64,000 nucleotides of DNA from positions 22,548,264 through 22,612,263 of the forward strand of contig CM069455.1 of NCBI GenBank assembly GCA_035610835.1, given 5' to 3'. Source of the stretch: Ophiura sarsii (taxonomy: Eukaryota > Echinodermata > Ophiuroidea > Amphilepidida > Ophiuridae). The position numbers were made by a program, and so were the translations under genes. Numbering within the stretch: position 1 is the first letter of the stretch; each line of letters opens with the position of its first letter. Shown piece after piece: positions 1-64,000 of this stretch. Below the pieces are notes generated by a model. The model did not search any database and was not told the DNA's origin. It saw only the letters and a list, made by a program, of their open reading frames with translations.

Positions 1-13
1 TAGCGGCACTTAC

Positions 14-110
14 CAGGTTTTTCCTTTCCGGTGCCTTTAGATTCAGCAAACATTTCTATTAATTTCATTTCCGTCAATTCATCACATTGTTGACAAAATT
101 CATTATGCAC
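14..110 (-). CDS. FCHO2: FCHO F-BAR exon, end of F-BAR domain
   Basis: This 97-nt exon begins after acceptor ...ATATAG and ends at donor GTAAGTG. It encodes 32 codons plus one base, starting [12 protein letters not shown] and ending [13 protein letters not shown]. The last part matches the conserved FCHO sequence AESKGTGKE just after the last F-BAR helix. It starts in phase 0, which fits the preceding exon at 4285-4187. The next exon is outside the window. Confidence 0.94.
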
Positions 111-3100
111 CTATATGGGATGGACAAAAACAAAAGACAAATAATATGAATGATTAGAAAGAAACTCCATGTATGTAAAAAAAAAGGTAAATTTGGTTGA
201 TCCTGTAATCCCAGGAGCGGAGTGCCAATCTCTCTTTCAAAGCGATAGGGCCAGACTCGCTCCTTTTTATAATGCTGCTGTGTGGGGCTCGCTACACCTC
301 CACAGTGAGTCTGTTAGCTTCCCAGCACAGAAGAATGCCAATATCCATTTACATACACCTGGGTAGAGAGGAGAACTTATGTGCCTTACTCAAGAGCACA
401 ACATGTTGACCACAGCGGGACTCGAACCCACAACCTTTGGATTATGAGTCCAGTGCTCTACCCACTGCATCACACATGCCCACAAAGAGCTATTGCATGT
501 ATGTATCGAGAAATCATCAAACAAATAGAAAATATGAAATAACACAATAAGTTAAAACTGTACTAATGTTAACATGATTATTTTTAATGAAGGATGATTA
601 ATAAATAATGAAAGAACAAAAGAAAGGCGCTCCATCAGATAGTGAATTAAAGACACTTTATGTGAGTTACATTCTCATGATTCAGTATACAAATATTTAA
701 TGCCTGAGAGTGTGATAGTAAAAACTATATCACAAGGTCAAATTTGGATTTTTCCATTACACGAGGCGCAGCCGAGTGTGATGGAACAATCCAAATTGAA
801 CCGAGTGATATAGTTTTACTATTGCACAAACAAAAGGCATTCAATATTTGTTTTATATCATGATATCACATCATTCTTTTCCAGCCATAATGATAGTAAA
901 AACTATCACATGGTTCAAATCATGCCTATCATGATATAATACTTTATAGTCAATGATGCACTCAAGTAATATTATTGTACTAATGACGTCCCAAAAAAAT
1001 GAGCTCTATAACTGACAGTACACTTCAGAAAAATTATGCTGTTTAATTTTCATGCAATTTTCTAAATATTTCAAATATTTTACACAATTTATAAAATTTC
1101 TAATAACAAAAATCAAGGAAAATTTCAAAAAAATGTGTGGGTCGGACCTTTTGGTGTGGCCGTAACTAAATCTTCATTACTACCCTCCCCATGGTCTCAT
1201 AAAGTCCCCCTAATCACAAGAAGACCATCATTGCCTATTTCATTAAAGCTAAGATTATTCTTATGTGGACTTAAGGAACAAAAAAAATTGAACTCTTCTT
1301 TAACTTTTTCAGTCAGTAGAATACAAACGATTTTCCCCTAAATTGAGCTTTACTATGTTGGACCCAGGTCTAAAGTTTGACATCAGAACTATTTCACGAA
1401 GATTGAATTATGAATTCTCAAACAATCTTCTTTAAGAAGGGTTGAAAACTGAAGAAGGATCATTCTTTTCAAGATGAACCTTAGCTTTTATGCCATATGA
1501 CCCAGGGTGTAGACAACTTACTGTACTAATACTGCTTTGACATTCTCTGAGCGCTACGTTATACTGCCGTAGGACCCAGGGTGTAGAAAACTTACTGTAC
1601 TAATACTGCTTTGATATTCTCTGAGCGCTACGTTATACTGCCGTAGGACCCAGGGTGTAGAAAACTTACTGTACTAATACTGCTTTGACATTCTCTGAGC
1701 GCTACGTTATACTGCCGTAGCACCCAGGGTGTAGAAAACTTACTGTACTAATACTGCTTTGATATTCTCTGAGCGCTACGTTATACTGCCGTAGGACCCA
1801 GGGTGTAGAAAACTTACTGTACTAATACTGCTTTGATATTCTCTGAGCGCTACGTTATACTGCCGTAGCACCCAGGGTGTAGAAAACTTACTGTACTAAT
1901 ACTGCTTTGACATTCTCTGAGCGCTACGTTATACTGCCGTAGGACCCAGGGTGTAGAAAACTTACTGTACTAATACTGCTTTGATATTCTCTGAGCGCTA
2001 CGTTATACTGCCGTAGGACCCAGGGTGTAGAAAACTTACTGTACTAATACTGCTTTGACATTCTCTGAGCGCTACGTTATACTGCCGTAGCACCCAGGGT
2101 GTAGAAAACTTACTGTACTAATACTGCTTTGACATTCTCTGAGCGCTACGTTATACTGCCGTAGGACCCAGGGTGTAGAAAACTTACTGTACTAATACTG
2201 CTTTGATATTCTCTGAGCGCTACGTTATACTGCCGTAGGACCCAGGGTGTAGAAAACTTACTGTACTAATACTGCTTTGACATTCTCTGAGCGCTACGTT
2301 ATACTGCCGTAGCACCCAGGGTGTAGAAAACTTACTGTACTAATACTGCTTTGACATTCTCTGAGCGCTACGTTATACTGCCGTAGGACCCAGGGTGTAG
2401 AAAACTTACTGTACTAATACTGCTTTGACATTCTCTGAGCGCTACATTATACTGCCGTAGGACCCAGGGTGTAGAAAACTTACTGTACTAATACTGCTTT
2501 TGACATTCTCTGAGCGCTACGTTATACTGCCGTAGGACCCAGGGTGTAGAAAACTTACTGTACTAATACTGCTTTGACATTCTCTGAGCGCTACGTTATA
2601 CTGCCATATGACCCAGGGTGTAGAAAACTTACTGTACTAATACTGCTTTGACATTCTCTGAGCGCTACGTTATACTGCCATAGGACCCAGGGTGTAGAAA
2701 ACTTACTGTACTAATACTGCTTTGACATTCTCTGAGCGCTACATTATACTGCCATAGGACCCAGGGTGTAGAAAACTTACTGTACTAATACTGCTTTGAC
2801 ATTCTCTGAGCGCTACATTATACTGCCGTAGGACCCAGGGTGTAGAAAACTTACTGTACTAATACTGCTTTGATATTCTCTGAGCGCTACGTTATACTGC
2901 CGTAGGACCCAGGGTGTAGAAAAATTACTGTACTAATACTGCTTTGATATTCTCTGAGCGCTACGTTATACTGCCGTAGGACCCAGGGTGTAGAAAACTT
3001 ACTGTACTAATACTGCTTTGACATTCTCTGAGCGCTACGTTATACTGTCGTAGGACCCAGGGTGTAGAAAACTTACTGTACTAATACTGCTTTGATATTC

Positions 3101-6100
3101 TCTGAGCGCTACGTTATACTGCCGTAGGACCCAGGGTGTAGAAAACTTACTGTACTAATACTGCTTTGATATTCTCTGAGCGCTACGTTATACTGCCGTA
3201 GGACCCAGGGTGTAGAAAACTTACTGTACTAATACTGCTTTGACATTCTCTGAGCGCTACGTTATACTGCCGTAGCACCCAGGGTGTAGAAAACTTACTG
3301 ACCTAATACTGCTTTGACATTCTCTGAGCGCTACGTTATACTGCCGTAGGACCCAGGGTGTAGAAAACTTAATGTACTAATACTGCTTTGACATTCTCTG
3401 AGCGCTACGTTATACTGCCGTAGGACCCAGGGTGTAGAAAACTTACTGTACTAATACTGCTTTGATATTCTCTGAGCGCTACATTATACTGCCGTAGGAC
3501 CCAGGGTGTAGAAAACTTACTGTACTAATACTGCTTTGACATTCTCTGAGCGCTACGTTATACTGCCGTAGGACCCAGGGTGTAGAAAACTTACTGTACT
3601 AATACTGCTTTGACATTCTCTGAGCGCTACATTATACTGCCGTAGCACCCAGGGTGTAGAAAACTTACTGTACTAATACTGCTTTGACATTCTCTGAGCG
3701 CTACGTTATACTGCCGTAGGACCCAGGGTGTAGAAAACTTACTGTACTAATACTGCTTTGATATTCTCTGAGCGCTACATTATACTGCCGTAGGACCCAG
3801 GGTGTAGAAAACTTACTGTACTAATACTGCTTTGACATTCTCTGAGCGCTACGTTATACTGTCGTAGGACCCATGGTGTAGAAAACTTACTGTACTAATA
3901 CTGCTTTGACATTCTCTGAGCGCTATGTTATACTGTCGTAGGACCCAGGGTGTAGAAAACTTACTGTACTAATACTGCTTTGACATTCTCTGAGCGCTAC
4001 GTTATACTGCCGTAGGACCCAGGGTGTAGAAAACTTACTGTACTAATACTGCTTTGACATTCTCTGAGCGCTACATTATACTGCCGTAGGACCCAGGGTG
4101 TAGAAAACTTACTGTACTAATACTGCTTTGACATTCTCTGAGCGCTACGTTATACTGCCGTAGCACCCAGGGTGTAGAAAACTTACTGTACTAATACTGC
4201 TTTGACATTCTCTGAGCGCTACATTATACTGCCGTAAAAATTCTTTCAGCTGATGTAGATGGTTTTCTTCTAAACTTTGGAATTGCTGTGGATGGAATTA
4301 CAAAATTGAGATAAATAAGATGCTTTACAAAAATAACAAGTTATGAGTTACTTTTTTTGTATGTGTTCCAGGTCAATGTATTAATTCTCTGTTAAAAACA
4401 GCTAAGAATGTTTAAGCAATTCTCATTGGTTCTTAGAGAAATCTGTGACATTTATATGAGACAACTTAACATGGCGTACATTAATTAGCGTGACCATCTT
4501 CGCGCAGTACGTGGTAACTATAGTTTTGATCCATAACTTGCACTTCTTTAGTGCTTCTACCGCGCTTTTCATGGGTGATTACGCGGCGCATTACGCAGCG
4601 CATTACGCAGCGCATTACGCCAACGCATGGCGTACTCACTGCACGGGATGGGATGGAATGTTGGTGGGTTATTCGATACTAACAGTGGTAAAACTTGACA
4701 AATGTCGGCAATCAAAGGTACAAATTTGATTAAATAAATGTCTAAAGTATGACTGTTTGAGAATGAGAATAAAGGTATTTTTATTAGACCGTACCCGTGT
4801 TATATTGTCTGACATAAATTATGCGTTCGGTAGTAGTATTTTGGCGTAGAACAACGACGCCTCAGGCGGAGTAGTTCCGACTGTCTCAGCTTAAAAATTG
4901 CAATGACAATTAATGTTCACCCTATACCTTTTATAACTCAGCCACTTTTCACAATTTATTGGGGAACAAATCTGTACTTACTTGGCACGAATCTGTCATT
5001 TTCTTGTCAAACTCCTGTCGGAATTTTGCATACTTTTCTATACAGTTTTTGTAATCTTCGGCTGAGGATTAAGAATAAACAATAGATGTGTTATCAATAT
5101 CAATTAAAGACAAAAGTCTACAAATATACTACACTTTTTAAAGTAAGACTGTTTTATTTTGATCTGCAATCACATACCAAACCATATGATCAGCCAGAGC
5201 CATCATTACACATCACTTTTTTTAAATGTTGGAGAAAATTGTGATATGAGCATTTGTCTTCATTCACTGTAAATATGACCCAACGCGAGTAAATGAGGCA
5301 CAATGAGGGAAATATGAAAATTGAGTTTAAATCATGATAATAATATCTATAAATTATGGGACATATTGGTACAAAGTCAATGTTATATCCAGAGCCTTAC
5401 ACATGATTTGAAAGTTGGGTGTCCAAAGTGGGACCAAAATAAAGTGGAGTAAGCAGTGTCCACGTTCCTGTGTTAATTGACCGCATCGGAAGCTGTGAGC
5501 TCCAAATTATTTTAAATAAAAATAAGTCAAAATTTCAAATATTGTGCAAAATCAAGTGTTTTTTAGATTTGGGGTTTTTTTTAAAAATTCTTAGGGCAAC
5601 CATTGGACGGCTTTAGCATTTTTTTAGGGTGTCCATTTTCGCGACAGGGCATAACTTGGTAATATCTCCTTCCAAATCAAAGTTAGAGATGATTGATTGA
5701 AAAGCATTTTGTCTCAAAACATCAAATACAAATTGTCAAGTTATGGGCATTTACAGTTTTGGTTTTGTGAACAAATCAATGAAGCAAATGACAATTAAAT
5801 ACCTCAAAATGTAGTTTATTTTCATGAATCTAAGTCTTGTATCAAAGATCCGAAATAAGGATTTTTTATGAATTTGACATTTTCTAACCATGTCCCACAT
5901 CTGGGCTCTTAAATCAATTCGTTGCTTGGTACAAGATGCTTGTTGTAAAATGTCAAGTTCACACTGTTAATTAGCCTACAATACATACATGTACAGTGCA
6001 GTTTCAGAGAATCACAATAGTTCCTGACCAAATAACAATGACTCCAAAACTAAATTCCATGAAAAATCATGACTTGCATCAATTTCACTTTGAGCAATGT

Positions 6101-9100
6101 GGGTAATATTGTGAGATGTCATAAATACTGTGTACACAAATCAAACTATGTAGCCTACATACTAACACTTGACTGTAGCATAATATACAGAGTGGTAGGA
6201 GTAAAATGTTGATAAATAGCTGCCAGATAATCATTTAATGATCTAAACAACCAGGTCTGGAACTTCAGATTTTTATCAACCAGCCAATCGGGCGGGTAAC
6301 TCACTAAAATACCTGCCTGACTGAAATTCCACAAGCCAGTGTAAATCAAGTACACTGCGAGTTTTAAAACTTTACCTGTCAGGTTGGGTACTTATGCATC
6401 TTCACCCGCCCAACACAAGAGTTACCTGCTATGGGCAGGCGGGCAGTGCTATTTCCAGGCCTGTAAACAATTACCATATTATCCCTATTAGGCGCCTCGG
6501 CCCTTTGTAAAGTCATTTCAGATTGGCATTTATATGTCACCAAATGGTAGCACTTAGTTGCGCGCCCATTCGTAAACCAGAACATGCGCCAGCGCTGGGA
6601 CACTAAAATCTAACCATATACATAATTACCCCCATAGGCCCTCAAATTAACATTCAGTTTGGGCCCATAGACCCTCAAATTAACACTCAGTTTGGGCTGG
6701 TACTCAACAATATATCAATTTCAATTCTGGATGACCACCTGATTGGCAACGCGTCAAAGCTGATCTAGACAGAGATTGGACAGTTTTATGAACAGCTGTC
6801 ACTTCACTGTCAGATCATAATTGTTACAACAGATCAAGGGAATATGCCACTAAGTTCGATAGCTTGAGCCAAAGGAAATAACCCCTTCTTGCAATTAAAT
6901 GCAAGGGAAGCTAATGTACCAGTGCTTGCTTAGACATATAGCTTATACAGCATTGGACCATTATATGCGGCAAGTACAGCAGGATACTATAGTTTAATCA
7001 GTTCCAAATTAGTGAGAAATATTTTATCTCTCCGTGCGCAAAAGTAATCCAAGGGTACACGCACACAGTTTTGGTCACACGCATACGGTTTTGGTCGCTC
7101 GCACGCACACAGCACGCATATCATCTATGCACAGTGCGCTTGTTGCCTTCATGTGCACCTGCGTCCGTAAGTATTCATTCGCTGACTGTAAGGAGGCTTC
7201 GCCAATTTAGAACTGATAAAAATTATAGTGCTACCAAAAAGGCAGCTGTATAAGAGATATATTTTCTTCCCACTGTAATATTTCCTAAGCTACACATGTC
7301 CTTCCTTCCTTCCATTCAAAACCACTAAGTAACATAAACTAGACGTTGTAAGGGTCAAACGATCAAAGACATTTATTTACAAAAGGAAACAATTCCAAAT
7401 GTAGTTTGGAAAATCTTTAGAATTACAAATTAGAAACCAATATAACGAATGACAAGTATGGTAACGTCATGTTGCGGTTAAAAGATTTTCAGAATTATAG
7501 TTGGAAAACCCAGATAACATATTATCTCTGTAAACGTCAGGTTGCGGTTAAAAGATTTTCAGAATTATAGTTGGAAAACCCAACTAACACATCCTCATTG
7601 TAAACACCCCCTCTAAAACACCTACATACTCTATGCAATGATTATGCATGTTTTTTACGCTTCAGCCGGAAAAAATGATGCAGCAAGTTTGGATGACAAA
7701 ATAACAAATGGTAGAAAATGGGAATTTCACAAAAATCCTGAAAATGTGTCTTATTTCGTTCAAAACTGGTTGGCATTGGAAAAAACCCAATTCCAGAGCA
7801 AGTTAGCTATTATGTGTTTTTCCAAATATGATAATTTAGGCTCATATTTATGTAATATAGCATCAGATGCCAGATTGAAAATGAAATCTGGCTGCCATTG
7901 TGTTAAATGAAGGCATGGCTGATATAAAACAGAAAACATGAAACACTTTTTTCTAACTCAGGTTTAATTTTGAAATGGTCTTGTTCGTTTGAAAGATGAT
8001 TACCAGAGTTATCAACTGATTTTTTGGCTTTAGATTGTGGATCACATGTTCTCTGTACCAGAGGAAGTGATAAAGATTGCGGGTCAAGGGTCAGGAAATA
8101 TCAATTTGAGAAACCCATTGGTATAACCAAAGAAGATTTTAAAGACACCACCACAATGCATTGCATGTTTGCAAATGGCTGTAAATCTGGTCTCCAATTC
8201 ATCTCGGTTCCCATAGACATATGCACAAAATCAAGGCTTCATAGCGCCATCATCATACGAGCTCTTAGATTCTGGTTTATATCAATAAATATATAAGTTC
8301 TCAGTGTTCCTTATTCTTATTTCTAAAACCTAAGAGCTCGACTAGTAAATAACTTAAGAAGACAGGGGAACAATCTATTTTCCGATGTGTCATGCGTGAC
8401 AGAAAGCCAAGATATCCATATCTCGGGTACACTGATATTGATACTGATAAGGTCACTGATATATTGATTGTAAAGGGGAAATCAAAATGCATACTGGGAA
8501 AAAAAACTTGAGTTAGCGCAATGAATTGTGTCTGCCACATAAAATTATCTTTGTGGTATAACATAGTTTAGCCAGTTTACAAATTGAAGAGAATATGTGG
8601 TTTTTATTTCTCTGCGCGCAAAAGTTATCCTGGCGTGAACTTGCGCGATTTAAGCCTGTTGCAATAATGCCTGCCAGCGCTCTTCTGAATTGATTTTCTG
8701 CTGTAAGGAGGTTTGCCAATAGGAACTGATTAAATCATAGGCTTACAATTGTTACATCACTCAGTTTTAAACAAAATGTTTTCTTTTTCGAAGGCCGATC
8801 ATGGGTCAAAATGTTTTCACAGAGCATGTCCTGTAGATTGCGGTTAAGGAGATTATCAGAATGAACGAACATGTGATGCCCACATACACCGATAAGTATT
8901 ATGTGTATGGAAATTCATGGAATGCTACGACATTGGTCCGTATCCTTAATTCCTTGAAAAAGGCTGCTGATATGGAATAGAGGTTGACAAGGCAGAATCA
9001 ATTTGAATGTAAACTGTAAAACAAAAGCTGCCTTATAATTTAAAGATTTTGCTGAAAATTGAACTACACTGTTTAAGATCATTACCAGCAAATTTTTGAA

Positions 9101-9758
9101 TGCTAAAAAAAATCTTAAATGTTCAAAAACAAAAGATGGCTGTTTCTACACAATAGTAAAAATCATGGTAATCTGAGTTCAGATCAGGGATCATTACCCG
9201 GATGGAAGCAATTCAGAATGGGGTTGCGGAAATGTCAAAAGAGTTATCAATTTTGCAAACACATGGAACAGGCCGGCCTACTTATCGTTAGAACAGCATG
9301 AAGTAGCAACATCTAATCTTTTTAATTGATTTTTAATTGAGGAACCAAAAGGAAGTGTTCAGATAACAGTACAGTAGATTTCACAATTGTGACCCAACGC
9401 AAGTAAATGACGCACAATGAGGGAAATATGAATATTGAGTTATTCATATCATGATATTATGTATATGTTAAGGCCAAGGGACATTTTGGTACAAAGTCAA
9501 TGTCATATCACCTTCCAAACAAAAGATACAGATGATTGCAAATCACTTTGTCACAAATTGTCAAGTTATGGACAATTGAAGTTTTGGTTTTGTTAACAAA
9601 TCAATAGTAAATGCAAATTAAATAAACATGTAGTGTAACTCTTTATTTACATGAATTTGGGTCTTTAGTTAGACAGAAGATTATCAAAGATCAGAAATTT
9701 GCCTTTTTATGAATTTGACATATTTTGACATTGTCCCACATTTGTGCTCTTAGGCGAC

Positions 9759-9790
<32 letters not shown>

Positions 9791-12700
9791 ACCCATTTAT
9801 ACGGACGGACTGTCAAGAAGGGTCGGTCAGGTTTTTTGTTTAATTGTGTTTTTTTTAAACTAAGATGTCACCAAAATCTGCAAAAATCAGAATTTAAAAA
9901 ATTAAATTGTTCGACAGATTTTCGGCAAATAAACCAGGCTAATTTTACATAATTTGAGAAAAAAATCTAATGTCAAATTAGCTAATTGCCGCACTGTGCC
10001 TCATTCACTCACGTTAAGTCACAATTGATCAATGAGCTGTTGACAGTTGAAACCCATCTTTTTTCTTTTTTGATGAGTACTATGGGTCAAATGCTCCCCA
10101 AAGGATTTTACATGATTTGAGAAAAAAAATCTAATGTCAAATTAGCTAATTGCCGCACTGTGCCTCATTCACTCACGTTAAGTCACAATATATCAATGAG
10201 CTGTTGACAATTGAAACCCATCTTTTTCTTTTATGAGTATCATGGGTCTAATGCTCCCCAAAGGAAGTACATCAAAATGCAGTATGGCAGATTTCAAGAT
10301 TGAGCAATTTTGGAAAACCCTGGGTCCTATTCTAACTAATCTTTTTTTATGTATGTCATGGGTCAAATGTTCTAGGAAGGAAGTCCATTTGATTGTGTTT
10401 TGATAAGATTTCAAGAATTATAGCAATTGGTAATATAAATACATATGAGTTGTTTCTAGAAAATTTGGACACATCAATGCACACACACACTGATGTGGAT
10501 GTGTGAACTGAAAAATGGCACGACACTCTGTAGGGGAGTGCTATTGTGAGCATAACAACATTGATTTGATTTTTGAATTTTGAGAAACAAAAACATATGC
10601 ATTTATTGACTCAATTCATTTGAACAATTCACATCAAAATTTGAAGTATGCATCCGCAACATAAGCAAGATGAGCGTGCGCTTTTAAAATGATGCGTAAC
10701 ACACATGTTCACCCAACAGATGCATGGGTAACTAAGGATTCCAAGGCACCAATTTGAAAACTAAAGAGAACCTGACAAACCTTGCATGTTTATCCAATAA
10801 CTAATCTGATAAGAAAATGCATTCTTTTTGGTATATACAATCACTGTCGGGACAGGGGTCAGACCCCCACCCTTTTTATTTTTGCACCACCCTTTTTACA
10901 GAGCCACCCTTTTTATTTGGGAATGTTCAACCCTCACCCTTTTTTCCTGAAAAGAGGACATTTTGATCATTTTGTGCATTCAAATTTGAAAAGGCACTCA
11001 TTGGAAGAAAGGACAAAGTGACAGAAACATCCCGGGACCCATTTTGTTTTTCGTAGCTCCCGGCGAGTTTCCGTTTTGAAAAAATGTCACGATTTCAACA
11101 ATAGATGGAGCTACATAACAACAAACCAATTTAAAGATGGCGAAGGACAAAGTGACAGAAACAGAATTCTTGAAATTGTTTTTTAGTTTCAAGTGTTATG
11201 ATATTTCTTCTGCTTGTAATGTTTTATTTACTTGTCTGTCTGCTATAGGGCTGGGATTTTCGGGAATTCGTAATCCCGGGACCCGTTTTGTTTTTCGGGC
11301 GGGTCCCGGGATTTCCGAAATTATTCATAATAAAAAAAAAAATGAAAAAAAAAGTAATTAAAAAAAAAGCTTACTTAAAAACCACCTTGTCGGCTAAATC
11401 ACGATTATTTAATGCAAATTTATAGAGGAAATTCATTTGATTTATTTCATCAAATCAGTGCATTTTTGGTACTTTTATGCTCGCTAAAATGTGATATTTC
11501 GCGCGTACGACACTTTCGTAAGCTCACGGCGAGTTTCCATTTTGAAAAAAATGTCACAATTTCAACAAAAGATAGCGCTATATAACAACAAACTCAATCT
11601 TGTCAATTTAAAGATGGCGACTGTTTAATTTCAAAGTATATCGGACCCGATATCGGATACATATTTATGATATTACTAGCGCTAGCGAGCCGACAAGGTC
11701 GGTATTTTGATTATTTTGATGATCGTTGAGAAATTATTCTCCGCATGGAATTAACCCCCACCCTTTTTATTTTATCTCCACGCTTTATACAGCTACACCC
11801 TTTATATCAGAAATATTCTGACCCCCACCCTTTTGTTGATTTTTTGATTTCTGGAGTCCCACCCTTTATGAAGCGTGCCGTCCGGACTATGACAATTGAT
11901 GACAATACCAGATATTAGAATGCAAGCTTTTCAAAACATCTATGATTTGCATAAAAGTATGCAAATGTTTATAAAACACTGGGTTTAATTTGGGAGGTAA
12001 TATCAGCGTGCAGTCTCGGGATAGGCGCAGCACTTTTCTGCGCCACAGCTGACATTCTTCTTTGATTGCACAGATGCAATTAATTGGAAATACATGTGTG
12101 ATATCATGATGCATACACGCTGATATCACCTCTTAAAGAAAGTGTCCAGCAAGCACAACATTGTGCATTATATGTTAGTAAAATAATTATCAAGCCCAAA
12201 TCACGAAGTTATATAGAACAAAACATCATACTTATCATAACAATGAATAAAAAACTGCCATCTCTCAACATGCCATTTTTAAAATTTGCGGTGATCGAAA
12301 GTCCCGGGATCAATGACGTCATGGTTATTGGTGCTCAAATTTACGCAAGTGCATTGTATAACTATGACTTCATTGATGCCGGGACTTTCGATTGCCGCGA
12401 ATTTTAAAAATGGCATGTTGAGAGATGGCAGTGTTTATTCGGATTTTAAGATAAGTATGATGTTTTGTTCTATATTACTACGTGATTTGGGCGCGATAAT
12501 TCTTTTTAAAACATATAATGCACAATGTTTTGCTTGTCGGACACCTTCTTTAAACTTGAGGTGACACTACAGTATAAATGACAGTAAAGCAAACTAAATG
12601 TGTTGAGTTCAGATCTGTATTCCTTTTTGATGAGGAGCACTAGTCTTTGTCCAAGACACCTCGCAATTACCTGTCAAGCGCCGAGCGAAGCAAATAATTG

Positions 12701-15700
12701 CTGAAAGGCTTTGTATTATACTTTTTCCATTGAGGGCGCTCACACTGTTTTACCGCCACAAAGCGATGAAAGGCTAGAGGAGCACCGAAGACCTTTTTTT
12801 TTTTTTTCCTTTAAATATTTCCCCCTTATTACATGTGTTATAAATCATGATGCATATACATGATGACGTCACCTCCAAACTTGAGCTGACACAAATGACA
12901 GTAAAGTAAACTAATTGTGTTGAGTTCAGATCAGAGGTTGCACGTCCTTGACCGGCAGCATATCCCATAAGGAAACACTTTAGATTGTAGAAGATTTACA
13001 AGACCGATGAAGGAACTTGGAAAACTCCCTGATACTGTCTATAAAGTCACTGTCATAATACTATGGATGAAATTCAAAGAGGATTTCTTGATGCACCCCA
13101 GGATGCTTCACTTTCATCACATGACCACTGATTTTTGTCACCAGTGTCTACTGGTTCCCATCGACATTACAGTGCAAGGAAATGCTTATAAAGTTGTTAA
13201 ACGAGGGTCTTTAAGAAAATCCTGTTGCAAGTAATATGATTGATGTGTTTTTAATACAGTCCTCTCTTGATTTTCTTAAAAACCCTATATTTTTATAAAT
13301 ACAAGTTTTAGTTGGGATTCAACTTCTTTCATATCTGCACCATGTTTTACTACGGTAGAGATCAGACGACCTCTAGCTGTTAACTACTTTAACGCATGTT
13401 TGTTTTGGTGATAAGCCCTGCTGGTACTGTAGGGGCGCTAAGCATGATGGGGTACATCAAGAAAACTTCTTTGGATGAAATTCAAGCTTTTTCATGAAAA
13501 ACTGTGCATGCATGCGCATGATGATTTCACGATTGACCTAACAGGACGCTCATTCATATATGGTCATGTGTTTTAAGATCGCCTCCTTTCGCGTTACACA
13601 CGGATTTTGGCTTTCGCGACATGATTTTTACTTTACACATTTATATTTGCTTGTATACCCCCTGAGGTAGTAAAAGTATACATTTTCTGAAGGAAAATTG
13701 CATGAGGAAACCAAATATGCCATTAAAATTATAGTACGACCAAGAACTAAAATGGTATGATCGGGAAATGTTCGGAAAAATATCAGAGTTTTTTAATTTT
13801 TAATTTGAGATCGATATATTTTTAATACCTACCCCTATCATTATTTACTTTACATATTTGAATTCCTCATGAAATTACCCATTAGATGATATATAATTGT
13901 CAAAGTTACTACGTCGGTATGGTAATTATACCGGCTAGTGAATATCTCCAATTTTTATTTTATTTATTTTTAGAATTTTCAGAAATATTTGTTTAAGGAT
14001 GAACCCTTCCCTGATATAAACTGCATTTCTGAATTCCTCTAGTTACAAGCTTTCCAAAAATGTATACTTTTGCTATCATAGGTTGAAAACTTTTTCTGTT
14101 ATAGTCATTTTTATAAATCCGGTAAATTGAGGCTGATTATTCATGTTGACTGTGTAGCGAATAGGAAGAAAGCTGATGATCATGGTCTTATCCACAATTA
14201 ATTAATTGTTACAAATAGTTGACAAGTCTGTTGAACTACATACTTAAAGACTACTAAATATCCTTTAAAATGGGACCAGAATGGTGTTTGTAACATTAGG
14301 CGATGACTAGTTATTGTAAAAAGAACAAACATTATCGCCATTATTGGATTATCCCCATTGAGTTTGTACAGGCGGCACCCCTTCCAGCGGCACCCCTTCC
14401 AGCACCACCCCTGGTCTCCAAACATCAAACAGCTGTATCTCCCCTTCTGTATTAGCTATACCAATGCCATTTTGCAGGCAGATAGCTTGTTATTAGGGCT
14501 TTAAAATGATACAAAATTTGTTGAGATAGCTTTTGTGGTTTTGAAAATATTTGAGGAAAATGACAGCATAAAACTACAAAATGTAACGGCACCACCCTAT
14601 TGGGAGGCGAGTTCATAACGCGTGACCATATTGAAAGCGTCCGGTACACACTTCTGGGTTTACGCACATCCGCTCGTCCTAATGTACACACGCACGCATT
14701 GTTGGAATTATGTCCATAGCATTATGACACTGACTATAGTTTACACTGAATAGTTTAAGTTCTGGGTTCTCTTTCCTAAACCCTTCATATTAAATACTTA
14801 ACTTTAATCATGTGTTTTCTTTCTTCAATCTTTCAAATTATCTACTTGATATGCTTTCTTAATATTTATTGACTGTTGTTGTATCTAGTTCCTTAGACTC
14901 TACTCTGTGTTGTTTCTTCAGTCTATCATTTATTATCATCTACTATATAGTTTGATCAGTTCCAAATTGGAGAAGCCTCCTTACACAACAGCGAATGAAT
15001 ACACAAGGGCGAGGGCGCACATGATGGCAACAAGCGCACTGTGCATCACATGTGTGACGCGTGCGTGCGGCCAACACGGCATGCGTGTGGCCATAATCTT
15101 GCAGGTACGCTTTCATTACTTTAGTGCGCGGAGAGATAAACACCAAATATTTCTCGCCAATTTAGAACTGATTTAACTATAGTAGATTTCTTGATATCCA
15201 TGGTCATCTTTTTCTAGGTTGTTGGACCATGTCTTAACTTTTTGCTATCTTTCAAATTCTATACTTACTAGCTTTCTTATATTTGTTCTCTGATTTTTCT
15301 AGTTCCTTAGGCCCGGCGTTCTCTTTCTTTAACCGCTCATACTCAATACATCTATTGTTGTACGCTTCTTTTAACTGTGATGGGGGAAAAAATCATATTA
15401 AAATCACGTGATATGGTTTTCACACTTATAAATATTTGTACGCTCTAGCTCATAGTTGAAGAGCTCAAAGACACTCTGTCTATATAATATAGAATTATTA
15501 AGCCATGTTTCCACTCAAGTTGATCCATGTACGACTGTTGCTGACAAGCTGGAACTACTTTGTATACCCTACCACTTCATGTCTTCAACGGGGACATTTA
15601 GTAGTGATGATTTTAAGGTAGGGTATTCTAATCTTAACCGATGCGCAAGAGAGATCACTGTTTATCAATGGTTTGATAATTGCCATATGTGTGTTATTTT

Positions 15701-18700
15701 GAATATGTCTACTTCCATGCGCTAACAGACATGTCCAAGGGGTGTTGAGATGTCAAAATAATGGTTTAAATTCACAAAAACACCCTGTTGGGAGAACCTT
15801 ATCATGCTTAAAGAGTACACTTGATAAAATAACCAAAAATATTCAGTGAAAGTGGTCTCTCCTGACCAAAAGGTTACATTATTGTTGTTTATAGTGAATA
15901 AAGTTAACTTTTGGTTGGTTATTTATGCTAAAGAGATGACATTTAGGCATATATGACCATTACTACTACATTTAGGGCAGGCCAATGCACTCTTTCAATC
16001 ATGGCAAACAACAGGTTTAATTTTATGAGCAGGAAAGCCCTGGATGCTTAAATGAATCAATGAACTGACATTACATTCATTTCAATTTGTTTTGACTTCT
16101 TCACATGCCTTCAACTCTATGTTGCCGAAATTTCCAGGCTGTGACATGTGATACAGCAAGCGGTTCCATGCCAGTGCATTTTTCAGTTCTGTCAGTAAGG
16201 TAACTGTTTGGATATTGACATGTCATTAGAGTAGGAATTGAAGTAATCCTGTGTGTCATTTTTGTTCATTTTGATGGACAGATTTTCAAGATATGACCAT
16301 GTGAACAATTATTAGTTTCTTTTTGTGCTAGCTATCACGATAGCTAGCTCTTATAGCCTGAATTCAAAATCAATATTCCAAGTACGCGATGACTTCGAGT
16401 CACTTGGTTCAGGAAACCGTGACCAAATCGGTATAATTATCGAACGGGTCCAGCCAAATGACACTCTCATACGGGTATATTGGTTGATCGAGAAGTGTGA
16501 CGCTTGGATGCTATGTGTATTGCATCAGGGTCACTTACAAGCGCCGCCTAATCCATCTATGTCCATGGCTTTGATTGGACGAGAGATGTGTTCAGTTGTT
16601 TAGCGCCCGGGGTGAAATTTTGAGATGATGTCCGCAGTTGTTTGCCTAGCCTGTGTAAAGTATATTTACTCCGATAGGTAAACAAAGCGATAAATATCCA
16701 CTAGCTTGTGGCAATGTAAAGAAATGGAGGGGGGAAGCAAACTGAGAATTTTAAGCAAATATAGAATAGATTAACGCTGTCCATGCGCGCGGTTATGCAC
16801 ACGCAAAATACAATTCACAAAATGTTTCACAAACGTATTTAATTTATTGGCTTTCATCATCATATATTTCGAATCACCATGAGAAATTAATTAACATAAG
16901 TACAAGCACGTCTAGTATTAGGTCAGTTATTCTTGAGATAAGACTTTGAAAGTTTAGAAAAGGTTTTTGCAAAATCTTTTTTATATGGCAAAACCAGGGA
17001 GGTGTAATAGGTAATATCACTCTGGTAAAACTAGCCGCATAGAAAGTGTCCCTTATGTCTGTTATTTTGTTATTCAACGAAAGCCGTTTAAAAACTATTG
17101 TACTTTTTAATTCACTATTGAGCAAATATACCTCTGACAATCTGTGTTGATTTTTACAACACTTATACCAATAAAGCCTATGGAGAGGGTGGTTCTAAAA
17201 TGTTTACTCTCGTGTTTGCCAAAGATGGAGATATCGTTTATAACTGCACAAACAAATCATACTGGGTAGTTAATTTCCATTCTTTGGTAGGCTTAATGAA
17301 ATAAATACAAAATTGGCGGTCGTTTTATGAGTTTTGAAGTCAATTGTTTGCGACATATGGGCGTAGCCAGGAGGCTTGTCATCCCGGGGGCACGAGAGTG
17401 GCGTGGGGTCCAGGGCCCACATTACATAAGGGCCCCGGCCCGGTAGGTCCTGGGACAAAGCCTTTAGGTGATTAGGATTGGTATTGATTCCCCACGACGA
17501 GAAACGCCATGAAATTGGAGATAAGTATATATAAAACCCTTTAACTCCCCTGAATTGTTAATTGCACCCCCCCCCCCCCCCCCCCCCCGAATGACCCTTG
17601 GTGGGTTACCTGTAGCTACGCCGCCAATGAATGCACACAACAAGATCAAATGATTGTTTCATTTCTTCCAAATTTCTTTTTAATTCACGAATTGGGCAGA
17701 GCTCCAAACTGAGTAATAGCCCAAACCCTAATTGGAGGTGATTCTTGTAAATAATTAATTTTCAGAGTGTTTATAACATTAATGTGAAAGTTTCAGATTA
17801 AAAATTCAAACCAAAAAATAAAAAAAAGTTAAAAAAAAGTACATAGTTAGTACATTATAAGTACATCTTTAAAGGATGATATCTCAGTTTGGAGTTTTCA
17901 TAAAGACTATAACTGAAAAATTATATAACTCCGCTTAAAAAAAGAGTACAGCCCAAACCCTAATTGGAGGTGATTCTTGTAAATAATTAATTTTCAGAGT
18001 GTTTATAACATTAATGTGAAAGTTTCAGATTAAAAATTCAAACCAAAAAATGAAAAAATAAAAAAATACAAATAAAAGTACATCGTTAGTACATTATAAG
18101 TACATCTTTAAAGGATGATATCTCAGTTTGGAGTTTTCATAAAGACTATAACTGAAAAATTATATAACTCCGCTTAAAAAAGAGTACCATTGTTAAGCGG
18201 AAGATCTCTACTACAATAATCAAATACAAGCTCAATGTTGATATCTTGCCTAATTGTGTCTGATTTTCACATACAGTACGGACAACTACTGCAAATTTGT
18301 CTTCATATTCATTACTTGACATCATGCCCAAATTTGCCAATACGTTCACTGCCTGCTCTTGTGCCAATACTGATTACCCAATTACATGTCATTATTCTAC
18401 CAAATGCTTTCCTAAAAAATATCAAAGTCTTTCATTTGTACTAGCACTTCCCCTTTAAAGGGTTTTTATTGAGCCAAGTTTATGTATACCAAATAGGTTG
18501 AAACTTGGACAGCACTCTAAAATCATAAGGTTTACTTTTATGTGGGACACCCCTGTATAATAGCTCACCTTGTTAAGTAGATCGTGCGTTGTCTGTAAAC
18601 TATTGACCACATCGGCTGTACCTTGGACAGTACTCTTGACCTGAGAACAAATAATGAAATAAATACAGATATTATTTATTTATTTATAATGCTTTATTTA

Positions 18701-21700
18701 TTGAGTGTAAAATACTTCTTTCCAAGTAGGCCCTCATTTTATGCATACATAATATATACAGATTGTTAAAAATATATTAACATAAAATAATCATATACTA
18801 ATAAATATTAATTCAGTGGGAAGTGGTGACACATGACTTAAATTGTCTCGATGAAATATTTCTTAACTCGATACATATTTCTGAAGAAATATTGTTCCAA
18901 AGAGAAGAAGCTCTAGCATGAAATGTATGCTTACCAGAATTGGTTTTGAATTTTGGAATCAAAAATAGAGTATTTGATGTGTGATTTCTGGTTGTATGAG
19001 TATGACTGTTATGTATGTAAAAAGTCAAATGGACACAATAACTAATTTGGACTGATATTTCTTAACATTTGAATACAATGATACACCTTTGATCAGTCCA
19101 CCTTTCATTTAGATTTACCCATTTGAATAAATTCATTATATCATTAATACATGTAGGTGTCTAAATATCGGCAGATTGTTCTGGCTAAACAATTATGGAG
19201 AATTTGCAGCTTAGTTTGGTATGTCAGAGAACAGTTTAACCATACGTTATTAGATCTAAAAGATTTTTTCAATTGTACCTTTTGTGATTTGCATACCAGA
19301 AGATTTTATTACAGTAATCGCAATCAATTAGAATTACATACAACATAACGGGGAAATACTGTAAAATTGGAAACGTCGTGTGTGTAGTTTTTCACGCTTT
19401 GCATGTTTTGAATAATTTGCTTGTTTTTATTTTCGCGATTTTGAACTTCCTAACATAGACCTAGAAACAAAATCAATATATTCACGCTTGCTGATATTAT
19501 CGCGAAAATACATGTAGTGCAAAAAAAATTCAATTTCACAATAGTTTCCATTAACAGGGAGATTAATTTCAACGCTGTTCATCAAAAGATGGAAAGATTT
19601 ATCTATATAACAAACTTAAAATCAAAATCAATGTGCTATTGACACACCAAATTCAACCAAAAAAAACGGAGGTTGTTGATACACCAAATGGTCTGTTTAA
19701 ATTGTTATACATGTCTAGGGTTGACATCCAGAAAGACATAACTAAACAAGGACATTCTGAGAAAAATTAGTTTTAACATTATCTATCAAGTTGTGAATAA
19801 AAATGAATTTGGCTGAACTCCAATGGGGGAGAGAGGTGTTTTTGTGTAAGTCTTTGTGGTTCTTACAATATTTAGGTGACAAGAATATCTCAAATTTCCC
19901 CAAATTACGTCTGTCTGGTTGTCAACCCTCGATATAAAGACATCAAAAAAAGTAACTCGGCTGTTGTAAAAGCACCTATAATTTTAAAATTGTTACTCAT
20001 ATTCTAAAAATGAAAATACCAGGAGACGGACAATTTAATTACGGTGATTTCGACACCTTGTTTGTTAAAATCGATAAAGTATTGTTGTCGCGGTATGTGC
20101 TTACAGATGAAAAGTGCCATTTCCATTGTTGCATTAACTCCTATTGATCTCTCTGATTCAGCGTGAAGATAATAGGGGGAATTTTGATAGTTTGTCCATG
20201 GCGATGACCTGTCCTGTCTGTCTTTTCGGACCTTCTGAGCATTTGGGGTTTTAAATTCATCCATTTTAATTGTAAAGAAGTACGCCTGTCATCCCCATTA
20301 AATTTGTCCTGGATTATGCTAATCAAGTTTACAGCACAACAAGAACAGCTAATCAAAATTCCCGCTATTATCTTCACGCTGAATCAGAAAGTTCAATAGG
20401 AGTTAATGCAACAATGGAAATTGCACTTTTTATCTGTAAGCACATACCGCGACAACAATACTTTATCGATTTTAACAAACAAGGTGTCAAAATCACCGTA
20501 ACTAAATTGTCCGTCTCCTGGTGTTCTCATTTTTAGAATATGAGTAACAATTTTAAAATTATAGGTGCTTTTACAACAGCCGAGTTACTTTTTTTGATGC
20601 CTTTATACAGTCAACACAAGAAGTAACTGACCAGGTAATAAATTTGCTGATAACTCTTCAAGTATGACTCCAACATGTTAAGAAATGTCTCCTCTTTAAT
20701 TTGAGATATTACACGCTAAGAATGGTTGATTATTGAGGAAGTTACAATCCCAAATGTAATGTCAAGTATGATTTTCATTTTCACATTTTGCTTTCCTACA
20801 CACGGACTCAAACCGGCAAATTATTGATTACTGGTAGTGGTAGAGCTAATTCACACGTCGATGGTTGTTGGATAGTCGGCCGGCCGCATTGTCACGGTTG
20901 ATCAATACAGCACACACGATTTACCTGTCATACTCTCCCCGTCCGTGTTGAAAAGAAAATGTGAAAATGAAAATCAGAATTGATCTAGCATTTGGGATTG
21001 TTACTTGCTCAATAATCAACCATTCCTAGCGTGCAATATCTCAAATTAAAGAGGAGAAATTTCTGAACAACTTTATAATTTAATGTTTTATGTAGGAGTT
21101 ATACTTTTAGATCTATTGGCATGTTTATTACCTGGTCAGTTACTTATTGTGTTGACTGTAAAGTACTTTCATTGGAATTTCAAATAACTCAACAGAAAAT
21201 ATTGTGAAGCTCTAAAACAAATCATCTGCATAACTGCCACACAGGTAATGGGGCATCATATAATTGCAGGTTAATTCATTTATTCACCATCAATCAGGCA
21301 GATGGGAGGGCATGTACGATGATCAATATCGATATATGTCAATATCATTTACACACAAATTCAATCACAGGGCAATCAGTTAAGGGATCATCAGTAAACC
21401 ACAATTATGTCAACACGTTACTATGGTTACTTACATCAGATGAGATGCTATAGATACATACATACAAGCAAACACTTTTTAATAAAGATGGTTTTGTGTT
21501 TTACTCTTCTTTTTGTGTGTGTGCGTGTTCACTATCTAATTGCAGACACCCGTATGAATTCACACCATCAAACTGCGGACACACCTTGGAACTGCGGACA
21601 GTCCTCGGTTCCTGATATGTTCAAAATATTCCAAATAGTATAAAAACGCTATCTAAATGAGGTCCTCTTATGACATACCCCCTCACACACCTCGGTTAGA

Positions 21701-24700
21701 TAGTATCACTGTGTGGTTGTGCGTGGTTGGCGGTGTGATACCAAGACACACAAAAAATAATCACCATTTTGTCCTCGGTGTATCGATGTGTGTCCAGGTT
21801 TGGGTGTCCTCGTTTGTATAGTACCACTTCATGGTCCTCGTTTGGGGGCAAATACAAGTACTGTAGGCGTGTGTGTGCGTGTGTTTTTCCCTGAAACAGT
21901 GGACCTTAACTAAGATACACCCCTAGCAAATGTGGATACACACTAACCATGGACTGTCCACGGTTTCTAACCATGTGCAAACAATTAAAAAAAACGTAAG
22001 AATTCATTTAAGACTAAGTCCAATTTTTTACTTTATACATGCTCATGGGTTTTTGACAGAACAGCAAGGATAAATATGGTGATTCTGATTGTACAATTTC
22101 CCTTTTTGAAGCCCCTCTTAAACGAATCAATGAAGGGCGGGCTAAATCTAGAATCCTTCTCCTACTAATGTTTGCTTATCAAATGCGCCAACACACATAA
22201 AGTACAAAAACATATTACAGCTAAAATATTAATGATCCGATACTGCATTTAATGCATTAAGTATTTATTCTATGGTTGCCTGCCCCTATATGCAGTAAAC
22301 AAGAGATTTTTCACATACATATATTTTCATGGATGGAAGAAAAAGAGGGCCTTTTTGGGCGTAATTTATTATAGTATATATCATACACTATGCTTTATGT
22401 CATCTCATTCCTCTATTTGAGAGGCGGTGTTGCAGGGCTTGAAATAAGGATTTAAGATCTATGGACCACTTTTGACACAAATTTGACCCTGGTTCAGATT
22501 TTCCTTCAGGATCAGGGAAAATTGTTCACATACCAGGCAGTCCTCCAAATAAGCATACATGAACCAGAAGCTAGTTTTTAAAAAATGTCAAGCTTATGCA
22601 GCATTTCGGCACGTGTGTATGCATTATGCAACATTTCAACACACGCGTCTTGAACTTGGTTACTCAGTATGCTATATCAGGGCTCAAATGTCACCAAGGC
22701 CATCTAGGCCATTGCTGTGCCCTTTTGAGGTTTTGCCTTGGTCCCTAGACCTTTGTTACCTTTCAAGGTATTCTTGACCCTTTGTTGGCCTAATTAGTGC
22801 CCCATCATAAATTTGTTCAGTGAACTTGAAATTGGGTGCCCTCAAAACTAAAAATTTGAGCCCTGCGCTATATTCCGTGATTGTTTGTTCAATCATTAAT
22901 AAGACTATAGTGATCATTAGGTTGATCAAAGGTTGTACAATACTGAAATATGATGAAACTTGGAATACTCATATCGTCGCTTTTCTTTCAAAACCTTGTA
23001 TGTTTTTCCGGCCCTTCAGCATGTATAAAGTAAAACTGTCACCGGTTATGCATAGGAAGAGTTGCTTTATACATGTTCTGGGACAAGAGAACTTACTAGG
23101 TTTTGATAGATGCGATTTTGTCACTTAAAAATGTTTAGAGCAGACCGCCTAAAGGTCATACATAGGAAGTATTACTTTATACATGCTGAAGGGCTGGATG
23201 GAGATACAAGGTTTTGAAAGAATAGCGACGATATACTTTTGTACAGAGTAAGTCAAAATGAAAAACTCTCATGGAAAAATGAACTCTCACAGGTAATAAG
23301 CAACAGCTCAGATATTGTCACCGTGCAATAAGCCTATCCATGTGTGAAAAATAAAACAACAAAAAGTAACCTTTGAATATGGTATGGTAACTGATCGAAG
23401 CCTCTCATCCATCTTAACACTTTCTATGTGGCAGGCGTCTGTGCAGACGACATCACAAAATTTCACAAAATGTTTCAAAAATGTTTAAGCTATTGAATTT
23501 TATCACCATTTTTGGAATCACCATGAGAAATGCATTTAATTAAGTACAAACATTCCAAGTATTGGTTAAGTGATTCTTGAGATAGACTTTCAAATTTGGA
23601 AAAGGTTTCTGAAAAATCTGTTTTGTATATGGTAAAACTAATAGCCGCGTGGAAAGTAATCCTTTCAAAGTCTATCTCAAGGATAACTGAACCAATATTC
23701 GGTATGTTTGTACTTATTTCAATGCATTCTCATCGTGATTACACATATGGTGATGAAATTCAAAAATTCAAAAAAAAATGCAGACGCCTGCCGCTTGGAA
23801 AGTGTTATTAATGTGTATTACCACGCACACAAAATCTTTTAATCATTAAACCGCCTGCATCTTGACCATAACACCGCTAGTCGCTTGATTAATTTCATTC
23901 TTAAAACATTATCTGCCGAGGGGTTTTGCAAACTGCCCATAATGAAAAGGGTATTAGTGTTTAAATTTTGTTTGTACTATGTATATTTATGGTCCAGACA
24001 GTAGTTCTATAAAACATGCACCTTTTTACAACCATGACATTTGCTTTAGTTTGATCAGTTCCAAATTGGCAAAGCCTCCGTACCAGCGAATGAATACAGA
24101 AGTAGGCGGGAACGCAAGCAGGCAATTATCGCAATGTGCATCATATTACAGCATGAAGCGTGCGTGCGGCCAAAACTGTGTGCAAATGGCCATATAATCG
24201 TGCGCCTACGGTTGGATTACTTTTCTTGCGGAGAGATAAAAACCGAATATTTCTCGCCAATTTGGGACTGATTAAACTATAGAAATTGGCCAATTAATTA
24301 TATAATGGAGGAATACAATCACACAAATGACACTGACACTCTGAAAATCTTTGATAGTTCTAGTATGATCATACAAATGGCATTGTTCAATCTCAGAACA
24401 AACGTAAAGATTTGTTTATATCAGCACACCAAATGACATTCTAGCAACTTCACTGACAACCACCAAGTATAAAGACCCTATTTATAGAATTAATTAAAAA
24501 ATAGAATCACCTTTCAGTACAATTGAAGTCCAAATTCGGAGATCCTTTTTTATTATAGAATCACATCATGCAATTTCTCTTACAAGGGCCAAATGTGTGA
24601 ATATTTTATTCATAGAATCGCAAAAATAAACCGACAATCACCAAACTGCCATTACTCTGGCACTAAAAATTCTCATATGATTATCATCAAATATAATCTC

Positions 24701-27700
24701 AACTTTTGAATCTGTATACTATTTCACAAACTATATATATGTTAATTTTGGATGATTGATACTTTTTACTAACAAAAGGGTTTTAAAACTCTGCTCGTGT
24801 ATGTTAAATCATTATTAAAAAAAAGTCAGGCTCAAATTTAGTACCACCATAACAAGTGGCTACTTTCATTTTGTACTTAGTTTAGTTCAAAATCAAGCAA
24901 TCTCACAAAAGTGATTTTATTTTATTTGAGATCATTTGGGTCCTACGACCCTGGATAACCCAATAAGCTTATAGCTTATTTCCATCGGGGTCCATTAGAT
25001 GTGTGAACAGATACAGACCGGGATGATCCCCTACACTGTACGAAAGAGTCTGTAACCTTTTTAACGTGCTCGGGTATTGCTCTTCCGATGCACGGGACCA
25101 CAATTTCTGTGTGACTTCCAAACCACCGGTTTTTGCTGCCATTAGGAAATCGTCACAATCACTTTGCTTCATTTACCAGGCTACCGACACGGCGCACACA
25201 ATGTATCAGCACTTAGATTGTAACAGCCCCTAACAGTAAAGATTCTTTTTATACCATCGCACAAATGACACTTGAGAAACATCACTAACAATTACTAAGT
25301 ACAAAGACACTATTTATAGAATCAAATTTGAGTACATTTCATGGATTACAGTGTGCTTTCAAATAAGAGTGCATCCACATCGACCCAAGCCATGTTCAGA
25401 CGGGGAGTGAGTGGTTGGAGTAAATTCAGACCCAGGGGCAATGAAATTCAAAAAATATGTCTTCTATTCTGACAGTTGATCACACACATTTAACAAGGCT
25501 TTACATGTTCTCCTCACTTTTCCACATGTGACCACATTGTGGCCAGGGCCGGAACTTTAAATGTTTTTCAACCAGCCAGTCTGGCAGGTAACTCACAAAA
25601 AATACCTGTCCGACAGAATGTCACCAGCCAGTGTAACTCGTATACACTGTAAGTTTGAAAATGTTTGCCAACCAGTCAGGTGGGTACTTTTGAATCTTCC
25701 CCTGCCCAACACAAAAGTTACCCGCTATTGGCAGGTGGGTGGGTGCTATTTCCAGGCCTGTTTGTGTACAGCTGTAGCACTAGGGTGCAGTTGTCTCTCA
25801 AAGAAACAAGACGGTTCTAAATTGAGGTCTATAAAATGGTTGTTTTGGTTTTTTTATGGAATAAATCAGGAGCAAAGAAAGTTACTAAATTTTCTTTTGA
25901 GAATGCGCATTTTTCACAGATTTGAGCAGCTTGCCAAGTTGGCTGTATATGAATGAACACAAATTGTGAGGTGATCATCAAATTGAATCGAGCAAAATGT
26001 CATGTTTACGTCAGTGCTCGTGTTAATTGCTTCCACACGGGCGTCAACTATGAGCTGGCAGGTCATGTTAGCTTGTTACTCCTGAGTAATCTCAGGAGTA
26101 AATTGGGTAACAGTAAGGCCAGAACGCTGTCCAGACAGGCTCCTATTCTAACCCTGAACGTGATTAAATTACTACTCCGAACTTTTACACATTCCACGCG
26201 GCAGGCAGCTGCAGACGACATTTCAACATTTCACAAAATGATTTAAAAATGTCATGATTATTGAATTCATCACAATATTTGAAATCGCCATGAGAAATGC
26301 ATTGAAATAAGTACAAACATGCCTAGTATTAGTTCAGTAATTCTTGAAATATACTTTGAAAGTTGGGAAAGGTTTCTAAAAAATCTGTCTTGTATAGGGT
26401 CAAACCAATAAGGTTTCTAAAAATTCTGTGTTGTATAGGGTAAAACCAATAAGTTTTCTAAAAAATCTGTCTTGTATAGGGTAAAACCAATAGCCGTGTG
26501 GAAAGTGTGAAGTGCTTCCACACGGGCGTCAACTCCGAGCTGGCAAGTCGTGTTAGCTCGTTACTCCTGAAAAATCTCAGAGAAATCTCAGGAGTAAATT
26601 GGGTAACAGTAAGGCCGGAACGCTGACAAGACGGGCTTCTATTCCAACCCTGAACATGATTAAATTGCTACAAAAAAGGTTCGTCTCAAAGCTTGCGAAG
26701 GCTTCAAAATTGGGCAACGCACATGGTTTTTTGTCTTCCATTTTTTTGTTTTCACTTTTTTTTTTTTGTGTGTGTCAATTTTTACATTATTTGCAACCGT
26801 TGACACTTTCTGATATTGTTTTTTTCTATTTGAAATGAATATTGTGATGTAGTTGTGTAACGTACAATTGTGCAGCTTTTTTCGAACTGAGTCATGTACA
26901 AGTTTGAGAAAAGGAAAATCTGCCAATATTTTTAATAAAAACTTGAAAAAGAAATTTATAGGGAAAAAAACAAATGATTTCACAATTTCCTGCATTTCAG
27001 ACGCGGTATGTTTGGCATTTCAAAACCAATACCCGCGCAAGCTTTGAGACAAACCTTTTTTTTCTTCTTTCTTTTTTATCACAACCCAAATGTGACCTAT
27101 CATCTGAATGTGTACCATCAGTCTGGCAAAGCTAGTAATAGTAGATATTCCTATTGATCCCAAAGGATGTTATGAAAACAGGATATTCTTAAACCATGTT
27201 TAAATTGTAAATATATAAATGTATACACAAGAGTGTTTAGTATATAATCAGATTTGGCTCAAATTAAATTCCAAAATGGACAAGCTGTTTTTTCTAGGGC
27301 AGGTTGAAAATTGTCTGAGGATTCAAATGGCATTACATTTAGCCAACTATCGTTGCTGTTCTGTCAACACTTTGTATCTCCATCCGGCCCTTCAGCATGT
27401 ATAAAGTAATACTTCCTATGTATAACCTTTGGGCAGTCTGCAATAAAACATGTTCAAGGACCAAACACACATCTATCAAAACCTTGTAAGTGCTCTTGCC
27501 ACCTGAACATGTATAAAGCCACACTTCCTACATGTATGCATGCATAAACCGTTGGCCTGTTTTACTTTATACATGCTGAAGGGCCCTTCTAGGCTCCTAC
27601 ACACATTTTGTTTACAGTTTCAAAAGAATATGATTGAGAAGCACCGAGAAGTGTCAATTGATATTCCATCTAGATGGAGTCGTGGGGGCAGATCCAATCT

Positions 27701-30700
27701 TGAAAGTGGGGGGGACATTGCCATTTTTTCACTAGACAATCTTGAAAGTGGGGGGGACATTGCCATTTTTTCACTAGATCGCCACAAAAAGTGGGGGGGA
27801 CATTTGATATTGTGTCAGGAAGTGGGGGGACGTGTCCCCCCCGTCCCCCCCCGGATCTGCGCCCTTGGATGGAGTCTACTGTAATAGTTAAGTCAATTTC
27901 TAGTTGGCGAGAAAAATGCTTTTTATTAAATCTCTCCACACGCAAAAGTAATGCAAGCATATGCACAAGATTTAGGCATGAAATTCTTCTTACGAAACTT
28001 AAGCATTACGGTATTAATAATAATGAACTCTTATGGTTTGAGTCATATTTAAGCAACAGATTACAGACAGTAAATGTAAATTCAAGTTTATCTGATTTCA
28101 AACCTATTAACATAGGCATTCCTCAGGGTTCTATCTTAGGCCCATTACTCTTCATAATTTTTGTTAATTGTTTACCTGAAGCTGTAGATGGATGTAAAAC
28201 TGTAATGTATGCCGATGATACTTCATTAATGTATAAAGCTAACAATATGTGTGATCTTCAAATTCAATTAGAATCATGCTTAAATAAAGTAGCTGACTGG
28301 TTCAAAGCTAATAAACTTACTCTGAATGTTGACAAGACTAAGTTCATGATATTTGGTACTAAAAAAATGCTCGAGAGGTTCCAAGATGTTAAACTAACTT
28401 ACAATAATTTGACTATTGAAAGAGTAGATGAATTTAAGTACCTGGGTGTAAAGTTAGACAGCAACCTGTCTTGGTCGGCTCATGTTGATTATTTATGTAA
28501 AAATGTCAGTAAAAGAACTGGTATCATCAAACGTATGAAACATTTTCTTCCATATCAGACTATTGTAATGCTATCAAATGCTCTTGTTATTCCTCACTTT
28601 GATTATGGAAGCACTGTTTGGTCAAACTTTTCTGCTGAGTTTCATAACAAATTACAGGTACTTCATAATAACCTAGCTAGGATAATTCTATCAGCTGATA
28701 TTAGAACACCAACAAATGATATGATGGATATACTTAAATGGGTAAAACTTGATAAAAGATGGCATAATCACCTAACTCTTATTGTGTATAAATGTTTGAG
28801 AAATTTAAGTCCATCATACATATCTGCCCAATTTGAATTTGTTCATAACAGCCATTCACATCTTACAATAAATCACACAAGTAATACATTGGCTGTGCCA
28901 AAATTTAAATCCAATTCAGGCTTGCGCACATTTCATGTTAGGGCAGCATATGCCTGGAATAGCCTACCAGCAGCAGTCAGAATTGAACTGGAGAACATGA
29001 CTGTGCACCAATTTAAGTCTAAGATTAACGGACTCTAATTGTGTGCAAAGTACTTCTTAATTATACATGTAAATATAATTTTGCTATTTCTGTTTGATTC
29101 ATGTATTATGTGTAAATAGTTGAACATGTCTTTGTAAATACTGTATTATTTTCTGTATGATGAGGGCCTGCTTGGAAAGCAGTGCTTGACACTGAAGCTG
29201 TTTACCCTCAATAAAGAAAGAATAAACAAACAAACAAACATGCCAGCATCACACAGGGCACATATGATGCAGGGTGCGCCTGTTTCGTCATAGCACGCCC
29301 ACGCTCCTTAGTTCGCTGCTGTAAAGACTAGAGACTCATCAATTTGGTGAAGTAAAGGAAATGATAAAGGGAATATTTAGTCCCAGACACATCAAAACAC
29401 CCAGTAGAATGTTAAGTGAACTGTTCTATGATAACCAATGGTGTACTTCATTCAGTCAAAGACTGGATAAATGCCATAATGGACACTTATGAACGTGTAG
29501 TTTTGGATAGCGTATACTATTGAGTGTACTTTTTAAGCTCCTCCACACTGTGTCAAATCCCGTTCGGAAGTCCAAGAAAGCCATGTATATATACCTTTTT
29601 ACATTGAAAAATAGTGGCGAGTAGGCGTGATGATGGTAAGCCTACATATGGCTTTCTTAGACTTCCGAAAGGCATTTGAACCAGTGTGAGGAACTTAAGT
29701 ACACCCAATAGAACACGCTGTCCAAAATTACACGTTCATAAGTTGTAGTGTAATGGACACTTTTAAGCAATGGCAAACAAACCATTCTTTTTGCTTATAA
29801 TTATTATCGTTGCCTTATGTTTTCAATAGATCATTGCCCTTTGCTGTACTTCAAATGAGAATGCAATAACCTGACCAGTGATTTCCAATTAATAAACATC
29901 CTTCACACAATGGAATCCTTTATTGACTATAACAGGAGCATTAAATGGCTCATAATTATTGCTTTTTTAAATAATTGTTGATGGTATTTGTTAGGCTTGG
30001 GATGGGGGCAAATAGAGAGAGTGTGGGTGGGAAACTCTTGATCATTTTTGAAAGGAGTTCGTTTAGGCCAAACAAAGAAGGTCTGTCTCAGAAACATTTA
30101 GCAAAAAAGCTAAGTGCTGTGTGATTTTTTTTTTAGAAAAAAGGCTATGAGGTATGCATTTTTTTTTTGCTTATCAAAGCTTACAGAGACCTTTTTTTTT
30201 AATATTTGTAAAAAATCAACAAAAAAAAGTTTTAAAAAAATTAAAAAAATGTTTAGGCCTCAGCGCGTAGCTCATTTCACATACCAATGCGGGCGGGCTT
30301 CTGAGACAAGACAATCTTCTTTGTTTGGCCATAGCTGGAAGATTGAAAATCTCATCTATAATTTACAGGATTTGGATCTCAATAAAACAAGCCTATTCAG
30401 TGCCACATTTGACCTTTATAACATTTTACATTACTCCTTACTGTATGAGTTTTTCAGATTATCCATGTCCAAATTTCTCTACTTCCCTGACTACTTCAAT
30501 GAGCTTTAGCCTCTGACCTTTAACCTCTATGACCATCATGTTGGGGTTGTTTGTTTGTCCCTAATCATATTTATGCAGCTCCATGATGACCTCATCTACT
30601 TTTAACCTTTAGCCTTTGTGAGCTTTAACCTCTACCAATACATTTTGTGTCTTGTGTTTTTTCACCTGTCCTTATCCATATTTCTGCAGCTTCATGACGA

Positions 30701-33700
30701 CTTCATTTAGTTTTAACCTTTGACATTTGTGAGCTTTTACCTCTTCCAATACTACTTACTGTCTTGTGTTTTTTATTCTGTCTCTCTCCATATTTGTGCA
30801 GCTCCTTGACCACCTCATCAAGTTTTAACCTTTGACAGCTTTAACCTCTATCAATGCATTCTCTATCTTGTGATTTTTCATCTGCCTCTCTCCAAATTCT
30901 GTAGCGCCTTGATGACATCATTAAGTTTTAACCTTTGACTTTTAGCCCCTCTCCATATTTGTGCAGCTCCTTGACCACCTCAATTAGGTTTAACCTTTGA
31001 CCATTGTGAGCTTTAACCTCTACCAATATTGTTTCTATCTTGTGTGTTTTCATCTGCCCTTCTCCAAATTATGCAGTTCCTTGATGACCTCATGTAGGAT
31101 TTAAGCCTGTAAATTTCCGTTTAATGAACTATCCGTTTAAACTTTTTTTAAAAAGCGTTTAAACGTTTAAACGTATTTGTATTCATAAATAAATGAATTC
31201 TGCACTATATCGAATAGATAGATATGCCAGTTATTTGCATTGATTTCATTGCGATCGCGATCGTCACATTTCGTTAGTCCGCCATTTTTATTCTTAGTCT
31301 AAATCCTCAGTCGTTTAACAATATCGATATAATGCATGTATGAAAGGCCATGGTTGATTTCTACCGGGTTTCTATTTCTAGAAACGTTATCGTAATAATT
31401 TTGACATACTTGGTACAACAAGGCCGTTCCGACCGGGTTTTTTTGGGAATTTATTTCTAGAAACGTTATCGTATTTATATTTGGTACAAATGAGGCTGTA
31501 ATGGTTGGTATGGAATGAGAATTACGAGTAAGCTTACTTGTTTACCTAAAATTTAGTCGGACTTTTAAAATTTTATTAGGGCTTACGTTTAGCCGTTTAG
31601 CGAATTCTGTAACCGTTTAAACGCCCTACGAGCGTTTAAACGGATAAACGGTTAGAATTTACACCATTAGTAGGATTTAACATTTGACCTTTAACCTCTA
31701 CCACTACTACTTACTGTCTTGTGTTTTTTATTCTGTCCCTCTCCATATTTGTGCAGCTCCTTGACCACCTCATTAAGTTTCTGTACAAGCTTCTGATGAG
31801 TGGTAGCTAGTCTATCTGTGGCACTTTTTATCACTTGCCAAAAGGGGGCAAATGTTCTGAAATTAAGACAAACAAAATTCATACATTATCAAATTTTATG
31901 AAGTTTTAACTTTCGATCTCAACACAAGAAATAATTACCTGGAATTTTCAGGTGTTTCTACCACTTTGATCAGCAGACTACTCGACTTGACCTTTTGGAG
32001 GTGTGCTGTCAGAATCGGGTCATAGACTCCGTATATAATTTGTATCTGCCCCAGTCTTTGTTGAGTGATGGTTCGATGCCAAGAGTCTATGACCCGATTC
32101 TGAAGTTAAACTTCATATTTTTTATCACCAACACGGATGAACTTTCATTCTATTATCAAATTTTGTTGGGAAATACTAGTAATGTAGTGTAAATTGCAAA
32201 CCATGTAAAAAATATTTCTCCCTAAATTGGAAATGATCAAACTATATATAGTCCATAGACACATGAAGAAATATGGGCTATCGTTGGTATATTCAAACCT
32301 GATTTTCATTTGATGGTTTTATAAATGATATTCTTTTAAATAAATTGCTAACAGACAGAGACCTCATTCCTTTAACCAGGAGAAATATCAGGTCAATTTG
32401 TTGACTGCAATGCTATGACTAAAATTGTATGAGCTTGAGTACACACACATACCAGTATTCATTGAAAACAGATTAAATCAACTGACCTTTAATATAATAT
32501 TCTACCTAACTATTAAAGCAAACAGAAAGCATCATTCCTTCCTTTAATAATCTATTAATATCAAAACAGCCCTCGCAAATAGCAGTACTGGTGGGCGAAA
32601 TACAAGTCAGATTAATGCAGATGAGAAGCCGCATGAAAAGATAGGGCTGTTACAAAAAAGATATTTATCTCCATCAAGATCTCAAAATCTTGTGATTTAT
32701 GACTCAAATCACACGTAGCTTGTAGTCAGTGCTCAAAATTTAGCAATGGGCAAAGGGCAAGGTTTGTCCATTTGAGGTTCCTCGAGGCAGTGGTGTCATC
32801 GAGCCATTCACTATCTGATTGCATTGCAGTACATACACATGTCTACTCAAGGTGATGATGTAAACATAGAAAGTGACATCACTGGTCAGAGGAAGTGAAT
32901 AAGTGATAGACTATAGTTGGACTTTTGACAACTTCGGCTAAGATCTAACATTCCCTACCATTCTTAGTCCTCATTCTTTAAAAGTCCCCATTGAAGACAT
33001 GTAGTGGCAGGCTATACTTAGGGAACTCCGAAACTTTTAACAGTTCCTTCACCATACATTGGTTGTGGTTCCCTTTTTCAATATTATCAAATGACCTTGA
33101 AATTCAATGCCTGATTGCCCTCAAATATCAAAATTGTGGCCTGTATAGTGTATACTATAAAACCAGAAATGTTTGCGAGTTTAAGATTTCACGAATCAGC
33201 AATTCAAGGCATACATTTTGTGAATGAAAACTTTGGAGTTACATTGTGTAACTTTGCAATTTACAGCTCCCAGGTAGATTGGAAATATTTACGGCACTCA
33301 ATTTTCGTGAAATTAGCTAAATATAAATGCCCACGAACATTTCTGGTTTTACAGTACTACATGTACATTGAACAGGTCTACTCTCTCTCTAAGCTTGGTT
33401 TACTTTTGCTTGACAGTTTTCAGGAAGCAACAGTAAATCTTGAAGGAAAATAAAGATCAAAACTTCAGAATAAAGACTTTGATTATTTATTTGGGGAAAT
33501 CCAATCTTAATTTTGTACTTGTGATGATTTGTGTGTAAAATTGGAAATACTGTAAAATCACTTAATTTCGAGAGGGATTTAATTTCGAGAATTTCGCGAA
33601 GGATGTGAATTCGAGAAATAAAATACCCGCGAAACTGATAATTTTGCATTGACCGTGAGAGTAAAATTTCCAGATTCGCGAAATTAAATTCCGGCTAAAT

Positions 33701-36700
33701 AGCGTTGCATTTTTGATTAAGTGTTGAATGCCACAATAACAAATGTGACCCGTCACATCAAAATGGACATGTTGCGAGGCCCGATTCAAATCTGAGTTAT
33801 TGGTATAACTTGATAGAGCACGTCATGTTGAAGGTAATCGGACTCTGTAATCACAAGATGTGATTTGAAGAACTAGATATTTTTCTATTATTCTCTATAT
33901 TTCACCAAATATATTGGCCTCTATCTCCATGTATTTTAGCGGGCATAACATGTGAGAATCTGGAATTTTTACTTTGAACACAAAATTATTAGTTTCGCGG
34001 GTATTTAATTTTGCGAATCAAAATCCCCCCTGAAATTTGCGAAAATTAAATCCCTCGCGAAATTAAGTGGTTTTACAGTTAGATGAACAAAATATAGTCC
34101 TGTACTTACCCTGATGTTGAACTGTTACTTGCTGTCTTTGCTAATTTGCTAATACTTTTGGTGTAGGTGTCTTCAATTACAGCCCTGGATTAAAAAAAAA
34201 ATTCAAAAATACAAAATAAAATAAATATAACTGTCTGACACATCAAAGTTGAATGGTTGGTTAAATACAAACTCTACAGGTTTTTATTTTCCCAGCATGT
34301 CTCAGAAAAGTGTAGACCCTACCTGAGAGGTTTGTTTGCCCGTATAATGAGGTGTGTTTTTTGTTGCCTAAAGACGTAAAGGAAACAATTTAAAGTTTAT
34401 TTTTTTATTTTAAAAACCTTTAAAAAAAAAGATTTGTTTAATTTAGCCTAAATACAAAACATACAATGCAGCCAATGAGATGCAAGAAAAGAAAGACAGC
34501 CCTCCAGCTACTGTGGAAGTCGAAATTGTGTAGCTACATTTTTGTTCGCGCTGTTCACTTTAAAATAAGCGCGAAAATAAAATTCCGCAAATATATTCGT
34601 TTTTCATTGAGAGGAAGCTCAAAATGGCAAAAATAAAAACAAGCAACATTTTTCAAAATGAGCAAAGCGAGAAAAAATTCATGCGCAAACATTTTCACTT
34701 TAACATTTAAATGATGAATGTGTAGCAAAGCAATCTTTGATATCTTCACCTACACTCCTCTCGGTCGAACATGATACTGTTGTCATGGAAACATGAAAGC
34801 TAATACCAAGTCTTTTTGATTAGAATTGTTGATACATGATGTATGAGCCTGTGGGATGTGGGATGAAAATCTAGTTTTCTAAATTGCAAAATTCCTGACA
34901 TTTGAATCTTGTCCAGTGCCTGTGGATGATTGGATATTGGGACGTGGGCTCAACGTCACTGTATCGTAACTCAAAAATGGTGATTTAAACAAAATTGTAG
35001 ATATGAAATTGTGGCGCTGAACACTGGCTCAGCGCCAACTGTATCATAAACAAAATGGTGATTTGAACAAAATTGTTGATATGAAATTGTGGCGCTGAAC
35101 ACTGGCTCAGCGCCAACTGTATCATCATAACTCAAAAATGGTGATTTGAACAAAATTGTAGATATGAAATTGTGGCGCTGAACACTGGCTCAGCTCCAAC
35201 TGTATCATAACTCAAATTGGTGCTTTGAACAAAATTGTCGATATGAAATTGTGGAACTGAACACTAGCTCAGCGCCAACTGTATCATAACTCAAAATGGT
35301 GATTTGAACAAAATTGTAGATATGAAATTGTGGCGCTGAACACTGGCTCAGCGCCAACTGTTTCATAACTCAAAATGGTGCTTTGAACAAAATTGTAGAT
35401 GTGATATTGTGGCGCTGAACACTGGCTCAGCTCCAACTGTATCATAACTCAAAATGGTGCTTTGAACAAAATTGTCGATATGAAATTGTGGCACTGAACA
35501 CTAGCTCAGCACCAACTGTATTATAACTCAAAATGGTGATTTGAACAAAATTGTAGATATGAAATTGTGGCGCTTAACACTAGCTCAGCGCCAACTGTAT
35601 CATAACTCAAACTGGTGATTTGAACAAAATTGTAGATATGAAATTGTGGCGCTGAACACTAGCTCAGCGCCAACTGTATCATAACTCAAACTGGTGATTT
35701 GAACAAAATTGTAGATATGAAATTGTGGCGCTGAACACTGACTCAGCGCTAACTGTATCGTAACTCAAAATGGTGCTTTGAACAAAATTGTAGATGTGAT
35801 ATTGTGGCGATGAACACTGGCTCAGCGACAACTGTATCATAACTCAAAATGGTGCTTTGAACAAAATTGTAGATATGAAATTGTGGCGCTGAACACTGGC
35901 TCAGCGACAACTATCATACTCAAAAATAGTGATTTGAACAAAATTGTAGATATGAAATTGTGGCGCTGAACACTGGCTCAGCTCCAACTGTATCATAATT
36001 AAAAATGGTGCTTTGAACAAAATTGTCTATTGCGTCGCTGAACACTGAAAGACTCCACTCCACCCCAACCCACCCCCCTGTGAAGCACATGTCAAAAACG
36101 AAAAACATTTTGCGAATAATATTAATCGTTACACTAAACATTTTGGTCAAACAGAGTTACTGAACCTTGTTCTCTCTGAGAATTTGTGGAATTACTTCAC
36201 AAGTTCTGTTTAAATTCTAATTTTTGTAATTTAGGAGGAATAAGGCACCCTTTATCATCTTTACCGCATACAGTGAAAATTAGGCTACAACTGTAAAAAG
36301 TGGACATTTCTTGATACAATTATTTTCACGCTTGAAGCAGTTATCACAAATTTTATTAACACACAAATATTTCTTTTGCAATAAGCAGGGGTCGATTTTA
36401 ACTTTTTTAACAACTTGTCCGTTGAAAAAGCTTGGGCCAGCTGTTGTATTTTACAACTTGCCTGCCAGCATTTCAGCTTGCCCTTACATTTTTCTGAGTT
36501 TCGAGGTATTTCAGAGTTACATTTTTTTCCTCATAATAAATCCAAATTCATGGCGTCGGAGCTATACACACGCGGAAAATCCTGTATTGACATCGATATT
36601 TGGCCATCGTATTACTGTTTTGGTACACCATAAAATACCGTCAAATTCTACATTTCAATAGATAAAACATAGATTAAAAAAGGACCCTTTAGGATGTCCT

Positions 36701-39700
36701 TTTATTTATCAATTATAGTATTATTCCCAATCCCCATCAGTTTCACATTTGCAATAATCTCTCAAGTGGATTATCATACCAAGCAAAAGTCTAACAGATC
36801 GTATTTTGCCCCTCCCCTCATGGTAATACCAAATATAGTTCTCCCAGTCCCCATCTAGGCAACCGCATTTACGTGATAAAAACTGGCAACACCCTCTAAA
36901 TTTCTCTTTGGAGAAAAACGTAAACGACGAGCGAAGGCATCGTGATTAAGCCAGGGGCGGTGGTGGGACCAACTGATGGGGATTGGGAATAATACTATAA
37001 TTGATAAATAAAAGGACATCCTAAAGGGTCCTTTTTTAATTTATTACATTATAATTATTCCCAATCCCCATCAGTTTCACATTTGCAATCGATTGACACA
37101 GCGAATGGCGGTGAAGGCCAATCATCGGATGCAGTAAACTGATAGGGATTGGGAAACAAGTGTATACAAACACGAGGGGTCAAAAAACGATAGGAAACCA
37201 TAATAATAAAACCACCTTGATATAAATAACTAACCGTATTAACCTAGTATACAGGTTAATTAAGCTTACTTAAAACGTAAATAGTGTAGTAAACCTTATA
37301 GGATAAGTTAAAGATATCATCTTAAAATAAGAACCTGTCTCAAAGACGTCATAAGTGATGTCATAAAAACGGGGATGTGTCGCAAAAACGGGTGTATCGT
37401 CTAGTTGGTAGTGTGTCTAGTTGGTATTGCTTTCCCCGTCCAAGACGGCCGAAGCATACCTGCCTCAATCAGTTCTGAGATGGATATCCTTCAGATATGA
37501 AGAGGTAAATGTCGTATCGGATTTCCATGATACTGTATTGGGGATTTCGTTAATAGAAATCCCTTTAGCGAGTGTCCAAGTCGCGTAGTATGCTCTAACA
37601 GTCACACTGTGGCCTCGTGGTATGCTGTCGTTATTCGTGGCTTTCGCTAATCGAATCGCGTCAACCAACCAACCTGATCACGTAGTAGGCCTCGCGACAG
37701 CTTTATATGGCTTTTTACTAGAGATAAACAGACGTGTTTCCTCGCCTCTAAAATGCTACTGGTTTTATCTAGATACCATATAAGTGATCCCTACTGTTCT
37801 GCCTTTATAGATAAGGTAAGAACAAGGGTGTCGCGGAGTAGTCGTTTCTCTCGTTTTTAGCTAAAAATCCTGGGCGAAAATAGATTGTAACTCCCGTCGC
37901 CTTGCTGAAAATCGTAAACTTCCCTACGCTAGTTGTTGCGAGTTCTAGGCAGGACGAAGCACGTTTTGCCCAGCTAAACGGAGCCTGTCTCCCAATCCAA
38001 GCCTGTGTTCGCACAGTAGATTGGTGCAAAGTCCATTAAGCCTTATATGGTATACGTAAACATAATTACAGGGTGTTTCAAACACATCGTGCAACATCTC
38101 TCTATCTTTAAAAAGAATTGGGTTACCCAAGTTTACATAAATCAAAGAAACGTATAACATCCCTATGCATAAGAAAAGAGGCTCCGAGCAACACTTTCCT
38201 GATGCAACGGTTATAAGAAAAAGAGAAAAGAACGTCATATAGCGATCAATCTTATTGGCGCCGCTTGTAAAGGCTCCAATGGTAGGCCTATATGAGGGCC
38301 ATATGATACGAGTTTAAGGGACGAGAAGAAAAATAAAACTCCATGCCCTCAATTAGGAATAAAAGTTGACCGTGGCTGCTTGTAGGCCAAGGTCGAATAT
38401 TGATCTCGGGAAGTTCGTGGTCTCCCCATTTACCGTACCTGGATCAACCTTCCATACGGTACATCATCTGATGTGATGTCTGGCGACTGTGGACAATAGA
38501 ACCACCATCCCGGCATCCTGTATGAAAAGGACTGGGCCCAGTCTGTATGAAAACAGATAAATATCCATAGACATTGGATGAATGTAGACCAGGATCCAAA
38601 CTTGACCTCACAGAGTCAGCGATTTCCCCATACATATGTTGAACTAGGATCGCAAGAGCCCGGCCACGAGGTCCCGAAAGATAGGTTTCGAGAGAGAGAG
38701 AGAGAGAGAGACCAATCGTAGATGCACGCAAAAAATACCCCTCTTGGTAAATAGTCTGCGAGAATATAAACATGTAATTGCCATGCCCAATGTCTGGGTC
38801 TTTGTTTTTAATGACATCTGTTAAACAGATAAAAAACAAACAAACTTGTAAACCGAAAAGGTGATATAGTCGATAAAAACGACGGTACCACGCGAATTTA
38901 TACAAGTTATTTTCGAGGGCGTCAGAGACCTACTTGTCCCAACAAGGGGGTGAAAACCCTACTCTGAATTCACCCCTCCACGTTTTCTCAGAGTAGAAAA
39001 TCGTTGAACATTCCTGGAAAAAATTGAATAAATAAAAAGATGCGATTTATTCCGTAAAAATAAAATAAAAAACCTCCAGAGTCCGAGCCCGGATTCGTCA
39101 AACTCACACAGAGGATCGTCATGAAATTCCCATTTCATTTCCGTTCAAGGCATGAACAATGAACTACTGTAAAAGCTAAAAAGGTTTCAAAGTCTCTATC
39201 CGAACACGATATCGGACAACAGAGGGTGTCGGACTTAAATGAACACGGAAAGGAATATATATAGAAAATGGCATAAAATGAAAATATAATACCAACGTGT
39301 GATGATCCATAATGTGGGCGTAAAACCAAAAAAGGAAAAACGGTTCGCATCACTCCCCCAGGAGTGTTGAACTGCATCAAAGAAGAAGAAGAAGAAGAAG
39401 AGATCATGAAATGAACTCAGAAGATCCAATGTAGTGAAGAATAAAAAAACCAAAACTCGTGATAAATCCTGTCCTCTAGCCTCGAAAAACTCGTGAATAG
39501 ATCAGGCTAGTGAGACGGTTCAGACCCGCTATCGGAGGTCAAGAAATGAAGTCAGAAGTCCATTTCGCACCGTAATCAGGATAAATATATACAAGTGTCC
39601 ACCTTCCATAATGTGGTCATGAAACCAAAAAAGGAGATACGGTTCGCATTACTCCACCAGGAGTGTTGAACTGCATCAAAGAAGAAGAAGAAGAGATCAT

Positions 39701-42700
39701 GAAATGAACTCAGAAGATCCAATGTAGTGAAAAGTGATATATATATATAACAGACAACAAAGATTTCCAACCAGGAAAAAAGACCGTCCTATATAGGCCG
39801 TCTCGCAGAATAGTGTATAGATGATTCTTCTCGTAGCGCTTCCGTGTCAGACGATAAGAAAAAACTTCCAATTGAAAAAAACTCGATAAAGGCGCGGCCT
39901 GGCTCCAAGGCCCACGTTGAAAGAGATAAATATTCAAACTAGGAAAGTCAGTCTATACTTGTCAGATTGACATCAGAGTCAGCTGAAAAAGTAAGTTAGG
40001 TCGATGTGTATATTCTTATAAAAAATATATACAGCTCCCGGTATACCCAGGCCGGCGGACTCCCATCCAAGTACTACCGGGCCCGACGTCGCTCAACTTC
40101 GGTAATTGGATGAGAAAACCGATCTATCCGACGTGATATGGCCGTAGACAGGCACGCGGCATACAAAGTTATATATGTAAATAACTAGAGTCCTGGAAAT
40201 CACTTGGCTCCCCATGTTTCCGTTGTTTTCAAGGACAAATGACGGAAAGAAAAAAGAGATGAAAATCCATCTCGTTTGTGCGATCTCTGATCGAAAGGAG
40301 AGACCTTCATCCTTTGAGAAAAGACGAATGTCTATCGTCGTCCCCTGAAGTACACGACCTGACATGTCCATGGCGAGTCGTGCTGAAGCGTACGATCTCT
40401 GTACTTCCTCCGAAGGTTTTTCCAAAAGAGAAGGCTGGAGATCCAAAGCAAGGGCGTTAATCACCGACATCTGGAAGATACTGAGTCTTCTGATAACAGA
40501 AAGTTCCTCCTGTTCGGCCAATAGTACCTCCTCCCATTCCTTCGAGAAGTTATTGACTGAAGAAGATTTCGGCTTCATATAGTCCATGACTCCTTTATCG
40601 ATGGAAGAGATACCGAAACACTCGGTTTCATCCGTTGGGCAGACTCTGAATGCCGCAATGGCTTCCCTTCTATCAATTCTGGCTTCCTTATCCAGAGTCA
40701 GTTTGTCCTTGTTCCTAACCTTCGACATTTCCGTGAAAATTTCGTTGGGAAGAGAAAGAGTAGGAGTCGAAGTCGTCGCTGCCGGCTCACTAAGGCTATC
40801 GAAGAAAAAAGATCCGCCGGAATACTCCTCTGGAACATCAGGGGGCGCCAGTCCCATAGCACTGGCTGCATAGCTGTTGATAGGATCAACTCTGTTTCGT
40901 TGGAAGATATTCTTAGTTTTGTTTGACTGCCAAGCCAACCCAAAAGGAGAAGGTTCATCCTCAGAAATTTCCTTCCTTATCAGGACATTGGCCGGGAAAA
41001 TACCAGAGTTGTCAGGATCATTGTCTGAGTTATGTTCACCTGAACCCTGTGACAGGTCATCATCATCATCATCATAATTCCCATAATCATCATCGTCTTC
41101 CTCTTCGATGATATCCTCCTCCTCGTCTACGCTGACTAAGTCCGTGACTGTAGTAGTAGTAGTAGTAGAAGGGACAGTAGTAGCGACTACCTGGGATGAT
41201 TGAGTACTGTTAGTACTAGTACGGGCAGCCGTGGGTTGTGTGACATTGTGATTCGCCCGTGGCTGTGTAAGAGTTGGTTGGGAATTACCCTCAGTATTAA
41301 CTCTAGCTTGAAAAGCTTTAAACTGCTGCCATTGATAGAATGAGTTATAATCCTCAAGCGATCCCATGGTCGGTCGTTCAATGACCCTTGGAGTGGTAGC
41401 TATTTGCTGACCATAATAAGGGTGAATTGTCTGGCGGTAAGAGCCAGGATAATAGTCAAAGTCTCCCCCGTGTGAATTCCTTTGTCTCCTGTATGCATCG
41501 CTTAACTCTCCTTGAGAACCCCTGTATGCATCTCTTTGACTTGCACTGTTATCCTCTAAAGAGGGATTAAGGTAAGCGAGACCACTCGATCTATAATCCT
41601 CTCGATAGTCAGTGCGTGACGAGTTTGCTTTCAGATAGCGATTATTGTCACTGGATCGTGACATAACGGGTTCTAAAGAACCTTTGTCACTAATACCCTG
41701 ATTGATATCCGATATTTCCGGGGGGGAAATATTTGCGCGATAATCAGGGGCGCGACTCTGGGCAATACGGACCAGATCTGTGGTAAGAGGGTCAATATTT
41801 ACCGTACGAGAAGCGTCTTTGGGGGAGGAGACTAGGTTACTACTATAAAATAGCGTACCCTGGTCCCCCCGGTGAGATCCCCTACTCTGTAGCTGTGCAC
41901 CAAAACCCCCCCGTAAAGAGGGGTGATGTGCGACAACTGACTCTAGAGCAACAATAGGAGCAGTATAATAACCTCGCGAGGAAATTACACCGCCCGGTGG
42001 AGCCAGGATGTGATCTGGGTGCGTGTTTGATGGTATAGATTCACATGCCTGAGTGGAAAGAGGAACCACCTGACCGTTTACAGGCGCTCCCCTTTCCGTG
42101 CTCCCCTCATCAGTAACAGTCTCACCAGTATTTCCGGGGGGGAAACACAACAACCTCTATTATAAGCACGGTCACCATCATGGGAGGTGGTTTTTCTGTT
42201 ACTGAACGTCATAACGGCAGGGAGAACACCCCCTCGTGAGGAGTTTCCTGATACTACCGAAATGGGATTATTCTCCCCCTGTTCGCTCGTTTGATTGGAA
42301 CAGGGAGAGGGGATCTGCACACCATCAGAACTGGTATGACTAGGAACCGTCAGAGGAGCTGTAAAGCTTCCCTGACTGTTCACGACCCCTGCACCGTCAC
42401 CTTTACGTGGGAGGTGGATCCCCTCGGGTGATCGATCAGCTTTATTAAACAGAATAGCCGACCGTTCACCTGCGATCAGCTCAGAATCGCGAGTATAATT
42501 TGGGTAAATCTAATGCTGTCCAGAAACAGATTTACAACAGACCTAACGCACAGTGGTCAAAACAAAAAGTGGCCTCCCCCTGTTCGACAGTTTTAGTCTC
42601 TTAGGAACAGGGGGTTAAAAATTTGGTGTGACTAGGAACTGCCAGCGAAGTTTATTTCTTTTGTAAAAACTACCCTGGCTGTTCTTGACACCAAAGCACC

Positions 42701-45700
42701 GTCACCTCTGCGAGGGAGGTGGCACCCCTCGGGTGATCGAACGGCCTAATAAAGAATAGACGGGCGTACACCAGCGACCAGAGTGGCGAATACAATACAT
42801 GTAGGGTCTATTATATAACAGATAAACTCTAGAAATGTGTAAAGGTATGGCTAGGGAGGGAAAGGAAAAACGGAAAACTAGGAGGTTTAAAAAACAGATC
42901 TACCTCTGGTCTATGTCTAGTTAAGCCTTTGGAGGGGAAAAGACAATGGCTGCCGTACTGCACAAATACATCCCAAAAAGCGGCCGGTAAATCGGCGTCT
43001 AGCTTGCAAAAGTTATTACTGGAACAACGGTGGTGTATATATCGGGATGAATGAAGGTTCCCCTCTGGTAGGGGTAGTATACACGGTAGTACTTCATAGT
43101 AGAATGAATGTAAACAAAGGGAATCAGACTGAAGAGGATTTACTTTATAAATACTATAGTATACAACCTGACTAAGTTAGTTTTGGGTCTGATCTTAGGT
43201 ATAGACTTGGGAGGGGAAATGACAATTTTAGCTGCTCAATCTCCTCCCAGAATGAGTTCGGTTTATCCGAGTCCAGCTACATCTATTTTAATCTTGAACA
43301 TCTACGATGTACATAACAAGATGACGTCGGCAATACCTCATGATTAAACACAAAGGGAAACAGGTTGTAGATAATGAATACAATGAGTCATAAAGAATCA
43401 AATAAATCAGTATAATAACCATAATACGTAATGATAAATATTCGTCCGTCGACCCTCGGCGTGAAATTAATCAGTATAAAAATCATAATACGTAATGAGA
43501 AGAAATGTCCGTCGTTTCTCGGCGTGAAATAAACTATTTAATTAAATCAAGTCGGGAACCGACATGCGGGTAATCTAAACAGTAGCATGAGCATAGGACA
43601 ATCGGGGTCACATAGGTCATCAAGAATCAATTTTTAATCAGTATAACAACAAAATAACAATATTTATAATCTGTTTTATACCCGTCGTATATGTCTATAA
43701 TATCTATAAAACAACAATAAGACGTAATGAAAATATGTCCGTCGTTCCTCGGCGTGAATTAAACTATCTATTTTATCAAGTCGGGAAACAACTCACATGC
43801 GGGATACTTTAAACAGTTGCATGCATTCATAAGGACAAATCGGAGTCACATAGGTCATATAAATATATATATAAACATTATAATATATAATACAATAACA
43901 AAATATAACCGGCCTCCGAAGCAATAGAAGAGAATTCGACAGTCCCGATCAATGGGTAACGAATTCGACGACACTAACTTGCCGCCATTTTGAATGACAA
44001 TTTGGAACGAACTCGTCGTAGCAAAAATAAAAAAGGCGGTTCTCGAACGGCGCGTCTCGCCTGTTCATCAAAAGTGACTTGAAAGAAATGATGATGAAAC
44101 ACATGATACAATGTAGCACTGTCACAGAGGTATGCATTGTAGTTAATGCAAGGGATGTAATACCTTGAAAAATGTAATCAACAAAAAGAACACACCACCC
44201 CCTTCCCTACACCAAATCACATCAAGATAGGCCTTACAGATCTTATTTGACCCCAGATGACCTCTGATGACCTTGAAAATGTAATCAGCAAAGAGAACAC
44301 ACCAACCCCCTTCCCTCCACCAAATCACATCAAGATAGGCCTTACGGATCTTATTTGACCCCAGATGACCTCTGATGACCTCGAAAAATTAATCAACAAA
44401 AAGAACACACCATCCCTCTTCCGTCCACCAAATCCCATCAAGATAGGCCTTACGGATCTTATTTGACCCCAGATGACCTTGAATGACCTCCGATGAGCGT
44501 GAAAATTTAATCAGCAAAAAGAATACACCACCCCCCTTCCCTCCACCAAATCCAATCAAGATAGGCCTTACTAATCTATTTGACCCCATATTTGACCCCC
44601 GATGACCCCGAAAAATTAATCAACAAAAAGAACACACCATCCCTCTTCCGTCCACCAAATCCCATCAAGATAGGCCTTACTGATCTATTGGACCCCATAT
44701 TTGACCCCCGATGACCCCGAAAAAATAATCAACAAAAAAAACACCCCATCCCTCTTCCGTCCACCAAATCCCATCAAGATGGGCCTTACTGATCTATTTG
44801 ACCCCATATTTGACCCCCAATGACCCCGAAAAATTAATCAACAAAAAGAACACACCATCCCTCTTCCGTCCACCAAATCCCATCAAGATAGGCCTTACTG
44901 ATCTATTTGACCCCATATTTGACCCCCAATGACCCCGAAAAATTAATCAACAAAAAGAACACACCATCCCCCTTCCCTCCACCAAATCCAATCAAGATAG
45001 GCCTTATGGATCTTATTTGACCCCCGATGACCTTGAATGACCTCTGATGACCTTGAAAATTTATTCAGCAAAAAGAACACACCACTCCCCTTCCCTCCAC
45101 CAAATCTCATCAATATAGGCCTTACTGATCTATTTGACCCCATATTTGACCCCGATGACCTCTGGTGACCTTGAAAATTTAATCAGCAAAAAGAACACAC
45201 CACCCCCCTTCCCTCCACCAAATCCCATCAAGATAGGCCTTACTGATCTATTTGACCCCATATTTGACCCCCGATGACCTTGAATGACCTCTGATGACCT
45301 TGAAAATTTAATCAGCAAAAAGAACACACCACCCCCTTCCCTCCACCAAATCCCATCAAGATCGGCCTTACGGATCTTATTTGACCCCATATTTGACCCC
45401 GATGACCTTGAATGACCTCCAATGACCTTGAAAATCTAATCAGCAAAAGAACACCCCACCCCCTTCCCTGACATCAAGTCCCATCAAGATAGGCCTTACG
45501 GATCTCTAGATATCGCGTCACAACGCGTCTCAAAAGTTTTAAGCATATTTGACCCCGATGACCTTGAATGACCCCCGATGACCTTGAAAAATCAATCAGC
45601 AACAGAACGCACCACCCCCCTTCCCTCCACCAAGTCCCATCACAATAGGCCTTACGGATCTCCAGATATCGCGTCACAAAGGTATTTCTTAGCACACGGC

Positions 45701-48700
45701 TGACGGCGGACGGCGGACGGCATACGCCATACGCCATACGCCGGACAGAAATAGTGATAACATAGTCTCTTTCTGATTACATCAGGCGAGACAAAAAGGG
45801 GCTGTAAATCTCGTATTCTGAAAATACGAAATTTACCAAAACATCTCAGATGAATTACGATCTATATGCTAAACAATATGCTTGACATTATTGATAACTG
45901 AGCCTTACTTAAGGGCTCAAATACTTGGTCAATCTTACCCACTCGGCGAAAAAACATCTATCTGGGTTGACACAAGAAAATTTAGAGGGTGTTGCCAGTT
46001 TTTATCACGTAAATGCGGTTGCCTAGATGGGGACTGGGAGAACTATATTTGGTATTACCATGAGGGGAGGGGCAAAATACGATCTGTTAGACTTTTGCTT
46101 GGTATGATAATCCACTTGAGAGATTATTGCAAATGTGAAACTGATGGGGATTGGGAATAATTATAATGTAATAAATTTAGTTGCTTATAATAGTTTCAAG
46201 AAAGGTACTAAACACCTTCAGCAAACCATCAATGTTTTACTCGCCGAATGACGATGTACTTTTTTCTTTTTCTTTTTTGGATATTTTTAGATTGACCTGA
46301 GAGGTCAATAAATTTGTGAATACGTCATCAGTATAAATGCGCAGATTCGATAAATAATTAAAAATAAAATATAAATAATTAAATGTGTGCATACGTCATT
46401 AAAAGCATCATATTTAGGGTGTATCGGTACCAGATACAGCGCATTTGATCAGCGAAGTTGACATTTCTGACAAAACGAGAACGAGGCAAACCCGGAAGTT
46501 AGAAGGCGATTGCTGTGAGTGAAATATGGAAATACGCACATACCTACGAGTCATAATAAGCTTAGATTGACAACTGGACACACGGGCAAGTAAAGGCTGT
46601 ACTACAACTTGCCCGACGCATTTACAACTCTCAATTGCCAACAGGCAAGCGTTAATGTTACCCTGGCAATAAGGTAATGAAACTACAATTCGCTTGAACA
46701 CATTTAAAAATCAGCAAAGCACCAAAAATTAATTGCACAAAAATTGACACATTTACATGAATAGGGCTAGGGCTATTGCAAGGCCTTTAGGCATCATTTT
46801 ACACACCCAATGTTGTATACACACCCCATTTTGTACATAAACACCCAGGTTTTGTCCACATAGTCAGATCCAGGGTTGTAGCTAGACCAGATTGAGTGCC
46901 GGACAATTTTACTGACCGCGAACGAAGTGCAGTGGATCATGGAATGGGGTCTGGAGGCTTTCTTAATGATTTTTAAGGGGTAATAAATGCACTTTGAGGG
47001 TTCCTGCCACATAATTTCTTGTTTTCTGAGGCAGTTTAATGATTTTTTCCAAAAATTGTAAAAAAAAAAAAAAAAATTAAGTGCCTGGTTTTTTTACCCT
47101 TATTTTTTTAAGAGTGCCAGACACTGAGCACAACTTCCGGACAGCGCCGTCCGGCTAAGCTATAACCCTGATCAGAATGCAAACCCGTAAATGTACACAC
47201 CCACACCTTCAAATCCTGCTTAGATTTTTGCGGAGGAGTCATAAATGGCAACCTTTTGCAGAGGATATATCTTAAGCTCTTGTTTTTATAAAATCAATCT
47301 CCACATCCTGTTTCTCGATTCATGATATATTCATTTATTTCTACAATTGCTATTTAGTTGTCTAACATTGTAGATTTAAAAACAAGGTTTTTAATCCTGT
47401 CAGTCATATCAGCGAACACGCTTAAATCATGGATAACAAACCAATGATTTAGTGGTATAATTGGATTATTTCTTTTCAAGTAAAAATGACATTTTGTTTT
47501 GATTAGGCAATGTTTTGTCATTTCCTGCCCAAATCAATGACAAGAACTTTTTAGAATACATACTTTTATTTAGGCCTAAAAAAGAAGAAGTTGGATTGTC
47601 TCTTTCACATCAATTTGTGTTGGGGTCGGTAGGTAGATTGTTTTAATTTTTGTATTATATTCCAAAGAATGACCAAATCACACTGGAATACACTGAGGTT
47701 TATAATTAAACTAAATTTTGTGATAAAAGTTATAAAGGATTTTTCAAGCTTTAAAAATGATACAAACACTGTCCATGCGGCATGTGGAGATACTTTTCTT
47801 TATTTGCTAGGAACGCTCAGCCGTTCTGTGGATGTTACAGCACGGTTACAACATCTGCCATGTAATATATCGATACAAAAACAAACTGGCTCTCTCTTTG
47901 AACTCAAGCACCCCCTCCCTATATCTGATCCACTAAAGATATTTAAGTGGCTCCTGCATAATTACGGAGCACTATACTTGGCACTTGACGTTCACGTATT
48001 GCTTGGGTACGAGGAAATCCCGTCTAGACGTCACCAATCTGAAAATTGAATTTAGAAACAGGGACAATTCTTCTACGATTACAGAACAGAAATCCCCATT
48101 ACTAGTTCTGATCAAAGTCTTATGCTAGTCGCATTATTTCCAACAGTCTTTTGAAGACTTGATTTAGTCTACATGACATCAAATCCATGGAAGATTGTGG
48201 AAAGGGGTATATTTCTGCCATGATTATAGAATAAGGACAAGGATCGTTTAATTGAAAGTGATGGTCATTACATTTTTTTCTGAATATCTTTTAAAGTCTT
48301 GATCTAGTCTAAGTCAATATTATTGAAAGGGAGTTTGGGGAAGGGGATAAGGAAAAGAGAAAAAAAAGTTGATTGTCCATAGATCACTTTTAAAAGTTGG
48401 GTAGATCGGTCGGGATTTTCTTCTTCTTTTTTTTCTTCCTTTTTTCAGGTACCAAAAGTAAAATGAGATGTACTTGTGGTGGTAACCAAAACAGGGGGAA
48501 CAAATCTGTAATATTTTGATGAGTATTTTTATTTTCTTAACACTTTCTAAAAAAATTGAAAAATTAAAAAAAATTGATTTTCGACTAAAATTTGTAATTT
48601 GTAAAACAATGATTTTTTTTTTTTTAAATTGAAATTTTTGATTTTTTAAAAATATTTTCAAAAAAAGAAAAGAAAAATAAGAAAGAAAAAAAAATTGAGT

Positions 48701-51700
48701 CGGAAGAATTTAGAGGGTCGGGCGGACAAAGACAACCAATTTATTTATTTTTTGGCCTAATTTCAGCCAAGATTACAGACTAATTTCTGTGGGGAAATCT
48801 ATCAGTTAGGTTGAGTTTATAGGAGGTAAATATTTTCAACTCTAAGGCAACGAAAAAAGAAACCCTGTTGTACGGGGTACAGGCCCGACGGACACATTCT
48901 TTTTTTTAAATCGGTGACATTGTCAAAAAACGGCAACATCTTTTTGGATATTTACAGATTTTTACGGTCATTTTCAAAAGAAAATAAGTAGAAAACAATT
49001 AGGGATCAACCAGTTATTGGATCGGCCCGATATTTAGACATATCGGACAATTATCGGAATCGGTTGAAAATTGTCCTTGACACCCATATTGCTTGCCAAT
49101 GAAAAACAACAACAACAATGGGTTTTTATGCCAAAATGTGTCTGTTAAATATGCATTTTTCAGTTCCTTTGAATACAATTTTCCCCCCATTATTCCATTA
49201 TTTACTAATTTGCTAACATACATTATGTAATTTGTGTTTTTTCTATCATTATAACCTTTTTGAGTCAATCCCCACAAGATTTTTAAGTGATTTCCTATTT
49301 TATAAGGACTCAATAAAAGTATCGGATCGGATCAGATATCGGCTGACATTATAAATTAATTATCGGTTATCGTATCGGAAGGGAAATGTCACATCGGTTG
49401 ATCCCTAAAAACAATAAAGGGAGAAAAAAAATCCTGACTGACTGACCTGACCTGAGAGCTCGGTTTGCCCGTACAACAAGGTTTCTTTTATCGTTGCCTA
49501 AAGGATGAAGTAATGAACTGTTAGATCTACTGATGAGTCCAAGTTTATATTGGAGATGTGGACCAGTGCCAATGTGTAATATTAAACAGAGACTTGGACG
49601 AAAGATTGGATGTATTCATAAACTATTGATAGACTCCAGGCTAAAGATAACAGGGTTTTTACCGGGAGCTACTTTTTTTCAAAAGTAGCGCCCGGATCAT
49701 GGGATTTATTGAGAAACAGGAGCTACTTTCAGTCTACCGGGAGCTAACTTTTTATTAAATTGTATTGTCAAATCGAAATTCGATGTCTTAGGCAAGCTTA
49801 CCGATCATCAACGGGCGCTGGTTTGGACAAAATATCAGCGCTCGGTTGTTTATTTTTCGGCATTACCGGGCGCTATGGCAGGTGGAAAAATTGCCCAGCG
49901 CCCGCTTATCTTGAGCCTTGGATAGACTGGCATGATTTTTTGGTTACAGGATACTGGAAGCGGTCAACATTGCCCAGAGGGGTGGGGTGAGTTATTCATG
50001 TTGAGGAAACACTTCACGCTTTCCGTCAATGACAGCAATGTTTCAATAGTGTATATTTCGCGGAAACGTGAACAAATTAAAGTGTAATTATTACCAGGGT
50101 GTCCCAACTATGCGCTTGGACATAGGCTTAGAAGAAGTATTTTTTAGCATTTGGGGATTGAGGGGGTGGGGGGGGGGGGGGGGGGGGGTTCAGACAAATA
50201 CAAAGGTTTGTCCTGCATCCTTCAACCAAAGTTTCAACAAGATAACAACAAACACTTCTTCTGCGAAACTGAAGGCCAACCAAAATTTGAGATTTTAGTG
50301 GCTTTTTAAACTTTTTCGAGACCATTCGACAGCTCACTGGATCGTGCCATGATATGAATCGTGAAGCATGCGGTACAACACAACAGCTATATGCTGGTTC
50401 CCTGTGCCCACCCTGGATCCCCGGGCCAACTCATCCATAGGTGCAGGTACAGGGTTCGCATTTGCAGGCCGTAAATGCCCCTTCAACACATTACATTGTT
50501 ATGGCATAAGGTAAATCCCGATCAACACACTGTAGCTGAGAAACCGCATTGAACCCCAGTAACTGTAAGTGTCTGATTTGCCATAAAAAGTTGTGAAGAT
50601 GTTTTTTATTATGAATTCACTGTTGATCTATATCTATGTTGACAACATTGTCACAAATAGTATCATGATTAATGTACAAATGACTAGGAATCCAAAAGGG
50701 CACTAGAATGTATGTGGGTGGAGAGGGGTTATACTGTACAGATTTGCAATGATAGGGGGTTTGTTATCAATCATCATACAGCATATAATTAGAATAAATG
50801 CCAATATATTTATGGCGTTGCTTAAAAGTCAAATGAAAAGGCTGTCTGGCTGGCCCTAATAATAGATCGAAAATATTGATGAAAAGTAGAACTGAGAAAA
50901 GTTTTTGGCTTAGAATAGATGATAAAAAAAAACAGGGTCGGTCGTTCTGACATTATTTTTCTTCCCCAAATAAATTCATGAATATTTTGGTGAATTGTCA
51001 ACAACAACAAATTTGAATTTCAAAAAGAAATCCAAATTTATCAAAATAATTTCAAAAATGATCAAAACATATTTGTAGTTGTTGAAAATCAGAAAAAAAT
51101 GGGTCGGTCAGGCCTGTGTAGTACATGTACCGGCCTGGCCCTGACGGGCAGTTCACTTTTTTTCAAAACACAAAATTGTATAGTTTTTATTTAAGACGAT
51201 TCCTCAATCTACTTTAAGAATTAGGAATCAACTTTAGGCATGTAAATATATCGTATTGGCTTAAACGGTATTCATGTTGTACATGAAACAGATCATCATC
51301 ACTCCACACCCAGTGTTGAGAAAGGAAACAGGTTGTTTCCAAAGCGTTCACACACTTAACTAAGTGTTTGTTCCTTGGACTAGATATGAAAAATCTCATC
51401 AATAAGCAGGGTTGTCTCCACGCCGGTCTGGTGTAGCCGGCACTCACGCTGGCCGACCGGCACTAACCAAAAAAACCGGCACTAACAAAAAAAAATTAAA
51501 AATTAAAAAAATCTATTCTTCATGGATAAAATCATTAAACTGCCTCATAAATTAAGAAATTATGTTGTAGGAACCCAAAAATAGGCCAAATTGCATTGCA
51601 AAAAACCTAAAATAACCCCTAAGCAGGCCCCTGGATCCCGCGCCGTGATCCGCTGCGCTCCGTTCGCTTCACTCACTCCGCTCGCCATCAGTAAAATTAG

Positions 51701-54700
51701 CCGGCACTCAAATTGCGCTGGAGACAACCCTGTCAATAAGGATTAAATGGTAATTCATTGGCTGAGTCCTGACTAGCTGGTGCCCAAAACGATAAGATTT
51801 AGCCCTGTATAAAATTGACTTTAACTGTTTGAATCCTGCCTATCAGTACAAAGCCACACACATCATTTTTTAATTTAAATTGTCATTAATTTGTTGGAAA
51901 ATTGACAAAATTAGCCAAATAATTTTATTGTGATTCTTGATAAAGTTCATCAGGACTGTAATAAGATGATTGATGAAATTCTTTTCGATTAGAAAGCAGG
52001 GCACGACAACAAACAGAGACGAGGGGCAATATAATCAGAGTCACATGTTTGACGATCTACTGATTGCTGATAGAAACAATACAACTAAGCAACATTACAT
52101 GTTGTAGACAGCAGATCGTCATTACTCCACATCAAGTGTTGATATTTAAGGGGGACTCAAGGAAGTTTTTGATTTTATTTTTTTGAATTTTGTGAGTGCT
52201 GTAATTATTGAACTATTAATCAAATGCATATAAAAGTATACATTTTTGAAAAGGAAATTATCAGAGAATCCAAATTTGGCGTCAATTTGGACCAACAATT
52301 TTGATTTATTTTGTTTGTTGAGAAAATCACAAAATTCACTTTTTTGACCCAATTTTTTTGAACAAAGCTACCAAAATTTCAAAAATATTAGATTAGGTTT
52401 TTAAAAAAAATTGTCCCTCAGTTATAGTGTCTTTACATCATCATCAAGCGATTTGGGCATTTTTTACTCAAATTATTTCTTGCTTTCTAGTCAAAATTGA
52501 TACCATATTTGGATTCTCTGATCCATTTCCTTTCCAAAAATGTATACTTTTATACACATTTGAGTCATAGTTCAATAATTACAGCACTCACAAAATTTGT
52601 AAAAAAACTTCCTTAAGTCCCCCCTTAACGAAACGTTCACAAGTAAGTGGTTTTCCTTGGACTAGATATAAAGTATCTTATCAATCACAATATTATTATT
52701 GCGAGTTTAAGTTAAAACATCCTGCTTTCCTAGATTTGTCTAACCAACTGCAATAAAGCCAATAAAAAGCCACAATGAAGTATGATAATGATCATTAGTA
52801 TAGATTTTATTTAATAACATTTCTATGAATACATTTTATGAACATTTGTTTCCTGTTTTTAATGATCCAAAAATAGATTTGACTTTTAAATAGATGTTAA
52901 TATTTCAGTGAAATTACGAATGAAACCTTTCCTGTTTGTTTTTTCACATGTATTCTGAGCTCAAAATGAGAAAAAAGATGCGTTAAAGATTACCGGGAAT
53001 GATAAATTCAGTTCAATTAAGGAAAATACTGTTACTATCAATAGCTTATATTCACAATTGCTCTCTTAAATTGAAGACTGGAATTAATCAATGGTTTATT
53101 AAAGGGGCATTGACATATATGTTTCATCATTATCAACATCGGTTTGTAAACTCTTGATAGTCGGAGACTTCAATTTTCATTGGGATATACCATCAGACCC
53201 TGATGTCATCCGCCTCGCTGATATTCTTTCATCATCAAATTTAACCCAGTTTGTACGCGATCCTACCCATATTGATGGACATACTTTAGACCTTGTTATT
53301 TCGCGTTCAGATGATGATATCGTTGATTCTGTGACTGTTCCATTTTTGTTTACTGATCACGCCGTTATTCATTGCCAGCTTGCTTTACAAAAACCTAAAT
53401 TTGTAAGGAAAGTTATTTCTTATCGCAAATGGAAATCCATCAACAAGGATAATTTCGCGAAGGATTTACAACTTAGTGAATTGATAAGCAGCTCATCAGA
53501 TCTTGACACCTTTGTTGATGAATATGACACTATTCTTCGCAATATTCTTGACAAGCACGCACCTTTAAAACATAGATCCATTACTATTCGCCCCTCTAAT
53601 CCATGGTATACTCCTGAAATTGATACGGCCAAAAAACTTCGCAAAAAACTTGAGCGAAGATGGAGAAAAACCAATCTGGAGATAGACAGACAGCTATTCA
53701 AATCACAGCGCATGGTTGTTGTTAATATGATTAATGATGCCAAATCCAAATACTACGAAGACAAAATACTGCAATGTAAAAGCCAAAAAGACATTTTCAA
53801 AGTTGTCGAGAGTCTCTTACACCAGAAAGGCAATGTCAAGCTACCCTCGCATGCTTGTCAAAAGGAACTTGCACATCGATTCAATGATTATTTTGTCTCC
53901 AAAATTTCTAAAATACGTCGTGATCTTGATACCATTGCTCCAACTGCTCCTGTTCTGCCTACTGAGAATAATGTTGCTACATTCATGATGTCTTTCACGC
54001 CTGCCACTGACGATGAAATATATAAGCTTGTGTCGTCATCACCCTCTAAATCGTGTACATTGGACCCAATTCCTACATGGATGTTGAAAGATCACATTAA
54101 CATCATGGTGCCCGTCATTACTAAGATTGTAAATCTCTCTCTTGAAAATGCAACATTTCCTGACCATTTTAAAAATGCACTTGTTTCTCCACTCATAAAG
54201 AAGCCTTCTTTGGACGCAGACATTTTGAAAAACTTTCGTCCTGTGTCCAATCTGCGTTTTGTATCAAAAATTGTTGAAAAGGTTGTAGCGCATCGTCTTG
54301 CTGCTCATTTATGTCTAAACAACTTATATGAACAACATCAATCAGCATACAGAAAATATCATGGTACAGAGACTGCTCTTCTTAAAGTACACAATGACAT
54401 TTTACGTGAATTGGATGGTAAGCGTGGCATTTTCCTCATTCTTCTCGACCTCTCCGCCGCCTTCGACACCATTGACCATGATATTCTGTTCAGGCGCCTT
54501 GAGTCAATTGGTGTCAAGGATTCAGCTCTGAAATGGTTTCAGTCCTACCTCAAAAACAGATCTCAAGCAGTAAACATAAATGGAACTATTTCTACACATG
54601 TTCCGCTAAAATATGGCGTTCCTCAAGGATCAGTGCTTGGACCTATACTATTCACCATCTATTCCTCTCCCATTGCTAGCATTGCTCGCAAACACGGATT

Positions 54701-56732: not shown

Positions 56733-57974
56733 CTGCAAAAAAAATCAATGATAAAGAAAGAGACATCTTGTTAACATCAGAATAAGACACATCTGTTTGT
56801 ATTTCTGGCTAAAACCCTAACCGGGTTTTTTAACTGGGATCTCAATTTTGGAAGAGAAATCAACAAATAAATCGCTGCTCCCAGACCGGGGATTGAACCG
56901 AGGACCCTCCGGACCAAAAACCATAGGCAAGCCACGGCTCTCAGCTAGTGGTTTGCGCAGTATACTTACTGCCCGGGCTTACTGCTCACTATATAGACTT
57001 GATTACAGGTGTATGTTCCGATCACTTTTTTATATCAGAAGAATCCACATATTTTTCTCATTATGTCTGTAAAATCTTAGGGGCCAGACATTTTCCATTT
57101 ACAAATAATAGGCCAAAATGCAATGAATTACTGCCAAAGGTGGTTAACCACCTAGCCAGTTTGTGTACTACTCAATGGGCAAATTTAATGACACCTGGTG
57201 CTTCTAAAATAAAAACCATTGGAGTTATGCAACTCAAATTTTGGAATATGGCTATTTTTGGGATGACCCTTCATGTAGAATCAAGTTAAAAATCAGGCCA
57301 GAAATCTAGAACACCTACCTTTAATATTAATTGAAATTGAAGATTTTGTTTGCTTGGATCGTAAGGCTATGTGCACCATTTAAATGAAATAATAATGAAT
57401 GCACCCCTTGATTGGTTGAACACACATACATGTTCACAAAACCTGGTTAATTTGGCCTAAATTTCAAACAAAATATAATAAACTTTTTTTTATTATCATC
57501 TCATGTGACGATACTTGACCCATTAACAACCACCCACATGATCAATTAGTCCTATAAATGTTAAAGTACTTCAGTAAAAGTCGGGAGTCTAGCTTGACCG
57601 TTCACGGTATAACCATTAGTAGCAATATATCCAAGAGCTCTACTCTTCATAGCACGGGGATGGGGACAGTCAACTATATAATATTGTAAGTGTGTGTGAC
57701 CTCCCCCCCCCCCCCACCCCCCAAAAGGCATAATGCAGCGAAGCAATGAACAAAAACCAACCCTGCAAATGGCCTGACTTTTCCCCCCATCAAAATGACT
57801 GTAAAATTGTTTTATAAACTGTACAAATGTTGCCATTTTTTTGAGTTGGTATTCATTTGCATACGAAAACATTTTCACCAATTTCTACACAAATGGGACA
57901 GTAGAACGGGGTTTGACTCATCTGTAATACTTTTGGTGCAATGTCTACTTGTTCAATACATAAACGAGACATGC
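56733..57974. other. FCHO first-intron sequence
   Basis: Includes a C run with CCCCCACCCCCC at 57700-57722 and short open frames without motifs. I looked for the first FCHO exon here and did not find it. Confidence 0.45.
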
Positions 57975-57982
57975 ATTTAGGG

Positions 57983-58244
57983 CAGGGGTTCTCAACCTGG
58001 GGGTCGTTTGGGGTTTTCCAGGGGGTCATGAAGGGGTCATAAATATAGCTTTTTGGGGAACCATTTTTATATTTCGCTCTAAAAAGGCTTACAAACCCCT
58101 AAAAGAAACTTTCAAAAATGCTAAATTTTTGGCTCACTATGCTCGCATCATACTAAGCAGTTTCAGAATAAATCAGGTGGTTGTTTTTTTGGGGGGTTTT
58201 TTTTGGGGGGGGGGGTCACGGGCCAAAAAGGTTGAGAACCACTG
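57983..58244. mobile_element. hAT MITE, 262 bp, 8-bp target duplication
   Basis: CAGGGGTTCTCAACCTGGGG and GGTTGAGAACCACTG are inverted ends of the widespread hAT (Charlie-like) type; ATTTAGGG flanks both sides (57975-57982, 58245-58252). A solitary CAGGGGTTCTCAA at 63743 may be a remnant of the same family. Confidence 0.95.
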
Positions 58245-58545
58245 ATTTAGGGGGTGTCTGCATTATACAGCATTACATGTATATTTGACTGTCCCCCTTC
58301 CCCGGGCTCATAGCCTCTACAACTCGATGAGTTATTGAAGAACGTTTGATTACTGACAATTCAGTTTTGAAGTACTGTTTTGATGCTTGTAGTGGTTAGA
58401 AATGTGCGTGCATTCACCCCATTTACAACATATGAGCAGAATTTCAAGGTAGTTATATAGAGGCTGATCCTTTACATGAAATTATGTCCTGTTTTTTCCT
58501 TGATTAATGGACAAAGTTCATTTTTACTCATCTTGCTAAAATGAT

Positions 58546-59160
58546 CATATCGTCGCTGTTCTGTCAAAACCTTGTTTCTCCATCCAGCCCTTCAGCATGT
58601 TTAAATAATATTCCGATGTAATGTATAACCATAGGGAAGTTTGCATGGAACATGTTCAAGGGTCAAAAACACATCCATCAAAACCTTGAAAATGCTCTTG
58701 CCCTGAACATGTATAAAGAAACCCGGGTGGGGGAGGGGGCACTAACATTGGAAAAGGGTATAGGTATGTGCCGCGCTGAAGACCCCCTTTTCACCCTATG
58801 CTGCTAGCTCTTATGACCCCGTTTTGAGCCTGCATCAGTTCTTAAGACCCCAATTTTATTGAAAATTCAAAAATCGCAAAATTTTGCGTTCCAAAGCCCC
58901 AATTCTTTGAACATTTTGCGTTCTAAAACCAAAACTTTTTGCAAATTTGCGTTATTGCTAATCAAAATTGAACTATAGACCAGTTCTCAAGACCTACTTT
59001 TTTGAAAAAATCAGTTCCTAAGACCCTATTTTTCGTCATAAAATCCATTAAGTTCAGTTCTGTAGCCCTCCTTTTTGAGACCCTGTGCGGCACACCCCTA
59101 CCCATAAAAAAAGTTGAGTGCCCCCCCCCCCCCCCCCGGAAAGAAACACTTCATGCATAT
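58546..59160. mobile_element. MITE family D, copy 3, interrupted
   Basis: CATATCGTCGCTGTTCTGTC...CCTTCAGCATGTTTAAA...CATGTTCAAGGGTC...GAACATGTATAAAGAAAC runs to 58723 and resumes at 59140 after a G/C-run MITE. No right end is evident. Confidence 0.7.
58724..59139. mobile_element. G/C-run MITE, 416 bp, 8-bp target duplication
   Basis: CCGGGTGGGGGAGGGGGCAC and GTGCCCC...CCCCGG are inverted ends, followed inward by GGTATGTGCCGC / GCGGCACACCCC. AAAGAAAC flanks both sides (58716-58723, 59140-59147). It inserted into family D copy 3. Confidence 0.88.
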
Positions 59161-60548
59161 GAAGTTGGATAATTCCCACTTCTAAGGAATTTCACAAATA
59201 TGCCAGGCCTATGTCCTAGGATTTCTTGTAAAGCAGCTACCCCATGTGTACAATATGATTTATCCCTATGATAATACGGTACATGAAAAAGGAGTAGACT
59301 TCCCTGCCTGGCCTACCCCACTTATATGCAGTGTCCGCACTTAAGTTTCTTCCAAGGTGAAGTCCCGGCCCCCCAACTCAACGCAAAAGTTGGCAACCAT
59401 GACTGTTCTAAAAATCGCGGAACAAGGGGTATTCGATTGTCAGCGAGGACAACGAAATCATGAAAATAGGGGGTACTTCCTGAATTAGTCTCTGTGAAAT
59501 TCGAAAAGGGGTATTTTACGAAGAGAAAAACCATAAACATCACAGTATGGATTTAATCATTTGATAGAACATGGTAACAACCCAAATACACCATTTGGGA
59601 TACCAGTACACCAGTTTATAACTGAGGACCATAATGCATGTTACTGTTGGGAGCAACAAGTTTTTATCTATTTTATTAAGTGTCTTTGAAAAGGGGTGTT
59701 TGAAATGATAGTCATTGAAAACAAAAAAGGGGGTATTTTTCACCCCAATTTTGCTCTTGTTTTTGCACACAAAAAAGGGGGGGGGGGAAATTGTTGAAAA
59801 ATCAATGCAAAGGGGTACTTTGAAAAAATGAAGAACGATCATGGTTACCAACTTTTGTGTTGAGTTGGGAACCGGGGGTGTTGTGCAGGTGCTGTCTAGG
59901 CTGCAGCCTACAATCTAGTAGTAATCCAATTTTTGTTTGGCGCATATAGAAAATACATTGGCAGCCCAACTTTTAGCAGGTCACAGTGAAAGGTGCAGAA
60001 ATAGCCCAATACCGCAGTTTACCAGCAGGGTTGGCAACACTGCTTGTATGATGACACCCTGATCCAAAGGGAGTTGCCATCATCATCATCGCTATCAGAT
60101 GACACCATCAGAAACAACTAGGAATCTCTGGCTCTGGATCAATCACAAACCACTGAGGAAGGCTGTTGAAACCTGAATGGAAGCTACGTGCTGCCATTGT
60201 AAAGTTCACTATTAGTATTAACCCCATTAGAACTACCTTCCGATTGGTTAAACTTTAGAATGTGTCAAACATTGTGCCAATAAGAGACAGTGTTAGAATA
60301 ATAACAATTTAAAAAAAAGATAAACATAAAGTATTCATAAGCCAAATCATTGGTTATAAAGATGATTATATCATGCAACTGACCAATCGGAATTCTTGTA
60401 CAAAAGACAGGTACAACGTAGTGGCCCAGGGTTAAACATTCTCCTGAATTTCAACATTAGATATCATACCTTTATTAGATATCTTCTAATCTCATTTTCT
60501 GTACAGTAGATGTGTGAGACTAATCAAAGGGTCATTGAATTCTAATAC
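59148..60548. other. intron or 5' flank, nothing recognised
   Basis: Contains AAGGGGTATTTYACGAA-type blocks near 59510, 59690 and 59815, so it is likely another decayed repeat (inverted TGGCAACCATGA... at 59390 and TCATGGTTACCAACTTTTGTGTTGAGTTGGGA at 59838). No gene. Confidence 0.4.
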
Positions 60549-60558
60549 TGTTTTTGCC

Positions 60559-61080
60559 CGGGGGGGGGGCAGTCAAGTATGATGTTGTAATCATCCACGT
60601 GAACGAAAATGCGGAATATGGGTGTTTTTTTCCGACCACAACGCGGATCTGCGCAGACCTGTGCTAAGGGTATCAAAATCGCCAATTTCAGAGAATAAGG
60701 GTGTCTTTTTCAACATGATTCCGCGATAAGGGTTGCTTGGCGCGAAAGTCATGTGTCATCAATAAGATAGCTCCCAAAATGGTTGGCCCTTAGGAATAAA
60801 TTTACAAACAAAACTGAATCATGCACTTACTTCATACGTTCATGTCAGTCTAAACTCTGTCTTGAGGGCCTATTTATATCCTTTGTATGAGCATAGATAA
60901 GCGGAGCTTACCCATAAGCTGTAGGATTTCTGTGTGTATGAGTATGATCTTCGAGTTGTAATCCTTGTTAAGGGTCACTTTTTCCTTCTTTAAGAATCTG
61001 TGTTAAGGGTGGTTTTTGAGAGTGGATTCACACGGATGATTACAACTTTTATACGTGAGTGCCCCCCCCCCCCCCCCGAG
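60559..61080. mobile_element. G/C-run MITE, ~522 bp, with direct-repeat flanks
   Basis: [42 protein letters not shown] left end faces GGATGATTACAACTTTTATACGTGAGTGCCCC...CCG at the right. TGTTTTTGCC occurs on both sides (60549-60558, 61081-61090). Same style of ends as 58724-59139. Confidence 0.8.
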
Positions 61081-61507
61081 TGTTTTTGCCATACTTTTTC
61101 AACACTAAAAAATCTTCAAAATTCTTGAGAATTCCTGAAGGAAATGTATAAGAAATATACCTGAGACACCCTGTATAGCTTGACTAATAATATCCCACTA
61201 ATTTCCTGGTAATATCCTCAAAAAGTTTTACAATATGCAAAAAAGCAAAAAGCAGCTATTATGTATCATTGTAAATCTCACTGTGAACTAAATTGCTGCC
61301 ATGTAATGTAAATGATTTAAATAGGGCGGTGACATCCATAGAGGAGAGGACATCCAATTTGGGCTAAACAATCTAATATTAGAATTTCCGATGGTTGGCT
61401 GTCAAAATAATCTTAGTTGTCATAAACCTGGGGGAGGGGAGACTCCATCCTATACTGCACACCATGTGCCCTCAAAATGACACACAAATTTAAGCTCCCT
61501 GTGCCTA

Positions 61508-61570
61508 TAACCAGGCCTAGAATAGCGCCTGCTCGTAGCGGGTAACTGTTTGGTCGGGCGGTGAAGATAC
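61508..61570. mobile_element. fragment of the CAGGCCTGGAA-type MITE
   Basis: CAGGCCTAGAATAGCGCCTG...GGGTAACTG...GGGCGGTGAAGAT is the inverse of the right part of 6251-6463. Confidence 0.6.
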
Positions 61571-61918
61571 AAAAAAGTCCCCCTGTACCTATAACCCACT
61601 GTTTTTGTTATCTAATGACCCCTTTTCTTTCATTTTTTTCACTCAATGACCCTTTTTGTCACCCAAATACCTCAATTTAAAAAAAAAAATCACAGTAAGA
61701 TACTTATTGCAGCGCATACGCAGACAAACACACACTTTGCATCCACTACCTACAGCAACTCACATTTAACACATCTTCTCTAGTACCGCTCATATTAAGC
61801 CCATGAGTTGTGCTACTTATTTAAACCTTTGAATGCTGTCCAATCGGCTACAACACATTGGGGCATTTATTCCAATGTTTGTTTCTCATTGTATCATTTT
61901 CATCAATAGTATTGAGGG

Positions 61919-62198
61919 GAAGGCTGTGAATGCACAGGTAGTTTCCTCCCCGGGTACCCGACTCGTTTTTCGGGCGGGTACCTGGGTACCTGAAAATACA
62001 CACTATTTCGTTTGTTGTATTTTTTTTTTTTTTTGAAGTACAAATTTGTCCCCAAAATGACACATAATGGGATCAATGTCATTTGGGGGACAAATTTGTA
62101 CTTTAAAAAAAAATGTGAAAAAAAAAAATTTACAAAAAATGTTACATTTCGGGTATTCGGGTACCTAATTTGGTACCCGGGTATAAGTCACAGCCTTA
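61919..62198. mobile_element. hAT MITE, 280 bp, 8-bp target duplication
   Basis: AAGGCTGTGA and TCACAGCCTT are inverted ends, with CGGGTACCCG-type subterminal blocks on both sides and an inner palindrome (GTACAAATTTGTCCCC / GGGGACAAATTTGTAC). ATTGAGGG flanks both sides (61911-61918, 62199-62206). Confidence 0.87.
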
Positions 62199-62206
62199 AT
62201 TGAGGG

Positions 62207-63800
62207 AGAGTGGCATGGGGAGGGATGAGGTGGAGGGGTAGGGGATTGGTGAGAGGGTGCAAAAGAGTTGACAGTAGGGGAAGGAGAAAGAAAATGGGTA
62301 TGGAAGACTCCCCAACTCCCCATCGCCACTTTTTTTTAAATGTGTTTTTGTAAACCCTTATTTACATAGACCCTGCCCACACCGCCACCAAACAAAACAA
62401 ATAATAAACCAAACAACACACTAACAAGTTCAACCCTCCAATCTGTCAGTTTTCATTCACATCCACCCTTCACTTTAAAATCTTTGTGCTTCAAATGCGC
62501 GTGCCTTTAAATTTCACATTCAGAAATAAACCTCTCAATCCGCGTAAGCGTTCAAGCAAAACAAAATAAATTCTAAGGGTGGCCTCACAATTTTCTACCA
62601 TATTTTTAGCTCTCGTTTTCATCCCACTCACATAGCAGTGTTTACTAATCATACATATGATTACCCGAGTTGAAAGCAACCACACCGTATGGTGACAACT
62701 TGAAATAAAACGCAAACTTGAAAATGATTATTTTGAGAGAAAAAAATCCTATGTCTTTAAATACATGTAAACTGCACTTTAAAATGAAGATAGCGTAACC
62801 CGTTGTGCAGTTGCAAGCTAAATACACAGCACAGCGCAGTCACAGGACTCATGATGGTGGTAAATGCGAGTGTCTTGAGCATAATGTTACGCATACATTC
62901 AGAATGAAGAAAAGAGAACATTTTCAATATTGAGCACAAACGAAATATAAACAGTGGTTTATTTACATTCTCGTCCCTCATGATTACAAGGATTTAGCTC
63001 AGATACAGAATACAGAAGTGTGTGTGTGAGGAGGGGGAGGGGTGAATGATGGTATTATGCCATGCTTAAAGATGGAATATACTTTGAGAATGGAGCCTAA
63101 AATAGTTTCTCAAACCCTAAACTAATTTGTAAAATGGAAAACAATCCTTTTGGAAATTAATTTTAATTAATTTTGAAATTCTAACCAACTAGATGTGATA
63201 AACCATTAAAAGGTAATAAATACAACCAAAGATAGGAAATGTTTGAACTACCTTTTGATTTGTTGTTTGTTTCGTTCATGAGGTTATTAAGTACATAATA
63301 ACCCCCCCCCCCCCTAGCTACAATCCTTGTACCCCCCCCCCCCCCCCCCCTCCTCCCACTATGCTGATGTCCACCCCCATGTTGTCCCAAAACAAATGTA
63401 AATGTTGACTTTCCATTTAAACATTAAAAGCCAACTTTTTTTGCACTTGCACCCCCAGACTTTTACTTGCCCCATTTCCCCCTCCAATGTTAATGCTGGT
63501 GCTGCCACTGGTTAATGGAAGAATCAAATTTGATTAAGAGAGGAAACAACCGAATCATAAAATATAAATGGCAGGAATATGACTAAGAAAACAATGGAAT
63601 CGACTGAAACAACACAAGTGTGTCTTTGAAATGTGTGGAAATTTGAGGAGCAATATTCTTCAGCTATTACATGTATGTTATATCAGAATAGAGGAGAAAT
63701 TGCATGCAGCATGCCAGAAAATATGCGGAAAATAAATATATCAGGGGTTCTCAATGGGCAGCTTATTGGTCAAATCTGGCCCTTCAAGCGATGAAGACTC
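62207..63800. other. intron or 5' flank with C runs
   Basis: G-rich stretch at 62209-62275, C runs at 63301-63315 and 63334-63351. No coding match, and no FCHO first exon found. Confidence 0.45.
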
Positions 63801-64000
63801 TTAACACTTTCCACGCGGCTATTAGTTTTACCATTGTATACAAAACAGATTTTTCAGAAACATTTCTCAACTTTCAAGGTCTATCTCAAGAATTACTTAA
63901 TCAATACAAGGCATGATTGTACTTGTTTTAATGCATTTTTCATGGTGATTCCAAATATAGTAATAAAATAAAATAATTATGATATTTTTCAAATGTTTTG
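63801..64000. mobile_element. MITE family B, partial copy cut by the window end
   Basis: TTAACACTTTCCACGCGGCT, AACTTTCAAGGTCTATCTCAAG and TGCATTTTTCATGGTGATTCC match the family B arm at 23411-23817. TTAA precedes CACTTTCC as at 23.4 kb. Confidence 0.75.

Follow-up and report, generated by a model that had tools for sequence, protein, structure and literature searches.

A donor-side minisatellite of 37 exon-boundary copies in an FCHO gene of the brittle star Ophiura sarsii, and similar arrays at other exons

Results and Discussion

Within a 64,000-nucleotide stretch of the Ophiura sarsii genome (hereafter the window), an intron of an FCHO gene begins with 37 tandem copies of a 74-bp unit that joins the tail of the preceding exon to its 5' splice site. 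We consider it likely that this array is a mirage, that is, a minisatellite built on the donor-side exon boundary, with the first donor still in use and with duplications that span acceptors being removed.

Identity of the FCHO gene

The exon carrying the array lies on the minus strand at 4187..4285 (99 nt) and is followed by an exon at 14..110 on the same strand. Joined together, the two matched the F-BAR domain of FCHO2 (PDB 2v0o, E 4.6e-11), and the five other matches listed for the pair had E values of 0.095 or worse. Eight FCHO exons of the window all have AG/GT borders, and together they form a single open F-BAR frame of 254 codons in which the Pfam FCH domain is recognised. This frame aligned without gaps across the exon/exon junction with 8/8 relatives, named FCHO2 proteins among them, and its identity in the alignment to FCHO2 of the brittle star Amphiura filiformis was 84%; the same species supplied the nearest named protein in a separate comparison (72% identity over 55% of the query). 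By tblastn the exons cover residues 32 to 951 of the 955 residues of the Amphiura FCHO2, and the F-BAR domain and the mu-homology domain are found in one gene, as in the FCHO1/2 family. The identified exons extend over ~124 kb from first to last. Judged by its sequence, then, the array-bearing exon is part of a genuine FCHO2 orthologue, and the assignment of 4285-4187 to FCHO in an earlier, sequence-only reading of this DNA is borne out by the 2v0o match, the open frame and the eight gap-free alignments. Other FCHO exons of the window, all on the minus strand, are free of copies (4982..5061, 18569..18640 and 56641..56732, where the FCH domain begins) or have no copies of their boundaries (34110..34184).

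Anatomy of the 74-bp array

With a short remnant, the array occupies 1491..4236 (minus strand), at the start of the intron that follows exon 4285-4187; Tandem Repeats Finder gave a period of 74, 37.1 copies and 97% matches for 1491-4236. When cut in register with the exon, it yielded 37 units, 36 of them 74 bp long and the other 75 bp, each consisting of 50 nt of exon tail and 24 nt of intron start. The last 50 nt of the exon itself (4236-4187) supply the exonic portion of the founder unit, and the genuine 5' splice site (ACA|GTAAGT) follows, with GTAAGT at 4181..4186 on the minus strand. These two analyses confirm a 37-copy array made from an FCHO exon tail and its 5' splice site, as the sequence-only reading had described it; the composition of the unit also stands, although the proposed division into 48 + 26 nt does not.

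The units differ from each other by 2.6% on average. GTAAGT is intact in 35/37, the founder included, in agreement with the earlier estimate of about 35, and GT is present in 36/37; one of the two altered donors reads GTAATT and the other has no GT. When the first donor is passed over, the frame runs into a stop after 13 codons, in line with the earlier claim that any donor but the first brings a stop. The same reading had found no extra acceptors, and this must be qualified: a CAG stands at one fixed place (CAG|TATA) in 37/37 units, but the pyrimidine tract before it is poor and the use of this CAG is putative.

A search of the unit against the 1.57-Gb genome, by a method that skips very common words, returned 37 matches, all of them inside the FCHO array. 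Such a genome search had been proposed with the sequence-only reading, and it confines the unit to the FCHO locus; dispersed satellite DNA was rejected on the same result. Higher-order repeats within the array were rejected as well, the differences at lag 3 being no smaller than in shuffles (886/2000 at or below). Two further arrays in the window, at 34947-36026 (79 bp) and at 44167-45505 (109-118 bp), were considered as exon-derived and rejected, neither having a match to the 21 FCHO exons with 60-nt flanks.

At the far edge of the array (1480..1503, minus strand) the repeat passes into unique intron (GGGTCATATGGCATAA). Here TATGGCATAA is similar to TACGGCAGTATAA of exon 4285-4187, and this resemblance suggests that the short repeat is likely the place where the first duplication arose. 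The first 74-bp duplication would have come about by slippage or template switching at TAYGGCA, an imperfect repeat shared by exon and intron, and unequal exchange or slippage would then have multiplied the first duplicate. To call the direction of growth readable, as had been done, was an overstatement: a duplication spanning the donor looks alike whichever way it has grown, because it is the first donor that defines the exon.

Other arrays in FCHO and in motor-protein genes

Copies of an exon tail and its donor were found in the following intron at 4/21 FCHO exons. The exon at 31715..31856 (minus strand) is the founder of a second, older array (tail from about 31780 plus the donor), of which seven degraded copies with 71-96% identity lie at 30405..31093 on the same strand; GTAAG is kept in 2/7, and one of the seven ends before the donor. 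The exon at 15269..15374 (minus strand) has a single old copy of its tail and donor region downstream, at 14809..14896 (minus strand, 77%), in which the donor is lost (GTAAG in 0/1). Outside the window, a younger array follows an exon that ends at -64878 in window coordinates and contains five copies of 90-98%, four of them with an intact donor (GTAAG in 4/5).

Local duplicates spanned 4/21 FCHO donors and 0/21 acceptors. The counts were again 4/21 and 0/21 when the match search was widened to 264 kb, and a less complete set of 15 exons, some with approximate borders, likewise gave four donors and no acceptors. From the 21-exon test we excluded a candidate exon at -31847, the ends of which are unclear. 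Three borders among the 21 exons are approximate (no GT at donor -23385, no AG at acceptors -28237 and -58454), and dropping them loses no positive. Of 3000 random points in FCHO introns, 8.7% were spanned by a local same-strand duplicate of whatever kind (within 3 kb), and in a second sample 9.3% of 1437 points were spanned by local duplicates. The 8.7% background indicates that the supply of local duplications is ordinary in FCHO introns. Against it the four donors are not significantly in excess (P = 0.10 for at least four of 21), nor are the zero acceptors significantly in deficit (P = 0.15).

The genome was also surveyed with profile searches for three families, myosin, kinesin and dynein, which gave 285 exon matches. 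Among these we counted 9 tail arrays, 0 head arrays and 2 overlaps; the overlaps, both in dynein, appear from their overlapping profile ranges to be neighbouring exons. Inspection of the DNA placed the copies downstream of the exon, with the donor within the unit, in 9/9 arrays, the units being 90, 156, 184, 192, 182, 119, 89, 110 and 73 bp long. A copied acceptor with an exon head was found at none of the 21 FCHO exons and in none of the 285 motor-protein exon matches. FCHO and the motor-protein genes together give 13 donor-side and no acceptor-side arrays, a count for this sample and not for the whole genome. The special role in FCHO that had been considered for the array is not supported, since three more FCHO exons and nine motor-protein exons share its architecture. 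In the myosin array on C16 (90-bp unit) the reading frame stays open across about six units, so later donors there would bring no stop.

Origin and tolerance of the arrays

In the explanation that we favour, splicing would stay with the first donor, which lies closest to the acceptor of the same exon, through exon definition. The copies would be intronic and nearly neutral because the first donor stays in use. Selection would act against duplications spanning an acceptor, since splicing would take up the new upstream acceptor and alter the message. We infer this difference in tolerance between donors and acceptors from the tally of arrays. Conservation of the protein, which is the basis here, supports a requirement for the first donor, and the array probably costs the gene a small fraction of its transcripts, those spliced from donor 2 or a later donor, which carry the stop and are degraded.

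Perhaps the process that makes the arrays is itself directed to donors, for example through R-loops or conflict between replication and transcription at exon ends, and selection against acceptor copies is secondary. The imbalance of 13 to 0 agrees with this, as do six units with a very short intron part of about 3-16 nt (L044, L047, L049, L050, L051 and L052; values derived by hand from repeat limits and sequences). However, duplicates at FCHO donors do not clearly exceed the intron background, the protein-based survey is biased toward units with long exon parts, and selection alone explains the asymmetry, so we regard donor-directed generation as unlikely. The broader proposal, that the brittle-star lineage has a systematic, donor-directed amplification of exon tails with 5' splice sites affecting a few percent of exons, and that the arrays feed new exon sequence and introns, is likewise doubtful in our view. 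If it were true, each array would serve as a natural experiment that offers a single acceptor 2 to 37 nearly identical donors, and frame-preserving arrays such as that of the C16 myosin could yield proteins with extra repeats by donor choice.

A functional array is less probable again. Here the many U1-binding sites would be maintained, and would block premature polyadenylation or tune FCHO output; the nearly complete set of GTAAGT donors and the length of the gene are in keeping with this, and the donor letters are slightly less variable than the rest of the unit (3/324 versus 38/2340 variant letters). The contrast falls short of significance (Fisher P 0.47, with units that are not independent), and intact donors are to be expected from youth in an array in which whole units differ so little. 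Moreover, most donors have been lost in the two older FCHO arrays, and the same structure is seen in unrelated genes. The strong U1 landing pad of the sequence-only reading consequently finds no support, the older arrays being mostly donor-less and the young one showing no significant donor conservation. Masking of later donors, another of its suggestions, was not seen in the predicted RNA fold of the exon and the first five units, since donors 1-5 are paired about equally (mean 0.42-0.50).

That the assembler invented or inflated the copy number seems very improbable. Arrays are hard to assemble and the copy number may be wrong, but the units carry scattered variants and one 1-bp insertion, and no single artefact accounts for similar arrays of differing ages at 13 exons. 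Hardly credible, finally, is the reading of the units as in-frame cassettes (CAG plus 42 nt, or 14 codons, to the donor) that by inter-unit splicing add two-heptad multiples to the F-BAR helix: the CAG|TATA in every unit and the stop-free 14-codon segment in 36/37 fit it, yet the pyrimidine tract is poor, only 32 nt separate a donor from the end of the next CAG, an insertion at the junction is found in 0/8 relatives, and an open frame is no more than what a recently copied coding exon would show.

Relation to known systems

Mirages were described in amphioxus as minisatellite-like tandem duplications of exon-intron boundaries in Adh3, globins and troponin C (PMC3087553), and similar boundary repeats occur at both kinds of splice site in amphioxus PGBD5 (PMC3902484). 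The units range from 10-72 bp (Adh3) up to about 160 bp (globins) (PMC3087553), the arrays vary in length, and the AG/GT signals are kept in many units, not in all (PMC3087553, PMC3902484). Adh3 data and RT-PCR of globins suggest regular splicing in spite of the mirages (PMC3087553). Length polymorphism and somatic instability also belong to the picture of an amphioxus-type mirage. The FCHO array resembles them in repeating an exon end, a splice site and an intron end in tandem: its unit spans the exon-intron boundary, the outermost unit is the genuine end of the exon, the copies are intronic, and arrays of this kind recur at several loci, the 13 in FCHO and the motor-protein genes. In contrast to the amphioxus cases, the brittle-star set is from an echinoderm, amounts to 13 arrays in a small sample, lies wholly on the donor side and reaches up to 37 copies.

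The type was already known from amphioxus, where it is reported from a handful of genes with the suggestion that it may be more general in cephalochordates (PMC3087553). What is new is its presence in an echinoderm, its recurrence in several genes and its restriction to donors in our sample. What was a curiosity of a few amphioxus genes is recurrent enough in an echinoderm genome to be counted. How the spliceosome chooses among many identical 5' splice sites, and how the copies are tolerated in evolution, is a long-standing question that can be measured from ordinary RNA reads on the many brittle-star arrays, for which order, spacing, age and donor strength are known. They also carry a warning for annotation, since in such genomes an exon tail found inside an intron is not necessarily an additional exon.

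A close parallel is the human ABCA7 intron-18 VNTR, which has a 25-bp unit, the first two bases of which are the exon-18 donor GT, and its donors are repeated into the intron, with the first of them canonical; when one unit is retained, the transcript has a frameshift and a stop and is subject to decay, and skipping of exon 19, although not one-unit retention, grows with VNTR length (PMC5954066). The FCHO array also repeats donors into the intron and has a stop beyond the first donor. The ABCA7 unit begins at the donor GT, whereas that of FCHO includes 50 nt of coding exon as well. By analogy with ABCA7, a mild effect of copy number on FCHO output is plausible. In a minisatellite with donor sites described in 1995, downstream units are reported to serve as donors for alternative isoforms (PMC4526556); in FCHO, by comparison, use of donor 2 would give the stop after 13 codons. 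Tandem genomic duplication of AGGT, which copies splice signals, is described as a route of intron gain (PMC4974935, PMC3443670), whereas the FCHO array lengthens an existing intron and creates none.

Both boundaries are represented among the amphioxus globins, with a mirage on the acceptor side of BflGb6 and one on the donor side of BflGb9 (PMC3087553). The acceptor-side case and the PGBD5 repeats, which occur at donors and acceptors alike, indicate that a donor bias is no rule for mirages (PMC3087553, PMC3902484).

The FCHO gene and its 74-bp array

The window is part of contig C15 in a genome of 1.57 Gb and 748 contigs, and carries an FCHO gene on its minus strand. Eight window exons, all with AG/GT borders, gave a single open frame of 254 codons containing an FCH domain (Pfam), and exons 4285-4187 and 110-14, when joined, matched the solved F-BAR domain of FCHO2 (2v0o, E 4.6e-11). 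For alignment we used 680 translated residues from the window exons and from exons downstream of the window, some linker exons being left out. Their identity to named FCHO2 proteins was 84% in Amphiura filiformis, 74% in two sea stars and 56% in the elephant shark, and a separate local alignment to the A. filiformis protein gave 72% over 55% of the query. This nearest named protein places the animal among the brittle stars. In none of the eight aligned relatives is the junction of the two exons interrupted by an insertion, and the protein is continuous through the first donor (5' splice site). The structural match, the open frame and the gap-free junction confirm that 4285-4187 is an FCHO exon, as had been proposed from the sequence alone.

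From 4236 the array runs down through 37 units to a far end placed at 1491 (-) by a repeat finder, each unit being of 74 bp except one of 75, with a mean difference between units of 2.6%. The genuine exon's own end forms the outermost unit. The sequence-only reading of the unit as exon tail plus intron start was correct, with its proportions amended from 48 and 26 nt to 50 nt (exon) and 24 nt (intron). Its count of about 35 intact GTAAGT donors agrees with ours (35 of 37 units, with GT itself in 36), and the stop that it expected upon use of a later donor is reached 13 codons on when reading past the first. The genome search that it had suggested for the 74-bp unit returned 37 matches, every one within this array.

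Past the last unit the intron sequence is CATATGGCATAA, the exon part of the unit opens with TACGGCAGTATAA, and the internal unit from 2610 opens with CATATGGCAG. The edges CATATGGCATAA and TACGGCAGTATAA would have formed an imperfect short repeat, its two copies separated by one unit in the ancestor of this gene, and we infer that the first duplication was seeded there.

Further arrays in FCHO

Comparison of the FCHO exons and their flanks with the surrounding gene sequence identified three further exons whose tail and donor region recur in the intron that follows. Seven degraded copies of this kind, at 31093-30405 (-), belong to exon 31856-31715; a single old one, at 14896-14809 (-), belongs to exon 15374-15269; and five (90-98%) belong to an exon that lies below the window (exon end -64878, counted in window coordinates). 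In the second array, nearly 600 bp of other sequence (31093-31676) lies between the founder exon, ending at 31715, and its degraded copies; the array may have received it later as an insertion.

Local duplicates on the same strand, lying within 3 kb, cross four of 21 FCHO donors and none of 21 acceptors (3' splice sites), three of these 42 borders being approximate, versus a background of 8.7% of 3000 random FCHO intron points with exon-derived arrays excluded. Therefore, in FCHO alone, neither the donor excess (P = 0.10) nor the acceptor deficit (P = 0.15) is significant. A search widened to 264 kb again gave four donors and no acceptors, with 36, 6, 1 and 4 donor-crossing matches per exon.

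Arrays in motor-protein genes

Whole-genome exon-by-exon profile searches were done for myosin head (77 rows, E up to 0.001; best 65 of 228 candidates scored), kinesin (125 rows, E up to 10; best 122 of 251) and dynein DHC_N2 (109 rows, E up to 10; best 103 of 115). Because the best candidates alone were scored, these searches are samples. A script paired overlapping profile ranges at most 5 kb apart on one strand, and 285 exon matches, including some duplicated genes, were left once copies were removed. In this protein-based survey of three families, which misses short or decayed copies, tail copies (of the exon's end) were found downstream of nine of the 285 sampled matches and head copies (of its start) upstream of none. 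Two remaining pairs, both dynein, overlapped in profile range and were taken to be neighbouring exons.

At the DNA level, the donor was inside the repeated unit at all nine loci. The repeat finder gave 90 bp x 7.0, 156 x 2.4 and 184 x 4.4 for myosin, 192 bp x 3.8, 182 x 4.8, 119 x 5.4 and 89 x at least 6.8 (running past the analysed piece) for kinesin, and 110 bp x 8.0 and 73 x 2.1 for dynein. Including the four of FCHO, 13 arrays are donor-side and none acceptor-side; with the 74-bp array set aside, the tally is 12 to 0. A two-sided sign test, done by hand and assuming independent arrays, gave P of about 0.004 for nine arrays and 0.0005 for twelve.

At the myosin locus L044 (C16:179347-179978), exon tail and donor are repeated in a 90-bp unit (x 7.0) and beyond the exon end the frame runs on for 555 nt before a stop, or about six units. 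As the unit length is also divisible by three, splicing from a later donor would lengthen the protein by 30 residues per unit, free of stops.

One kinesin gene appears twice on C3, at 87097157-87100347 (+) and 87240737-87243980 (-), in opposite orientations some 140 kb from each other and with four exon matches of equal scores in each copy, as a recent inverted duplication or an assembly duplicate.

Proposed mechanism and the fate of the donors

Local same-strand duplication is common in FCHO introns, as the random points indicate. A duplication over a donor would leave the old exon end unmoved, with the second donor at a greater distance from the acceptor. Exon definition would favour the nearer of the two, leaving the copies in the intron, where they could multiply and decay freely. 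A duplication over an acceptor would set a second acceptor ahead of the first and usually alter the message. Donor-side arrays would consequently persist, whereas acceptor-side ones would be removed. We infer, as the most likely explanation, that the first donor is the one chosen and that selection acts on the copies in this manner.

The sequence-only reading had also suggested that the row of donors serves as a U1 landing pad. The younger FCHO array (exon end -64878) keeps the donor in four of five copies, and in the young 74-bp array letters vary slightly less at donor positions (3 of 324) than elsewhere (38 of 2340), a difference that is not significant (Fisher P 0.47). Counted as distinct variants, donors vary more (3 in 9 sites versus 10 in 65). 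Neither measure favours a maintained U1 platform, and in the two older FCHO arrays few copies still have the donor (two of seven and none of one), which argues against this suggestion. When the exon was folded in silico together with the first five units, no sign was seen that RNA structure conceals the later donors.

Comparison with known systems

The structure is equal to that of the amphioxus mirages, minisatellite-like tandem duplications of exon-intron boundaries. As described in PMC3087553, these occur in Adh3 and two globin genes with units of 10-72 bp and 150-160 bp, include one acceptor and one donor case, are unstable in length and seem from the results to be spliced regularly; they are remarked there to be perhaps more general in cephalochordates. 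Further amphioxus genes named in PMC3902484 are troponin C and PGBD5, the latter with repeats at both 5' and 3' splice sites. A human parallel to the donor arrays is the ABCA7 intron-18 VNTR, a 25-bp repeat whose first GT is, according to PMC5954066, the genuine donor; retention of one unit occurs there independently of length, brings a stop and is subject to decay, and the exon that follows is skipped more often when the array is longer. A third parallel is the minisatellite of IFI6, as presented in PMC4526556. This kind of structure is therefore already known. A limited literature search found no published report of boundary minisatellites in any echinoderm, brittle stars included. The novelty lies in the taxon, the recurrence across unrelated genes and the one-sided sample, and, relative to the amphioxus descriptions drawn from PMC3087553 and PMC3902484, the copy number.

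Other features of the FCHO introns

Two more intronic minisatellites, at 34947-36026 (79 bp x 13.7) and 44167-45505 (about 109-118 bp x 10), matched none of the 21 FCHO exons and were rejected as exon-derived. The array-bearing intron contains a tRNA-Met-like gene (ARAGORN; 405-482, -) about 300 nt before the next exon, which may be a tRNA-derived SINE. A 687-codon open frame at 40093-42156 (-), in a GC-richer intronic stretch, has acidic runs and no Pfam match; it may be a gene nested in the intron or belong to a mobile element. Long open frames with a reverse-transcriptase domain (RVT_1) at 53103-55565 (+) and 27746-29038 (+) are probably retroelements in FCHO introns.
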